Assembly: GCA_902619615.1 (NCBI GenBank)
Contig: CACNFD010000002.1
Span: forward strand, 1 to 64,000
DNA from: an uncultured SAR116 cluster alpha proteobacterium
Lineage (GTDB): Bacteria > Pseudomonadota > Alphaproteobacteria > Puniceispirillales > Marisalimonadaceae
Direction: 5' to 3'
DNA: 64,000 nt
This document shows positions 1 through 64,000 of the stretch, piece after piece (the first letter of the stretch is position 1; each line of letters opens with the position of its first letter). The position numbers were made by a program, and so were the translations under genes. The notes under the pieces are model-generated. The model did no database searches. It worked only from the letters and a program-made list of their open reading frames with translations, and was not told where the DNA came from.

Positions 1-3
1 ATA

Positions 4-891
4 ATGCTTAATTTTAACCTTCAGTACTTTAATCAAAGATTATCAAATACTCTAATAGGTACTATTCTGCTCATTTTAACTTATTTATTTTTCTCCGTTA
101 TGGAATTAACAGCAAAAGAATTAGCATTAAGATTTAATCCTTTTTTAATTGTATTTGCGCGTTATTTATCTCAATTAATTTTATTACTTATAATATTCAA
201 TAAACAATTTAAAACACACCTTAAAAGTAATCATAAACCACTACAAATTCTAAGGGGCGCGTTATTGATGATAACAACGTGTTTTATGTTCACTGGTTTA
301 GCATACCTACAATTTGCAGAAAATATTTCAATTTACATGATTGGTCCCGTAATAACTACCATACTAGCCATTTTAATTTTAAAAGAAAAAATATCATTTA
401 CGCAAATATTAGTAGTGATTATTGGTTTAATTGGTGCATTAATTATAGCTTCTCCCAATAAAGGTGCATTTAATTATGCCGTTATTTTCCCATTTTTAGC
501 AGCTTTGTGTTTTGCTTTTTTTACTATTTCAACAAAATTTCTAAATACATCTGATACCAATCAAACTACTCTTTTATTTACAGCTATAACTGGTACTATT
601 TTGTCTTTACCTTTCATAATATATTTTTGGAAATGGCCAAACTTATACGACACTCTTTTAATGTTTTGTCTAGGTTTTTTAGCTACAGCAGGGCATTTTT
701 TATTTATTGAAGCTCTTAAAGTAATTAATGCTTCTTTTGCGGCTCCATTTGTATATTTAACAGTACTTCTAGCAGCTTTCTGGGGGTATATCTTGTATAA
801 TGAGGTACCAAGTCAGAACACATTTATTGGTTCATTTTTAATTATTACTTCTGGATTTATAATTACGCGATTTAAAAAGAAAATTCATTGA
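4..891 (+). CDS. EamA/DMT-family transporter (10-TM drug/metabolite type)
   Basis: 295 aa highly hydrophobic ORF with two EamA-like halves; ends TTGA overlapping the next ORF. Confidence 0.85.
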   Translation: MLNFNLQYFNQRLSNTLIGTILLILTYLFFSVMELTAKELALRFNPFLIVFARYLSQLILLLIIFNKQFKTHLKSNHKPLQILRGALLMITTCFMFTGLAYLQFAENISIYMIGPVITTILAILILKEKISFTQILVVIIGLIGALIIASPNKGAFNYAVIFPFLAALCFAFFTISTKFLNTSDTNQTTLLFTAITGTILSLPFIIYFWKWPNLYDTLLMFCLGFLATAGHFLFIEALKVINASFAAPFVYLTVLLAAFWGYILYNEVPSQNTFIGSFLIITSGFIITRFKKKIH

Positions 892-1802
892 TTACCTTAC
901 TTATAAATTCATTTGCACCAGTTGCGATATTAATTCTAATTGGCTATATTTCAGCAAAAAAATCAATATTTAGTAAAGAAAATTCCATTGCAATTATTAA
1001 ATATGTCGGTGTAGTTGCAGTACCAGCATTAACTTTAAAAATTATTTTATCTATAAGTATTTCTAATGTTAATTGGACACTTTTTTTTAGCTATGTTTTT
1101 TCTGAATTAATTATTTATGTAACCGCACTATTAATTGGGAAATACATATTTAATCTTAAATGGAATGAAGCCATTTTAATCGGTATGGCCTCGTCATTTG
1201 CTAATCACCTTTTATTTGTTTACCCTATTGCGTTAAATGAATATGAAGCAGATTTAATTCATCCAATAGTAGCGATAATAGGCTTTGATGTAATTTTTTT
1301 AGTTATAAATCTAATAATATTAGATCTTATAAAATTTAAAAATCTAAAATTAAAAAATATATTCATAAAACAATTCTCTAATTTGCCACTATTAGCACTT
1401 ATTTTAGGTTTGACGATAATTTTCCTTGAAATTGAAATACCTATTAGTATTGATAGGGCACTCAATTTTATTGCAAATTCTGCAGCACCATGTGCTCTCT
1501 TTGCAGCTGGTATTATCCTATCCCAAAAATTAGAAAAAACTGAAATAAAAATTTCAAATTTAATTATTTTGTTCAAAATAATTCTTCATCCAGTTTTTTT
1601 AATTTTGATTATATGGAATTTAGATAATATTAATTTCTCATTAGCTGAAACAACCATCATGGTTGCATCTGCACCAGTAGGATTAATGGCATTAATTTTC
1701 TCTACCCAATACGGTGTGAATCCCAATGCAATTACTAGAGCATTGATGATCACAACTTTATTTTCTATTGTAACGGTACCTTTAGCAAGTATGTTTGGAT
1801 AA
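888..1802 (+). CDS. AEC-family permease (auxin efflux carrier / MdcF-like)
   Basis: 304 aa membrane protein; C-terminal 'ASAPVGLMALIFSTQYGVNPNAITRALMITTLFSIVTVPL' is AEC-like; TTG start overlapping upstream stop. Confidence 0.8.
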   Translation: MITLLINSFAPVAILILIGYISAKKSIFSKENSIAIIKYVGVVAVPALTLKIILSISISNVNWTLFFSYVFSELIIYVTALLIGKYIFNLKWNEAILIGMASSFANHLLFVYPIALNEYEADLIHPIVAIIGFDVIFLVINLIILDLIKFKNLKLKNIFIKQFSNLPLLALILGLTIIFLEIEIPISIDRALNFIANSAAPCALFAAGIILSQKLEKTEIKISNLIILFKIILHPVFLILIIWNLDNINFSLAETTIMVASAPVGLMALIFSTQYGVNPNAITRALMITTLFSIVTVPLASMFG

Positions 1803-1807
1803 TATAA

Positions 1808-2380
1808 CTAAATCCCAGCGTTAAATTTAAACCCAACATCCTCAAATTTTTTTGACAAATTTGGTTCTATTTTTTCCATTTGACTAGCTGCAAAAGGGGT
1901 AAATGAAATATCATTCATATCATGTACACCTCCTGAAATAATAACTTGTAAAAGGCCTTCTTCTTTCCCAATATTTGTAAAAGATCTACATACGCCAGGT
2001 GGTATGGAGATTGTATCATGTTTTTTTAAAACTAACTCTTCTGATCCATCATCATTCCACTTAATAAGAAACTCTCCCTCTAAAACTGTAAAAGTCTCAA
2101 AAGTTGCTAGATGATTATGAAGACCCGGGCCTTGACCAACAGGACATTTAGCTAAAGTCATTGTAATTCCCCCAGCTCCAACAATAGGTGCACCTGAGTT
2201 TATAGGAGTTTTACCTTCTGAGGGATCAAGCCCGATTACAGAAAGTAATTCTCTTGCATAAACAATATCTTTACCTGCTTGAGGAATATCTTTATCAATT
2301 TGAATAGGTAGTGGCTTTAATTCAGCAAATCTAGAAACTCTTTTTTCCATTGTTGGTTTTGTTATTTTTAAAGTTTTCAT
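1808..2380 (-). CDS. cupin-domain protein
   Basis: 'GPGLHNHLATFETFTVLEGEFLIKW...DTISIPPGVCRSFTNIG' cupin motifs. Confidence 0.85.
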   Translation of the reverse strand: MKTLKITKPTMEKRVSRFAELKPLPIQIDKDIPQAGKDIVYARELLSVIGLDPSEGKTPINSGAPIVGAGGITMTLAKCPVGQGPGLHNHLATFETFTVLEGEFLIKWNDDGSEELVLKKHDTISIPPGVCRSFTNIGKEEGLLQVIISGGVHDMNDISFTPFAASQMEKIEPNLSKKFEDVGFKFNAGI

Positions 2381-2499
2381 AATTTCCTCATCAATAATTA
2401 TTAATCATAATAATTAAAATAAATTAAATTAAAAGAAACTTCAGAAATCTCTAAAAAAAACGAAAAAGGGAAATGCCCATTTATAAAAAAATATATCAA

Positions 2500-2706
2500 C
2501 TATAATGGTTGAATGTTCACAGCTGCTTCTTTACCATTTTTACCAGTTTCAAGATCAAAGCTAATTTTTGCACCATCGTTCAATGTATTCATTCCAGCAG
2601 CTTCTACAGCAGAAATATGAACAAAAACATCTTTCGAACCACCTTCAGGCTCTATAAAACCATAACCTTTATTTGCGTTAAACCATTTAACTGTACCATT
2701 TGGCAT
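2500..2706 (-). CDS. cold-shock protein (CspA family)
   Basis: 68 aa 'NGTVKWFNANKGYGFIEPEGGSKDVFVHISAVE' canonical RNP motifs. Confidence 0.97.
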   Translation of the reverse strand: MPNGTVKWFNANKGYGFIEPEGGSKDVFVHISAVEAAGMNTLNDGAKISFDLETGKNGKEAAVNIQPL

Positions 2707-2888
2707 AATAAACTCCTTGTTGTTAGCTTAATGTTAAGCTTTTTTGTTCAATCAAAACACGCTTGACTAGATTGAACATTAAATGACCAAGGAAGTCGAT
2801 CGTATTAGTCAGACTTACTGACTGCCTTCTTAGGCTTAGATAAATATACCCATATTCTATAATCTTAAATATAGCAAATAAAATAAAT

Positions 2889-3329
2889 TTAATTTATTAT
2901 TAAAATCTCTAAAGAGTTTAGAAACTTACTTTTATCTGCTTTTGTGAAATTTTTATTTATCACTTTTAAAAAAGGATCTGATGACCTTAAGTCAGACATT
3001 AAATCTCTAGTGGCTAGTAAATTTCCAATATTCTTTAAATTTAAAATTAAACCATCGTGTTTTAAAACTGAAGTACCTTTATCAATACACTTTGATGCCA
3101 AGGGAATATCAGAAGTTATAACAATATCTTTAGGATTTATATTTTCAAATATCCATTTATCTGCTTCATCTGATCCTTCAGGAACTATAATTAAATTTAT
3201 TAAATTATTTTTAAACGGCCTTATACCCCCGTTACAAACCATAAAAACTTCAATTTTATGGCGTGTAGCAACTTTGATTATTTCGTCTTTAACTGGACAT
3301 GCATCAGCGTCAACATAAATTTTTTTCAT
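2889..3329 (-). CDS. YaiI/YqxD (DUF188) family protein
   Basis: 'KIYVDADACPVKDEI..' and 'DIVITSDIPLASKCIDKG' motifs. Confidence 0.92.
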   Translation of the reverse strand: MKKIYVDADACPVKDEIIKVATRHKIEVFMVCNGGIRPFKNNLINLIIVPEGSDEADKWIFENINPKDIVITSDIPLASKCIDKGTSVLKHDGLILNLKNIGNLLATRDLMSDLRSSDPFLKVINKNFTKADKSKFLNSLEILIIN

Positions 3330-3613
3330 AATCTTAAGATTTTTTCTTTTAATTCAATTTGAGGAATTAATCCTTTTAACCTTCTCAAAGACTCATTTTC
3401 GGACAAAGCTGGCACTATAGCAAAACCTTTCATATTTTCTATTTCTATTGCAATATCAGAATTATTTTCATCTCTAAAAAGAACACACTCTTTAGGTAAG
3501 GAAAATGTTAGTTTCCAAATAGGCACTTTTCTTGGATAACTCAAATATCTATTAACTCTTGAGGCATCAATAGTTAATTTTTCAATTGTTTTAATTGTTT
3601 CACCAGTGTTCAA
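3326..3613 (-). CDS. hypothetical protein (95 aa)
   Basis: ORF overlaps start of DUF188 gene by 4 nt (translational coupling); family not recognised. Confidence 0.6.
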   Translation of the reverse strand: MNTGETIKTIEKLTIDASRVNRYLSYPRKVPIWKLTFSLPKECVLFRDENNSDIAIEIENMKGFAIVPALSENESLRRLKGLIPQIELKEKILRL

Positions 3614-3709
3614 TTCATTTTCCTAAAATTATAAAGTTTAATAATCCTTTAAAATTATATATAAAAAATGTTAATAATTTATTTATTTTAATTTTTGAAG
3701 GAAAAATTT

Positions 3710-4033
3710 ATGCTTTTGGATGTAAGAACCTACAGATGCAAACCTGGTACAATTAATACACATCTTAAACTTTATAGTGAAAAGGGTAAGCCAGCACAAT
3801 CAAAGCATTTAGGACAACCACTACTTTTTGCAACCACTGAGACTGGTAATCCAAATGAATATACTCATATATGGATATATAAAAATGCTGACGACAGAGA
3901 AAAGAAGAGAGCAGCTATGTGGTCTGACCCAGATTGGATTAATTACACTCAAGAAAGCGCAAAACTAGGAGCATTAGAGTCCCAAGAAAATAAGTTGCTT
4001 AAGCCTGTAGATTTTTATGATTTGAAAATTTAA
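3710..4033 (+). CDS. NIPSNAP-family protein
   Basis: 'MLLDVRTYRCKPGTINTHLKLYSEKG..' NIPSNAP signature; ATG at 3710 has GAAGGA upstream, so preferred over 3695. Confidence 0.8.
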   Translation: MLLDVRTYRCKPGTINTHLKLYSEKGKPAQSKHLGQPLLFATTETGNPNEYTHIWIYKNADDREKKRAAMWSDPDWINYTQESAKLGALESQENKLLKPVDFYDLKI

Positions 4034-4041
4034 TTAGATAC

Positions 4042-5178
4042 TTACGCAGGTTTTGCTGTTCTATCTAAGAATTCGTCTCTTCTAGATAGATAAAAAGAAT
4101 AACTATCTGGAAGATAATCCTTTGCATTTTCTAAATTAAAGTGTGTGGCAGCTTTGTAAACCCATTGTGTATCTGCGAGTAACTCTCTTCCCATCGCAAC
4201 TAAATCGGCTCTATTATTTGCAATAATATTATTAGCTTGTTCACCGTCAATTATAGCGCCAACAGCCATGGTGCTAATATCGGCATCCTTCTTTATTTTT
4301 TCAGAGTACGGAACTTGGAACCCTGGAATAATTTTTGATTTAGTGAGGACAGGTGATCCAGTAATACCTCCTGAAGAACAATCTATAACATCTACACCAG
4401 CTTGCTTTAAAACTTTTGCTAATGAAATGTTATCTTCTAAAGTAGCTCCCTCACCCGGTGCATCAATTGAAGACAATCTATAAAAAATTGGCTTTCTATC
4501 AGGCCAAACAGATTTAATGTCAGCAACAATTTCTTTAGCAAATCTTATTCTGTTCTCAAATGATCCTCCATATTGATCACTTCTCTGATTAGATATTGGA
4601 GAGAAAAAAGAATGTAATAAATAACCATGAGCTCCATGAATTTCAATTATATCAAAACCTGCCTTATTTGCTCTATTTGCAGCTGCTTTAAAAGCTTGTT
4701 TAACATTATTTATATCTTCTAAAGACATTTCTCTTGGCACTGGCGAATTTTCATTAATTGGAATAGCACTAGGACCAATAGTTTGCCATGCAGGTTCACT
4801 TTTATCATCTTTAGTGATTGGGGAAGCTCCATCCCATGGTCTTAAAAAACTAGCTTTCCTTCCAGCATGAGCAAGTTGAATACCGCTTACACAATTATAT
4901 TTTTTGAAAGTTTTAGCTATCTTCGATAAACCTTCTATATGATCGTCACTCCAAATTCCAGTACACCCATGACCAATTCTACCTTCAGGAGAAACGCCTG
5001 TTGCTTCAATGAAAGCAGCTCCTAGACCAGAAAAAGCAAATCTTGAGTAATGTTGCAAGTGCCAGTCACTTATCATACCATCTTTAGCTTTATATTGACA
5101 CATAGGAGATAATACCACCCTATTTCTAAAAGTTATAGATTTTATACTTAAAGAAGAAAATAAAGGTATTTCATTCAT
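4042..5178 (-). CDS. NADH:flavin oxidoreductase / Old Yellow Enzyme (NamA-like)
   Basis: 'RNRVVLSPMCQYKAKDG', 'HGAHGYLLHSFFSPISNQRSDQYGGSFENRIRF'. Confidence 0.93.
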   Translation of the reverse strand: MNEIPLFSSLSIKSITFRNRVVLSPMCQYKAKDGMISDWHLQHYSRFAFSGLGAAFIEATGVSPEGRIGHGCTGIWSDDHIEGLSKIAKTFKKYNCVSGIQLAHAGRKASFLRPWDGASPITKDDKSEPAWQTIGPSAIPINENSPVPREMSLEDINNVKQAFKAAANRANKAGFDIIEIHGAHGYLLHSFFSPISNQRSDQYGGSFENRIRFAKEIVADIKSVWPDRKPIFYRLSSIDAPGEGATLEDNISLAKVLKQAGVDVIDCSSGGITGSPVLTKSKIIPGFQVPYSEKIKKDADISTMAVGAIIDGEQANNIIANNRADLVAMGRELLADTQWVYKAATHFNLENAKDYLPDSYSFYLSRRDEFLDRTAKPA

Positions 5179-5205
5179 TTTTAATTCCTCAAAATGCTAT
5201 TTTTG

Positions 5206-5982
5206 TTATTTAAGAAAAGATCGTAGTTTAATAGATCTTTGAGAAGCTGTTTGCATCATAAATGAAAGATCAGATCCAGACAATATGAATCTCATTCCCA
5301 TTTTAATATACTCAGACATAAGCTCTTCATTATAAACACCTCCCATACCCGGTGTTTTCCCATATTTTTTACACGTCTCTATCACTTTGATATAAGCATC
5401 TTTAACTTTCGAATTAGAGTAATCACCAGGGATGCCCATCTCCATGCATAAATCATTGGTACCAATTAGTATAACATCAACGCCATCAATTGAAGCTATA
5501 CTATCAACATTGTCTATAGCCTCTGGACTTTCTAACATTATTACTATCAACATATTTTTATTAATTGTACTTGCCACATCTGCTATTGGTTGTTGTTTAA
5601 AATCTAGTTGTGGTAAAACTCCTGTCATTGATCGGTGACCTTTAGGTGGATAAAGACAATATGAAACTAATTTTTTAGCAATATCTGCATCTTCGACATG
5701 TGGGAAAACCACCCCCATCGCTCCACAATCAAGAACTCTTGTGGCGTGATGATGAGCAAAATCTGGCACCCTAACAATTGGGGTTATTCCTGCATCTTGA
5801 GCAGCCACTGAAATTTGAGACGCAGTATCAATATCCATACTATTGTGCTCCATATCAATGAACAACCAATCATAACCACTGGTTGCCATTATTTTACCTA
5901 TGTCAACAGTTCTACTTTGCCTCAATCCAACTCCTAAACATAACTCATTATTTAATATTTTTTCTTTTGCGATATTCTTCAT
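5206..5982 (-). CDS. HpcH/HpaI aldolase family protein
   Basis: 'DWLFIDMEHNSMDI', 'MGVVFPHVEDADIAKKLV', 'GTNDLCMEMGIPGDY'. Confidence 0.9.
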   Translation of the reverse strand: MKNIAKEKILNNELCLGVGLRQSRTVDIGKIMATSGYDWLFIDMEHNSMDIDTASQISVAAQDAGITPIVRVPDFAHHHATRVLDCGAMGVVFPHVEDADIAKKLVSYCLYPPKGHRSMTGVLPQLDFKQQPIADVASTINKNMLIVIMLESPEAIDNVDSIASIDGVDVILIGTNDLCMEMGIPGDYSNSKVKDAYIKVIETCKKYGKTPGMGGVYNEELMSEYIKMGMRFILSGSDLSFMMQTASQRSIKLRSFLK

Positions 5983-6127
5983 AAATATTCATCCAAATTA
6001 TTAATCTATTTTATAACATCATAAAAATTTATTATCTCAAATAATTTTTTTAAATAAAAAATATTTTTTGATTTAAATTAATATACATATCGTTATTATA
6101 ACGTTAATTTTATCTCAAGGGGGGGAT

Positions 6128-6583
6128 ATTAAAATAAAAGAATTAAGCTCAACACCGTTCCCAGAAACCAGTAAAGCTCTTCCTATAGCTATGCTTAGAG
6201 CTAGAGAAGCTATAATGATATCTTTTAGGCCTATCCTTGCAAAACATGGTTTTACAGAACAACAATGGCGAGTTTTAAGAGTTCTTGGTGAAAAAGGTTC
6301 TTCTGATGCAGGACAAGTAGCATTTGATGCTTGTATATTAGCTCCAAGTCTTTCAAGAATTATTGGTAAACTTGAAAAAGAAAAAATTATTTCTAGATTT
6401 GTTGATGAAAAGGACGGTAGAAGAGTCAATTTAGTGCTCACACGACAAGGTGAAGAAACTTTGAAAAAAATTGTTCCTGATATGGATGTAGTTTATAAAA
6501 GTATCCAGAAACGTTACGGTGAGGAAAAGCTTACTAAATTACTTGAATTACTTGGAGGTGTAAGTGAATGGAGAGGAAGATAG
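6128..6583 (+). CDS. MarR-family regulator (HpaR-like)
   Basis: 'LPIAMLRAREAIMISFRPILAKHGFTEQQWRVLRVLGEKG...ARI/ILAPSLSRIIGKLEKEKIISR'. Track ORF starts at internal ATG 6191, but the HpaR-like N-terminus 'KELSSTPFPETSKALPIAML' reads in frame upstream to a non-ATG start (ATT 6128 or ATA 6134) behind a G-rich SD. Confidence 0.85.
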   Translation: MKIKELSSTPFPETSKALPIAMLRAREAIMISFRPILAKHGFTEQQWRVLRVLGEKGSSDAGQVAFDACILAPSLSRIIGKLEKEKIISRFVDEKDGRRVNLVLTRQGEETLKKIVPDMDVVYKSIQKRYGEEKLTKLLELLGGVSEWRGR

Positions 6584-6588
6584 AAATA

Positions 6589-7617
6589 TTATAAAACTAC
6601 ATTTAACTTTTTCGAAATTTCCTCTAAACTTTTTAAAGTTTCTTTACTCAGATAAATACCATTTTCAATAGACTTTTTTCTACTCAGTAGCGCATTTTGT
6701 CCGGGCATTCTTACTTTTTTGTTTTTATCAATTGGAGGATTATTAATACATTCGTTATAAAGAAAACTCATTTCGCTTTTAAAAGCATCTAAACCCGCAA
6801 ATGCGTTAGGGTCAATAACTTGGATATAAATAGAAAGGTTCATAGTTTTAAGTTTTCTACTTCTTCCAGATCCTGAAAGTCCTTGAGATAATGCTTCAAT
6901 TCCTAGTGCAAGTCCAAATCCTTTATGGCCGTACTCAAGACCACCCAAAGGCATAACTGTTCCATTATTTTCAAAAACTTCTTTCGGATCATTTGTAGGA
7001 ATCCCGTCATTCGTAAGTAAACAATTAAAATCAAACATTTCATTTTTGACTATTTTATCTGCAATCATGTTATTAGTAGTAATTGAAGCACTTATGTCAA
7101 TTATTACAGGTTCACCGTTAGTTGGAAATGCCAAAGCCATTGGATCAGGAGTAAGTAAAGCCTTGGTTCCTCCAAAAGGAGCGACTGTAGCAGCAGATGG
7201 AACTGAACATTTAATCATTGGGACTAAACCTTGTTCAACAATTGGTAGTAGATAAGCGGCCAATGCACCGTTATGATGACTATTTTTAATTAAAATAGTT
7301 GAAACCCCATAGATTTTTGCACGTTCAGATGATAATTTTAACCCTTGTTTAGTTAGCCATATACCAGGTAAATTATCTCCATCAATTGTTATACAACTTC
7401 CAGTATCGTTAAGTATAATTTGACTGCCTGTTGCTTTCATATTACCTGCTTCAATATCTTTAATATAAAGCGGCAATAGCCTAACCCCATGTGTTGAGTG
7501 CCCCATCATATCAGCTTCGACTAAAATTTCTGATGTGTCCCTAGCCTTTTCATCATCCATACCTAATTTTTTAAATATAGAATTACAAAATTTGATCAAT
7601 TTGGATTGAGTTAACAT
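6589..7617 (-). CDS. Ldh-family (malate/L-lactate/ureidoglycolate dehydrogenase type) oxidoreductase
   Basis: 'GHSTHGVRLLPLYIKDIEAG', 'YGVSTILIKNSHHNGALAAYLLPIVEQGLV', 'EYGHKGFGLALGIEALSQGLSGSG'. Confidence 0.88.
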   Translation of the reverse strand: MLTQSKLIKFCNSIFKKLGMDDEKARDTSEILVEADMMGHSTHGVRLLPLYIKDIEAGNMKATGSQIILNDTGSCITIDGDNLPGIWLTKQGLKLSSERAKIYGVSTILIKNSHHNGALAAYLLPIVEQGLVPMIKCSVPSAATVAPFGGTKALLTPDPMALAFPTNGEPVIIDISASITTNNMIADKIVKNEMFDFNCLLTNDGIPTNDPKEVFENNGTVMPLGGLEYGHKGFGLALGIEALSQGLSGSGRSRKLKTMNLSIYIQVIDPNAFAGLDAFKSEMSFLYNECINNPPIDKNKKVRMPGQNALLSRKKSIENGIYLSKETLKSLEEISKKLNVVL

Positions 7618-7654
7618 TTCAGACCTTAGTTAGCTTATAAAGTTCTTTATTTTG

Positions 7655-8041
7655 TTACTTTATTTCATTGCATAAATATCTTGTAATTGATGCATTTGCA
7701 GCCAAAATAAAAGATAAAATATTATTATCTAGAAAAAATATATCTTGTATATGTGTCCAAGGTTCATTCCTATCAAAAGCGTAAGCTTTACCAGTTCCCA
7801 AATCGAGTATCTCATATTTTGATTTATTAACTATAAAATAACCAGACTTTAATCCTTCGCCGTCTTTTATAGTAATTTCCACAGGCTTTTCTTTACCACT
7901 TATTTTAAAAACTTGTATTCCATTTGATCTAACTGCCGCAGCGCTTTTAGGTTTACAACTATACTTTGTTTCTTTCGCATAAGAATTAGCAGAGAACAAA
8001 ATAATTGAAAGTAAGATAAATATATATTTAAAAACAAACAT
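7655..8041 (-). CDS. hypothetical secreted protein (128 aa)
   Basis: N-terminal signal peptide 'MFVFKYIFILLSIILFSANSYA|KE'; family not recognised. Confidence 0.6.
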   Translation of the reverse strand: MFVFKYIFILLSIILFSANSYAKETKYSCKPKSAAAVRSNGIQVFKISGKEKPVEITIKDGEGLKSGYFIVNKSKYEILDLGTGKAYAFDRNEPWTHIQDIFFLDNNILSFILAANASITRYLCNEIK

Positions 8042-8061
8042 CTTTTTCCTTTATAATTGAA

Positions 8062-9366
8062 TTAGTCGATTTCTTTATAATATTTCATTAAACTGTTTTT
8101 TGCACTTTTTGAAATATTAATTTTTTTTTCTGATACAAAAGTCTCATGATTTTGCTCTACCTTTTCAAGATCATATAAATAATTTACCATCAATCCTCCA
8201 GATAATTTTATACCATTTGATGAGATGTCTCCAAGAAAGTTTATTTGTTCCAAGGATGCACCATTACCTAAATGAAACCTCGCGACAGGATCATTCGGCA
8301 TTTTATCAGACCTTTCAGATTTAAAAAAATATTCACCTAAACATTTAAGTAAATCATTTTTTATTTTTGACAATTGATCTGGTTTTTTAATTTTATCTAT
8401 TTTTAAGTCCAATTTAGGATATTTATTTCTCATCCATTTTCTAAAACCTGGAAGCGGGGATAATGTAACAAAAGTCTTCAAATTTTTAAATTCGTCACTC
8501 AAATCAGTAGCTACTTGTTTAATTAAAAAATTACCAAAAGAAATACCAGTTAATCCTTTCTGACAGTTAGAAATTGAATAAAAAACTGCAACTTTAGACT
8601 CCTCAGGCTCAAGGAACCCTCTATCTTTTATAAGTACATTTTGAATATTTGATGGTATTTCTCTAGTTAAAGCAACCTCAACAAATATTATTGGTTCATC
8701 TTGCATTGCAGGGTGAAAAAAAGCAAAACACCTACGATCCTTTGGAGCTAATCGAGCTCTTAATTCATCCCATGAGTTAATTTCATGAACAGCTTCGTAA
8801 GCTATAATTTTTTCTAATATATGGGCAGGTGTTTCCCAATTAATTGGTCTTAAAATCAAAAAACCTCTATTAAACCAATTTTTGAATAAATAAACTAAAT
8901 CAAAATCTACTGCTTTTAACTCTGGTTTTTTTATTATAAATTCTAACAATCTTTTTCTTAAATTAACCAGCCTAACTGTACCCCTTGAAATGGCATTGCA
9001 TCTTCTAAATATATCTCTTCTCAAAGGTTCTGATAATTCCATTAGTTTTACTAAATTTTCTGATGTTTTTTCAATTTCATATTCTTTCATAACTAATAAT
9101 AAATGGTCTAAATTAACTTCGTAATTTTTTCTTAATAATTCAAAAACCTTAACTAATTCTTTGTCATTCAGTTGTTCACAATGAGAAATCAAAAGTTCTG
9201 CGTGGCGAAGTGCAGAAACTTCACCTTTTGCAGATGCAACATTCTCAACGTATTCATTTGTTGTTAAAGATTTCTTTTTATCAAATAAAAAATTTAAAGA
9301 CTTATTTATCTTGGGTTTATCAAATAAAGAATTTATTAATTCTTGAAAAAATTTAATTTTTGTCAC
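8062..9366 (-). CDS. malonyl-CoA decarboxylase
   Basis: 'CFAFFHPAMQDEPIIFVEVALTREIPSNIQ', 'SISNCQKGLTGISFGNFLIKQVA', 'TLSPLPGFRKW', 'DPVARFHLGNGA' MCD signatures. Confidence 0.93.
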   Translation of the reverse strand: MTKIKFFQELINSLFDKPKINKSLNFLFDKKKSLTTNEYVENVASAKGEVSALRHAELLISHCEQLNDKELVKVFELLRKNYEVNLDHLLLVMKEYEIEKTSENLVKLMELSEPLRRDIFRRCNAISRGTVRLVNLRKRLLEFIIKKPELKAVDFDLVYLFKNWFNRGFLILRPINWETPAHILEKIIAYEAVHEINSWDELRARLAPKDRRCFAFFHPAMQDEPIIFVEVALTREIPSNIQNVLIKDRGFLEPEESKVAVFYSISNCQKGLTGISFGNFLIKQVATDLSDEFKNLKTFVTLSPLPGFRKWMRNKYPKLDLKIDKIKKPDQLSKIKNDLLKCLGEYFFKSERSDKMPNDPVARFHLGNGASLEQINFLGDISSNGIKLSGGLMVNYLYDLEKVEQNHETFVSEKKINISKSAKNSLMKYYKEID

Positions 9367-9410
9367 AATACTTCAACCATAATATAATTAGGTAACCTAA
9401 TGTTTGAAGG

Positions 9411-10583
9411 TTATTTATTAGCCAAAATCTCTGTAGCTTTAGCAATTCCCCCTTTTTGGTAAGGTATACCTGCCATTTCAAAACCTATTTCTATTCCATT
9501 TAATGTACCCATTAACATTAAGTCATTAAAATCACCAAGATGGCCTATTCTAAAAACTTTTCCTGCAAGTTTCGAAAGTCCACTACCTAGAGACATATTT
9601 AAATTTTCTAAAATTATTTTTCTTAGAATATCGGCATTATGATTTTTTGGTAACATAACAGCTGTTAAAACATTTGAAAAATCCTTTTCTTCTTTGCATA
9701 CAGTCTCAAAGCCCCATGCTTGAACAGCAGCCCTTGTTGCTTGAGCATGTCTTTCATGTCTATAAAAAACATTATCAAGCCCCTCTTCATGAAGCATATC
9801 AATCGCTTCTTTTAATCCGTATAATAGATTAGTTGCAGGTGTATAAGGAAAAGAACCTGATTTGTTTGCTTCTATTTGCTCTTCCCAATCCCAGTAAGAT
9901 CTCCGCATACCTGAAGTTTTAGACATTTTGAGCGCCTTTTCTGATATTGCATTGAAGGATAATCCAGGTGGCAACATAAGCCCTTTTTGAGATCCAGAAA
10001 CTGTAATATCAACACCCCATTCATCATGTTTATACTCCATGGATCCTAAACCTGAAATAGTATCAACCATCAATAAAGCATCATGATTAGCTGAGTTCAA
10101 TGCTTTCCTAACTTCTTCAATTCTTGAAGTACAACCTGTAGAGGTCTCATTATGAACTACACAAACTGCTTTTATCTGTTTTTCAGTATCTTTTTCTAAT
10201 CTCTCATAAATTTTTTCAGGCTCAGCCCCTCTTTGCCAATCGGTTTTCAAAAACTCAGTTTTTATTCCAAGTCTAAGCGCCATTTTATTCCATAAAGATG
10301 CAAAATGACCAGTTTCCACCATAAGAACTAAGTCGTCTTCTCTAATTGTATTAACAAGTGCCGCCTCCCACGCACCAGTTCCTGAAGCAGGATATATGAT
10401 AACATTAGATTTAGTTTTAAAAATTGTCTTTATTCCTTCAAGACAATCATTAGCTAAATTGGAAAATTCAGGTCCTCTATGATCTATAGTAGGATAATCC
10501 ATTGCACGTAAAATTCTGTCAGGAACATTCGAAGGACCTGGTAACTGAAGAAAATGTTTGCCTGACATATAATTTTTAGTCAT
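9411..10583 (-). CDS. AGXT-family aminotransferase, serine--glyoxylate aminotransferase-like
   Basis: 'FLQLPGPSNVPDRILRAMDYPTIDHRGPEF', PLP region 'DITVSGSQKGLMLPPGLSF'. Confidence 0.88.
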   Translation of the reverse strand: MTKNYMSGKHFLQLPGPSNVPDRILRAMDYPTIDHRGPEFSNLANDCLEGIKTIFKTKSNVIIYPASGTGAWEAALVNTIREDDLVLMVETGHFASLWNKMALRLGIKTEFLKTDWQRGAEPEKIYERLEKDTEKQIKAVCVVHNETSTGCTSRIEEVRKALNSANHDALLMVDTISGLGSMEYKHDEWGVDITVSGSQKGLMLPPGLSFNAISEKALKMSKTSGMRRSYWDWEEQIEANKSGSFPYTPATNLLYGLKEAIDMLHEEGLDNVFYRHERHAQATRAAVQAWGFETVCKEEKDFSNVLTAVMLPKNHNADILRKIILENLNMSLGSGLSKLAGKVFRIGHLGDFNDLMLMGTLNGIEIGFEMAGIPYQKGGIAKATEILANK

Positions 10584-10704
10584 TAATTAATCCTAGCCAA
10601 AATGTTATCTTTAATTGAAACTATTGAGAATTTATTTTATTATTTATACACTTAATTACATTAATTTCCATATAGAATTTAAATTCACATTAAAGGTTAT
10701 TTAG

Positions 10705-13659
10705 ATGCCAGAAGGCCATGCAGATAAATTACTAGACATATTAAAAACAAAAACTTCAGCAGAAGTTTACTCTGACAATTTTAATAAAGGTAGATACGCT
10801 ACTGATGCATCAATATATCAGATGATGCCATTTGGAGTTCTAATACCCAAAACTAAATCAGATTTAATTGAAACAATTAATTATGCTTGTGAAAAAAGGG
10901 TACCTTTACTTGCACGTGGTGGCGGCACATCACAATGTGGTCAAACTGTAAATAATGCAATCGTTATTGATAATTCTAAATATCTTAATAAAGTTCTAGA
11001 TTTTGATAAAGAACAAATGACATGCGTTGTTGAACCTGGAATTGTCTTAGACGAACTTAATCGTTTTTTAAAACCACATGGGTTGTGGTTTCCTGTAGAC
11101 GTATCAACTTCAAGCAGAGCTACAATAGGTGGAATGGCTGGAAATAATAGTTGTGGTGGAAGATCAATAAGATATGGCATGATGAGGGATAATGTTATTG
11201 ATATTGAAGCTATTTTATATGATGGATCAATTTATAATTTTGGAAAATTAGAAAACAATAGTCTGCCATTTAGTAAAGGGGTTGCACCTGAAATTATTAA
11301 CAAACTCCAAAAACTAGCAAATGATAATGAAAAAGAAATTTTAGATAAATTTCCCAGTGTTCTGAGAAGAGTTGGTGGTTATAATATTGATGCATTGCTT
11401 ACTGATGCGATGGCTAGCAGACCTAATGGTAGAGTTGGTGACGGAGTTAATTTGTCTCACTTGTTGGTTGGATCTGAAGGAACGCTTGCTTTTTCATCTG
11501 CAATCACTCTTAAATTATCTCCACTTCCATCAAAAAAAATAATGGGAGTTTGTCATTTTCCATCCTTTTACGAAGCAATGGATGCTGCTCAATACATAGT
11601 GCCATTAAATCCGGTAGCTGTCGAGTTAGTGGATGATACTATGATCAGCCTAGCCCAAAAGATTGACATGTTCAAACCTACTGTAGAAGCTGTCGTAAAC
11701 GGCAATCCAAAATCATTACTTCTTGTTGAATTCGCAGAAGAGGATATGAATGAAAATCATAGAAGATTAAAAAAACTTCATCAACTAATTGGTGACCTAG
11801 GATATTCCTGGAATAAAGGCAAAAAAAATGGTGGTGTTGTTGATGTTATTAATGACAATCTTCAGTCTAAAGTTAGTGAAATGAGAAAATCTGGTTTGAA
11901 TATTATGATGTCCATGAAAGATGATGCAAAGCCAGTTTCATTCATTGAAGACTGTGCTGTAGAACTAAAAGATTTAGCAGAATACACCGATGGATTAAAT
12001 AAAATCTTTGATAAATACAATGTTAAGGGCACTTGGTATGCTCACGCTTCAGTCGGCTGTTTACATGTCAGACCTGTTTTGAATATGAAAATTCAAGATG
12101 ATGTTGATAAAATGAGAAATATTGCCAATGAAACAAGTAGCTTAGTAAAAAAATTTAAAGGCTCATATTCAGGTGAACATGGAGATGGCATAGCCCGTTC
12201 TGAATTTAATGAAGTAATGTTTGGCAAAAAGATGATTGAAATATTTAGAATCATTAAAAGTTCTTTTGACCCTTTTAATATCTTTAATCCAGGGAAGATT
12301 GTGGATGCTCCAAAATTAGATGCAAGAGATTACTTCAGATATGCGCCATCTTATAATGCTAAAAATATTGATACTATTTTAAACTGGTCTTCTTGGACAG
12401 GTTCAAGCGGAGGATTTCAAGGGGCTATAGAAATGTGTAATAATAATGGCTCATGTAGAAAATTAGAAGGTGGAGTTATGTGTCCTTCTTTTAGGGTAAC
12501 AAAAGATGAGAAGGACTCTACAAGAGGAAGAGCAAATTCTCTTAGATTAGCTCTTTCAGGACAGCTTGGTAAAGATGCTTTATTCAGTGAAAGAATGAAT
12601 GATACTATGAAACTTTGTGTTTCGTGTAAAGCATGCAAACGTGAATGTCCAACAGGCGTTGATATGTCAAAAATGAAAATTGAAATTTCAAATTTAAGAG
12701 CAAAAAAAATTGGATTAGACATTAAAAGCAAACTTGTTGCATTTCTTCCATACTATGCATCAATTGCATCAAAATTTTCTTTTATTTTCAATTTAAGAGA
12801 TAAGCTCCCTGGATTGGCAAAACTGAGTGAAATTTTTCTTGGCATCACAGCAAAGAGGCCTCTTCCAAAATGGAGACAGGATTATTTTAGAGATAATGAG
12901 TTACCAAGTAATTTAAGTGAAAATAAAAAATCTATTCCTGTTATTTTATTCGTTGATACATTTAATAGATATTATGAACCTGAAAACGTAAGATCAGCAA
13001 TCAAAGTTTTAAAAAAAGCAGGCTACTTCCCATTTATTCCAACTTTAGAAAATTCAAGTAAAGCACTTTGTTGTGGTAGAACATATCTAACCAATGGACT
13101 TATTAATCATGCAAAAAATGAGGTTTTAAAAATATTAGAAACATATAAACCTTACCTTAAAAATGGTATATCTATTGTTGGTATAGAACCTTCTTGTATT
13201 CTTTCATTTAGGGACGAAATACCCAATTTAATAAAAAATAAAGAAACCAATTATTTAAAAAACAACTCATATACATTTGAAGAATTACTATCAAAGCATT
13301 GTGAAAAATTAAAATTCAAAAATTTAACTAAAAAAGTCTTACTTCATGGTCACTGTCATCAAAAAGCTTTTGATGTAGTAAAACCAATTGAAAATATATT
13401 AAAAAATATTGAAGGTGTTGAAGTTGAAACAATTGAAACAAGCTGTTGTGGAATGGCAGGTTTTTTTGGTTATGACAAGAACACCTACAATATTTCAATG
13501 AAGATGGCCAATGAAAAACTTTTCCCAGCAATAATAAAAAATAAAGGTGAAATAACTATTATAGCTGATGGGACATCTTGTAGATGTCAGATTAAGGATG
13601 GTCTGAATAAGGAAGCTATTCATATAGCTAAATTTCTTGATCAAAATATAATTTACTAA
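10705..13659 (+). CDS. FAD-binding and 4Fe-4S/CCG-domain oxidoreductase (YdiJ / D-2-hydroxyacid dehydrogenase-like)
   Basis: 984 aa; 'LLARGGGTSQCGQTV' FAD_binding_4, 'YSGEHGDGIARSEF', 'CVSCKACKRECP', CCG motifs 'ALCCGRTYL' and 'SCCGMAGFFGY'. Confidence 0.93.
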   Translation: MPEGHADKLLDILKTKTSAEVYSDNFNKGRYATDASIYQMMPFGVLIPKTKSDLIETINYACEKRVPLLARGGGTSQCGQTVNNAIVIDNSKYLNKVLDFDKEQMTCVVEPGIVLDELNRFLKPHGLWFPVDVSTSSRATIGGMAGNNSCGGRSIRYGMMRDNVIDIEAILYDGSIYNFGKLENNSLPFSKGVAPEIINKLQKLANDNEKEILDKFPSVLRRVGGYNIDALLTDAMASRPNGRVGDGVNLSHLLVGSEGTLAFSSAITLKLSPLPSKKIMGVCHFPSFYEAMDAAQYIVPLNPVAVELVDDTMISLAQKIDMFKPTVEAVVNGNPKSLLLVEFAEEDMNENHRRLKKLHQLIGDLGYSWNKGKKNGGVVDVINDNLQSKVSEMRKSGLNIMMSMKDDAKPVSFIEDCAVELKDLAEYTDGLNKIFDKYNVKGTWYAHASVGCLHVRPVLNMKIQDDVDKMRNIANETSSLVKKFKGSYSGEHGDGIARSEFNEVMFGKKMIEIFRIIKSSFDPFNIFNPGKIVDAPKLDARDYFRYAPSYNAKNIDTILNWSSWTGSSGGFQGAIEMCNNNGSCRKLEGGVMCPSFRVTKDEKDSTRGRANSLRLALSGQLGKDALFSERMNDTMKLCVSCKACKRECPTGVDMSKMKIEISNLRAKKIGLDIKSKLVAFLPYYASIASKFSFIFNLRDKLPGLAKLSEIFLGITAKRPLPKWRQDYFRDNELPSNLSENKKSIPVILFVDTFNRYYEPENVRSAIKVLKKAGYFPFIPTLENSSKALCCGRTYLTNGLINHAKNEVLKILETYKPYLKNGISIVGIEPSCILSFRDEIPNLIKNKETNYLKNNSYTFEELLSKHCEKLKFKNLTKKVLLHGHCHQKAFDVVKPIENILKNIEGVEVETIETSCCGMAGFFGYDKNTYNISMKMANEKLFPAIIKNKGEITIIADGTSCRCQIKDGLNKEAIHIAKFLDQNIIY

Positions 13660-13699
13660 AAACAATTTAAGATTTAGTCTATTTTGTTAAGAGGAAAGA

Positions 13700-16045
13700 A
13701 TGCCAAATAAAATTAGAAAGCCAACATCGTTTCATTGGGGTAGTTATTATGCTGAAATTGAAGATGATAAGCTTGTTGGCATGCGCCCATATGAAAATGA
13801 TACAAACCCTTCTAAAATAGCTAATGGTATTGTAAACAGCATTGACGACGAATTACGAATAAGATTTCCTCATGTTCGTAAAGGTTACCTTAGAGAAATA
13901 CGTAAAGAACTAGCTAATAGTAAAATGTCGTTGACTGGCAAGCGTGGTAGGGAAAAAAGAGGCTCTGAAAATTTTGAAGCTGTTAGCTGGGAAGAAGCGA
14001 GTAATATTGTTGCTTTTGAGCTGAATAGAGTCAAAAAAAAGTATAAAAACAAAGCCTTCTTTGCTGGCTCTTATGGTTGGGGTTCTGCTGGAAGATTTCA
14101 CCATGCCCAAAGTCAACTTCATAGATTTTTTAATTGTTATGGTGGATATACTAGATCAGTAAACACCTATTCTTATGCAGCCAGTGAAACAATTATGCCT
14201 CACGTTATTGGTATGTCATATCGACAATTTCTTGATAATCACACAGATTGGAATAATATTAAGGACAATTCTGAATTAATAGTTATGTTTGGCGGATTGC
14301 CTCTAAAAAATGCCCAAGTAAACTCTGGAGGTGTTGGAAAACACACGACTAGAGAATATATAAAAAAATGTGCACAAAAAGGTATAGAATTTATAAATAT
14401 TAGCCCAATGGAAATGGAAGCTGATATAATAAGTAAAGCTGAATGGGTAAAAATAAGACCAGGTACAGATACAGCTTTAATGCTTGGTGTTGCATTTATT
14501 TTAGAAACAGAAAGCCTAGCTGATAGAGATTTTATAAACAAATATTGTGTTGGATACGACAAATTTCTTCAATACCTAAAGGGTATATCCGATGGCAAAG
14601 CTAAGACACCCTTCTGGGCATCTAAAATTACTGGCATTCCAAGTAATACAATTTATAATTTAGCAAAGAAAATGTCTTCAAACAGAACGATGATTACGGG
14701 AGCTTGGGCCCTGCAACGACAGCAGTATGGTGAACAACCACACTGGATGATAGCTGTTCTAGCTTGTATGCTAGGACAAATAGGACTTCCTGGTGGAGGT
14801 TTTGGCCTTGGATACAGTGCAGAAAACGGCATTGGAAATCCAGTCCAACATTTTAAGTGGCCTTCCTTAGAACAATTCAATAATCCTGTTTCAGAGTTTA
14901 TTCCTGTCGCTAGAATTTCAGATATGCTATTACAACCAGGAAAAATTTTTTCTTATAATGGAAAAGAAATTAAATACCCAGATATAAAGTTAGTATATTG
15001 GGCAGGTGGTAATCCGTTTCATCATCAGATGAACTTAAAGAAGCTTAATAAAGCTTTTAAACAACCTGACACAATAATTGTAAATGAAATTTGGTGGAAT
15101 AGTCTTGCAAGACATTCAGATATTATATTACCAGCAACAACCTCATTAGAAAGAAATGATATAAGTATTAAACATTGGGATCAGATGATTTCACCAATGT
15201 ATAAAGCAATTGAACCCGTAGGAGAGTCAAGATCAGACTATGAAATTTTTTCCGAAATTGCCTCAAAATTAAATTTTAAAGATAAATTCACTGAAGGAAA
15301 AGATGAAGATAAATGGCTAAGGTCTATTTGGGATAAAGCAAGAAGTAAAGCAAAAGATGAAGGATTTACTTTACCTGAGTATGAAAAATTTTGGAAAAAT
15401 GGTTTTCAAGAGGTATTATCTCCCAAAAAACAAATTATTTTATTAGAACAATTTAGAAAAGATCCTGAAAAAAATCCTATCTCAACACCGTCAGGAAAAA
15501 TAGAAATTTTTTCTGAAACAGTTGAAAGTTTTAACTATAAGGATTGTCCTGGACACCCCACTTGGTTAGAACAAGAAGAATGGCTAGGTTCAAATTTAAC
15601 AAAACAATACCCACTTCAACTAATATCAGGTCAACCCCACAATAGGTTACACAGTCAACTTGATAATGGTTCTGAGAGCCAAAGTTATAAAATATTAGGA
15701 AGGGAACCCATTAAAATTCATCCACAAGATGCTAAAACAAGAAAGTTAGTTGACGGGGATATTGTTGAGGTATTTAACAAGAGGGGTAAATGCCTTGCTG
15801 GAGTGATAATAAGTAATGAAGTCATGAAAGGCGTAGTATTTCTACCTGTAGGCGCTTGGTATGATCCAATAAATGATGGCGAATTTTGTATACATGGAAA
15901 TCCAAATGTTTTGACAGAAGACATTGGCACTTCATCTTTAGCTCAAGGACCATCAGCTCATTCGACTTTAGTAGAAATAAAAAAATATACCAAAGAATTA
16001 CCAGAAATTAATGTTTTACATAAACCCAAAATTGTAAAAAAGTAG
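13700..16045 (+). CDS. molybdopterin-dependent oxidoreductase, BisC/TorA/DMSO-reductase family
   Basis: 781 aa; 'GSYGWGSAGRFHHAQSQLHRFFNCYGGYTRSVNTYSYAASETIMPHVIG', 'VNEIWWNSLARHSDIILPATTSLERNDI'; no TAT signal at N-terminus. Confidence 0.93.
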   Translation: MPNKIRKPTSFHWGSYYAEIEDDKLVGMRPYENDTNPSKIANGIVNSIDDELRIRFPHVRKGYLREIRKELANSKMSLTGKRGREKRGSENFEAVSWEEASNIVAFELNRVKKKYKNKAFFAGSYGWGSAGRFHHAQSQLHRFFNCYGGYTRSVNTYSYAASETIMPHVIGMSYRQFLDNHTDWNNIKDNSELIVMFGGLPLKNAQVNSGGVGKHTTREYIKKCAQKGIEFINISPMEMEADIISKAEWVKIRPGTDTALMLGVAFILETESLADRDFINKYCVGYDKFLQYLKGISDGKAKTPFWASKITGIPSNTIYNLAKKMSSNRTMITGAWALQRQQYGEQPHWMIAVLACMLGQIGLPGGGFGLGYSAENGIGNPVQHFKWPSLEQFNNPVSEFIPVARISDMLLQPGKIFSYNGKEIKYPDIKLVYWAGGNPFHHQMNLKKLNKAFKQPDTIIVNEIWWNSLARHSDIILPATTSLERNDISIKHWDQMISPMYKAIEPVGESRSDYEIFSEIASKLNFKDKFTEGKDEDKWLRSIWDKARSKAKDEGFTLPEYEKFWKNGFQEVLSPKKQIILLEQFRKDPEKNPISTPSGKIEIFSETVESFNYKDCPGHPTWLEQEEWLGSNLTKQYPLQLISGQPHNRLHSQLDNGSESQSYKILGREPIKIHPQDAKTRKLVDGDIVEVFNKRGKCLAGVIISNEVMKGVVFLPVGAWYDPINDGEFCIHGNPNVLTEDIGTSSLAQGPSAHSTLVEIKKYTKELPEINVLHKPKIVKK

Positions 16046-16056
16046 AGTACTCTGTC

Positions 16057-16761
16057 TTGAGCATTGAAATTTGTATCATTAATCCTTATGCATCTGCTAT
16101 ATCAAATCAAAAAATCAAATATTGTGCTCTAAAAGTGATTGATAAAGATTCTAGTATTTTAATAAATAACGAAAATTCTGATGAAGACTATTTTGACCTA
16201 CATAGCGAAACAATAAATATTTCAAAATTGCTTAAAGTAGTTGAAAAAAATAATTCTTCGGACGCTTTCATAATTATTTCTTTTGAAGATATTGGTGTCG
16301 ATACAATTAGAAAAGTCACTTCAAAACCAATAATTGGTATAGGCGAAGCTTCTTTTTATACTGCAAACATAATTGCAAATAAGTTTTCAGTAATTACGAA
16401 TTTATCTCATTCACATGAAGCCTTAAAAAACAACTTAATTAAATATGATATGGATCACAAGTGCGTATCGATGAAATCAATTGAAGTTCCTGTATTAGAT
16501 ATGGATACAATGTCAAAATCAAATTTAAATAAATTAAATAACGAAATTCAAAGAACAATAACAGAAGATGATCCGGAGGCTATAATTATAACTAGCCCTG
16601 GAATTTTAAATTTATCAAAAAATTTAAGTAATAAGTTCAATATACCTATTATCGAAGGAGTAACAGCTGCAACAGCTCTAATGGAAAATTTTGCTAAATT
16701 AGATTTACAAATAAAAAAATTTGTTTCTAAACCTATTAGAAATTTTGGAATACCAATTTAA
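16057..16761 (+). CDS. Asp/Glu/hydantoin racemase-superfamily protein lacking both catalytic Cys
   Basis: Collinear with the 40722-41453 paralog; TTG start; 'IIISFEDIG' and 'IITSPGI' replace 'VIACFDDTG' and 'ILGCAGM'. Confidence 0.82.
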   Translation: MSIEICIINPYASAISNQKIKYCALKVIDKDSSILINNENSDEDYFDLHSETINISKLLKVVEKNNSSDAFIIISFEDIGVDTIRKVTSKPIIGIGEASFYTANIIANKFSVITNLSHSHEALKNNLIKYDMDHKCVSMKSIEVPVLDMDTMSKSNLNKLNNEIQRTITEDDPEAIIITSPGILNLSKNLSNKFNIPIIEGVTAATALMENFAKLDLQIKKFVSKPIRNFGIPI

Positions 16762-16766
16762 ATTAA

Positions 16767-18392
16767 TTATAAAAACTCGTTTTCTAAATCTTTATCTAAC
16801 AGGTTTTGATCTCTTTTAGAGTAATCTCCTAAACCAGCACCTCCAGGAGTGTAAATTTGCAAGATATCTCCTGCTTTGATAAGTTGTGTCCCTTTACCAT
16901 TTAACTTTCCTTTACCCTTAATTGAGACTTGTCCTGGTTTGCCGTTACCTCCATTTAAACGTCCTCTTGCAGGAAATTTAATTCTATCAAAAGAGGCCAA
17001 AAGATCCATATCCTCGTCAATTGCTGATTTAATTTCAATTACTTGACCTAAACCACCATTATACTTTCCTTTACCACCACTTCCTGGATTAAATTCTTTT
17101 TTCAGGAACAATAATGGAGCAACAGCTTCATTTATCTCAACTGGAGTACCTTTCACACCTGAAGGGTAAGCAGTAGCTGACAATCCATCTTTGTTTGGTC
17201 TTGCACCAGTTCCACCATTAACTACGGCAGTTACTGCAAATAATGAGTTGTTGTTTGCTCCCCTATCAGTCTTCCCACGAAATGTAATATTCCACAAACA
17301 AGAAGCACCTTCTGCAGGAACTTTTTCTGGTATAGCTTTTTCTAAACAACCAAAAACTACATCTGGAAGCATTTGACCAATAATATGTCTTGCGCAAACT
17401 GCGGCAGGATATGGAGCGTTTAAAATCGATCCTAATGGTGCATCAATTTCAAAAGGTTTTAGAGACCCAGCATTGTTCGGTATTTCAGAACTTAGAAGAC
17501 AACTCAAACCAAAACAGGTGTAAGCCTTGGTATATGATAGTGGAACATTTATACCAAACTTGGATTTGTCAGAAGTACCAGTATAATCAACAAATATTGA
17601 TTTTTCAGAAACCTTTAGTTTCGCCTCTAGTTTTATGTCTTTTTCAAACCCATCTATCATCATAGAATTTTCATATACGCCATTTGGGATTTTTTTAATT
17701 TCATTTTCTACAGCTGATAATGACTTATTATATATAAAATCAGATAGATTTTTTAAGTCGTTAATTTCAAATTCGTTCATCATTTCTACTAATCTTTTGC
17801 AACCTATGTCATTGCATGCAGCTAATGAGAAGACATCTCCTTCTGTTTCTACTGGTTGTCTTGTGTTTTGGCTAACTAATTTTAGTAATGTTTTATTCAT
17901 AACACCTCTGTCAGCTAATTTTAACATAGGTATATAAAGACCTTCCATGTGAATATCGGTAGCATCAGGACCTACACCTAATCCTCCAATATCTGTCAAA
18001 TGAGATGTACATGAAAAAAGGCCAACTATTTTGTTATCTTTGAAACAAGGGGTAGTTAATACAAAATCGTTCAGATGCCCTGTTCCCATCCATGGATCAT
18101 TGGTAATAAAAATGTCTCCTTCATTCATTGAGTTAAGCGGAAAATGTTCAATAAAATGCTTAACAGACTCTGCCATAGAATTAACATGGCCAGGAGTACC
18201 TGTAACTGCCTGAGCCATCATTCTACCTTCTAGATCAAATACTCCAGCAGATATATCTCCACATTCACGAACAATTGGACTAAACGCAGTTCTAACTAAT
18301 GTTTGACCTTGTTCTTCAACAACAGAAAGAAGTCTATTCCACATTACTTGATTTTGAATATTATTTTTGTCATCAATCAAATCATTGTTCAT
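16767..18392 (-). CDS. hyuB: hydantoinase B/oxoprolinase family (HyuB)
   Basis: 'VRECGDISAGVFDLEGRMMAQAVTGTPGHVNSMAESVKHF', 'FITNDPWMGTGHLNDFVL', 'NPGSGGKGKYNGGLGQVIEI'. Confidence 0.95.
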   Translation of the reverse strand: MNNDLIDDKNNIQNQVMWNRLLSVVEEQGQTLVRTAFSPIVRECGDISAGVFDLEGRMMAQAVTGTPGHVNSMAESVKHFIEHFPLNSMNEGDIFITNDPWMGTGHLNDFVLTTPCFKDNKIVGLFSCTSHLTDIGGLGVGPDATDIHMEGLYIPMLKLADRGVMNKTLLKLVSQNTRQPVETEGDVFSLAACNDIGCKRLVEMMNEFEINDLKNLSDFIYNKSLSAVENEIKKIPNGVYENSMMIDGFEKDIKLEAKLKVSEKSIFVDYTGTSDKSKFGINVPLSYTKAYTCFGLSCLLSSEIPNNAGSLKPFEIDAPLGSILNAPYPAAVCARHIIGQMLPDVVFGCLEKAIPEKVPAEGASCLWNITFRGKTDRGANNNSLFAVTAVVNGGTGARPNKDGLSATAYPSGVKGTPVEINEAVAPLLFLKKEFNPGSGGKGKYNGGLGQVIEIKSAIDEDMDLLASFDRIKFPARGRLNGGNGKPGQVSIKGKGKLNGKGTQLIKAGDILQIYTPGGAGLGDYSKRDQNLLDKDLENEFL

Positions 18393-20454
18393 TATTTTTA
18401 TATTCCATTTGTAAAAAATTATTACTTAAAACTTTTGTATTAAAGTTATTTGAAACAACAATTGTAGTTTGAGCCTCTGTAATTACACATTGACCTTGTA
18501 TCAAATCTCCTGGATTTAACTTTGTCCTTTCATAATTTGGTATTTTAATTTTTTCTCCACTTTCATAATCACAGAAATCAATTAGAGAATTTTCTTTAAT
18601 TTTTTTATAAGAGTCTAATTTTAAATATTCATTTGAATTCTCGCCCATAATAGATAATGATAAAGACCAAGTTAAAATTTCTATGTCAGCATTTGGCAGA
18701 ATTCTAGAATATAGTTTTTCGTAATTTGCTTCAAAAGAGTTTTTGATTTTTTTTGCATCTTGATCTGATAATACCTTGTTATTAATAGGCACTTTGATTT
18801 CATGACCTTGTCCCGCATAACGCATAAATGCAAAACGTTCTTCAACAAATTCTGTTTCTTTAGAATTATTCTGTATAATTTTTTCTGCTTCACTCCTCAT
18901 AGAATTAAGTAAATTATTAACTTTTTCAAAATTAAATTTATTTAATAACATTCTAAGACTTTTTACTACTTCGTATCCCACAGGTGCTCTCAAAAATCCA
19001 ACTGCTGAACCTACACTAGCATTTGTCGGAATAATTATTTTTTTTACTCTTAATTTTTCTGCAACCCTAGAAATATGAAGAGGAGCGGCTCCTCCAAAAC
19101 CAATTAGAGTTCTGTTTGATGTTTCATGACCTTGTTCAACTGTATGAACTCTAGCAGCATTTGACATCGTTTCATCTACTATTTCAGATATTGCTAATGC
19201 AGCTGTTTCATTTTTCATATTAAGCTTTTCACTTATTTTTTTATTGATTGCATTTTTAGCAAATTCTTTGGATAAGTTTATTTTACCCTCAGCGAACTTG
19301 TCAGGATCAATCTTCCCTATAACTAAATCTGCATCTGTAATTGTTGGATTGTCGCCACCATTAGAATAGCATGCTGGGCCTGGATTTGAGCCAGCACTAT
19401 CTGGGCCAGTAATTATTTGATCCAACTTATTTACTCGAGCTATTGATCCACCTCCTGCACCAATCTCAACCATTTCGATTACAGGAATTCTTAAAGGGAA
19501 ACCACTTCCTTTTTTAAATCTTGCTTTTCTATCTACTTCAAACTCTCGAGCTTTAATTGCTTTTTGGTTTTCGATTATTGTTATCTTAGCTGTTGTTCCT
19601 CCCATATCGAACGAAATTACTTTATCTAATTTTAAGTCTTCAGCAATAGAAGTTGCTAAAATAGCTCCACCTGCAGGACCAGACTCAACCAACCTAACTG
19701 GGTTGTTACACGCACTCGACACGTTAGTTAAAGTACCACCAGAGGTCATTAATAAAAGGGGACAATTAAAACCTTTTTGTTTTAATTCACTTTCTAATTT
19801 TTTTAAATATCTAGACATTAAAGGTTTAATATATGAATTAACTACAGTAGTAGTAAAACGTTCATATTCTCGTATTTCTGGGCAGACATCAGAAGATAAA
19901 CTTACCTCTACATCTGGCAAATGTTTTAATAAAAATTCTTTTAAATCATTTTCATTTTTAGAATTTGCATAAGAATGTAAAAAACCAATTCCAATACTTT
20001 CAAATTTTTCTTTTTTGATAGTATCAACTAAACTCTGAAATTTTTTTGCATTAATAGGTTTTATTATTGATCCATTAATATCAGTTCTTTCTTCAATTAC
20101 ATATCTATGCTTTCTTGGAACAAGTGACATAGTTTTTTCAATAAGTATATCATACTGGTCAAACCTACTTTCATAACCAATGTCTAAAACATCTCTAAAA
20201 CCCTCAGTTGTTATAAAACAAGTCTTGGCACCCTTTCTTTCAATGACTGCATTTGTTGCCAAAGTCGTACCATGAATGATCATCTTTATATCTGACGATT
20301 TGATTTTATTTTCTTGAAATAATTCTTCTACACCTTCAATAACTGCAACTTCAGGTTGAGAAGTTGAGGTTAGTACTTTTTTACTAAAAAGGTTAGTTTT
20401 ATCTTCTAAAACTATATCTGTAAAAGTACCACCGATATCAATAGCAAGTCTCAT
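18382..20454 (-). CDS. hyuA: hydantoinase/oxoprolinase family (HyuA)
   Basis: 'MRLAIDIGGTFTDIVLED', 'IIHGTTLATNAVIERKGAKTCFITTEGFRDVLDIGYESRFDQYD', 'SFDMGGTTAK'; overlaps hyuB by 11 nt. Confidence 0.95.
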   Translation of the reverse strand: MRLAIDIGGTFTDIVLEDKTNLFSKKVLTSTSQPEVAVIEGVEELFQENKIKSSDIKMIIHGTTLATNAVIERKGAKTCFITTEGFRDVLDIGYESRFDQYDILIEKTMSLVPRKHRYVIEERTDINGSIIKPINAKKFQSLVDTIKKEKFESIGIGFLHSYANSKNENDLKEFLLKHLPDVEVSLSSDVCPEIREYERFTTTVVNSYIKPLMSRYLKKLESELKQKGFNCPLLLMTSGGTLTNVSSACNNPVRLVESGPAGGAILATSIAEDLKLDKVISFDMGGTTAKITIIENQKAIKAREFEVDRKARFKKGSGFPLRIPVIEMVEIGAGGGSIARVNKLDQIITGPDSAGSNPGPACYSNGGDNPTITDADLVIGKIDPDKFAEGKINLSKEFAKNAINKKISEKLNMKNETAALAISEIVDETMSNAARVHTVEQGHETSNRTLIGFGGAAPLHISRVAEKLRVKKIIIPTNASVGSAVGFLRAPVGYEVVKSLRMLLNKFNFEKVNNLLNSMRSEAEKIIQNNSKETEFVEERFAFMRYAGQGHEIKVPINNKVLSDQDAKKIKNSFEANYEKLYSRILPNADIEILTWSLSLSIMGENSNEYLKLDSYKKIKENSLIDFCDYESGEKIKIPNYERTKLNPGDLIQGQCVITEAQTTIVVSNNFNTKVLSNNFLQMEYKNNEQ

Positions 20455-20481
20455 TTATTGAAATCCTTTTTAAAAAAACAA

Positions 20482-21780
20482 TTATTGAATCATGAAGTTG
20501 ACAGGTGCAGTAACAATTTGAGGGAAAATTATGATAATGACAATACTTAATAACATTAAAAAGAAAAAGGGTAATGCTGCTTTTGTAACTTTCAATATAT
20601 CTCTACCTGTCATTCCTTGAAGTACAAAAAGATTAAATCCGACTGGAGGAGTGATTTGAGCCATTTCAACAACTATTACAGTAAAAATTCCAAACCAAAT
20701 TAAATCTATACCAGCCGTCTGAACCATTGGTAATACCACAGATGCAGTTAATACCATCATGGATGTTCCTTCAAGGAAACAGCCAAGGAAAATATATAAT
20801 ATTGTTAGAATTGCTAGAAGTGAAAGTTGTGATAATTCAAAGTCATTTACTATTTGTCCTAATTGTTTTGGAATGCCAGTGTACCCCATAGCAACAGATA
20901 GAAAAGCCGCTCCTACAATTATAAAATTAATCATGCAAGAAGTTTTCACAGCTCCCATCAAACTATCCATAAAACTTTTAAAATTAAGAGATTTTGAAGA
21001 CCAAGCAAGTATTAGTGCTCCTATTACACCAATAGTTGCAGCCTCAGTTGGCGTTGCGTAACCACCATAAATTGAACCAAGAACAAAAAATATTAATGCA
21101 ACTACTGGAAGCAAGTTTCTTGCTGCCTTTAGTTTTTCTAAAAAGGTATAACTAACATTTTGTTTGGGTGCTAAAGAAGGATTAAGTTTAGATCTAATTG
21201 CAATATATGACATAAAAATTAAAATAATCATTATACCTGGTAAAACGCCAGCTATGAAAAGTCTCGATATTGAAACTTGAGCCAAAACACCGTAAACAAT
21301 TAGCATTATTGAAGGTGGAATTAACAACCCTAATGTACCAGAACCAGCTAAAGAACCTATACTGAGCGTTTCATCATAATTTCTTTTCTTTAACTCTGGA
21401 ATACTCATTCTACCTATTGTGGCGCAAGTTACTGCACTAGAGCCTGCAACAGCTGCCATTATACCACAACCAACTACATTTACATGCAACAACCCTCCAG
21501 GTAAATTAGACAGCATTGGTGCAAGACCTTTAAACATTTCTGAGGAAAGTCTTGTTCTAAAAAGTATTTCACCCATCCATATAAACAAAGGTAAGGCAGT
21601 CAATGCCCAATTCCAACTTGCATCCCATAAAGTGCTAGCGAGAAGAGATCCTACGGGTGCTGGAGTAAAAAATTCAAGTAATATATATCCTAAAGTAATT
21701 AATGCTGGGGCCACCCATATACCCAAAGATAAAAGGAAAAGAAGTAAAATAAATAAAATTAATGATAATCCAGTAGCCAT
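20482..21780 (-). CDS. dctM: TRAP transporter large permease (DctM family)
   Basis: 'AAVAGSSAVTCATIGRMSIPELKKRNYDETLSIGSLAGSGTLGLLIPPSIMLIVYG'. Confidence 0.96.
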   Translation of the reverse strand: MATGLSLILFILLLFLLSLGIWVAPALITLGYILLEFFTPAPVGSLLASTLWDASWNWALTALPLFIWMGEILFRTRLSSEMFKGLAPMLSNLPGGLLHVNVVGCGIMAAVAGSSAVTCATIGRMSIPELKKRNYDETLSIGSLAGSGTLGLLIPPSIMLIVYGVLAQVSISRLFIAGVLPGIMIILIFMSYIAIRSKLNPSLAPKQNVSYTFLEKLKAARNLLPVVALIFFVLGSIYGGYATPTEAATIGVIGALILAWSSKSLNFKSFMDSLMGAVKTSCMINFIIVGAAFLSVAMGYTGIPKQLGQIVNDFELSQLSLLAILTILYIFLGCFLEGTSMMVLTASVVLPMVQTAGIDLIWFGIFTVIVVEMAQITPPVGFNLFVLQGMTGRDILKVTKAALPFFFLMLLSIVIIIIFPQIVTAPVNFMIQ

Positions 21781-21791
21781 AAATTTCTCTT

Positions 21792-22307
21792 CTAAGTATT
21801 ATCTTTCAATATTGGATCAGCATTTTTTACATAAGATGGTTGTTCTTTTTTCCAAACTGTAAAAAAATCATCAATAAGAGCGATTAAAAAAATAGTTACA
21901 CCTATAGACATGCTTATCCTAGGGATCCAAAAAGGTATTGCCAAGAGACCTGGGCTAATATCCTCAAAAATAAATGAAAAATATACAAAGTCCCAACTCC
22001 AATATGTTAAATAACTAGTAATTATGATACAAAAAGACAAAGAGAAGAGTTCTTGGTATCTTCTAACTTTTTTTCCTAATAATCTTGTAAATAAAGTTAC
22101 TCTTATATGTTCACCACTGTGAAAGGTATATGACAACCCAAAAAAAGTTAGAGCAGCCAAACTAAAACCAGCAGTTTCTGTTGAATCGACTGTAATATTT
22201 ACAAATCTTCCTAAAATTTGAGCAACTATGGTCAAAGCAATTAGGACCATAAAAAAGGCAGAGAGATAGCCACTATATAAATATAATTTATTCAATTTAT
22301 TTCTCAT
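21792..22307 (-). CDS. dctQ: TRAP transporter small permease (DctQ family)
   Basis: 171 aa 4-TM protein between DctM and DctP. Confidence 0.9.
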   Translation of the reverse strand: MRNKLNKLYLYSGYLSAFFMVLIALTIVAQILGRFVNITVDSTETAGFSLAALTFFGLSYTFHSGEHIRVTLFTRLLGKKVRRYQELFSLSFCIIITSYLTYWSWDFVYFSFIFEDISPGLLAIPFWIPRISMSIGVTIFLIALIDDFFTVWKKEQPSYVKNADPILKDNT

Positions 22308-22325
22308 GGCTATCTCTATAAAATT

Positions 22326-23300
22326 TTAACGCATAGATAAGTATCTATCTAAGACAGCATTAGCCTCCGGACTAGCTTTTGATCTCCAATTTTTCATCAT
22401 TTCAAGACCAATACTTTTCATTTTGCTAATTACCTCATCTGGGGCATTTTTAGAAGACATGCCATTTTTCTTGAGAATACCAATTTGCTTTTTAGTTGTC
22501 TCAGCACTCATCTCCCAACCTCTAAGCTCAGCTTTCTTTGCGGCTGCTAACATGTTGCTTTGATCACCTTTTGATAAAGCATTAAAAGCTTTTTTGGTAA
22601 CGACAACTGCATTTTTACTAAATATAGCTCCAGCATAAGTAAAATGCTTAGTATTATCCCATGCTTGAATATCTATACCTGTTTGCGGACTTGTAAATAA
22701 TGCCTCAATAAGACCTGTAGAAAATGCCTGTGGAATTTCTGCAAAAGGAAGAATTGTTGCATTAAAACCTAACATAGACCCCATTTGTTGTGTGGCTGTA
22801 GAATAAATTCTAAGTTTTTTACCCTTAAAGTCAGAAACACTGTTTACAGGAAACTTAGTATAAAACCCTTGTCCTGGCCATGGAGCAGTATACAAAATCA
22901 TAAGTCCTTTTTTAGCGAATTTTTCTTGAAGATATTCCATTTGCACATCTTTTAATAACCAAGCACTTGAATAATCTGGTGCAATAAATGGTAATCCAGC
23001 TAAAATATACATCGGGTCTTCATTACCATAAATACCTAATCTAATTTCTCCAATTGGAATTTGTCCTCTTTGAAGAGATGTTTTTATTGCATCTAACTTA
23101 ATTAGAGTATCATTTGGATTTAAATTAATATTAACTGAAGTAGTGGACTTAACATCGTCTATAAATTTAATTATATTTTGAGTATGAAAGTTACTTTTTG
23201 GATAGCCTGAAGCCATTGTCCAATCTGCTGCATGCAAATTAAAACTAAAGACAGAAACAGCTACTAAAAGAAACGTTCTTTTAAAAATTTTTGTAATCAT
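22326..23300 (-). CDS. dctP: TRAP transporter substrate-binding protein (DctP family)
   Basis: Signal peptide; 'DFKGKKLRIYSTATQQMGSMLGFNATILPFAEIPQAFSTGLIEALFTSPQTG'. Confidence 0.95.
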   Translation of the reverse strand: MITKIFKRTFLLVAVSVFSFNLHAADWTMASGYPKSNFHTQNIIKFIDDVKSTTSVNINLNPNDTLIKLDAIKTSLQRGQIPIGEIRLGIYGNEDPMYILAGLPFIAPDYSSAWLLKDVQMEYLQEKFAKKGLMILYTAPWPGQGFYTKFPVNSVSDFKGKKLRIYSTATQQMGSMLGFNATILPFAEIPQAFSTGLIEALFTSPQTGIDIQAWDNTKHFTYAGAIFSKNAVVVTKKAFNALSKGDQSNMLAAAKKAELRGWEMSAETTKKQIGILKKNGMSSKNAPDEVISKMKSIGLEMMKNWRSKASPEANAVLDRYLSMR

Positions 23301-23331
23301 TTTTAATTCCTTTCATCGTAAATGTATAATA

Positions 23332-23360
23332 ATTAAGCATTTAGGAAAATAAAGAGTCAA
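23332..23360 (-). promoter_or_regulatory. candidate sigma70-type promoter for dctP
   Basis: Minus strand TTGACT (23360-23355), 17-nt spacer, CTTAAT (23337-23332); about 30 nt upstream of dctP start in the only sizeable gap of the minus-strand gene string. Confidence 0.35.
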
Positions 23361-23421
23361 ATTGAATTAAAGGTAACCAAAAATTTTATTAAGTTACTTC
23401 ATATAAATGTTAAAAATTTAA

Positions 23422-24324
23422 TCAGAAAAAATTGAATGAATCTTTTTCTAAGCAATATTTTGCTATATCCATTCTTTTAGGTATCCATACATTTTCATAA
23501 GTTTTTATGTATTTTATAAAATCTTCAAGCCCCTTAATTCTTCCTGGTCTTCCAATAATTCTGGGATGTAATCCTATAGACATCATTCTTAAAGAACCAT
23601 CATCTGTTTCCGAGAAAAGTTGATTAAATGATTCTTTACAATAAATATTAAAATCATCGCCACGTACAAAACCATTATTACCGTCATATCTCATGTCATT
23701 GGTATCAAATGAATATGGAATTATAACAAGTTTATGATCATTTTTTTTTAATACGTAAGGTATGTCGTCATTATATGCATTAGAATCATATGTAAATCCT
23801 CCATGCTCAATCAAAAGATCCCTAGTAAATGGAGATGTACTAGATTTTGTGTGCCAACCAACTGGGGGATGACCAGAAAGTTTGAGTATTGAGGAGTAAC
23901 AATCATTAATTATTTGTTTTTCCTTTTCTCTAGTTAGATAAGCATGAGAAATCCACTTAACGCCATGAGCAGATATTTCATGATTTCTAGTTAAAATTTC
24001 ATCTATTAACCAAGGAGAATTTTCTAATGCCAAGGAACAACAACTGAATGTTGCCTTTACGTTATATTTGTCAAAAACGTCAAAAACGCGCCAAATACCT
24101 GATCTTAAACCGTATTCAAAATGAGATTCCATACAAAGATCAGGTATATCTAGTATTTTAATTTTATTATTTTCGTATACATGCTCATTTTGACTATCGC
24201 CTGATGAAATCGAGAGCTCTGCACCTTCTTCAATGTTTACAACAAATGATACTGCAATTTTATTTTCTTGAGGCCAAAGAATTTTTGGCTTTTCTTTTCC
24301 ATAACCAATAAAATTTCTTTTCAT
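23422..24324 (-). CDS. puuE: polysaccharide-deacetylase-fold allantoinase (PuuE-like)
   Basis: 'IGYGKEKPKILWPQENKIAVSFVVNIEEGAE', 'EYGLRSGIWRVFDVFDKYNV', 'EISAHGVKWISHAYLTREKE' match PuuE. Confidence 0.82.
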   Translation of the reverse strand: MKRNFIGYGKEKPKILWPQENKIAVSFVVNIEEGAELSISSGDSQNEHVYENNKIKILDIPDLCMESHFEYGLRSGIWRVFDVFDKYNVKATFSCCSLALENSPWLIDEILTRNHEISAHGVKWISHAYLTREKEKQIINDCYSSILKLSGHPPVGWHTKSSTSPFTRDLLIEHGGFTYDSNAYNDDIPYVLKKNDHKLVIIPYSFDTNDMRYDGNNGFVRGDDFNIYCKESFNQLFSETDDGSLRMMSIGLHPRIIGRPGRIKGLEDFIKYIKTYENVWIPKRMDIAKYCLEKDSFNFF

Positions 24325-25074
24325 TTATGAACCATTATCAACTTTGTGAGAAATCAATTCCGATAAATTTTTATCTATCCCAATGGATGATTTAGGAGGT
24401 AATTTGGATTTATTTATAATATTTTGATTCATAACGACAGCTAATTCTGCTTGTTTTACAGCCGCTTCAGCACAATCTATCACAGGTACACTAATTTCTT
24501 TTTGAACAACTTTTTTAAATCCGGACAATGGAGCCCCTGCAAATATTACCACCTCACCACCATCTATATTGATAGCATTTTTTGCAGATTCAACTAAAGA
24601 TTTCTTCTGAAGCGATTGAATTTTATCAATAGTTAAATTAACACCATCTATAGCTCTAAATCCTGCATATCTAGACTGTAATCCTAGTAATTCAACACTT
24701 TCTTCATACCAAGATGCCATTGCATTAGTAAATGATATAATTGAGAATTTTTTACCAAATAAGCAAGCACTTAACATTGCTGCCTCCCCTAATCCAATTA
24801 TCGGCAAGTTAAACAAACTTTTTGCTGGTATCAGTCCTGGATCACCAAAGGCAGCTATAATTACAGCATCATATTGTGGATGTATTTCTGCTAATTTTTC
24901 TAAAACTAAAGTACCAGTAATTTGGGCTTCTACTTTAGTTGATATGTATGGGAAACCCTTTTCTGCTGTTTTAGGAATTAGAATTGTTTCACTACTTGCA
25001 ACCAACTTGGCAGTTTCATAGAGTGTTTCAGTTATAGATTCAGAAGTGTTTGGGTTATACAATAATATTTTCAT
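24325..25074 (-). CDS. Asp/Glu/hydantoin racemase-superfamily protein (Cys-less subgroup)
   Basis: 'MKILLYNPNTSESITE' N-terminus; 'IIAAFGDPGL' and 'FAGAPLSG' in place of Cys motifs; abuts puuE-like start. Confidence 0.82.
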   Translation of the reverse strand: MKILLYNPNTSESITETLYETAKLVASSETILIPKTAEKGFPYISTKVEAQITGTLVLEKLAEIHPQYDAVIIAAFGDPGLIPAKSLFNLPIIGLGEAAMLSACLFGKKFSIISFTNAMASWYEESVELLGLQSRYAGFRAIDGVNLTIDKIQSLQKKSLVESAKNAINIDGGEVVIFAGAPLSGFKKVVQKEISVPVIDCAEAAVKQAELAVVMNQNIINKSKLPPKSSIGIDKNLSELISHKVDNGS

Positions 25075-25078
25075 GGCA

Positions 25079-26032
25079 TTAATTAATTCCTTTTGGAATT
25101 GTAAGACCTTTTTCAGTTAATTTTAAGTGTAATCTTTTTAATAAATAATTCATTTCCTTAATATCGTCTTCTGTAAGAACAGGCCCTGGAGATCTCACAT
25201 TTAACGATTTAATAATACCTCTCTGTTGTAAGACAAATTTTCTTAAGGCTAAACCTATTCCAAATTGCTGTTCATGCCTTATAAGTGGTAAATATATATC
25301 AAATAAGTCTTCTGCTTTTTCTTTATCATGATTAAAAAATAAATTATGTAAATTCACCAACATTTCAGTGAATGCAAAACCCGTCATAATTCCGTCAGCA
25401 CCTCTCTCAAGTTCTTGGGGAACATATAAGCCTCCATTTCCTACAAAGATGCTATATTTTCTGTTTAAATGATTATCTCTATATCTAAGAAGTCTTGATA
25501 ATTTATTATGTCCTGGGCAGTCTTCATGCTTAAACATTTCAATTGAAGGATGGTTTTCCATTATAGTATTTATAACACTTTCAGAGAAGTAAACATTAGT
25601 TGTAGGTGGATAATCCTGCAAACAAATTGGAATATCTTGAGTGCGATCTACAACTTGATTGAAGTATGATTTGATTTGATCGTCATTTTTTAGACCATTA
25701 TTACCAGATACCATAACTCCAGAGGCCCCAGCATCCATTGAAAATTTTGATAGTAATTCTAAGTTATCAAGACCAGCATTAGAAACTCCTACAATTACTG
25801 GAACACTATTAGTTAAGTTATTTACGTATCTTTTTATTAATGTTTTTTGTTCTTCAATATTAAGCTTGTGAGCCTCTCCCATAACCCCAAGGATTGTAAC
25901 CCCTGAAACTTTACTTTCTATGTAATAATTTGAAAGTCTATCGACTGATTCAAAATCAATTAAGTTTTCATTGTTAAAAGGTGTTGTTGCAATGGCAATA
26001 ACACCTTTCATATCTTTAAATTCTTTTGACAT
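25079..26032 (-). CDS. dihydrodipicolinate synthase/N-acetylneuraminate lyase family protein
   Basis: 'GVIAIATTPFNN', 'VSGVTILGVMGEAHKL', 'LQDYPPTTN' (Tyr), 'EMFKHEDCPG' (Schiff-base Lys). Confidence 0.88.
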   Translation of the reverse strand: MSKEFKDMKGVIAIATTPFNNENLIDFESVDRLSNYYIESKVSGVTILGVMGEAHKLNIEEQKTLIKRYVNNLTNSVPVIVGVSNAGLDNLELLSKFSMDAGASGVMVSGNNGLKNDDQIKSYFNQVVDRTQDIPICLQDYPPTTNVYFSESVINTIMENHPSIEMFKHEDCPGHNKLSRLLRYRDNHLNRKYSIFVGNGGLYVPQELERGADGIMTGFAFTEMLVNLHNLFFNHDKEKAEDLFDIYLPLIRHEQQFGIGLALRKFVLQQRGIIKSLNVRSPGPVLTEDDIKEMNYLLKRLHLKLTEKGLTIPKGIN

Positions 26033-26076
26033 TTACCTTCCTAAAATTTATCTGGAATAAAAATTAAATTAGCTAC

Positions 26077-26637
26077 TTAATAAGTCAAATCTTTAATTCT
26101 TAGTTCAGCAATTTTGTGAATTTCACTAATAGCAGTTTCAAATTCTTTAGTTTTACTGTTATTAACCCTCTTTTGCATATTATCTATGATCTGATTTTTA
26201 TTTAAACCTTTTACTGCAATTATAAATGGAAATTTAAATTTTAATCTATATTCATTGTTGAGATTACTTAAAATTTTAAATTCTTCATCAGAGCATTGAT
26301 CTAAACCAGCAGACTTTTGTTCATCTTCTGAAAACTTTGTTAATTTTTCTTTTTTTTGAAGTTTTTTCCCAAGTTCAGGATGAGCATTAATCAAAATTAA
26401 TTTCTCTGTTTCTGAAGAATCATCAACTATTTTTTTCATCATCAATTGTAATTCTTCTTTTGTTTGAATCTCACTAATATTCTCATTTAACAATCTTTCT
26501 GGTACCCATTTAGAATGCTCATAAACGCTTTTTAGTAGATCTATTATTTCTTCTCTTTCCATTTTTTTAGAAAGAAATTTGAAAGTTTTATTGTACATTA
26601 TTTTACCTGTCATTATTATGTCAGTGAATTTAAGCAT
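26077..26637 (-). CDS. uraD: 2-oxo-4-hydroxy-4-carboxy-5-ureidoimidazoline (OHCU) decarboxylase
   Basis: 'VYEHSKWVPERLLNE', 'NAHPELGKK', 'SAGLDQCSDEEFKILSNLNNEYRLKFKFPFIIAVKGLNK'; true start may be 26613 or 26598. Confidence 0.92.
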   Translation of the reverse strand: MLKFTDIIMTGKIMYNKTFKFLSKKMEREEIIDLLKSVYEHSKWVPERLLNENISEIQTKEELQLMMKKIVDDSSETEKLILINAHPELGKKLQKKEKLTKFSEDEQKSAGLDQCSDEEFKILSNLNNEYRLKFKFPFIIAVKGLNKNQIIDNMQKRVNNSKTKEFETAISEIHKIAELRIKDLTY

Positions 26638-26666
26638 ACTTTATACAAATTTAAATAGAGAAAAAT

Positions 26667-27017
26667 ATGGCGGGTCTTTCAACTCATGTTTTAGATACTA
26701 GCAAGGGTAAACCGGCAGTAGAATTAAAAATTGAATTGTACAAAATATTGGATATTGAGAAAATTTTGATCAAAACTGTTTTGACTAATGAGGATGGTAG
26801 AATTGACGAACCATTGTTATCTGCTGAAAGCTTAGAGGAAAGTCATTATGAATTATTATTTTTTGCTGGTGATTATCTGAAAAAACAAGATAGTGACCTT
26901 AAACATGTTTTTCTTGACAAAATACCCATTAGATTTTTTGTAAATAATAAATCTGAACATTACCATGTACCACTATTACTATCTCCTTTTGGCTATAGTA
27001 CTTATAGAGGGAGCTAA
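26667..27017 (+). CDS. uraH: 5-hydroxyisourate hydrolase (transthyretin-related)
   Basis: 'LSTHVLDTSKGKPA...LTNEDGRIDEPLL...YHVPLLLSPFGYSTYRGS' (C-terminal YRGS). Confidence 0.96.
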   Translation: MAGLSTHVLDTSKGKPAVELKIELYKILDIEKILIKTVLTNEDGRIDEPLLSAESLEESHYELLFFAGDYLKKQDSDLKHVFLDKIPIRFFVNNKSEHYHVPLLLSPFGYSTYRGS

Positions 27018-27020
27018 TTT

Positions 27021-28244
27021 TTGATATTTTTATTGGAAGAATGGACTGAACTAATTTTGAGATGGTTCCATGTCATTGCAGGTATTGCATGGATTGGCTC
27101 AAGCTTTTATTTTATTGCTTTAGATTTAAGTTTAAAACAAAATAAAAATCTTCCAGATAAATCTCATGGAGAAGCTTGGCAAGTTCATGGAGGTGGTTTT
27201 TATCACTTAGTTAAATATCTTGTTGCACCTTCAAAAATGCCTTCAGAATTAACCTGGTTTAAATGGGAAGCCTATGCAACTTGGGTTTCAGGTTTTGCTT
27301 TGTTAGCTCTTATATATTATGCAGGTGCTGAATTATACATGATTGATATTGTCAAATATGATTTAGAAAAATATGAAGCTGTAATAATTTCATTATTGGG
27401 CGTCGTCTTTGGTTGGGTAATTTATGATTTTGTGTGCAGATTATCATTAAAAACAAATGTCTATGTATTAATCAGCTCTATATTTATTTTAATCACTGTC
27501 ATGTCGTGGGCTTATTCTGAAATATTTAGTTATAGAGGAGCATTTATGCAGATAGGTACAGTTTTAGGTACTATCATGGTTGCTAATGTTCTTATGATCA
27601 TAATTCCTGGTCAAAAAAAAGTTGTAGCTAGTTTGTTAGCAAATGAAACCCCTAACCCAATTCATGGTGCTATTGCTAAACAACGATCTCTTCATAACAA
27701 TTACTTAACATTGCCAGTGATTTTTATAATGATTTCAAATCATTATCCTTTAATTTATGCTACAAAATATTCTTGGATAATCATTTCAATTATTTTAATA
27801 ATTGGAGCACTCATTAGACATTTTTTTAATATTAAACATACTGGAGTCAAACCACCTTATTGGGTATGTGTTCCAATAATTATTCTAGGATCAATAATTT
27901 TTTATATTTCAGACTTGGGTAAACCAAAACTAAATAACGTAAAAAACACAGCTACTTTGATCGAACTAATCCCAGCAAAAACTTTGGTAAGTGCTCAAGA
28001 GATTATTGTATCTAAATGTTCAATGTGTCATGCAAAAGAGCCTTTATGGGAAAACATGAAAAATGCTCCAAAATTAGTCAATTTAGAAACACCTACAGAT
28101 ATAATAAACAATATTGATAATATATATAAACAGTCTGTGCTATCATATGCCATGCCACCCGGGAATATTTCTTTTCTTGAAGAAAATGAAAGAAGTTTAA
28201 TTAATCAACTTTATATGAGTGTTCATAATCTGAAAAATAAATAG
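27021..28244 (+). CDS. puuD: membrane urate hydroxylase PuuD with C-terminal cytochrome c domain
   Basis: 'RWFHVIAGIAWIGSSFYFIALD', 'GEAWQVHGGGFYHLVKY', 8-TM pattern, then CxxCH heme motif 'CSMCH' at 28017-28031; TTG start. Confidence 0.93.
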   Translation: MIFLLEEWTELILRWFHVIAGIAWIGSSFYFIALDLSLKQNKNLPDKSHGEAWQVHGGGFYHLVKYLVAPSKMPSELTWFKWEAYATWVSGFALLALIYYAGAELYMIDIVKYDLEKYEAVIISLLGVVFGWVIYDFVCRLSLKTNVYVLISSIFILITVMSWAYSEIFSYRGAFMQIGTVLGTIMVANVLMIIIPGQKKVVASLLANETPNPIHGAIAKQRSLHNNYLTLPVIFIMISNHYPLIYATKYSWIIISIILIIGALIRHFFNIKHTGVKPPYWVCVPIIILGSIIFYISDLGKPKLNNVKNTATLIELIPAKTLVSAQEIIVSKCSMCHAKEPLWENMKNAPKLVNLETPTDIINNIDNIYKQSVLSYAMPPGNISFLEENERSLINQLYMSVHNLKNK

Positions 28245-28261
28245 TCATTGGAGTGTAGTTC

Positions 28262-29668
28262 ATGAAAATCTTTGACATAATTTTTAAAAATGGAAAAACA
28301 GTAACTGAAAATGGTCTAGAAGACTGCGACATTGCCGTCGCTGACGGAAAAATTCGTGAAATAGGCGAGATTAATGCTGACGCAAAAATTGTAGAGGATG
28401 TTTCTAACCTATTAGTTCTGCCTGGCGGTATAGACGCCCATGTCCACATAGATCAACCATCAGGACCAGACGTTGAAATGGCTGACAACTTTCAAAGCGC
28501 TACAAAATCTGCCGCGGCTGGAGGTAATACCACAGTTTTACCTTTTGCTATGCAAGAAAAAGGACAATCCCTCAGAGAATGTGTAGAAAGTTATCATAAA
28601 AAAGCTAATGGGAATTTGTTTGTAGATACTTCATTTCACTTAATTATAAGTGACCCCTCACCACAAGTTTTAGGACAAGAACTCCCTGCACTAGCTAGAG
28701 ATGGTTATACCTCTTTCAAAGTATTTATGACATATGACGATCTGGTATTAAATGATGAAGAACTCTTGAAAGTTTTCGAAGTTGCTAAAAATGAGAAAAC
28801 GTTAGTTATGGTCCATGCTGAAGGATATGATGCTATTAGATTTTTAACAAAAAAATTAGAAGATGAAGGAAAATTAGCACCTTATTATCATGGTTTGTCT
28901 AGGCCTGAGATCGTGGAAAGAGAAGCAACGCACAGAGCCATAAGTCATGCCCAAATAGTTGATATTCCAATTGTAATTGTTCACGTTTCGGGAGAGGAGG
29001 CACTATCTCAAATTAAATGGGCAAAAGATAAAGGAATTAAAATTTTTTCTGAAACTTGCCCTCAGTATATTTGTTTAACTGAAGATGATATGAAGGGATT
29101 AAATATGGATTTTGAGGGAGCAAAATACGTATGCTCACCTCCGCCAAGAGACTTGGAAAGTCAACAGGCTATTTGGGATGGATTAATCGATGGAACTTTT
29201 GATATCTTTTCATCAGATCATTGCCCATTCCGTTTTAAAGATAGTAAGGGTAAAGACAGGCCTGGAGCAAGAACATCATTTAAATGGGTCCCAAATGGTA
29301 TCCCAGGAGTGGAAACAAGATTGCCAATTTTGTTTTCTGAAGGAGTAAGCAAAAATAGAATCAGCTTGGAAAGGTTTGTAGAGCTAACTTCTACTAATCC
29401 TGCCAAAATGTATGGACTTTATCCTCAAAAAGGATCAATTAAAGTTGGATCTGATGCTGATATAACAATTTGGGATCCTAATAAAAAAAATAAAATTCAA
29501 CAAATTAATCTAAGCCATGGCTCTGATTATACGCCTTATGAAGGTTTAGATATTACTGGATGGCCAATACAAACTTGGTTAAGAGGTAATAAAATTTACG
29601 ATCAGAATGAATTCATAGTTAACAAAAATTTAGGAAAATATATTTCTAGAGATTTTTGTATGCTTTAA
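28262..29668 (+). CDS. dihydropyrimidinase / D-hydantoinase family cyclic amidohydrolase
   Basis: 'GGIDAHVHIDQPSGPDVEMADNFQSATKSAAAGGNTTVLPFAMQEKGQSL', 'DGYTSFKVFMTYDDL' (carbamylated Lys), 'VMVHAEGYD'. Confidence 0.92.
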   Translation: MKIFDIIFKNGKTVTENGLEDCDIAVADGKIREIGEINADAKIVEDVSNLLVLPGGIDAHVHIDQPSGPDVEMADNFQSATKSAAAGGNTTVLPFAMQEKGQSLRECVESYHKKANGNLFVDTSFHLIISDPSPQVLGQELPALARDGYTSFKVFMTYDDLVLNDEELLKVFEVAKNEKTLVMVHAEGYDAIRFLTKKLEDEGKLAPYYHGLSRPEIVEREATHRAISHAQIVDIPIVIVHVSGEEALSQIKWAKDKGIKIFSETCPQYICLTEDDMKGLNMDFEGAKYVCSPPPRDLESQQAIWDGLIDGTFDIFSSDHCPFRFKDSKGKDRPGARTSFKWVPNGIPGVETRLPILFSEGVSKNRISLERFVELTSTNPAKMYGLYPQKGSIKVGSDADITIWDPNKKNKIQQINLSHGSDYTPYEGLDITGWPIQTWLRGNKIYDQNEFIVNKNLGKYISRDFCML

Positions 29669-29683
29669 ATAAATAGGAAAAAA

Positions 29684-30676
29684 ATGAGCACTAACAATAT
29701 AAATCAAAATTTAACTAATCTAGCTTCTCCAAAAATTGGTACAAAAATAATTGAAGTTTCTGATGATTTTTTCGGTGAAGCTTCCCGTATGCTAGATGAC
29801 AAAGAGCCAGTCTTCATTGAAGATAAGTATGATGAGCATGGAAAGTGGATGGATGGATGGGAGAGTAAAAGAAGAAGAGATGGTGGCAATGATTGGGCTA
29901 TAATAGAATTAGGATCTCCAGGAATTATTACTGAGATAGATATTGATACAAGTTTTTTTACCGGAAATTTTCCTCCTTTTGCTTCAATTGAAGGTCTATA
30001 TAGTGATCAAAAACCTAGGAAAGACTCTGACTGGATTGAAATACTCTCTAAAACATCTTTAAAAGGTGATTCCAGTAATAAATTTAAAATTAAATCAAAA
30101 ACAAAAGTTAATTACATAAAATTACAAATTTTTCCTGACGGAGGAGTTGCAAGATTAAGATTATTTGGTGAAGTAAAACTTAATTGGGAGAATTATGATA
30201 ATAAAAATGATCTAATTGAATTATCATCTTTAAAATTAGGTGGTTCTATTGTTGCTTATAATAATGCTCATTATGGTGACGTATCTGCTCTTCTATCTCA
30301 TGGAAGAGGAAAAACAATGGGTGATGGATGGGAAACTAGAAGGAGAAGAGAACCTGGAAATGACTGGATTATAATTAAATTAGCAACCAAGGGTCTGATA
30401 AAAAAAATTGAAATAGATACTGCTCATTTTAAAGGAAATTATCCAGATCAAGCATCATTGCAAGTTTCAAACTTTGACAAAAACAAAGGTTTAGAAGAAC
30501 TGATTAATGACTCACATAACTGGAAATACATCTTGGATAAATCAAAACTTCAAGCAGACAATATACATAATTACGAAGTTGATGATACGTCAATTAAAGA
30601 TGTAACTCATGTCAGATTAAATATTTATCCTGACGGAGGAGTATCAAGATTAAGAATTTTTGGTTTAAAATTATAA
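29684..30676 (+). CDS. alc: allantoicase
   Basis: Two internal repeats: 'DGWESKRRRDGGNDWAIIELG...FPDGGVARLRLFGEV' and 'DGWETRRRREPGNDWIIIKLA...YPDGGVSRLRIFGLK'. Confidence 0.96.
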   Translation: MSTNNINQNLTNLASPKIGTKIIEVSDDFFGEASRMLDDKEPVFIEDKYDEHGKWMDGWESKRRRDGGNDWAIIELGSPGIITEIDIDTSFFTGNFPPFASIEGLYSDQKPRKDSDWIEILSKTSLKGDSSNKFKIKSKTKVNYIKLQIFPDGGVARLRLFGEVKLNWENYDNKNDLIELSSLKLGGSIVAYNNAHYGDVSALLSHGRGKTMGDGWETRRRREPGNDWIIIKLATKGLIKKIEIDTAHFKGNYPDQASLQVSNFDKNKGLEELINDSHNWKYILDKSKLQADNIHNYEVDDTSIKDVTHVRLNIYPDGGVSRLRIFGLKL

Positions 30677-30677
30677 A

Positions 30678-31190
30678 ATGAATAATATTCCAATTGAAAA
30701 ATTAGATTCTAATATTTTTTCTAGATTTGGGAATGTTTTAGAAAAGAAAAATGCATCAGAATTGCGTTCTATCAATCAAGGAACTACTACTAGATATCAT
30801 AACATTTCAAAGTTAGATTTAGAAAGTAAATATGGAAATTCAGGTATTTCTATCTTTTCTGGTTTACCAAGAGAACTTCCTATAGAAATAAAGATTATGG
30901 AAAAACATCCTGTTGCCTCACAAAGTTTTCTTCCAATTCAAGATTATGATTGGTTAATAGTTGTTAGTGAGGAAAAAAATGAATTACCAAATTTAGATAC
31001 TTTAAGATGTTTCCATGTTAACGGGGATACTGGTGTTACATACAATAAAAATGTTTGGCACCACCCTCTTTTAGTTAAAAAGCAACAAGATTTTTGGGTG
31101 ATTGATAGAATAAATGATCAAGAAGATACTTCTATTAATTTAAAAGAATATCATTTCACAGATAATGAAACTAGATACATAACTCTATAA
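30678..31190 (+). CDS. allA: ureidoglycolate lyase
   Basis: 'FSRFGNVLE', 'IMEKHPVASQSFLPIQDYDWLIVVS', 'GVTYNKNVWHHPLLV'. Confidence 0.94.
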   Translation: MNNIPIEKLDSNIFSRFGNVLEKKNASELRSINQGTTTRYHNISKLDLESKYGNSGISIFSGLPRELPIEIKIMEKHPVASQSFLPIQDYDWLIVVSEEKNELPNLDTLRCFHVNGDTGVTYNKNVWHHPLLVKKQQDFWVIDRINDQEDTSINLKEYHFTDNETRYITL

Positions 31191-32591
31191 ATCCAGCAAT
31201 CTTTTTGATGCAACCTTATGTTTTTCTAAAGATAAATTAAGATCAAAATTATTTAAGTGACCATTTTGAGATATTACCTCTCCATTGCAAATAGTGTAAG
31301 CAGTTTTAGCAGGGGTGCATAATACTAAAGCTGCCAAAGGGTCACTCCAAGCTCCAGACATAGCAATTTTATTCAAATCATATATTGCAAAATCTGCAGC
31401 TTTACCAATAGAAATCTGACCAATATCATTTCTATTTAATACCTCTGCACCACCCCTTGTTGCAGTAAATAATGCTTCTCTTGGTGAAAATTTATTAGCA
31501 CCTAAGTTTACTCTCTGTAACAACATTGCTTGGCGAGCTTCATTTAAAAGATGTCCACTATCATTTGAACTTGAACCGTCTACACCTAAGCCTACTTTCA
31601 CACCTTTATCTATCCAACTTCTCAAAGGAGCTATCCCACTTGCTAACCTCATGTTTGAACAAGGACAATGAGCAATACCAGTACCTGTTCTAGAAAATAA
31701 CTCAATTTCATCTTCATTTAATTTCACACAATGAGCATGCCAAACATCATCTCCAACCCACCCTAAGTCTTCAATATACTCACCTGGGGTCATACCAAAA
31801 TTTTTTTTGGTATAAATAATATCTTCTTTATTTTCTGCTAAATGAGTATGCATACTAACTGAGTAATTTCTAGCTAACTTAGCAGTTTCTTTCATCAAAT
31901 CTTGACTAACGCTAAATGGAGAACATGGTGCTAAAGCAATTTTTAACATTGAAAATTTAGAAGAATCATGAAAATTTTCAATAACCCTTTGGCAATCTTT
32001 TATAATTGAGTTTTCATTTTCAGTAAGTGTGTCTGGCGGAAGTCCTCCGTTACTAACACCTATGCTCATTGAGCCTCTAGTGGCGTGAAATCTGCAACCA
32101 ACCTCACTTGCTGCTTCAATCTGATTTTCAAGCTTTGATCCATTTGGAAAGAGGTATAGATGATCACTAGAAGTAGTACACCCACTAATAACCATTTCAG
32201 ATAATCCAATTAAAGTTGAAATATAAATATCAGAGGGTAATATTTTACTCCAAATAGGATATAAATTTGAAAGCCATCCAAATAATGACTCATTTTGGGA
32301 GCCAGGATAACAGCGTGTTAAATTTTGAAATAAATGATGATGAGTATTTACCAAACCAGGTATAACAACCATTTCATGTGCATCAATTATTAATTCAGGG
32401 TTATAATTAAAATTTTCAAGATCTCCGATGTCAATAATTTTGCCATTTTCACAATAAATAGATTTGTTAGATATTTCTTTTCTTTCATCATCCATTGTTG
32501 CAATTATTTGAGCATTTTTAATTAATAAATTTGCTATTTTCATACTAAAGCTCGAAAATTTTTTGTGTTTTAATGTAACAATATTTATCAA
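31185..32591 (-). CDS. amidohydrolase, 8-oxoguanine deaminase / chlorohydrolase-like
   Basis: 'PGLVNTHHHLFQNLTRCYPGSQNESLFGWLSNLYPIWSKI', 'SMHTHLAENKED', 'WHAHCVKL', 'GLGVDGSSSNDSG'; start may be 32541. Confidence 0.88.
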   Translation of the reverse strand: MINIVTLKHKKFSSFSMKIANLLIKNAQIIATMDDERKEISNKSIYCENGKIIDIGDLENFNYNPELIIDAHEMVVIPGLVNTHHHLFQNLTRCYPGSQNESLFGWLSNLYPIWSKILPSDIYISTLIGLSEMVISGCTTSSDHLYLFPNGSKLENQIEAASEVGCRFHATRGSMSIGVSNGGLPPDTLTENENSIIKDCQRVIENFHDSSKFSMLKIALAPCSPFSVSQDLMKETAKLARNYSVSMHTHLAENKEDIIYTKKNFGMTPGEYIEDLGWVGDDVWHAHCVKLNEDEIELFSRTGTGIAHCPCSNMRLASGIAPLRSWIDKGVKVGLGVDGSSSNDSGHLLNEARQAMLLQRVNLGANKFSPREALFTATRGGAEVLNRNDIGQISIGKAADFAIYDLNKIAMSGAWSDPLAALVLCTPAKTAYTICNGEVISQNGHLNNFDLNLSLEKHKVASKRLLDL

Positions 32592-32681
32592 ACTTTAAAA
32601 TGTATAATTATAGTAGAGATGAAAAGTAAAATTTTCACGAATTCCAAAAGAAGCAATTGTTAGAGAAAATGTTGTTGATAA

Positions 32682-34973
32682 CTAAACTTTTAAGACTTTC
32701 AAAATTTCAGATGGAGTAGCAGGAGTATTGAGAAGCTCAGGTCTTGAATTTGTTGAAGAAGCCCTGATTGCGTCTTTCAGCGCCAGAAAATGAGAAATTG
32801 CAAGTAGTAGAGGCGGCTCACCAACAGCTTTTGATCTAAAGATGGTTTTTTCTTCATTATCTGCTTTTTCTAGTAATTTGACATTGAAGGTTTGAGGAAT
32901 ATCTCTACTCCCAGGTAATTTATATGTAGACGGCCCAGTTGTAAGTAATTTTCCTTCTTTGGAAAAACATAATTCTTCACATGTCAACCACCCCAAACCT
33001 TGAATAAAACCTCCTTCAATTTGACCGATATCAATATTTTCATTAAGGGAATTTCCACAATCTTGAACAATATCAGCTCTTAGTATTCTACTCTCTCCGG
33101 TATTTATATCTAATAAGGCCTCAGAAATTGCAGCTCCCCATGTAAAATAAAAATAAGGATGACCCCTCAACTTACCTTGATCCCATGAAATTTTGGGAGT
33201 TTTATAGTAACCTGTAGAAGATAAAGAAATTCGATTTTCCCAACAGGAAAAGGCTAACTCAGAAAAAGACAAACTTCTGTTACCACAAATAATTCTGCCT
33301 TCACCAAGAACAATATCTTTTTTATTTTTTTTAAATAATTTTGCAGCATGCTCGATCATTCTATTTTTAATAACATTTGATGCGTTCCATGCAGCCATTC
33401 CATTTAAATCTGAACCAGAAGAAGCTGCTGTAGCTGAGGTGTTTGGTACTTCTGCAGTATTTGTTGAAGTAATGTGAATTTGTTCAAGAGGAACCTTAAA
33501 ACATTCAGCAACTACTTGGGCAACTTTAATGAATAACCCTTGGCCCATCTCAGTCCCACCGTGATTTAGTCTAATTGATCCATCAGAGTATACATGAACT
33601 AACGCTCCTCCTTGATTTAATGATGGTTTATTGAATGAAATGCCAAACTTTGCTGGCATGAGGGCAATACCTTTTCTAAAAGGCAAATTATTAGCTTTTT
33701 GATTTAAGTTATACTTATTAATATTTTTAAGTCTGTTTTTATAATCACTTAACTTATAGACCTCGTCTAAAATCCTATCAATTTTCAAGTTTTTTACAAT
33801 TTGACCGTATGGTGTTTTAAGACCATTTAATTTTGAGTAATAGTTGATTTTACGAATTTCATCTATTGGCTTTTGTAAATATTGACTAACTGAATAAAGT
33901 ATATTTTCAATAGTCAACATTCCTTGTGGACCGCCAAAACCTCTAAAGGCTGTATTTGAAACTGTATTGGTTTTACACACATACCCAATAGCTTTTAGTG
34001 ATTTTATAAAGTAACAATTATCAAGATGAGTTAAAGCTCTTGTCATTACAGGCCCCGAAAGGTCTAAAACATTACCACCATTACTTAAAAGTTTTATATC
34101 CAAAGCCAAAACCTTGCCAGTAACTGTAAATCCTACGGTGTAATATATTTTAAAGTCATGTCTTTTTCCTGAAGCTGTCATATCAATATGTCTGTTAAGA
34201 CGTATTTTTACAGGTTTTTGTGTTAAATAGGCTCCCAAAGCAGACATTGCGGCAAAAATAGTTGCTTGGCTCTCTTTTCCGCCGAATCCACCTCCTAACC
34301 TTCTAACTTTACTATCAATTTTAGCTGATGGAATATTTAACACCTTTCCAACACCGTGTTGAACCTCAGTAGGATGCTGAGTACTTGACCAAACAACGTA
34401 TTCGTCATTTTCTCCAGGAAAAGTTATGGCAACATGAGTTTCTAAATAAAAGTGATCTTGTCCACCAATTTCAAAATCACCAGATAAAGTAAAATTTGAT
34501 TTAGACATATCTTTTTTTATGTTGCCTTTTTCTAAAATCATTGGATCTTCTAAAAAAGATTTTTGTTCATAAGCGTCATCTAAATTAAGAATAGGTTTAG
34601 TTGTAAGCTCCAGTTCAATTTCAACTAAGCTGCTCGCATAAATGGCTTCTTGATGTGTTTTTGCCAAAACAATCGCGACTGGTTGGCCTAAATATGAAAA
34701 AAAATCGTCTGCTAGAATAGGCTCACCATTTTTGATAGGACCAATCTCATTTTCGCCAGGGATGTTTTTTGCTGTTATTATTTTTGTAAAAAATGGTAGA
34801 TCTTTTAGTTTATCAGAATTAATTTTTTTTATTTTTCCACATGCAACTTTTGATAGAACGGGAGCTCCATGCAATAAATTTTCTTGCTCAGGCATATCGT
34901 CTATATAAATAGCCTGACCAGTGGAGTGCCTTAAAGAAGAATCGTGAATTGGAATTTTATTTAAATTATTCAT
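32682..34973 (-). CDS. xdhB: xanthine dehydrogenase molybdopterin-binding subunit
   Basis: 'STQHPTEVQHGVGKVLNIPSAKIDSKVRRLGGGFGGKESQA', 'NTAFRGFGGPQGML', 'HGGTEMGQGLFIKVAQVVAE', 'KAVGEPPLLLA'. Confidence 0.97.
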   Translation of the reverse strand: MNNLNKIPIHDSSLRHSTGQAIYIDDMPEQENLLHGAPVLSKVACGKIKKINSDKLKDLPFFTKIITAKNIPGENEIGPIKNGEPILADDFFSYLGQPVAIVLAKTHQEAIYASSLVEIELELTTKPILNLDDAYEQKSFLEDPMILEKGNIKKDMSKSNFTLSGDFEIGGQDHFYLETHVAITFPGENDEYVVWSSTQHPTEVQHGVGKVLNIPSAKIDSKVRRLGGGFGGKESQATIFAAMSALGAYLTQKPVKIRLNRHIDMTASGKRHDFKIYYTVGFTVTGKVLALDIKLLSNGGNVLDLSGPVMTRALTHLDNCYFIKSLKAIGYVCKTNTVSNTAFRGFGGPQGMLTIENILYSVSQYLQKPIDEIRKINYYSKLNGLKTPYGQIVKNLKIDRILDEVYKLSDYKNRLKNINKYNLNQKANNLPFRKGIALMPAKFGISFNKPSLNQGGALVHVYSDGSIRLNHGGTEMGQGLFIKVAQVVAECFKVPLEQIHITSTNTAEVPNTSATAASSGSDLNGMAAWNASNVIKNRMIEHAAKLFKKNKKDIVLGEGRIICGNRSLSFSELAFSCWENRISLSSTGYYKTPKISWDQGKLRGHPYFYFTWGAAISEALLDINTGESRILRADIVQDCGNSLNENIDIGQIEGGFIQGLGWLTCEELCFSKEGKLLTTGPSTYKLPGSRDIPQTFNVKLLEKADNEEKTIFRSKAVGEPPLLLAISHFLALKDAIRASSTNSRPELLNTPATPSEILKVLKV

Positions 34974-34975
34974 TC

Positions 34976-36376
34976 TTAAACTTCCATTATTGATAAACTT
35001 TCTTTATCTAGCCTTAAACAAATTTGTAATCTTCTAAACAGTCCCTTCATTGCCTCTAATCTATAATGACTTGAACCCCTTAAATCTGAGATTGGTTGGA
35101 TAAATTTATCTAAATTTTCAGTTGCAAAATCTATTGCATCATCTAATTTTTTTTCAAGCATTGATTTACATAATTTGTCAAGACTCTTTGGTGTTGCTGC
35201 CACGCCTCCTGCAGCCATTTGTATTTCTTTTATTATATTCTTTTGAGTTTGTATATTTATGGCAAGAGAAATAGTTGATATATCCTGATCATATCGTTTA
35301 GAAAGCTTCCAGGAAAAAATTTTATTTTTTTTGTTCGGATAAGGTATTTCAATAGATAAAATTATCTCATCCTTTTTCAAAATATTTTTTCGGTAACCCT
35401 TAAAAAAGTTTTTTATGTTTGTTTTTTTAATACCATTCTTTCCAAACACATTTATATCAGAATTTAAAACCATTAATAATGGGGCTAAATCTCCAATTGG
35501 ACTTGACGTGCATAAATTTCCTCCAATTGTTCCTTGATTTCTAATTTGTGGTGATCCAAACCTTTGAAGAATCTCTATTAATTCAGGCATTTTTGATCGA
35601 ACTGAATCAAGAAAATTTTCAATTGTGACCGCTCCTCCAAGAACCATTTTTTCCTTTAATTTTTTGATGAAGTTCAACTCTTTAATGGAACTTAAACATA
35701 TAATGTTATTTTCTTTTTTGTTTATGATAGGTCTTTGAAGATTTAAATCTGTACCACCTGCAATAAATTGAAAACTCTTTACTTCTAAATAATCTTTGAG
35801 CTCTTTTAAATTATTTGGCTTTAAATAAGTAATGTTTCCGAAACGAACTTTTTTTTCTTTATTAATAATTTCAACTTTTTTAAATTTTGTTTTTCTATCT
35901 GAAACAGATTTAATTGCCTTTATTATTGGAGAATAACCAGTGCATCTACATAAATTTCCTGAAATTGCATCATTGATTGTATCATTATTAACTACTTTAC
36001 CAGAATTTATTAAACTAACACCTGATATAATAAATCCTGGCGTACAATATCCACATTGAGAAGCATACTCTTTTGAAAAAGCCATTTGCAATGGATGAGG
36101 ATTTTTATCACAACCTAAACCTTCTATGGTTGTAATGTTACTACCTATTACTTGTCCTAATCTAACTAAGCACGAGTTTATGGGTTTTGTATCCTCTTTA
36201 TTTTTTTTATTTATTATAACTGAACATGCCCCACAATCTCCTTCAGCACAACCTTCTTTTGTTCCAGTTATTTTATGATAATTTCTCAACCAATCTAATA
36301 GAGTAATATCGTGATAGACATTTGTAACCTCTACTTTTTTATTATTTATATAGATAATATTTTTTGTATCAGTCAA
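34976..36376 (-). CDS. xdhA: xanthine dehydrogenase small subunit (2Fe-2S/FAD)
   Basis: 'TGTKEGCAEGDCGACSV', 'SQCGYCTPGFIISG', 'GNLCRCTGYSPI', 'RNQGTIGGNLCTSSPIGDLAPLL'. Confidence 0.97.
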   Translation of the reverse strand: MTDTKNIIYINNKKVEVTNVYHDITLLDWLRNYHKITGTKEGCAEGDCGACSVIINKKNKEDTKPINSCLVRLGQVIGSNITTIEGLGCDKNPHPLQMAFSKEYASQCGYCTPGFIISGVSLINSGKVVNNDTINDAISGNLCRCTGYSPIIKAIKSVSDRKTKFKKVEIINKEKKVRFGNITYLKPNNLKELKDYLEVKSFQFIAGGTDLNLQRPIINKKENNIICLSSIKELNFIKKLKEKMVLGGAVTIENFLDSVRSKMPELIEILQRFGSPQIRNQGTIGGNLCTSSPIGDLAPLLMVLNSDINVFGKNGIKKTNIKNFFKGYRKNILKKDEIILSIEIPYPNKKNKIFSWKLSKRYDQDISTISLAINIQTQKNIIKEIQMAAGGVAATPKSLDKLCKSMLEKKLDDAIDFATENLDKFIQPISDLRGSSHYRLEAMKGLFRRLQICLRLDKESLSIMEV

Positions 36377-36455
36377 AGACCATTACCTCAGATGAATTAA
36401 TTATTTTAAGATTATAACTTCTAATTTTTAAAAAAATCAATAAAGATAAATAAGA

Positions 36456-37466
36456 TTAAACCAATGAATTTTCTTTTGTTTTATCCCAACTTATAAAAAT
36501 TTCATCGTCAATATCAAATTTATTTTTTAAAAAAATCTCATCACCTATGGATACACTTAATAGTCCAAAATCTTTTGTTAAACCTGTAACTTTGACAATT
36601 TGACCTTGATATTCAATTTCACTCACAGTCATTGGATGTGAATCTTTTGATTTTATATTATTGATTATTCGTATGTGGTCCATTCTGATTGAATAAGATT
36701 TGTTATTTTTTGAAATTACGTTGTGTCCTCCAACAAAATTTGCAATAAACTCGTTTTTGGGCTTATTAAAAACTTCATAAGGGTCACCAACTTGTTCAAT
36801 TTTTCCATTATTCATTACAACAATCATGTCAGCTAAAGCCATTGCTTCATCTTGAGAATGAGTAACATGAATGAATGATATACCCAGCTTTTTTTGTAAT
36901 GTTTTTAATTCACTTCTCATTTTTATTCTTAAAAAAGGGTCTAAAGCAGACAAAGGTTCATCTAGAAGTAATATAGAAGGATTAGTAATCAAGGCTCTCG
37001 CTAAAGCTACTCTTTGTTGTTGTCCCCCTGATAGCTGGTTAGGATATCTATTAGAATAATCTTCCATTTGAACTAATTTCAGAATTTCTAGAGATTTGTC
37101 ATATCTTTCTTTTTTTTTAATGCCACGCATCTTTAATGCAAAGGCAACATTGTCCAGACAAGATAAATGTGGAAAAAGAGCATAATTTTGAAACATCATT
37201 GCAGTCCCACGTTTTGCTGGGGGTAAATCATTTATGATACTTGAACCTAAAAGAATGTCACCTCCTGATATTTCTTCATGTCCAGCAATCATTCTAAGAG
37301 TTGAGGTTTTACCACAACCTGAAGGACCCAGAAAACAACAATATGTTCCTGCTGGTATTTTTAAATTTATACTGTCAACGGCTATGGTTTCACCATATTT
37401 TTTTGTGAGAATCGCAAATTCTAAATTTTCTGGGTTATTCAATTTTTTTGCCTGTTTTTTATTCAA
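36456..37466 (-). CDS. ABC transporter ATP-binding protein (PotA-like)
   Basis: Walker A 'LGPSGCGKTST', signature 'LSGGQQQRVALARAL', Walker B 'SILLLDEPLSAL', C-terminal TOBE-like region. Confidence 0.96.
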   Translation of the reverse strand: MNKKQAKKLNNPENLEFAILTKKYGETIAVDSINLKIPAGTYCCFLGPSGCGKTSTLRMIAGHEEISGGDILLGSSIINDLPPAKRGTAMMFQNYALFPHLSCLDNVAFALKMRGIKKKERYDKSLEILKLVQMEDYSNRYPNQLSGGQQQRVALARALITNPSILLLDEPLSALDPFLRIKMRSELKTLQKKLGISFIHVTHSQDEAMALADMIVVMNNGKIEQVGDPYEVFNKPKNEFIANFVGGHNVISKNNKSYSIRMDHIRIINNIKSKDSHPMTVSEIEYQGQIVKVTGLTKDFGLLSVSIGDEIFLKNKFDIDDEIFISWDKTKENSLV

Positions 37467-37482
37467 ATTAAATTCTTAATAT

Positions 37483-37509
37483 AAAATTGATTAGACTTTA
37501 ATCAATTTT
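37483..37509. promoter_or_regulatory. perfect 11-bp inverted repeat, candidate operator
   Basis: AAAATTGATTA-gactt-TAATCAATTTT in divergent intergenic region. Confidence 0.6.
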
Positions 37510-37524
37510 TAAAAAAAACAATTG

Positions 37525-37545
37525 GTTGCATAAAATATATGCAAC
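37525..37545. promoter_or_regulatory. perfect 8-bp inverted repeat, candidate operator
   Basis: GTTGCATA-aaata-TATGCAAC; same 5-nt spacer as neighbouring palindrome. Confidence 0.6.
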
Positions 37546-37624
37546 ATATATTTCCAATTTATTAAATTTTTATTACAAATACATTTATTTTACAACTTTA
37601 ACATTAACAAATTTGGAGGTTAAT

Positions 37625-38896
37625 ATGAAGAAAAGTTTAACAAGACGTAATATGCTCAAGACCTCGACTGCAGCAATTGGTGCTGTCGCCGGTGCAGGAC
37701 TGCTCAAAGGTTTTCCAGCAATACATGCTGCTGACGCCCCGGTCATTAGGTATCTAGGAACAGCTGTAAATATGGGTGATGCAGTTCAAAAAAAATTATT
37801 TGATGATACTGGAATTAAAGTCAAATTTATTGTTAAAACAACTGATGAAGTTGTAAAGACAATTTTTACACAACCAAATAGTTTCGATATTGTTGATTCT
37901 GAATATTTTAGTATGCCTAAGTTGGTACCTTCTGGAAATTTATTAGGTATGGATACCAAAAGGATTAAAGAATGGGACAACGTAACTACTGCCTTTACCA
38001 AAGGTGAAGTTGCAGGAAAGAAAATTGGAGATCAAGGAACAGCACCAAAAAAGGTTATGTACTTAAAAGGTGCCAAATCAAAAGAATTCGCCTCAGAGCC
38101 AACTCAATATGTAACATTAATCCCTACTGTTTATAACGCTGATACTTTAGGTATAAGACCTGATTTGATAAAAAGGCCAATTAGTAGTTGGGCCGAACTG
38201 TTAAATCCAGAATTTAAAGGAAAAGCTTCAATCTTGAATATACCATCAATTGGTATAATGGATGCTGCCATGGTAGTAGAAGCTATGGGTGAGTATAAGT
38301 ATCCTGATAAAGGAAACATGACTAAAGAAGAAATTGATTTAACAATGAAAATTTTCACAGAAGCAAAGAAAGCAGGTCAATTTAGAGCTTTCTGGAGTGA
38401 TTTTAACGAAAGTGTGAATCTAATGGCCTCTGGTGAAGTGGTAATACAATCAATGTGGTCACCAGCAATTACTGCAGTTAGAACAAAAGGTATTCCTTGT
38501 GTCTATCAACCCCTTAAAGAGGGTTACAGAGCATGGGCAGCAGGTTTTGGATTACCTTCTACTACAAAAGGAAGACAAGCTGATATTTGCTACGAATTTA
38601 TAAATTGGTATTTATCTGGTTGGGTTGGTGCATATTTAAATCGTCAAGGTTACTATTCAGCTGTTATTCCAACTGCAAAGAAGTATATGGAAGCGTATGA
38701 GTGGGATTATTGGATGATGGGTAAACCTGCAACGGCTGACATTATGAGTCCAGAAGGTAAAAAATTAGCTTCTAAGGGTGAAGTAAGAGATGGCGGATCT
38801 TACGAAGCAAGAATGGGCGGTGTCGCATGCTGGAATGCTACCATGGACGAAAATAAATACATGGTTAGAAAATGGAATGAGATGATCGCATCCTAA
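37625..38896 (+). CDS. ABC transporter substrate-binding protein (PotD/extracellular solute-binding family) with TAT signal
   Basis: 'MKKSLTRRNMLKTSTAAIGAVAGAGLLKGFPAIHAADAP' twin-arginine signal; SD GGAGG just upstream of ATG 37625, so the longer track start 37526 is unlikely. Confidence 0.92.
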   Translation: MKKSLTRRNMLKTSTAAIGAVAGAGLLKGFPAIHAADAPVIRYLGTAVNMGDAVQKKLFDDTGIKVKFIVKTTDEVVKTIFTQPNSFDIVDSEYFSMPKLVPSGNLLGMDTKRIKEWDNVTTAFTKGEVAGKKIGDQGTAPKKVMYLKGAKSKEFASEPTQYVTLIPTVYNADTLGIRPDLIKRPISSWAELLNPEFKGKASILNIPSIGIMDAAMVVEAMGEYKYPDKGNMTKEEIDLTMKIFTEAKKAGQFRAFWSDFNESVNLMASGEVVIQSMWSPAITAVRTKGIPCVYQPLKEGYRAWAAGFGLPSTTKGRQADICYEFINWYLSGWVGAYLNRQGYYSAVIPTAKKYMEAYEWDYWMMGKPATADIMSPEGKKLASKGEVRDGGSYEARMGGVACWNATMDENKYMVRKWNEMIAS

Positions 38897-38906
38897 AAAA
38901 ATATTC

Positions 38907-38938
38907 AAAAATAGGGTAACTAATGTTACCCTATTTTT
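38907..38938 (+). terminator. intrinsic (rho-independent) terminator/attenuator after SBP gene
   Basis: 14-bp perfect stem AAAAATAGGGTAAC-taat-GTTACCCTATTTTT followed by T's. Confidence 0.9.
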
Positions 38939-38960
38939 TTATAATTGATTAAATATAAGT

Positions 38961-39845
38961 ATGATGAAATTCTTAAAGCTAAAACCTACTGTTGGTTTAC
39001 TATCAATACCTTATAGTTTAATATTTATATTTTTCTTCTTCATCCCTCTAACATTAACCTTCATTATAAGTTTTTGGGATTATAATGAATACTCAATAAT
39101 ACCTGATTTTATTTTTGAAAATTATGCATATATCTTTAAAGATTGCTTAAACTTTGAAAAAGATATTTGTGTTACTTTTAAAACATATTTATCAACCTTT
39201 ATATTTTGTTTTATTACTTGGTTTTTCACATTAATTATTGGTTTTTTTGTAGCTTATTTTCTTGCTTTTTACGTAAATTCAATTACTTGGCAGATTGTAT
39301 TATTTTTACTTTGTACAATTCCATTTTGGACCTCAAATGTTATTAGAATGATTTCATGGATACCTCTTTTGGGTAGGAACGGACTTGTAAATGATTTCTT
39401 ACTTTCAACTGGTTTGGCCGATGCACCACAAGAGTGGCTTTTATATTCTGGCTTTTCAATTGTTTTAGCATTTGTACATTTATATACACTATTTATGATA
39501 GTCCCAATTTTTAATTCTATGATGAGAATTGATAAATCAATTATTGAAGCAGCATATGACAATGGCGCGAATGGGCTACAAATATTATGGAATGTCATTA
39601 TACCATTATGTAAACCTGGAATTGTAATTGGATCTATTTTTGTCATTACAGTTGTTATGGGTGATTTCATTACAATAGGTATAATGGGTGGACAACAAAT
39701 TCCATCCATTGGTAAAATAATTTACGTAGAAATGAGTTATCTTCAATTACCTGCTGCTGCAGCAAATGCAGTAATTTTACTAGCATTAACACTTTTGATT
39801 ATATGGATAATGACCAAAATGATTGACATTCGAAAAGAGCTTTAA
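38961..39845 (+). CDS. ABC transporter permease (PotB-like)
   Basis: BPD_transp motif 'EAAYDNGANGLQILWNVIIPLCKPGI'. Confidence 0.95.
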   Translation: MMKFLKLKPTVGLLSIPYSLIFIFFFFIPLTLTFIISFWDYNEYSIIPDFIFENYAYIFKDCLNFEKDICVTFKTYLSTFIFCFITWFFTLIIGFFVAYFLAFYVNSITWQIVLFLLCTIPFWTSNVIRMISWIPLLGRNGLVNDFLLSTGLADAPQEWLLYSGFSIVLAFVHLYTLFMIVPIFNSMMRIDKSIIEAAYDNGANGLQILWNVIIPLCKPGIVIGSIFVITVVMGDFITIGIMGGQQIPSIGKIIYVEMSYLQLPAAAANAVILLALTLLIIWIMTKMIDIRKEL

Positions 39846-39846
39846 A

Positions 39847-40716
39847 ATGCTGAATAAAAAAAATAAAACTTATTATGTTTGTGTTTTCTTTTTTTGTTTA
39901 TTTGTTTTATTTCTATATGGTCCAACATTCACAATTATTCTTTTAAGTTTTCAGGGACCTGATGGAGGTTTAACCTTCCCTCTTAATGGAGTTTCAACAT
40001 ATTGGTTCGAAGAGTTATGGCGAGGCGGTTCTGTTGTAGATATCGGTTCAGCATTTAAGAGATCAATAATTTTAGGTGCAATTGTCATGGTCTTAACAGT
40101 TCTTTTATCTGTAAGTGCAGGGCTGGCATTTAGAAAAAAATTTTGGGGATCTGATACTCTCTTTTTTGCAACAGTAGCAAGTTTAATTGTACCATCAATC
40201 GTATTATCGCTTGGAGTAGCTCTTCAATTTAGATTGCTTGATGATTTTACCAAATGGCTTGGTTCAACTTTTGATATAAATTATATTAATGAATTTTTTC
40301 AAACTACTCTGGGAATGTTTACGAGTGGGTTAGGTGCACAATTGACATGGACGCTTCCTTTTGGATTACTAATTATGTTTGCAGTTTTTAATAGATTTGA
40401 CAAATCTTATGAAGAAGCAGCAAGAGACCTTGGCGCAACTCCTTGGAAAACTTTTAAAGAGGTTGTTTTTCCACTTATAGCTCCTAGTATAATTGGTATT
40501 GCGTTGTTTGGATTTACTTTATCATATGATGAACTAGCGAGATCATCTCAAGTTATGGGTGCTGGAAACACACTTCCATTAGAGTTAAAAGGTCTAACCA
40601 CAACTGTTACAACGCCTGTAATATATGCATTAGGTACTGTAACTACTTTTGTCTCATTTAGCGTCATTGGAGTTTCCATAGCTTGTTATATTTGGCTTAA
40701 GAGAAAAAGAGGATAA
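39847..40716 (+). CDS. ABC transporter permease (PotC-like)
   Basis: 'EEAARDLGATPWKTFKEVVFPLIAPSI'; ATG 39847 preferred over 39823, which is inside the upstream gene. Confidence 0.94.
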   Translation: MLNKKNKTYYVCVFFFCLFVLFLYGPTFTIILLSFQGPDGGLTFPLNGVSTYWFEELWRGGSVVDIGSAFKRSIILGAIVMVLTVLLSVSAGLAFRKKFWGSDTLFFATVASLIVPSIVLSLGVALQFRLLDDFTKWLGSTFDINYINEFFQTTLGMFTSGLGAQLTWTLPFGLLIMFAVFNRFDKSYEEAARDLGATPWKTFKEVVFPLIAPSIIGIALFGFTLSYDELARSSQVMGAGNTLPLELKGLTTTVTTPVIYALGTVTTFVSFSVIGVSIACYIWLKRKRG

Positions 40717-40721
40717 TTACT

Positions 40722-41453
40722 TTGAAAAGAAAAATTTGTATAATTAATCCTAATACTACTAAAGCAATAACGCAAAAAATAGATTTAACTGCAAAGAAGT
40801 TTGCTAGCACAGATACTGAGATCGTTTCCGTTGAACCAAACGTTGGTCCTGAAAGTATTGAGGGATTTTATGATGAAGCCTTTTGTATACCTGGTTTGGT
40901 AGAAGAAATAGAAAAACATAGTGATGCTGATTCATATGTTATTGCTTGTTTTGATGACACAGGTCTAGAAGTAATTAGATCAATTACAGAAAAACCAGTG
41001 ATAGGAATAGGAGAAGCCGCATATCATATTGCAACTATGGTAGCAGGTAATTTCACAGTGATAACAACATTATCTAGATCTATAAGACCACTGACTCATA
41101 ATTTAAAAAAATATGGTCTTTTTGAAAATTGTGTCAAAGTTACAGCTATTGAAGTTCCAGTTTTAGATTTAGAAAATATTTCTAAAGAAAACTTAGATAA
41201 ATTAAATAAAGGAATTCAAGATACCAAAAAAAATGATAATGCAGAGGCAATAATTTTAGGATGCGCTGGCATGGCTGACTTAGCTAAAAACTTAGAAACA
41301 AAACATAAATTACCTGTTATCGAGGGTGTTTCTTCAGCTGTTGTGTTAGCTGAAAGTTTAGTTAATTTAAAAATTAAAACCAGTAAGGTTGGATCTTATG
41401 CATTACCAAGAAATAAAGAATATATGGGTTATTTGAATAAATTCAAACCTTAG
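40722..41453 (+). CDS. Asp/Glu/hydantoin racemase with intact Cys pair
   Basis: 'KICIINPNTTKAIT', 'VIACFDDTG' (Cys76, codon 40947-40949), 'ILGCAGMADLA'; TTG start. Confidence 0.9.
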   Translation: MKRKICIINPNTTKAITQKIDLTAKKFASTDTEIVSVEPNVGPESIEGFYDEAFCIPGLVEEIEKHSDADSYVIACFDDTGLEVIRSITEKPVIGIGEAAYHIATMVAGNFTVITTLSRSIRPLTHNLKKYGLFENCVKVTAIEVPVLDLENISKENLDKLNKGIQDTKKNDNAEAIILGCAGMADLAKNLETKHKLPVIEGVSSAVVLAESLVNLKIKTSKVGSYALPRNKEYMGYLNKFKP

Positions 41454-41464
41454 AGAAAGATATA

Positions 41465-42088
41465 ATGAAAGTAGAAGTTATAAATCACCCTCTTATTAAT
41501 CTTTACATGACAATATTAAGGTCAAAAGATACACAAAGTACTAAGTTTAGATCTTTAGCACGAAAAATATCTTCTCTTATGGCTTTTGAAATTTTTAAGG
41601 ATTTGAGAGTTTTACCAAAAACTGTTGAAACCCCTCTAGAAAAATATAATGGTGTAAAATTAAGTGATCCAAAACCTTGTGTAATATCAATTTTGAGGGC
41701 TGGATTAATAATGAGCGAAGGTATTACAGATATATTTGACGTGGTATCAATTGGTCATATAGGCATGTATAGGGATGAACAAACACTTAAACCAATAAAT
41801 TATGTAAGAAAACTTCCTTCTGATTTGAAAAATAGACAATGTTATTTATGTGATCCAATGCTTGCAACTGGTGGAAGCGCAGTATCTGCTATTAAAACAC
41901 TCAAAGATCACTTTGCCACAGATATTAAATTAATTTGTCTTCTAGCATCTGATCCAGGTATAAAAAAGGTTCAGGATAGCTTTCCAGAAGTTGAGATTAT
42001 ATGCGCTCAAAAAGATAACAAACTTAACGAAAATGGTTTTATTTTACCTGGGCTTGGAGATGCTGGAGATAGAATCTTTGAAACTTGA
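41465..42088 (+). CDS. upp: uracil phosphoribosyltransferase
   Basis: 'NHPLINLYMTILRSKDTQSTKFRSLARKIS', 'ISILRAGLIMSEGI', 'CDPMLATGGSAVSAI', 'LPGLGDAGDRIFET'. Confidence 0.96.
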   Translation: MKVEVINHPLINLYMTILRSKDTQSTKFRSLARKISSLMAFEIFKDLRVLPKTVETPLEKYNGVKLSDPKPCVISILRAGLIMSEGITDIFDVVSIGHIGMYRDEQTLKPINYVRKLPSDLKNRQCYLCDPMLATGGSAVSAIKTLKDHFATDIKLICLLASDPGIKKVQDSFPEVEIICAQKDNKLNENGFILPGLGDAGDRIFET

Positions 42089-42093
42089 AAAAA

Positions 42094-43218
42094 TTATTTT
42101 ATAGCTTTTTCAAATCTATCTAATTCTGGGACATTTAATTTTTCTGCAGTGCTTTTAATGTTTTCCCATACTAATGGTGCTACAGGAAGACCATTTTTAA
42201 ATCTATCATTGTTTGTACTAATTTCTTTATCACCTGGAATTAATACTTGTTCTACATTTTTTGCAGGTGGTGAGGATCTCACAAAGTCTGAATAAAGTTT
42301 TACTTCATTCTTAAAGTAGTTTAAGTCAACAAAATTCTTAATAGATATGTAAATTGACAACATTCCATTTTGAATATTCTCTTTATCTTTATCAACACCT
42401 CCATTAACACCTGAACCAGTTAGAGCTCCTCCTAAAATTTCCATCATAAAATTAATTCCCGATCCTTTATGTAAACCAAAAGCTGTAATTGCACCTGTTC
42501 CTTTATTTGGGTCTGGCACCTCACTGTCAGATATCTTTCCATACATTACTTCTGGATTTACTGTTAAATTTCCTAAACTGTCAATCAATGCTCCGTGCGG
42601 TAGTTTCTTACCACCTTTTTGAGCCACCATGACTTTTCCTTCTGCAACAGTTGAAGTTGCCATATCCAAAATTATATGATTTTTATTTTCACCAGGAACT
42701 CCAATTGCCAAAGGAGAAGTACTACCTCTGCGATCACTGCCACCAAATGGAGCAACTAATAGACTTCCTCTTACATTTACAAAATGAAAAGAAACTAAAC
42801 CAACATCTGCTGCCCTTTCAGCCCAATCTCCTATTCTTCCCAAATGACCTGAATTTCTTAAGCCAACAACAGAACAGCCATGTTTTTTAGCTCTTTCTAT
42901 ACCTTCATCAACTGCGCATTCACCAGCTATTTGTCCAAATCCTTGTTTTGCATCCAAACACGCCATGGCACCAGCATCTACAACAAGTTCCGGTTTCATG
43001 TTTGGATACAGCCAGCCTCTTTCCATCCATTCTACATATCTTGGAACTCTAGCAATCCCATGACTATCATGTCCTTTTAGATTAGATCCACATAATCTTT
43101 CAGCAATAGTTTTAGCTTCATAGTGATTACAAGATTTAGCTTGAAAAATTTCTGTAATTAGTTCAATTGCATAATTTACATCTATTCGAATTTCAGCACT
43201 ATTACTTTTTTCTGACAA
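42094..43218 (-). CDS. Ldh-family oxidoreductase (malate/L-lactate/ureidoglycolate dehydrogenase type)
   Basis: 'LKGHDSHGIARVPRYVEWMERGW', 'SVVGLRNSGHLGRIGDWAERAADVGLVSFHFVNVRG'. Confidence 0.9.
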   Translation of the reverse strand: MSEKSNSAEIRIDVNYAIELITEIFQAKSCNHYEAKTIAERLCGSNLKGHDSHGIARVPRYVEWMERGWLYPNMKPELVVDAGAMACLDAKQGFGQIAGECAVDEGIERAKKHGCSVVGLRNSGHLGRIGDWAERAADVGLVSFHFVNVRGSLLVAPFGGSDRRGSTSPLAIGVPGENKNHIILDMATSTVAEGKVMVAQKGGKKLPHGALIDSLGNLTVNPEVMYGKISDSEVPDPNKGTGAITAFGLHKGSGINFMMEILGGALTGSGVNGGVDKDKENIQNGMLSIYISIKNFVDLNYFKNEVKLYSDFVRSSPPAKNVEQVLIPGDKEISTNNDRFKNGLPVAPLVWENIKSTAEKLNVPELDRFEKAIK

Positions 43219-43412
43219 TTATATCCCCTTTTACAATGCAATTTATTTATCCCTTTTTTTATATCACTAACATATGAATTGATCTATGTAATTTTCTCTT
43301 TCAGTAAAAACTAATATACATGGTATGTTTTATGCTCATATTTATTTAAGCAAACATATGCACATAACTGAAAACCTTACCCTTAGATTAGCTATATAAA
43401 ATAACTAGATTT

Positions 43413-43431
43413 TTTAACTAATTGTTAAAAT
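43413..43431. promoter_or_regulatory. inverted repeat in large divergent intergenic region
   Basis: TTTTAAC-taatt-GTTAAAA (7-bp arms, 5-nt spacer). Confidence 0.4.
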
Positions 43432-43484
43432 TGAAATTTATTTATATAAAAAATTAAAGTAGTGTTAATTTTTAAATTTTCTGT

Positions 43485-44396
43485 ATGGAGATAAAATTGA
43501 TTAAAGGTTTAATTGCACCAATCTTAACACCTTTTGACAACGGACTAAAACTAGATCAAAAAATGTATAATGACCTCGCCAAAGATCTTATGGAAAATGG
43601 TTGTTCAGGACTTGCCCCTTTTGGAACTACTGGAGAAGCTTTATCAGTTAGCAACAAAGAAAGAATGTTAGCAATTGAAGGTTTAGTTAAGTCAGGGATT
43701 GAACCAAAAACATTAATACCAGGAACAGGTTTATGTAATTTGCCAGATACTATTGAAATAACCAAACATGCGATAGATTTGGGGTGTCTAGGAGCAATGA
43801 CATTACCTCCATTTTATTTTAAAGGTATGAGTGACGAAGGATTATATGAATATTTTGAAAAACTAATCGATGGAGTGAATGATAGTAGACTTAATATATA
43901 TTTATATCATATTCCACAAGTAAGTGGTGTTGGTTTATCTATAGAACTTGTCAAAAAATTAAAAAAATATTACCCAGAATTCATCATTGGTATTAAAGAC
44001 AGCTCAGGTGTTTGGGAAAATACAGAAGCCTTATTAAATATTAAGGACTTGGTTGTTTATCCAGGGGCAGAACTTCCTGTAATTGAAGCAATTAAACTAG
44101 GAGCACCAGGTTGTATTTCAGCAACTGCTAACTTGAATAGCAAAGATATCTCAAAGGTAATAGATCTATGCCACTCAGGAAAATGGGACGAGGCTGAAGA
44201 ACTTCAGAAAAAGGTTAAATCAGTAAGATTATTATTTCAAGACTATGCACCAATTCCCGCCCAAAAATCGTTATTAGCCTTACAAACTAAAAACTCTTTA
44301 TGGAACAATTTAAGGCCCCCATTCAAACCTATATCTGAAGATAAAACAACTGAATTAGCTAACAAACTGAGAAATAGTTATGGCTTTGAATTTTAG
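43485..44396 (+). CDS. dihydrodipicolinate synthase family protein
   Basis: 'APFGTTGEALSVSNKER', 'NIYLYHIPQVSGVG', 'IIGIKDSSGVWEN'. Confidence 0.92.
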   Translation: MEIKLIKGLIAPILTPFDNGLKLDQKMYNDLAKDLMENGCSGLAPFGTTGEALSVSNKERMLAIEGLVKSGIEPKTLIPGTGLCNLPDTIEITKHAIDLGCLGAMTLPPFYFKGMSDEGLYEYFEKLIDGVNDSRLNIYLYHIPQVSGVGLSIELVKKLKKYYPEFIIGIKDSSGVWENTEALLNIKDLVVYPGAELPVIEAIKLGAPGCISATANLNSKDISKVIDLCHSGKWDEAEELQKKVKSVRLLFQDYAPIPAQKSLLALQTKNSLWNNLRPPFKPISEDKTTELANKLRNSYGFEF

Positions 44397-44404
44397 GAAT
44401 CAAA

Positions 44405-44806
44405 ATGAAAATCAAGGATTTAAAGACACCCCTTAAGGGAAGTTGTCATTGCGGTGTAATAAAATTTAAAATTAACACAAGTTTGAGAGATCTTCGTAGG
44501 TGTAATTGTTCAATTTGTTCTAAAAAAGGATTTGTAATGGGATCAGCACCCATGGAACTCCTTACAATTGAAACTGGAAAAAAATTTCTATCAACTTACA
44601 AATGGAATACCAATATAGCTGAACATTATTTCTGTAAAATCTGTGGAATAAATACACACCACAAAAGAAGATCCAATCCTAACGAATATGGATTTAATAT
44701 AGCTTGCATTGAAGGTTTTGAGATGTCTTGGATTGAAAATGTCCCTTATGTAGATAATACAAAAATAAGCTTGGTAGACACAAACAAGTCTAAAATTAAA
44801 AAATAA
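44405..44806 (+). CDS. GFA (glutathione-dependent formaldehyde-activating)/CENP-V family protein
   Basis: 'GSCHCGVIKFKI', 'CNCSICSKKGF', 'HYFCKICGINTHHKR' zinc-ligand cysteines. Confidence 0.92.
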   Translation: MKIKDLKTPLKGSCHCGVIKFKINTSLRDLRRCNCSICSKKGFVMGSAPMELLTIETGKKFLSTYKWNTNIAEHYFCKICGINTHHKRRSNPNEYGFNIACIEGFEMSWIENVPYVDNTKISLVDTNKSKIKK

Positions 44807-44808
44807 AA

Positions 44809-45879
44809 TTAAAGATTTTGTTTAATGATTTTATGTAGAATTCCAGCAAAAATTATTACCATAAACACTCTTAACATATGATGTGGACTTATAAACGACA
44901 TATCAGCTCCTACAGAAAGAGCTAAAATATTCATTTCTGATTGCCCACCAGGCGAGAATGCAAGTAAAATTGATAAAGGGTCATATCCAATATTTACTAA
45001 AATAAAGTAAATAATAACTAGAGGAATAATAGCTATTAAAGTTGTTATAAGTCCAGCAAGGACAGGCCCTGACATTTCCTTTAAAGTAATATTTTTAAAC
45101 AGACATCCAAGAGCTGAACCTAATAAAATTTGAACAGCAATAACAATTATATACATTGGCATTGCCTCTACAATTTCGAAGATATGGATAAGTGCTGAAA
45201 AAATCATTGGACCAATTATTGTAGGACCCGGGATTTTCAACTTTACTGCCAAATACCATCCTAAGTAAGATATGATAAAAACAAATGGAAGTTGTTGCCA
45301 ATTATAAAATAAATCGGGATTTGGTAACATATCAATACTTAACTTAGGAACAAACATAATTAGTAAAGAGGCTAAAAAAACAACAACAACAATTCTAGTA
45401 GCATGTATTAATACCAAGGTTCTTGGGTTTGATCCAATCTCTTGACCAAGAATAACCATTTCATTTAAACCACCAGGAAAAGAGCCATAAATTGAAGTTA
45501 ATCTGTCCATTTTCATGATTTTTTTTAAATAAAAATAAGTTGTAGAACCCATCAAAATTACAAAAAATGGAACAAATAATAATGAAATTCCAATTTCATC
45601 AACTCTGTCAATTATCTCTGGTCCAAAATTAGCTCCAATTGTACAACCTAGTAGCGCCCTACAAACTGGTCTTGGTTTTTTTCCAATAATTACTCCTTTA
45701 CCAATTGCCGCAAAAAATCCACAACCTATCAGTGGACCCAACATCCATGGTAAAGGAAGGCCTATATAGTACGCTAAAAAGCCACTAGCTATTGCTAACA
45801 ACAAACTCCAAGTATATCGCCATCTCTCAGGCCACCAACCAAAGAAAAAATTAACTAATTTTGGTTTGTCAGTGATCAT
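44809..45879 (-). CDS. AbrB/AmoA-type (PF05145-like) integral membrane protein
   Basis: 'GLPLPWMLGPLIGCGF', 'GSFPGGLNEMVILGQEIG', 'LLAFSPGGQSEMNILALSVGAD'; start at ATG 45879 (MITDKPK), 11-nt overlap with upstream stop, preferred over 45909. Confidence 0.88.
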   Translation of the reverse strand: MITDKPKLVNFFFGWWPERWRYTWSLLLAIASGFLAYYIGLPLPWMLGPLIGCGFFAAIGKGVIIGKKPRPVCRALLGCTIGANFGPEIIDRVDEIGISLLFVPFFVILMGSTTYFYLKKIMKMDRLTSIYGSFPGGLNEMVILGQEIGSNPRTLVLIHATRIVVVVFLASLLIMFVPKLSIDMLPNPDLFYNWQQLPFVFIISYLGWYLAVKLKIPGPTIIGPMIFSALIHIFEIVEAMPMYIIVIAVQILLGSALGCLFKNITLKEMSGPVLAGLITTLIAIIPLVIIYFILVNIGYDPLSILLAFSPGGQSEMNILALSVGADMSFISPHHMLRVFMVIIFAGILHKIIKQNL

Positions 45880-46969
45880 TTGTATTTTGTGGAATATAAA
45901 TTTTTCCATCCATTATTTTTCTTGATGTTCTATAGATACCACATGAAATTATGAAGTCATTTTTATTGTCTACAGTTGACAAGCATGTTTCGACAAAACA
46001 ATCTATTGAACCTAAAGGATGCTCTACTGTTACTTTATTTTCTTGCTTAACTTCAATTTGAGAAATTTTAGAAGCAATTGTATTAGAAATGAGACAAGCA
46101 GATGCAATGCAATTAGTACCCGTAGCAGCATGTGTTTCATGACAAGTTTTAGGAGTAAAATATCTAGAAGTAATAGTTCCACCATTTAGTGGCTTTGATA
46201 AAAGAGCAAATTTTGGTATTACCTTTCCACTTACATCCCCCAACCCCATCTGCGAACCCGCAATAACTCTTATCTCTTCTATCTTATTAAGTAATTCCAA
46301 ATTTTTATTTAGTTCATTACTTGTTTCATTCCCACTTATGCCAAAGTCAGAAGCATTGGCCATTACTATAGGCATTGAAATATCAAGACATGTAACTTCT
46401 ATACCTTTAACTGTTATATTAGGTGTTCCAGTAGGCAACATCTTTCCTGTGGATCCACCAACTAAATTCTTAAATTTTAATAATATTGGAGCACCTCTCC
46501 CAGGAACTCCATCAATTTTAAAATCACCCATATATTTTATTTTTTTATTGGGTGTTGGCACCACAGCTTCAATTATAGAACCTGTATTTACGGATCTGAT
46601 AATTATTTTAGTTTCACCTTCTACAACATCAATAAAACCATTTTCAATTGAGAAAGGACCAACTGCTGATAGCATATTACCGCAGGTAGGCCCGTAATCT
46701 ACTTTTGCTTTGTCTATAATTACTTGAGCAAATAAGTAATCTATATCTACATTCTTTTGTGTGCTTTTTGAAATTATACAAACTTTGCTTGTTACAGATG
46801 TTGCTCCACCCATTCCATTTATTTGTCTAAGATCAGGTGACCCCATTGCTGCAAGCAGGTAGTTGTCTAACTTTGACTGATCTTTGGGTAAATCATGTTT
46901 ATTAAATAGTAACCCTTTTGAGGTTCCACCTCTCATATAAACTGCTGGTATAGATATTTGATCAGACAT
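45869..46969 (-). CDS. PrpF-family isomerase (aconitate / methylitaconate / oxalomesaconate type)
   Basis: 'PAVYMRGGTSKGLLFNKHDLP', 'NGMGGATSVTSKVCII', 'GPTCGNMLSAVGPF', 'CHETHAATGTNCIASAC'. Confidence 0.93.
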   Translation of the reverse strand: MSDQISIPAVYMRGGTSKGLLFNKHDLPKDQSKLDNYLLAAMGSPDLRQINGMGGATSVTSKVCIISKSTQKNVDIDYLFAQVIIDKAKVDYGPTCGNMLSAVGPFSIENGFIDVVEGETKIIIRSVNTGSIIEAVVPTPNKKIKYMGDFKIDGVPGRGAPILLKFKNLVGGSTGKMLPTGTPNITVKGIEVTCLDISMPIVMANASDFGISGNETSNELNKNLELLNKIEEIRVIAGSQMGLGDVSGKVIPKFALLSKPLNGGTITSRYFTPKTCHETHAATGTNCIASACLISNTIASKISQIEVKQENKVTVEHPLGSIDCFVETCLSTVDNKNDFIISCGIYRTSRKIMDGKIYIPQNTNDH

Positions 46970-46974
46970 GTATT

Positions 46975-48066
46975 TTAAATAATTTTGTTTAATATTTTTA
47001 TCAAATTTTCTGTGATATTACTAGTAGAAGCATTGCCACCAAGATCTCTAGTAAAGTTTTCTTTGTCTTTAAGTAATTCTAATACTGAGTCGTTAATTAA
47101 ATTAGAAGCTAAAATTAATTTGTCTATTTCCCTATTTTTTCCAAGCCAATCTAATAACATTGCCGAAGATAAAATTAACGATATTGGATTTGCAATATTT
47201 TTGTCTGCAATATCAGGAGCAGCTCCGTGTTGTGCTTGAGCCATTGCATGATTGCTACCAGCATTTAATGATCCAGCTAGACCTAAAGATCCAGACAATT
47301 CAGTTGCTAAGTCTGATAAAATATCACCAAACATGTTTGTAGTTACAATAACATCAAACTGGTCAGGTTTCCTTACAAGATGTGCAGCGCATGCGTCTAC
47401 TAGCATCTCTTCGTAATCAACATCATTATACTTTGAAGATATATGTCTACATGCATCAAGAAAAATACCGTCAGTAATTTTCATTACATTTGCTTTGTGG
47501 ACAACATGGATTTTAGATTTTTTTGATTTATTGACAGATCTAGATTTGGCTATTTCAAATGCTGATTTTGCAATTTTTAAAGAAGCTTCTTTTGTAATCT
47601 TTCGCAATGATAATCCAACACCAGGTATAGGACTAAACTCTCCACTACCGTCATACATGTTCCTATCAGCATAAAAACCTTCGGTATTTTCACGTACAAT
47701 CACTAAGTCCATATTTTGTGATAATGATTTTACATTAACATAATTTTTAGCAGGTCTAATATTAGAATATAAATCTAGTTCAATACGAAGTTTAGCCGAT
47801 GGATTTATTCCTCCATTAGAAACTGAAGGATAAGCATTATGATCAACAGGACCTAAAATTATACCATCAGCTTCTTTAGATTTTAATAACAAATTATCTG
47901 TGAAAGTTAGTCCACTTTTTTTTAGTAAATTAAAACCTAAGATCTCCTTATGTATTTCTATGTCTAGCTTTAATTTAGAATTTAATAAGTTAATTATATC
48001 TAAAGTAGAACTTACAATTTCTGGTCCAATACCATCTCCATCAAAGACCAATATATCAACAGACAT
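46975..48066 (-). CDS. isopropylmalate/isocitrate/tartrate dehydrogenase family
   Basis: 'FDGDGIGPEIV', 'DLVIVRENTEGFYADRNMYDG', 'DVIVTTNMFGDILSDLATELSGSLGLAGSLNAG'. Confidence 0.92.
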   Translation of the reverse strand: MSVDILVFDGDGIGPEIVSSTLDIINLLNSKLKLDIEIHKEILGFNLLKKSGLTFTDNLLLKSKEADGIILGPVDHNAYPSVSNGGINPSAKLRIELDLYSNIRPAKNYVNVKSLSQNMDLVIVRENTEGFYADRNMYDGSGEFSPIPGVGLSLRKITKEASLKIAKSAFEIAKSRSVNKSKKSKIHVVHKANVMKITDGIFLDACRHISSKYNDVDYEEMLVDACAAHLVRKPDQFDVIVTTNMFGDILSDLATELSGSLGLAGSLNAGSNHAMAQAQHGAAPDIADKNIANPISLILSSAMLLDWLGKNREIDKLILASNLINDSVLELLKDKENFTRDLGGNASTSNITENLIKILNKII

Positions 48067-48078
48067 AAAAATACCTTT

Positions 48079-48870
48079 TTATTGACCTTTAAAAGTTATC
48101 GATTTTTTATTTACAAAAGCCTCGATACCATCAATCCCATCTTTTGTTTTGGCTGACTCAGCAATCATTCTTGCCTCATACTCCATTTGACCTTCAAGTG
48201 AATCTAAAAAGCTGTTATTAATTAAATTCTTCAACTTACCAAATGCTAAAGATGGACCTGAGGCTAATTTTTTAGCTAAATTATTTGCTTCATCCTTTAA
48301 ATCCTTAAAATCTACAACCTTATTAATCAATCCCCAGTCAAGTGCCTCATTCGCACTTAAAACCCTATTCGTTAAGATAAGTTCTGTATATCTCCTCGTA
48401 CCTATAATTCTAGGAAGAAAATACGTTGAAGATCCATCTGGTGTTAATCCTATTTTTGAATATGCTGAAACAAATGTTGCATTTGTTGAAGCAATTGCAA
48501 TATCTGCAAATCCAACAAAAGAAAACCCTGCACCAGCAGCAACACCATTAACTGCAACTATTAATGGAGCATTCATTCTTGAAAGTCTTGAAATTGCTCC
48601 ATGAAGGGTTGTTGTTACTTCTTTCAAATGACTAGAAGTCTTATTACCATATTTATGAAAGGAGTTAACGTCACCACCTGCACAAAAAGCGTCTTCTCCT
48701 GATCCGGTCATTAAAACGGACCTTATTTTAGGATTATCGTCGCATTCTAACGAAACTTTAAACAAGTCTTCCGCCATAGTCTGATTTAGAGAATTGTATT
48801 GTTTTGGTCTATTTAATTCAATATATGCTATTTCATTTTCGATTTTAAAATTTATTGTCTCTAAATCCAT
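48079..48870 (-). CDS. enoyl-CoA hydratase/isomerase family
   Basis: 'AYIELNRPKQYNSLNQ', 'GEDAFCAGGDVNSF', 'APLIVAVNGVAAGAGFSF', 'SAYSKIGLTPDGSSTYFLPRIIG'. Confidence 0.94.
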   Translation of the reverse strand: MDLETINFKIENEIAYIELNRPKQYNSLNQTMAEDLFKVSLECDDNPKIRSVLMTGSGEDAFCAGGDVNSFHKYGNKTSSHLKEVTTTLHGAISRLSRMNAPLIVAVNGVAAGAGFSFVGFADIAIASTNATFVSAYSKIGLTPDGSSTYFLPRIIGTRRYTELILTNRVLSANEALDWGLINKVVDFKDLKDEANNLAKKLASGPSLAFGKLKNLINNSFLDSLEGQMEYEARMIAESAKTKDGIDGIEAFVNKKSITFKGQ

Positions 48871-48887
48871 AATAACTATTCTCCATA

Positions 48888-50042
48888 TTATTTTTTTATT
48901 GTATTCAAAATTTCTTTTGTATGTTCACCTAATAAAGGCGGAGATCTATAAAGTTGAGATGGTGTGTTAGATAATTTTACCGGAAACCCTGTCATCTTAA
49001 TTTGTCTACCCTCTGGTCCATTAGAACTTATGACCATCTCATTATCCTGAATTAACTGGCTATTCAAAGCTTCTGGAAGTGAAACTATTTTTGCTGCAGG
49101 ACACCCAGCTTTGTTTAATTTTTTAATCCAATAATCAGAATTCTCAGAAATCATTCTTTCATTTATAATTTCGTTAAGACTATCTCTATTTTTCATCCTA
49201 TTAGAATTATTTTTATATAAGTCATTTTCTAATAAATTTGTTAAATCAATGCATTTAAGAAATATACTACAAAACTTGTCACTTGCTGGTGCTACTGCTA
49301 TTTCTCCATCAGATGTTTTGAAAATTCCATAAGGAGCTAAAATAGGATGATTGTTTCCTGATTTTTTAGGTGCTTTTCCGGTTACAAAACTCTCTGAAGA
49401 TAAATATGCCATCATAGATATTAAACCAGATGTCAGGCAAGATTCAACTTTTTGTCCATTACCTGTTTTTACACGTGATTGTAAAGCGCACACAATACCA
49501 AACGCGCAATATAATCCTGCAACTAAATCTGATATAGGCATAGCAGCTCTCATTGGCCCACTTTCTTCTGTTCCATTTAATGACATAAAACCAGATAATG
49601 CTTGTGCAATAAAATCAAAAGCAGGTCTGTCACTCATTTCTCCTTTACTGCCAAATCCATTAACAGAAGCACTAATTAATTTTGGATTAATTGATTTTAA
49701 AGTATCATAATCAAAACCCATTTTATCAAAAACACCAGCTTTAAAATTTTCTACAACTACATCTGCATCTGAAAGTAAAGATCTTAAAATATCTTTTTCC
49801 GAATCCACATAAAGATCAAGAATTACAGATTTTTTATTTCTATTAAACTGTGCAAAATATGAACTATAACCCTCTACCATATCTCCTTGATTTCTGACAT
49901 TATCACCTTTTGGCGGTTCAATTTTGATAACATCAGCTCCCATATCAGCAAGTAACATAGTACAAAAAGGGCCAGATAATACTCTTGTTAGGTCAATAAC
50001 CTTTATGCCTGAAAGAGCTCCATTTTTATTCACTGATGTCAT
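48888..50042 (-). CDS. CaiB/BaiF (class III) CoA-transferase
   Basis: 'GIKVIDLTRVLSGPFCTMLLADMGADVIKIEPPKGD', 'SYFAQFNRNKKSVILDL', 'VENFKAGVFDKMGFDYDTLKSINP'. Confidence 0.96.
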   Translation of the reverse strand: MTSVNKNGALSGIKVIDLTRVLSGPFCTMLLADMGADVIKIEPPKGDNVRNQGDMVEGYSSYFAQFNRNKKSVILDLYVDSEKDILRSLLSDADVVVENFKAGVFDKMGFDYDTLKSINPKLISASVNGFGSKGEMSDRPAFDFIAQALSGFMSLNGTEESGPMRAAMPISDLVAGLYCAFGIVCALQSRVKTGNGQKVESCLTSGLISMMAYLSSESFVTGKAPKKSGNNHPILAPYGIFKTSDGEIAVAPASDKFCSIFLKCIDLTNLLENDLYKNNSNRMKNRDSLNEIINERMISENSDYWIKKLNKAGCPAAKIVSLPEALNSQLIQDNEMVISSNGPEGRQIKMTGFPVKLSNTPSQLYRSPPLLGEHTKEILNTIKK

Positions 50043-50981
50043 TTAAGCTCCAACTGCTGTAGGAACATCATTCATTGAATAAGAAAGCAACCTTGGGCCA
50101 GCTTTCATAACTTGACCAGGTAATTTATGACCTACTAATTTTTCAACTTTTTTTGCTATAGTAATCAATTTGTCTAGATTAATACCTGTCTCAATACCCA
50201 TTTCATGAAGCAAATATATCAGATCCTCGGAACAAATATTTCCTGTTGCGTTAGGTGCAAAAGGACAGCCCCCCATTCCTCCAAAACAACTTTCATAATC
50301 TGTAATACCTAAATGTAAACCTGTCATTACATTTGCCAAACCTATGCCTCTTGTGTTGTGAAAATGAAGTGTTATTTCAAAATTTGGAACCATGTCTCTA
50401 ATAGTATTTACTGCTTCAGTAACAACTGTTGGAGTTGCCATGCCTGTGGTATCTCCTAAAGTCACACCTTTAAAGCCCATCATTTTATATTCTTTAGAGA
50501 TTTCGCCTAACCTTTTTGGAGAAACATTTCCTTCAAAAGGACAACCAAATGCAGTAGCAATATCACCTTGTATAGGTATATTATTATCTTCTGCAATTTT
50601 AACAATTTCTCTAAATCCTAATAATGATTCTTTTACACTTCTATTTACATTTTTTTTATTATGGCTTTCTGAAGCTGACAGAAAAACTACTATCTCATCA
50701 ATTTTAGCTTCGGTTGCTCTAACGGCCCCTCTAGCATTTGGCACTAATGCAGCTAAAGTTGTATTTTTATCTTTTTTTACATTTTCAAGAATCGTTGAAG
50801 CGTCAGCTAGTTGAGGAATTGCTTTTGGAGACACAAAAGAGGAAACTTCTATTCTAGGAAATCCTGCATCAATTAAGTTATTTATAATTTCTACTTTATC
50901 TTCAGTTTTTAGGATAGTTTTTTCAGATTGAAAACCATCTCTCGGCCCCACTTCTGTAACTTTAATATTTTTATTTTCCAT
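50043..50981 (-). CDS. hydroxymethylglutaryl-CoA lyase family (HMGL / citramalyl-CoA-lyase-like)
   Basis: 'VTEVGPRDGFQSEK', 'TLGDTTGMATP', 'TLHFHNTRGIGLANVMTGLHLGITDYESCFGGMGGCPFAPNATGNICSEDLIYLLHEMGI'. Confidence 0.94.
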   Translation of the reverse strand: MENKNIKVTEVGPRDGFQSEKTILKTEDKVEIINNLIDAGFPRIEVSSFVSPKAIPQLADASTILENVKKDKNTTLAALVPNARGAVRATEAKIDEIVVFLSASESHNKKNVNRSVKESLLGFREIVKIAEDNNIPIQGDIATAFGCPFEGNVSPKRLGEISKEYKMMGFKGVTLGDTTGMATPTVVTEAVNTIRDMVPNFEITLHFHNTRGIGLANVMTGLHLGITDYESCFGGMGGCPFAPNATGNICSEDLIYLLHEMGIETGINLDKLITIAKKVEKLVGHKLPGQVMKAGPRLLSYSMNDVPTAVGA

Positions 50982-51052
50982 AAATTTATCCTTTTTAATT
51001 TATGACAAGTAAGGTTAACAATAAGATTAATTTAAAAAAATACAACAATCTC

Positions 51053-51081
51053 TTGACCTTTTAAAAATTTAGTAGTGATAA
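51053..51081 (+). promoter_or_regulatory. candidate sigma70-type promoter for the TAXI-TRAP operon
   Basis: TTGACC, 17-nt spacer, TGATAA; 40 nt upstream of ATG 51121. Confidence 0.4.
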
Positions 51082-51120
51082 TCATTAATTATAAACAACT
51101 TTAAAATTTGGGGGAATTCA

Positions 51121-52077
51121 ATGAAACGTATTTCGAGTGCACTATTAGTCGCCTCTTCCTTGTTAGTAACATCATCAGTTGCATATTCTGATCAGTTTCT
51201 CAGAATGGTGTCTGGACCTTCAGGTGGATCTTGGTATCCTCTTGGTGCAAAAGTAATGCAAGTCATGGAAACTAATATTAAGGGAGTTTCAACATCTAAT
51301 ACTTCTGGCGGTGGAATATCAAACGTAATGTCTGTTGATGGAGGTGATGCTGAAATTGGATGGACATATGCTCACACAGTTGCCAATGGCTATACTGGAA
51401 AAGGTAAATTCAAAAAAGCACATAAAAATGTAAGATATTTTGCAACTTTATATCCTGCAGCTTTCCAAGTTGCTGTGAGAGCAGATTCAAAAATTAAGGG
51501 TTTTGAAGATATGAAGTCAGCAAATATCAGTCCTGGAAAACCAAAATGGACAGGTACTGCATTTTGTGAATCAATAATAAAAGACTATGGGTATGATTTT
51601 AACACTATCAAAAAAAATGGTGGTGTAGTTCATATGGTAAGTTATAAGGAATCAGTTGCTCTAATGAAAGACGGACAAGCAGATGTTTTTATGGCTGCCA
51701 CTTCTGTTCCACAGGCTAGTTTTATTGAACTTGAAAATAGCCCTGGTATAAGATTTATTGGTCTTCCTAAAGAAAGAATAGATAGGATTGTTAAAAATAA
51801 TCCAGGTTATATTTATGGTAAAATCCCAGCTAGTGCTTACAAATCACTCGATAAGGATATACCAACTTTAGGTATTGTAACTTCTATGATTGTGCATAAA
51901 GATTTGTCTGATGATTTAGTATATAAAATGACCAAAGCTTTTTGGGATAATCATGCTGAGTTTGTAAAAGTTAAAGGCGTTTGGAAAAAAGTAATCCTAA
52001 AAGATGCTGTTAATGGTGCAGCAGTACCAATTCATCCTGGAGCTGCAAAGTACTATAAAGAACAAGGTGTTATGTAA
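51121..52077 (+). CDS. TAXI-family TRAP transporter substrate-binding protein
   Basis: 'FLRMVSGPSGGSWYPLGAKVMQVMETNIKGVSTSNTSGGGISNVMSVDGGDAEIGWTYA'. Confidence 0.95.
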   Translation: MKRISSALLVASSLLVTSSVAYSDQFLRMVSGPSGGSWYPLGAKVMQVMETNIKGVSTSNTSGGGISNVMSVDGGDAEIGWTYAHTVANGYTGKGKFKKAHKNVRYFATLYPAAFQVAVRADSKIKGFEDMKSANISPGKPKWTGTAFCESIIKDYGYDFNTIKKNGGVVHMVSYKESVALMKDGQADVFMAATSVPQASFIELENSPGIRFIGLPKERIDRIVKNNPGYIYGKIPASAYKSLDKDIPTLGIVTSMIVHKDLSDDLVYKMTKAFWDNHAEFVKVKGVWKKVILKDAVNGAAVPIHPGAAKYYKEQGVM

Positions 52078-52084
52078 ATCTTAA

Positions 52085-52115
52085 TCAGAAAGGCACTATT
52101 TTTGTGCCTTTCTGA
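52085..52115 (+). terminator. 12-bp perfect intercistronic stem-loop after TAXI SBP (no T-tract)
   Basis: TCAGAAAGGCAC-tattttt-GTGCCTTTCTGA. Confidence 0.65.
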
Positions 52116-52134
52116 ACATTAGCATTTTATATAA

Positions 52135-54150
52135 ATGGCGCAAAATACCAAAAAATTAGTATATAACGAAATTAAAGAAATAAGTTTCTTTGACGAATTA
52201 CTAGAATGGAACAAAGATAAATCAATTTATTATTGGATTATAGTTCTTTGCTCTTGGTTATCTGTTGGATTGGCATTTTATCATTTATTTGTTGCAGTTT
52301 ATGGAACTCCTGAAGGTAGATCATTTAGATCTATCCATCTATCTGCAATGATGGTTTTAGCGGTATTTATTTATCCTCTTTTTCGAAATAATATAAAAGA
52401 TCCCATAATTATAAAAAATGACTCAAATGGTAATTTTTTAAGGTCTCTTGGTTTTTGTTACGATCTCATAATTATACTTTCAATAATTTTTGTCCAGTTA
52501 TGGACAACCTGGGATGTTGAAAACTTTATGATGAGATACGGAGACAAATATATTGGGGATATAATTGTAGGCTCCATACTCATATTTATTGTTTTAGATG
52601 CAACTAGAAGAGCTGTCGGTTGGGCTATGGTATTTGTTGCAGGTTTTTTTATGTTACATGCTTTATATGCACACAAGTTTTTTGGTTTTTTTTATGGTCC
52701 TCCAACAAGATTAGCTAAGTACATAGATACTCTATTTATGACATCTGATGGAATATATGGAATACCACTTTATGTTGCTTCAACATATATAGTTTTATTT
52801 ATAATATTTGGTGGAATTTTAATAAGATCTGGTGTTGGAAGATTTTTTGTTGACTTAGCAGTTGCACTCACAGGCCATAGAACCGGAGGACCAGCAAAGG
52901 CTGCTGTAGTAGCTTCAGGAATGACTGGAACAGTATACGGATCTGCTGTTGCAAATGTTGTTACGACTGGCTCATTTACTATTCCGCTGATGAAAAATTA
53001 TGGTTACAGAGCTAAATTTGCTGCTGCTGTTGAAGCGTGTGCTTCATCTGGAGGACAAATTACACCTCCAATAATGGGTGCGGCTGCTTTTATAATGGCT
53101 GAATTTTTAGAAGCACCTTATTCATATGTAATTCTGGCAGCAATAATACCTGCCTTTTTATATTTTACCACAATTTATTTCATGGTTCACGTTGAGGCAG
53201 AAAAACATGGGATTGAAAAAATTGATAAATCTGTATTACCAAATGTTATAGAAGTTCTTAAAAGTGGTGGGCATATGTTACTTTCACTTGTTGTACTAAT
53301 AGGTCTACTGATTTATGGCAAAACAGCTATGACTGCTGGGTTTTGGAGTATTGTTTCTGTTATCATTCTTAGTTTTATTAAAAAAAATACAAGGATGTCA
53401 GTTATTGATTTATTGGGAGCATTCGAGAGCGGCATCAAATCTACTGTTCCAGTCACTATAGCGTGTGCTTGTGCAGGAATAATTATTGGTTCCGTTTTTG
53501 TTTCAGGTCTAGGGCTTAAATTTACACAATCAGTTATAGACCTATCAGGCGGTGTTTTATTTATTTTGTTATGTTTAACAGCAATTTCTGCTATTATTCT
53601 TGGCATGGGAATGACTACTACTGCTGTTTATATCACTGTTGCCGCCCTTATAGTTCCATCATTAATTGAATCCGGTATATTGCCAATTGCGGCTCATATG
53701 TTTGCATTTTATTTTGGAGTTGTTTCAACTATTACACCACCAGTTGCACTAGCCTCGTTTGCAGGTGCTGCAATAGCAAAATCTCCTCCAATGTCAACGG
53801 CTGTTGAGTCAAGTAAGGTTGGGATAGCTAAATATATTGTCCCCTTTGCTTTTGTTTATAACCCTTCGTTGTTGATGGAAGGACCAATTATTTGGAGTAT
53901 TTATAGTTTAATGTCTGTGCTTTTAGCTTATTGGTGTATGACGTTAGGGCTTGAGGGTTGGTTTAATGGTAAACTTAATGCATTTAAAAGAATTTTGGCT
54001 TTGATCGGATCAGTTACATTATTAATTCCACCATTACAAAATATTTATGGGATAGATGGCATTTACTACAACCTCATAGGTTTTCTTATTCTAATGATAA
54101 TATATTACCTACAAGGAAAACTTAATTTCAAGTTGAAGGTATCAACATGA
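52135..54150 (+). CDS. TRAP transporter fused permease (4TM-12TM)
   Basis: 'GRFFVDLAVALTGHRTGGPAKAAVVASGMTGTVYGSAVANVVTTGSFTIPLMKNYGYRAKFAAAVEACASSGGQITPPIMGAAAFIMAEF'. Confidence 0.97.
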   Translation: MAQNTKKLVYNEIKEISFFDELLEWNKDKSIYYWIIVLCSWLSVGLAFYHLFVAVYGTPEGRSFRSIHLSAMMVLAVFIYPLFRNNIKDPIIIKNDSNGNFLRSLGFCYDLIIILSIIFVQLWTTWDVENFMMRYGDKYIGDIIVGSILIFIVLDATRRAVGWAMVFVAGFFMLHALYAHKFFGFFYGPPTRLAKYIDTLFMTSDGIYGIPLYVASTYIVLFIIFGGILIRSGVGRFFVDLAVALTGHRTGGPAKAAVVASGMTGTVYGSAVANVVTTGSFTIPLMKNYGYRAKFAAAVEACASSGGQITPPIMGAAAFIMAEFLEAPYSYVILAAIIPAFLYFTTIYFMVHVEAEKHGIEKIDKSVLPNVIEVLKSGGHMLLSLVVLIGLLIYGKTAMTAGFWSIVSVIILSFIKKNTRMSVIDLLGAFESGIKSTVPVTIACACAGIIIGSVFVSGLGLKFTQSVIDLSGGVLFILLCLTAISAIILGMGMTTTAVYITVAALIVPSLIESGILPIAAHMFAFYFGVVSTITPPVALASFAGAAIAKSPPMSTAVESSKVGIAKYIVPFAFVYNPSLLMEGPIIWSIYSLMSVLLAYWCMTLGLEGWFNGKLNAFKRILALIGSVTLLIPPLQNIYGIDGIYYNLIGFLILMIIYYLQGKLNFKLKVST

Positions 54151-54332
54151 ATAAAATATTTTTAGGGAAACCTATTCATTGGTTATTGATAATAATTACA
54201 ACAGCTATAATATTTGCATGTGGGTTTAACAAAATGCATGTTAGCAATTTCAATTTATTTATTTCTATTATATTTATTTCTGTTGCCATTTTGATTTTTC
54301 TAATATTAGAGACTTCAAAACAAAAGAATTGA
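54147..54332 (+). CDS. small hypothetical membrane protein (61 aa, 2 TM)
   Basis: ATGA overlap with TRAP permease stop; two hydrophobic helices. Confidence 0.55.
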   Translation: MNKIFLGKPIHWLLIIITTAIIFACGFNKMHVSNFNLFISIIFISVAILIFLILETSKQKN

Positions 54333-54397
54333 TTACTTATATTTCTTTGTTATCCTCATTTTTAATTTATTAAATGTTAGTCAAATCAGGTGTTTTA

Positions 54398-55954
54398 ATG
54401 GCCAAAAAAGAATTGGAAATTCTGTTAAAAGCAACAAAAATTAACAAATCGTTTGGAAATTTTGTTGCAAATAAAGATATTGATATTTCAATTGCTAAAG
54501 GCCAAATACATGCTCTCTTGGGAGAAAATGGTGCTGGTAAATCAACATTGGTGAAAATATTTTATGGTGTGCTTCAACCAGACAAAGGATCAATAGAAAT
54601 TAATAACCAAAAAGTAACTATAACATCACCAAATGTGGCTCGAAAAAACGGAATTGGAATGGTGTTTCAACATTTTTCTCTTTTTCCTGCTCTTACAGTT
54701 GCAGAAAATATTTTAATCGCACTTGATAAGAAAATTAAGTTTAATAAAGTAGTTGATGAAATAACGAAATTGTCAAAAGAGTGGGAATTATTTGTTGATC
54801 CTTTGAAATTAGTAAGTGAGTTATCAGTTGGCGAAAAACAAAGGGTAGAAATTATTAGATGCTTAATGCAAAATCCAGATCTATTAATTATGGATGAGCC
54901 AACCTCTGTTCTTACTCCTCAAGAAATAAAAAATTTATTTAAAATTTTAAAAAGGCTCTCATCTTCAGGATGTTCTATATTATATATAAGCCATAAATTA
55001 GAAGAAATAATACAGTTGGCTGATAAAGTAACTATCTTAAAGTCAGGGGAATCTATTGCTTCAATTGATGCTAGGAAAACAACAACCAATTTTTTAGCAG
55101 AGACAATGGTTGGTAAAAAAATTACTGAATTAAAAAAAACTATTAAGTCAAAATCAAAAAACGTTGCATTTGAGGTGAAAAATTTAGACAAGCTGAAAGA
55201 CCATGAGTTTGGAATTTCGTTAACAAATATAAATTTAAAGGTTAATTATGGAGAAATTTTAGGTGTTGCTGGAATTGCTGGTAATGGACAAGTAGAGTTG
55301 ATGGAAATCTTGAGCGGCGAAATTAATTGTGAAGATAATAACCAAATACTCTTAGATAAATTACCCATTGGTAAAACTTATATAAATGAAAGACGAAAAC
55401 TTGGAATTGAAACAATACCAGAAGAGAGAACTTTTCAAGCTACCGTCCCAAACTTAACTTTAAGTGAAAATACATTCCTCACTTACTTTTTCAAATACAA
55501 TAATACTAAAAACTTGATTTCAAATTTATTAAATAATCCTCAAAACAGTATAGAAGAAAGTACAAAAATAATCAAAAACAATGATGTAAGGTGTCCAGAA
55601 ATAAATCCTCTAGCTAGTCAATTGTCTGGAGGAAATTTACAAAAATTCATTTTAGGAAGATCTTTAGCTAATAACCCTAAAGTTGCAATTTTTTCTCAAC
55701 CTACTTGGGGCGTTGACATTGGTGCAGCAACCGCCATTAGACAAAAATTATTAGATCTCTCTCAAAACGGAAAAGCAGTTATCTTAATAAGTCAGGATTT
55801 GGAAGAAATTTTCGAATTATCAGATAAGGTTTGTGTAATCAATGAAGGTGTTTTAAGTGAAATATTTGATGTCAGAGATATAACAGCAACAGATGTTGGA
55901 TTACTAATGGGTGGTAAAAATAAAAAAAATAATAAGATGGAACGTATTAAATGA
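54398..55954 (+). CDS. ABC transporter ATP-binding protein, double ATPase (BMP/nucleoside type)
   Basis: 'LLGENGAGKSTLVKIFYGVLQPDKGSI', 'MVFQHFSLFPALTVAENI', second half 'LSGGNLQKFILGRSLANNPKVAIFSQPTWGVDIGAA'. Confidence 0.94.
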   Translation: MAKKELEILLKATKINKSFGNFVANKDIDISIAKGQIHALLGENGAGKSTLVKIFYGVLQPDKGSIEINNQKVTITSPNVARKNGIGMVFQHFSLFPALTVAENILIALDKKIKFNKVVDEITKLSKEWELFVDPLKLVSELSVGEKQRVEIIRCLMQNPDLLIMDEPTSVLTPQEIKNLFKILKRLSSSGCSILYISHKLEEIIQLADKVTILKSGESIASIDARKTTTNFLAETMVGKKITELKKTIKSKSKNVAFEVKNLDKLKDHEFGISLTNINLKVNYGEILGVAGIAGNGQVELMEILSGEINCEDNNQILLDKLPIGKTYINERRKLGIETIPEERTFQATVPNLTLSENTFLTYFFKYNNTKNLISNLLNNPQNSIEESTKIIKNNDVRCPEINPLASQLSGGNLQKFILGRSLANNPKVAIFSQPTWGVDIGAATAIRQKLLDLSQNGKAVILISQDLEEIFELSDKVCVINEGVLSEIFDVRDITATDVGLLMGGKNKKNNKMERIK

Positions 55955-57027
55955 TTACTTTTATACCAAGAGTTAAAGTTTCAAAAAACTGGGTAATCAT
56001 AGCACCTATATTATCAATAGTTTTTACAATATTTTTTGGTTTACTAATTTTTACGTTCCTAGGTTACAACCCACTAGAGACTCTTTATCAAATCTTTGTG
56101 TCTCCTTTCTCAAGAATAGACCGTATTAGTGATATATTAGTTAAGGCTTGCCCACTAATTATCATCGGCACTGGTTTGATGTTATGTTTTAAGTCTAATG
56201 TTTGGAATATTGGAGCTGAAGGTCAATTTATTATGGGAGCTTTGTTAGCTGGTTTTATAGCATTGTCATTTCCAAATATTGAAACAAAATTCTTTTTACT
56301 AATTACTATTTTAGCTGGCTTTGTCGGGGGGGCATTATGGGCATTTATACCAGCAATTTTGAAAACTAAATTAAATGTAAATGAGATTTTAGTAAGTTTG
56401 ATGCTGGTTTATGTTGCAATGTTATTTATAGATTTTATTGTAAGAGGACCATTGCGCGATCCAATGAGCTTTGGGTTTCCACTATCTAAACCCTATCCTG
56501 AAGGAGCAATAATAAATAAAATACCTTTTCCAGGAATTGGTTTTCTTGGACAACTTCATTATGGGATTTTGTTTGTTTTTTTATTAGTACCTATTTCTTG
56601 GATTTTTGTTAATAAAACTTTAGGTGGTTTTAAAATCAATGTATTAGGATCTGCACCACAGGCAGCAAAATTTGCAGGTTTTAAACAAAATTCAATTACT
56701 TTAACTGTTCTTTTATTATCTGGTGGCTTAGCTGGCGTTGCAGGAGTTATTGAAGTATCAGCAAATATAGGTCAATTACAACCAGAAGTGTCATTTGGCT
56801 ATGGATTTACAGCAATAATTGTTGCTTTTCTTGGAAGATTAAGCCCTGTTGGAATTTTATTTGCTGGAATAATTATAGCAACAGTTAAGCTTGGTGCTGA
56901 TAATGCTCAAATGACTATGGGTATACCAAAAGTTGTAACAGGTTTATTTGAAGGTATTTTGCTCTTTTTTTTGTTAACAGGTGAAACTCTTCAAAAATAC
57001 AAGATAAAGTGGTCTGAGGGTAAGTAA
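55951..57027 (+). CDS. ABC transporter permease (BMP/nucleoside type, YufP-like)
   Basis: 'NVWNIGAEGQFIMGALLAG', 'KLNVNEILVSLMLVYVA', 'GFTAIIVAFLGRLSPVGIL'. Confidence 0.94.
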   Translation: MITFIPRVKVSKNWVIIAPILSIVFTIFFGLLIFTFLGYNPLETLYQIFVSPFSRIDRISDILVKACPLIIIGTGLMLCFKSNVWNIGAEGQFIMGALLAGFIALSFPNIETKFFLLITILAGFVGGALWAFIPAILKTKLNVNEILVSLMLVYVAMLFIDFIVRGPLRDPMSFGFPLSKPYPEGAIINKIPFPGIGFLGQLHYGILFVFLLVPISWIFVNKTLGGFKINVLGSAPQAAKFAGFKQNSITLTVLLLSGGLAGVAGVIEVSANIGQLQPEVSFGYGFTAIIVAFLGRLSPVGILFAGIIIATVKLGADNAQMTMGIPKVVTGLFEGILLFFLLTGETLQKYKIKWSEGK

Positions 57028-57029
57028 CA

Positions 57030-57941
57030 ATGGAAGCACTAATTTTGACTATTATAGCAACTTCAATCCCATTATTACTTGCAGCCACTGGTGAACTAAT
57101 AGCTGAAAAAAGTGGGATTTTAAATCTTGGAGTTGAAGGGATGATGTTAAGTGGAGCTGTGGGTGCTTTAGGAGCTGTTTTATGGCTTGAAAACCCTTAT
57201 TACGGAATAGTTGCAGGAGCATTATCAGGTGTACTAATGGCATCAATTTTTTCTGTATTTACAATTAATTTCATGACTAATCAAGTTGCTACTGGTTTAG
57301 GTTTAACTATATTTGCTACTGGTCTTACTGGTTTAGCTGGAGCACCTTTAGTTGGCAAGACCATACCCTCTTTGCCCAAAATAGAAATTTTTTTATTATC
57401 AGATGTACCTTTAATCGGGAGTATTTTATTTAAACAAGATTTTGTAGCATATTTATCTATAGCAATAATTATATTTATATCTTTCTTTTTAAAGTATTCA
57501 AAATCAGGAATTATTTTAAGGGCGGTTGGAGATGATCATCAGAGCGCACATTCAGTGGGATATCCAGTAAAAAAAATAAGATGGTATGCAACTTGTTTTG
57601 GTGGAATGTGTGCAGGAATTGGAGGTGCTTATATTCCTTTGGTGTTAACACCACATTGGTCAGAGGGCATGACAGCTGGTAGAGGATGGATTGCACTAGC
57701 TTTAGTCGTTTTTGCTTCTTGGATACCCTGGCGCATTATTGTTGGAGCTTTAATATTTGGAGGAATCACTATTGCACAACTAGTTGGACAGGCAAGGGGT
57801 TGGCCTATCCCTTCACAGTTACTTTCAATGATGCCTTATATAGCAACAATTATTGCATTAACAATGATTTCAGGAAGATTATCTAAAAATAATAGTGTTG
57901 TACCGTCGTCACTTGGTAAACCTTTTTTTGGCAATCAATAA
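57030..57941 (+). CDS. ABC transporter permease (BMP/nucleoside type, YufQ-like)
   Basis: 'LAATGELIAEKSGILNLGVEGMMLSGAVGALGAV', 'NQVATGLGLTIFATGLTGL'. Confidence 0.94.
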   Translation: MEALILTIIATSIPLLLAATGELIAEKSGILNLGVEGMMLSGAVGALGAVLWLENPYYGIVAGALSGVLMASIFSVFTINFMTNQVATGLGLTIFATGLTGLAGAPLVGKTIPSLPKIEIFLLSDVPLIGSILFKQDFVAYLSIAIIIFISFFLKYSKSGIILRAVGDDHQSAHSVGYPVKKIRWYATCFGGMCAGIGGAYIPLVLTPHWSEGMTAGRGWIALALVVFASWIPWRIIVGALIFGGITIAQLVGQARGWPIPSQLLSMMPYIATIIALTMISGRLSKNNSVVPSSLGKPFFGNQ

Positions 57942-58054
57942 AATTGCTAGAAATATTTGCAATTATAAAATATTATTAAAATGTTAATTTTTTTTTAATT
58001 GTCATTTATTTTATTAAGTCTAATATTTTTATAAATTTAAATTGAGGTTCTGAA

Positions 58055-59179
58055 ATGAGAAATATTATTATTTTACTAGGTGTACTTGTAGTCGGTGCAG
58101 TTGGATTTTTGTTTTATCAAGACAAATCTGAAATACCTGTTGCTGAAAAAGAAACATCTGTAACTAAGGTGGGATTTGTATATTTAACAACACCTGGAGA
58201 TCATGGCTGGACATACGCACATGAACTTGGGAAACAAATGGTTGAAAAACGATTTGGCAAAGATGTTAAAGTCTCAGTGGTTGAAAATGTTCCTGAAGGT
58301 CCAGATGCAACAAGAGTAATTAGAGAATTAGCTAAAGGGGGTAATGAAATTATTTTTACTACTTCTTTTGGATACATGGATCCAACATTAAAAGTCGCTA
58401 AAGAATTTCCTGATGTAAAGTTCGAGCATATTACAGGCTACAAAAGATCTAAAAATGTTGCCACTGGTAATATTCGTTTCTATGAAGGTAGATATATACA
58501 AGGTGTGGTAGCTGGATTAATGACTAAAACAAATAAGATTGGTTATATTGGAGCTTATCCTATAGCTGAAGTTATAATGGGAATTAATGCTTTTGCACAA
58601 GGTCTAAAATCTGTGAATAAAGATGCAACAATATCTGTTATCTGGGCAAACACTTGGTATGATCCAGTAAAAGAAGCCGATGCCGCAAAGGTGCATATCG
58701 CTGAAGGAGCTGATGTATTAGCGCAACATACAGACTCTCCAGCTATGCTTCAAATAGCCGAAAAGGAAGGTGCATTAGGTTTTGGTCAATCTACTGACAT
58801 GTCAGCATTTGCACCTAAAGCTCAATTGTTTGCTTCAATTAATAACTGGGGCCCTTACTACATAAAGAAAATTGAGGAACTAAGAAATGGAAAGTGGAAC
58901 ACTGGCGATGGACCTCACCATTGGGCTGGTAACGTTTGGGGTGGCTTGAAATCAGATATGTTAATAATATCAAAGTTCCAAAACATGCCTGATGAAGTTG
59001 CTCAAAAAGCTCAAGAAGCCCTAGATGGTATTAAAACTGGTAAAATAAATATTTTTGCTGGTCCATTAATTGATAACACTGGTAAAGAAATTATTCCTGC
59101 AGGTAAAGCCCTAGATGATGGTGCTTTATGGGGAATGAATTATTACTTACAAGGTGTGGATGGAAAAGTTCCAGGTTAA
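58055..59179 (+). CDS. BMP-family ABC transporter substrate-binding protein
   Basis: 'KVGFVYLTTPGDHGWTYAHELGKQMVEKRFG', 'NIRFYEGRYIQGVVAGLMTKTNKIGYIGAYPIAEVIMGINAFAQG'. Confidence 0.95.
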   Translation: MRNIIILLGVLVVGAVGFLFYQDKSEIPVAEKETSVTKVGFVYLTTPGDHGWTYAHELGKQMVEKRFGKDVKVSVVENVPEGPDATRVIRELAKGGNEIIFTTSFGYMDPTLKVAKEFPDVKFEHITGYKRSKNVATGNIRFYEGRYIQGVVAGLMTKTNKIGYIGAYPIAEVIMGINAFAQGLKSVNKDATISVIWANTWYDPVKEADAAKVHIAEGADVLAQHTDSPAMLQIAEKEGALGFGQSTDMSAFAPKAQLFASINNWGPYYIKKIEELRNGKWNTGDGPHHWAGNVWGGLKSDMLIISKFQNMPDEVAQKAQEALDGIKTGKINIFAGPLIDNTGKEIIPAGKALDDGALWGMNYYLQGVDGKVPG

Positions 59180-59188
59180 TTTTAAATT

Positions 59189-59218
59189 AGGTAGCCATAA
59201 ATTTTATGGTTACCTTTT
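59189..59218 (+). terminator. terminator-like hairpin after BMP SBP gene
   Basis: AGGTAGCCATAAA / TTTATGGTTACCT (one G:U pair) followed by TTT. Confidence 0.65.
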
Positions 59219-59229
59219 CTTCAAATTCT

Positions 59230-59922
59230 GTGAATAAAAATTTTGTAAAATACTTATTATTTTTTTCATTAATAATTCTTTTACCCACTGTTTCTTTTTC
59301 AGAAATTAATATCTCTAAAATTAAAAACAAAGTTTACGTATTAAATATACATGGAAAGAGATTTTTTCTTAGTGAAGATAATTACATAAGATCTGGTGAT
59401 TATTTAAGCACTAGGGAAAAACCTGCTACAATTATTTTTGAAGATAATACAAAAATATGTTTCTCTTCAAATTCTTCTTTAAAAGTTTTAAGAAATAAAG
59501 ACAAAATAAATTTCAAATTCAAAAAAGGTTCAATACTTTTTTCAATAAACAGAAAGTCAAAGGACAATTACAATTTAGCTTTCTTTTCCTATTATTTAGA
59601 CAATATTAAGGATATTATTATTCTCTCAAAAAAAAATAATCTAGAAATAATTAATTTCAAAAAAAGTCTTAATATTTTCTATAAGAATGATATTAACAAA
59701 ATTAATTTACCCTCATTCACAATCTTAGAATTATTAAATAATGGAAACGTTGCTAAAAAAATAAAAATACTAGAAACTAAAAAATTTTCAAAAAAATTTT
59801 TAGAAAATTGTTCGATAAAATTACCAAAAATTAATAAGAGTTATGATAAAACTTTTAAAACTCAATATGGTTGTGTTTCTCAAAATGGAAAATTAGTTTG
59901 TGGTAACAAATACAAAAAATGA
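59230..59922 (+). CDS. secreted FecR-domain-like protein
   Basis: GTG 59230 gives 'MNKNFVKYLLFFSLIILLPTVSFSE' signal peptide; 'GDYLSTREKPATIIFEDNTKICFSSNSSLKVL..FKFKKGSILFSI' FecR-like; track ATG 59206 lies inside the hairpin. Confidence 0.6.
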   Translation: MNKNFVKYLLFFSLIILLPTVSFSEINISKIKNKVYVLNIHGKRFFLSEDNYIRSGDYLSTREKPATIIFEDNTKICFSSNSSLKVLRNKDKINFKFKKGSILFSINRKSKDNYNLAFFSYYLDNIKDIIILSKKNNLEIINFKKSLNIFYKNDINKINLPSFTILELLNNGNVAKKIKILETKKFSKKFLENCSIKLPKINKSYDKTFKTQYGCVSQNGKLVCGNKYKK

Positions 59923-59927
59923 AAATT

Positions 59928-60671
59928 TCATAAATTTAAATATATTATTCTTAATGCAATAAATCCTAATAAAATGAGAGTGATTTTATCAAAAATATCT
60001 TTTGACATATTTTTAGCAAACCATGAACCAAGAGGCATAAAACAAATTAAAACAATTGTAGATACGAAACTTAGAATAGTTATCTCAAAATTAAAAAAAT
60101 CATAATAATACAAAGTAGGAATTTGAAAAATAGACATAACTCCAAAGTAAACTGAAATAGTTGGTATAAACTGGTTTCTTTCTAATTTCATAGAATTTAA
60201 GAAAGTTATAGACACTGGAGCTGAAAGGCCAGCACTTCCTTGAAGCACTCCCCCTCCAGCACCCATTACAAAAACTAATTTTTTTGCTCTTTGATAGGCT
60301 AATTTCCATGAAGGAACAATCAGCTTAAGAGCAATGTAAATTATTACAATAAATGCAACTGAAAGCGTAAGTATTTTTATAGGTAAATTTATTAACAAAA
60401 TGGTGCCAAAGAAAGCACCGATACCGCCACCTAAAGCAAATGACAAAGTAAAAAACATTGGAAGAATTGTTTTTCTAAATTGATAAATCTGGCTTATGTT
60501 TGTTAATAAATTTGGTATGACCATTATTATAACTGCTATTCGAACATCATAAAATGCAGCTATAACAGGTATTGTTATTATAGGTGCTCCCGCACCAGTT
60601 GCACCTTTAAGAGTTCCTCCTAGAGCGAAAGCGACTAAAATTGCAAAAATAGTAATTGGATCAAAAGTCAT
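59928..60671 (-). CDS. TauE/SafE-family sulfite exporter-like permease
   Basis: 'LGGTLKGATGAGAPIITIPVIAAFYDVRIAVIIMVIPNLLTNI', 'GGGVLQGSAGLSAPVSITFL'. Confidence 0.92.
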   Translation of the reverse strand: MTFDPITIFAILVAFALGGTLKGATGAGAPIITIPVIAAFYDVRIAVIIMVIPNLLTNISQIYQFRKTILPMFFTLSFALGGGIGAFFGTILLINLPIKILTLSVAFIVIIYIALKLIVPSWKLAYQRAKKLVFVMGAGGGVLQGSAGLSAPVSITFLNSMKLERNQFIPTISVYFGVMSIFQIPTLYYYDFFNFEITILSFVSTIVLICFMPLGSWFAKNMSKDIFDKITLILLGFIALRIIYLNL

Positions 60672-60678
60672 AAAATCT

Positions 60679-61650
60679 TTAAACTTTTAAAATCAATTTT
60701 CCAAAATGTTGGTTCTCTCTCATACAAGACAAAGCATCTGAAACATCATCAAATTCAAAAATCTTTTCTATAGGTAAAGATAATTTACCTTTAACAACCA
60801 AATCACCTAAATCACTCCACATTTTTGAGTAGACTTCTCTGATTTCGTTTATTGATCTAGTTCTAAAAGTGACACCGCGATAATTTATTCTTCTTAAAGC
60901 ATGAAGATCACAGTTGAACTCTGTATTACCTCCAGCTAACCTTCCTACGTTTACTATTGTTCCTTTTACTTTGGATGCTTTCATATTTTCGTTGATTGTA
61001 TAACCAGAAAGTTGATCTATAATTAAATCTACACCTTCGTTATTAGTTGCTTGTAATACCTGATCAACCCAGTCTCTATCTTTTGAATTTACCACCAGGT
61101 CAGCACCAATAGATTTTAATTTATCAAATTTTTCTGGCTTTGTAGATGTTCCTATAACTAGTTTAGCCCCTAAATGTTTTGCTATCTGGAGTCCCATTAG
61201 ACCAACGCCTGAACTTGCTCCTTGTATTAAAATTGATTGTCCTTTACTAAAATTACCAATTGTAACAATAGCGTTGTGCATCGTTGCTAGAGCTATCGGT
61301 AATGTACTAGCTGTAGCAAAATCCATTTTATTGTCAGGTATCTTTATAACTCTTCCATAATCTGCAATTGCATATTCAGCCCAAACTGAAGCTCCTGAAC
61401 ACATAACTCTATCACCAATTGAGAGATTTTTTACATGTTCTCCACATTCAATAATTTCTCCTGAAAATTCCATGCCAACAATCGTACCAGGACCCCCAGC
61501 CGCACCATGAGCACCACCATCCGCTACTACCATATCAGCTCTATTCAATCCACATGCATGTACCTTTACGAGAACATCACTATCCTTTGGCGATGGTGTA
61601 TCTACATCTATTATTTGAACTCCAGTTTCAACTACTGTGACCGCTTTCAT
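60679..61650 (-). CDS. zinc-type alcohol dehydrogenase / quinone oxidoreductase (MDR) family
   Basis: 'VKVHACGLNRADMVVADG', 'GMEFSGEIIECGEHV', 'ILIQGASSGVGLMGLQIAKHLGAKLVIGTSTKPEKF'. Confidence 0.94.
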   Translation of the reverse strand: MKAVTVVETGVQIIDVDTPSPKDSDVLVKVHACGLNRADMVVADGGAHGAAGGPGTIVGMEFSGEIIECGEHVKNLSIGDRVMCSGASVWAEYAIADYGRVIKIPDNKMDFATASTLPIALATMHNAIVTIGNFSKGQSILIQGASSGVGLMGLQIAKHLGAKLVIGTSTKPEKFDKLKSIGADLVVNSKDRDWVDQVLQATNNEGVDLIIDQLSGYTINENMKASKVKGTIVNVGRLAGGNTEFNCDLHALRRINYRGVTFRTRSINEIREVYSKMWSDLGDLVVKGKLSLPIEKIFEFDDVSDALSCMRENQHFGKLILKV

Positions 61651-61675
61651 TCTAATCCTTTCAAATATTTTAATT

Positions 61676-62434
61676 TTATGATCTTGCTTCTTTAATCTTA
61701 TTACTTAAACCCTCAGCGTAAATTCTTACATCACTAGCCAATGTAGCTAAATCATAACCATTAGATAATTTTTCTTTTAAATAATAAGGAGAAAGACAAT
61801 GTATACCAACTTTGATTTTGTTGTTTTTACAAGCATCATAAATTTTGTTTATAGCGGTAATCATTTCAGGCTCAACTCTATCTAAACCAGGTTTGAAACC
61901 CATTGAAATACTTAGATCTGAAGGCCCAATATAAATCCCTGTTAATCCTTCAATAGCAGCTATTTTTTCAACATTTTCAAGCGCTTCAACTGTTTCTATC
62001 ATAGCAAACGAAATAATTTTATCATTTGCCTCATCATGATAGTTTGCACCATGAACCATTAGGGCTCTGGTTGGCCCAGAACTTCGGTGACCTTCTGGAG
62101 CATACCTAGTAGCCCCTACGAAATTAATTGCATCTTCGGGAGTGTTTATCATTGGACATATAATACCTAAGGCACCTGCATCTAATGACTTCATTATAAT
62201 ACCCGGCTCGTTCCATGGGACCCTTACCATAGGAGTTTTACCTGAGCCTGAAATTACTTGTAACATGTTTAACATAGCTTGATAATCAACAAGCCCGTGT
62301 TGCATATCAATTGTAATAGAATCAAAATCATTCAAAGACATCATTTCTGCAGTTACAGTGCTCGGTATTGAACACCAAGCATTGATGGCACCTTTTTTTT
62401 TAGCCCAACAATCTCTTAAAGTTTGTTGTTTCAT
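61676..62434 (-). CDS. HpcH/HpaI aldolase family protein
   Basis: 'FDSITIDMQHGLVDY', 'PMVRVPWNEPGIIMKSLDAGALGIICPMINTPEDA', 'GIYIGPSDLSISMGF'. Confidence 0.94.
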   Translation of the reverse strand: MKQQTLRDCWAKKKGAINAWCSIPSTVTAEMMSLNDFDSITIDMQHGLVDYQAMLNMLQVISGSGKTPMVRVPWNEPGIIMKSLDAGALGIICPMINTPEDAINFVGATRYAPEGHRSSGPTRALMVHGANYHDEANDKIISFAMIETVEALENVEKIAAIEGLTGIYIGPSDLSISMGFKPGLDRVEPEMITAINKIYDACKNNKIKVGIHCLSPYYLKEKLSNGYDLATLASDVRIYAEGLSNKIKEARS

Positions 62435-62443
62435 TTTTTTCTC

Positions 62444-63427
62444 CTATAAAACATTTTTATTTATAATAACTTCAGGATCTACTTTGTCATCAAATACATC
62501 AAGTACATTTTGAACAGCTTGTTTAGACATCCTTATTGTTGCCTCTTGAGTAACCCCTGCAATATGAGGAGAAAGTAGAATATTATCTAGACTAAATAAC
62601 GGATTTGAAGACGTGGATGGCTCATCATCGTAAACATCTAATCCAGCAGCTCTAATTTTATTAGATTTTAGAGCATCTAATAATGCGACTTCATTAATAA
62701 TTCCTCCTCTTGCACAATTAATCAAAAAAGCACTTTCTTTCATAATTTTAAACTCATTTTCGGAAAACATATTAGTAGTTTCTTCATTTTTAGGACAATG
62801 TAATGAAACAGCATCCATTTCATGTAAAACATCTAGATAGTTAATTACATAATTAGCGCCTGATTTTTTTATTTTTGATGCATCAACATAAGGATCATAT
62901 ACAAAAACTTTCATATCAAATGCAAGAGCCCTTTTAACTAATCTAGAGCCTATTCTACCAAAACCAATTACTAATAAATTCTTTTCTGCAACATCCCACG
63001 CACGTATATCCCAACGAGTAGCCCAATCAGCTTTCCGAGCAAATTGATCATAGTAAAAAACATTTTTTGATAATGCCAACAACATAAACATTGCATGTTC
63101 GGCAACTGAGATCATATTTGAATGAGCAGCAATAGCTAGGGGGATGCCACAATCATCTAAAGCATCAACATCAATAGAATCATAACCAACACCGTGTCTT
63201 GAAATCACTTGAAGGTTTTTTGAATGTTCAATTATTTTTCTTGATATATTGGCAGTTCTTACTGTGATACCGTGAACTTCTTTTGCAGCTTCCAAAATTT
63301 CATCTTCATTTGCTGACATAATTGTAATGGGTTCAATATCATTTCTTTGTAATAACAACTTTTGACCTTCTTCATGAAGACCTTGAACCATTAAAACTTT
63401 CTTTTTATTATTTAAATTTATATTCAT
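62444..63427 (-). CDS. D-2-hydroxyacid dehydrogenase (SerA/phosphoglycerate DH-like)
   Basis: 'VISRHGVGYDSIDVDALDDCGIPLAIAAHSNMISVAEHAMFMLLALSKN', 'LLVIGFGRIGSRLVKRALAF', 'LSPHIAGVTQEA'; start at ATG 63427 preferred over 63478. Confidence 0.94.
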   Translation of the reverse strand: MNINLNNKKKVLMVQGLHEEGQKLLLQRNDIEPITIMSANEDEILEAAKEVHGITVRTANISRKIIEHSKNLQVISRHGVGYDSIDVDALDDCGIPLAIAAHSNMISVAEHAMFMLLALSKNVFYYDQFARKADWATRWDIRAWDVAEKNLLVIGFGRIGSRLVKRALAFDMKVFVYDPYVDASKIKKSGANYVINYLDVLHEMDAVSLHCPKNEETTNMFSENEFKIMKESAFLINCARGGIINEVALLDALKSNKIRAAGLDVYDDEPSTSSNPLFSLDNILLSPHIAGVTQEATIRMSKQAVQNVLDVFDDKVDPEVIINKNVL

Positions 63428-63601
63428 AATAATTTCCCCCCAACCATTTACTAAACAAATAAAAATTATTGCAAGCAAGAATATATTTTTCTTATTATTT
63501 TAGCTAAAATGGTAGTCTATAGAAATAAAATTTGTAAGCAAAATTTATTGAAAATATAACAGATTTATTTAATAATGTTGGTTTAAAATTTGCATATTTG
63601 A

Positions 63602-64000
63602 ATGAGTATGAAAAAAAATTTCTTTCGAAAAGTTGGTTTTGGTATTGGTCCAAATGAAACAGTGCCAGATGATCCTCTATATTGGGCACAAAATCAAGTT
63701 GATAAAATACCACCCTTAATATGGGGTGATACTATACGTAGTGGTCAAGAGATGCTTAATTATTACGCAGAGTGGGTATATAAAGATAGAGAAATTTTGA
63801 GGAAAAAGTATAAAAACAATCGTCAAGCTTATAGAGAAGCAAAAAATAAACTGCGTAATAAGGTTGGAAAACGTTATTTTGAAAATCTTGAAATATGTAT
63901 TAGACAAAATACTGCATTAAAAAGTGAATTTCCAGTATTTGAGAGATTATGGTTTTTCTGGTGCAATCATTTTGCAATTATAGATAAAGATGCAATGCCA
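63602..64000 (+). CDS. DUF1800 family protein, N-terminal part (runs off window)
   Basis: Open frame to window edge: 'MSMKKNFFRKVGFGIGPNETVPDDPLYWAQNQVD...FPVFERLWFFWCNHFAIIDKDAMP'; absent from ORF track because no stop in window. Confidence 0.8.
   Translation, partial: MSMKKNFFRKVGFGIGPNETVPDDPLYWAQNQVDKIPPLIWGDTIRSGQEMLNYYAEWVYKDREILRKKYKNNRQAYREAKNKLRNKVGKRYFENLEICIRQNTALKSEFPVFERLWFFWCNHFAIIDKDAMP

Follow-up and report, generated by a model that had tools for sequence, protein, structure and literature searches.

Organisation of the locus

The window is a stretch of 64,000 nucleotides from contig CACNFD010000002.1 of an uncultured SAR116 cluster alphaproteobacterium, and it carries nine consecutive minus-strand open reading frames between positions 16767 and 26637, all of them present where the initial annotation had placed them. 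The spacing given there from uraD to hyuB is exact (44, 4, 0, 121, 18, 11 and 27 nt, then an 11-nt overlap), and each gene family that it had named is borne out by Pfam and NCBIfam. In order of coordinates the genes are:

16767..18392, minus strand: hyuB, hydantoinase B/oxoprolinase subunit (PF02538, Pfam 491 bits), closing the conserved eight-gene unit
18382..20454, minus strand: hyuA, hydantoinase A/oxoprolinase subunit (PF01968, PF05378, PF19278), overlapping hyuB by 11 nt
20482..21780, minus strand: dctM, TRAP large permease (TIGR00786, 375 bits)
21792..22307, minus strand: dctQ, TRAP small permease (PF04290)
22326..23300, minus strand: dctP, TRAP solute-binding protein, in the sister clade of the 5-oxoproline-binding DctP6/DctP7
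23422..24324, minus strand: puuE-like gene ("PuuE2"), predicted cyclic amidohydrolase of the polysaccharide-deacetylase fold, outside the canonical PuuE clade
24325..25074, minus strand: racA, PF01177 protein with the allantoin-racemase fold, lacking either catalytic cysteine
25079..26032, minus strand: dapL, DHDPS/N-acetylneuraminate-lyase family, with Lys168 and Tyr141 conserved, opening the conserved unit
26077..26637, minus strand: uraD, OHCU decarboxylase of the purine pathway (TIGR03164, 173 bits), a neighbour outside the cassette

We use the term cassette for the eight genes dapL-racA-puuE-dctP-dctQ-dctM-hyuA-hyuB. A scan of the string for promoters and terminators stayed at chance level.

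A facultative block in the purine island

For comparison we used 58 genomes from this SAR116 family. A racA gene of at least 69% identity is found in 28 of these, dctP is likewise found in 28, and 27 have both; the two mismatches (G020 and G057) are due to contig breaks, as each is cut by a contig end. The gene order is conserved far beyond chance and recurs across the family rather than being unique to this contig. All eight genes from dapL to hyuB are gained and lost together as a block, which always lies within the purine-catabolism island, at no fewer than three different positions in three genera, and is cleanly absent from others. Judging from this distribution, the eight-gene cassette is a facultative mobile unit inside the SAR116 purine island. 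The initial annotation had taken all nine genes as one string; eight of them do form a conserved unit, but uraD is not a conserved member, since it lies apart from the cassette in another genus (L035) and occurs without it in many genomes, as at L032, L033, L039 and L045.

Such a layout would also arise from two independent operons that happen to adjoin, one (dapL-racA-puuE) devoted to a ureide and the other (dctPQM-hyuAB) to a different substrate. The gap between puuE and dctP is 121 nt as against 0-44 nt elsewhere in the string, hyuAB persists without the rest of the cassette in G013, HyuAB is paired with DctPQM in Pseudosulfitobacter, and racA-puuE is accompanied by an ABC transporter in place of the TRAP system in G415 and G337. 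The two halves are nevertheless present or absent together in 27 genomes, at three or more genomic positions, and the TRAP transporter adjoins PuuE2 in five other genomes, which makes a chance neighbourhood of two operons distinctly improbable.

The transporter and HyuAB

The best matches of DctP in the PDB are Bordetella DctP7 and DctP6 (233 and 206 bits), followed by 6wgm at 165 bits and then by a drop to 57 bits. DctP6 and DctP7 bind 5-oxoproline (PMC5812351, PMC12344293, PMC13274462), and the cassette protein shares with them Arg164, W141/Q144/G145 and the QA-TG and TS-TG residues. The reading that we first favoured was that the TRAP system and HyuAB form an operon for taking up 5-oxoproline (pyroglutamate) and cleaving it with an ATP-dependent 5-oxoprolinase, dapL-racA-puuE being a separate system or serving a minor analogue; in its favour, too, no PxpA was found in the 58 family genomes, and in Pseudosulfitobacter HyuAB adjoins a DctP of 49% identity. 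In a midpoint-rooted tree, however, the cassette DctP falls in a separate clade of 16 rows (support 99/96), outside the proven 5-oxoproline binders and the proteins linked to PxpABC or fused HyuAB. Neighbouring 5-oxoprolinases occur at 13 of 21 loci in the DctP6/DctP7 clade against 0 of 15 in the cassette-type clade, while PuuE-type neighbours occur at 9 of the 15 loci outside the DctP6/DctP7 clade and at none of the 21 inside it, though p-values for these counts are too optimistic, the loci being kin by descent. The residues in which DctP consistently differs from the DctP6/DctP7 clade include A30-S31-G32, R87, S167, F179 and T221. Three genomes from other families have DctP relatives at 72-76% identity, with PuuE2 and no HyuAB beside them; two more relatives stand at 43-44%, and all five adjoin PuuE2, four of them also a PF01177 racemase-like gene and two HydA. 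The AlphaFold model of DctP (pLDDT 38) is too poor for a comparison of ligand pockets.

HyuAB consists of PF01968/PF05378 and PF02538 subunits encoded together. No NCBIfam equivalog exceeded its cut-off, the partial matches being to caprolactamase, acetophenone carboxylase, N-methylhydantoinase and 5-oxoprolinase. Relatives of hyuA at 64% identity or more are confined to cassette genomes, apart from one in G013 and a fragment at a contig edge in G038. A HyuAB fused into a single protein of about 1,200 aa is encoded separately in most family genomes, cassette-less ones included; fused proteins of this kind occur beside 5-oxoproline-type TRAP systems. Because this enzyme is already in the same genomes, a role of the cassette HyuAB solely as a 5-oxoprolinase is disfavoured, and together with the DctP tree, which split the cassette type off from proteins with 5-oxoprolinase neighbours, its genome-wide presence led us to lower the 5-oxoproline reading to a rather unlikely one. 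Among the close relatives of DctP outside SAR116, only the one in Pseudosulfitobacter adjoins HyuAB, and HyuAB may have been added to the cassette separately.

Two further candidates were set aside. Locus L181 looked at first like a link between this type of TRAP system and dapL-hydA, but the TRAP system there sits with PxpABC. Ectoine, taken up by the TRAP Ueh/Tea systems and associated with EutA, was dropped as a substrate, as 3fxb, which we take to be an ectoine-type receptor, matches DctP only at E 5.6e-7.

The PuuE-like, racemase-like and DapA-like proteins

PuuE2 scores 287.4 bits against TIGR03212, below the cut-off of 424.6, which no family genome reaches and which may simply be strict. 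In a tree of 49 rows it belongs to a clade separate from purine PuuE (support 100/99); the canonical side holds Pseudomonas fluorescens PuuE and the proteins linked to uraD, alc or xdh, and PuuE2 is not among them. Where canonical PuuE has GWYTGR, the PuuE2 motif is GWHT[RK]S (GWHTKS in the cassette copy), and a TRAP or Pot-type (ABC) transporter lies near 16 of the 18 clade members from outside SAR116. The assumption that this protein opens allantoin finds no support in its position outside the allantoinase lineage or in its altered motif; as far as phylogeny and motif can tell, the cassette "PuuE" is not a purine allantoinase.

RacA matches PF01177 with 126 bits, and Foldseek aligns its predicted model (mean pLDDT 70) with 5LG5 and 3QVK at TM 0.76-0.77. 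It had been described as Cys-less, which is right for both catalytic positions and wrong for the protein as a whole, as two other cysteines, C104 and C201, are present. The catalytic pair (Cys79 and Cys184 in HpxA) is essential in OpaE (PMC12661438) and is replaced in RacA and in 26 of 26 rows of its clade, which was assembled by an unbiased HMM search followed by a tree. This clade of allantoin-racemase-like proteins is widespread; relatives of RacA in Bradyrhizobium, Salipiger, Defluviimonas and Methylobacterium adjoin HydA, an amidase or PuuE. An assignment of RacA as an arylmalonate decarboxylase was rejected, the single cysteine of that family being absent as well.

In DapL the Schiff-base Lys168 and the catalytic Tyr141, aligned with 3DZ1, are invariant in 8 rows. 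The protein reaches 82.8 bits against TIGR00674 (DapA proper), short of the cut-off of 206.15, and has GVMGEA where GTTGES is usual. Its relatives lie beside a hydantoinase in 12 of 20 loci.

These proteins bear on a simpler explanation, namely ordinary purine use by SAR116, with allantoin or a purine imported by the TRAP system and allantoin processed by PuuE and the racemase. The constant location in the purine island and the fold of RacA are consistent with it, and passages of Braakman et al. 2025 count both an "allantoin racemase" and a "purine TRAP transporter" among the purine genes of SAR116 (PMC11698098). Yet genomes without the cassette retain the full purine set, including the hydantoinase HydA and the two-Cys racemase RacB, whereas PuuE2 lacks GWYTGR and stands outside the purine clade and RacA lacks the Cys dyad. 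TRAP ligands carry a carboxylate as a family rule (PMC4646407), and purines and allantoin offer none to a receptor that keeps the conserved Arg164 and whose sister clade is that of the 5-oxoproline-binding proteins. Allantoin, proposed in the initial annotation as an imported substrate, is for this reason an unlikely TRAP ligand, and we consider the purine explanation as a whole improbable.

A proposed pathway

The general idea that the string imports and dismantles a cyclic ureide is reasonable once allantoin and uraD are taken out of it, because in distant Proteobacteria hydantoinases or PuuE-type enzymes repeatedly have as neighbours relatives of the TRAP, PuuE-like, racemase-like and DapA-like proteins. 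From gene content and phylogeny, the cassette probably serves to take up a small ring-shaped nitrogen compound and to open its ring. More specifically, we put at about one in two the probability that this compound is exogenous and is a five-membered cyclic amide or ureide bearing a carboxylate. DctP would bind it, an acid-bearing hydantoin being one example of a suitable 5-oxoproline relative, and DctQM would carry it into the cell, where PuuE2 and/or the ATP-dependent HyuAB would hydrolyse the ring. RacA, with its racemase fold and no Cys dyad, and DapL, with its Schiff-base lyase/dehydratase fold, may each work on either the substrate or the carbon skeleton left after ring opening; the freed nitrogen and small acids would merge with the purine end products. 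A bolder version, somewhat less likely, is that this is an undescribed catabolic pathway for a carboxylated cyclic ureide. It would then contain three new biochemical parts, namely a clade of TRAP receptors for a new ligand, an amidohydrolase family of PuuE fold other than allantoinase, and an enzyme of racemase fold that, being Cys-free, would have to use different chemistry.

SAR116 bacteria are among the common heterotrophs of the surface ocean. If the proposed pathway is real, part of their nitrogen and carbon supply would be an unrecognised dissolved cyclic compound, and genes that ocean surveys call "allantoinase" or "allantoin racemase", and perhaps those called "purine TRAP transporter", would carry the wrong label. 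The analysis also defines two testable enzyme clades, the transporter-linked PuuE-like and the Cys-free racemase-like proteins, which recur in Bradyrhizobium, roseobacters and others.

Comparison with known systems

Hydantoin utilisation clusters consist of HydA, an N-carbamoylase and a hydantoin racemase. Relatives of DapL and RacA are found in such clusters in other Proteobacteria, but an N-carbamoylase is missing from the SAR116 cassette, in which PuuE2 and HyuAB replace HydA. The allantoin racemase HpxA of Klebsiella (PDB 3QVJ) is alike in fold to RacA (TM about 0.77, 30% identity), and RacA, as is the case for HpxA and the hydantoin racemases, is accompanied by hydantoinase or allantoinase genes; unlike these enzymes, its clade lacks both catalytic cysteines throughout. 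PuuE2 has the fold and most invariant residues in common with the PuuE allantoinase of P. fluorescens (PDB 3CL6, about 240 bits), but it is transporter-linked, whereas canonical PuuE is linked to uraD and allantoicase. The Bordetella pertussis DctP6/DctP7 and TRAP-PxpABC or TRAP-fused-HyuAB loci share with the cassette the same DctP subfamily and a TRAP system adjoining a cyclic-amide hydrolase; there the receptors are linked to 5-oxoprolinases, here to PuuE2, the racemase-like protein and a two-subunit HyuAB. A further precedent is the SAR116 purine-usage operons in the same organisms and the same island, whose genes Braakman et al. 2025 catalogued with their presence/absence variation; its main-text passages on them name neither HyuAB, DapL, the PuuE-like sister clade nor the missing cysteines (PMC11698098).

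The cassette and its setting

Pfam and NCBIfam matches back the family names that the initial annotation gave to the nine ORFs, and its coordinates, order and gaps all match ours. They lie on contig C2 of a genome of 2.16 Mb, 99% complete, whose close relatives by sequence belong to the SAR116 cluster of Alphaproteobacteria. A full purine island surrounds the string, comprising uraH, a PuuD-like protein, a PRK13404-type hydantoinase (HydA), allantoicase, ureidoglycolate lyase, 8-oxoguanine deaminase and xanthine dehydrogenase. The name PuuD was assigned from position and a membrane/cytochrome-like sequence, as no NCBIfam model matched the protein. Beyond the purine genes lie a Pot-like ABC transporter and racB, a second racemase-family gene.

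Features of the window (positions, strand where assigned, description)
8062-10583, minus: BhcA-like glyoxylate aminotransferase adjoining malonyl-CoA decarboxylase
10705-16045, plus: YdiJ-like FAD/FeS dehydrogenase, then BisC/TorA-family molybdopterin S/N-oxide reductase (970 bits, slightly below the subfamily cut-off); kept beside the purine island
16057-16761, plus: racC, a third PF01177 protein, without the catalytic Cys
16767-26637, minus: uraD, dapL (DapA-like), racA (racemase-like), puuE-like, dctP, dctQ, dctM, hyuA, hyuB
36456-42088: Pot-like ABC transporter, racB and upp block

The BhcA-like aminotransferase is a possible outlet for glyoxylate released in purine breakdown.

Of the 58 family genomes compared, 28 have a racA relative (at least 69% identity), 28 a dctP relative and 27 both; the exceptions are contig ends, G057 stopping within racA and G020 starting within dctP. 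Counting full hyuA relatives (at least 64%) also gives 28 genomes, one of them G013, where racA and dctP are both missing: at its locus (L034) hyuAB is kept without the other six genes. A piece in G038 (L200) starts within hyuA, at the contig edge. Loci of the cassette and purine island were inspected gene by gene in several genera. The cassette is flanked by uraD and racC in genus g1 and by puuD and upp in g2 (L035, L036), where uraD lies beyond uraH; in g4 it is flanked by puuD and potA (L037) or starts after genes adjoining hydA (L038). Four loci (L032, L033, L039, L045) have no cassette, and there uraD faces racC directly and the purine genes are intact. This comparison shows that eight genes, dapL-racA-puuE-dctP-dctQ-dctM-hyuA-hyuB, move en bloc, always within the purine island; gene order is thus conserved in the family as a block, with uraD, which the initial annotation had included, outside it. 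Frameshifts interrupt the puuE of the cassette in two genomes (G026:C19:1374-2239; G042:C15:12137-13016) that have racA and dctP intact, reflecting either sequencing error or gene decay.

Judged from gene content, purine catabolism can do without the cassette. HydA is found in cassette-less family genomes, in which no PuuE-like gene scores above about 125 bits; RacB, whose window copy has both catalytic cysteines, is also found in cassette-less genomes. In the order's other family (L259-L262), a canonical PuuE has puuD, ureidoglycolate lyase and further genes of purine breakdown as its neighbours.

PuuE2, the racemase-like proteins and DapL

The initial annotation counted the cassette PuuE-like protein among the purine-ring genes and was wrong on its identity: in the tree, 49 rows fall into two sides (100/99 support). 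P. fluorescens PuuE (3CL6) lies on one side, with proteins adjoining uraD, allantoicase or xanthine dehydrogenase. On the second side, PuuE2, the cassette proteins are joined by 18 more; within 6.5 kb of these, a TRAP or Pot-type ABC transporter is present in 16 cases and a racemase-like PF01177 gene in about 12. Scaffold residues are mostly common to both sides. The consistent PuuE2/PuuE differences are F69/Y, H158/Y, S161/R and F206/L, by which GWYTGR of PuuE becomes GWHT[RK]S, and these suggest an altered pocket and hence a different substrate.

Allantoin racemases are the closest solved structures to RacA, whose moderate-confidence model reaches a TM of about 0.77 to them. The catalytic pair of HpxA is Cys79 and Cys184, and OpaE loses activity when the pair is mutated (PMC12661438); RacA has neither cysteine. 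When its relatives were collected by unbiased search and placed in a tree, RacA fell in a clade of 26 rows (100/99), none carrying either catalytic Cys, nested in a wider set of 37 rows likewise without either. RacA relatives adjoin HydA in many Bradyrhizobium genomes, and keep company with TRAP, amidase and HydA in Defluviimonas and with an ABC transporter, PuuE2, amidase and HydA in Salipiger. RacA is a conserved protein rather than a decayed racemase. RacB clusters with HpxA; RacC, which adjoins the BisC-like molybdoenzyme in genomes with and without the cassette, is a long-branch derivative grouping with RacB, so its loss of the Cys pair was probably separate from that in RacA. In P. fluorescens "allantoin racemase" (PDB 5lfd) the alignment places Gly at the first position and leaves one catalytic Cys, so not every protein so named has the pair. 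RacB and ABC transporter parts are seen again in G164 (L242), at 47-64% identity, a few kb from a TRAP-PuuE2-HydA set.

The Schiff-base Lys and the Tyr are present in DapL, the usual GTTGES motif is not, and the protein's best structure match is the uncharacterised 3DZ1. Relatives (E<=1e-60) occur in 41 of 385 class genomes; a HydA-type hydantoinase lies within a few kb at 12 of 20 loci inspected, and a nitrilase-type N-carbamoylase was identified at two of them. The initial view that these two odd proteins, DapL and RacA, matter was well founded.

The transporter, HyuAB and the likely ligand

The nearest PDB matches of the TRAP receptor DctP are Bordetella DctP7 and DctP6, whose ligand is 5-oxoproline (PMC5812351, PMC12344293, PMC13274462). 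This likeness first suggested a 5-oxoproline system, but the DctP tree argues otherwise. The DctP6/DctP7 clade (23 rows, 100/99) has PxpABC or fused HyuAB within 7 kb at 13 of 21 genomic loci; outside it, with SAR116 counted once, none of 15 loci has either, and at nine there is a PuuE-type gene. Fisher tests of these two neighbour contrasts give p of about 9e-5 and 5e-5, from hand counts that treat loci as independent despite shared descent. The nearest non-SAR116 relatives (G137, G437, G164; 72-76% identity) adjoin PuuE2 and racemase-like genes, two also HydA, and have no HyuAB beside them. In Pseudosulfitobacter, as in the cassette, HyuAB adjoins a DctP of the cassette-type clade.

No curated family model gives cassette HyuAB a substrate. 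HyuA and HyuB also occur fused in one protein of roughly 1,200 aa (L197, G000:C15:3-3434), encoded by most genomes of the family whether or not they carry the cassette. None of the 58 has PxpA. Because its relatives (53-58% identity) adjoin 5-oxoproline-type TRAPs, the fused protein is a likelier 5-oxoprolinase than cassette HyuAB.

In TRAP receptors an arginine holds the ligand's carboxylate (PMC4646407), and we equate it with Arg164, which DctP keeps; several other positions differ consistently from the DctP6/DctP7 clade, an extra Arg87 among them. By inference, DctP probably binds an acid related to 5-oxoproline, one whose five-membered ring is an amide or a ureide.

Function and relation to known systems

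As the function class we favour, at a probability of about 0.5, the import of a cyclic amide or ureide acid and the opening of its ring. The original proposal of cyclic-ureide import and ring opening is right in outline, while allantoin, one of its suggested substrates, is probably wrong, the DctP ligand reading as a carboxylic acid related to 5-oxoproline. A literature search found no paper on the cassette or its PuuE-like clade; the cassette is real, conserved and incompletely described. Braakman et al. 2025 (PMC11698098) catalogue SAR116 purine genes, among them an 'allantoin racemase' and a 'purine TRAP transporter' with presence/absence variation, and the latter may be the cassette TRAP.
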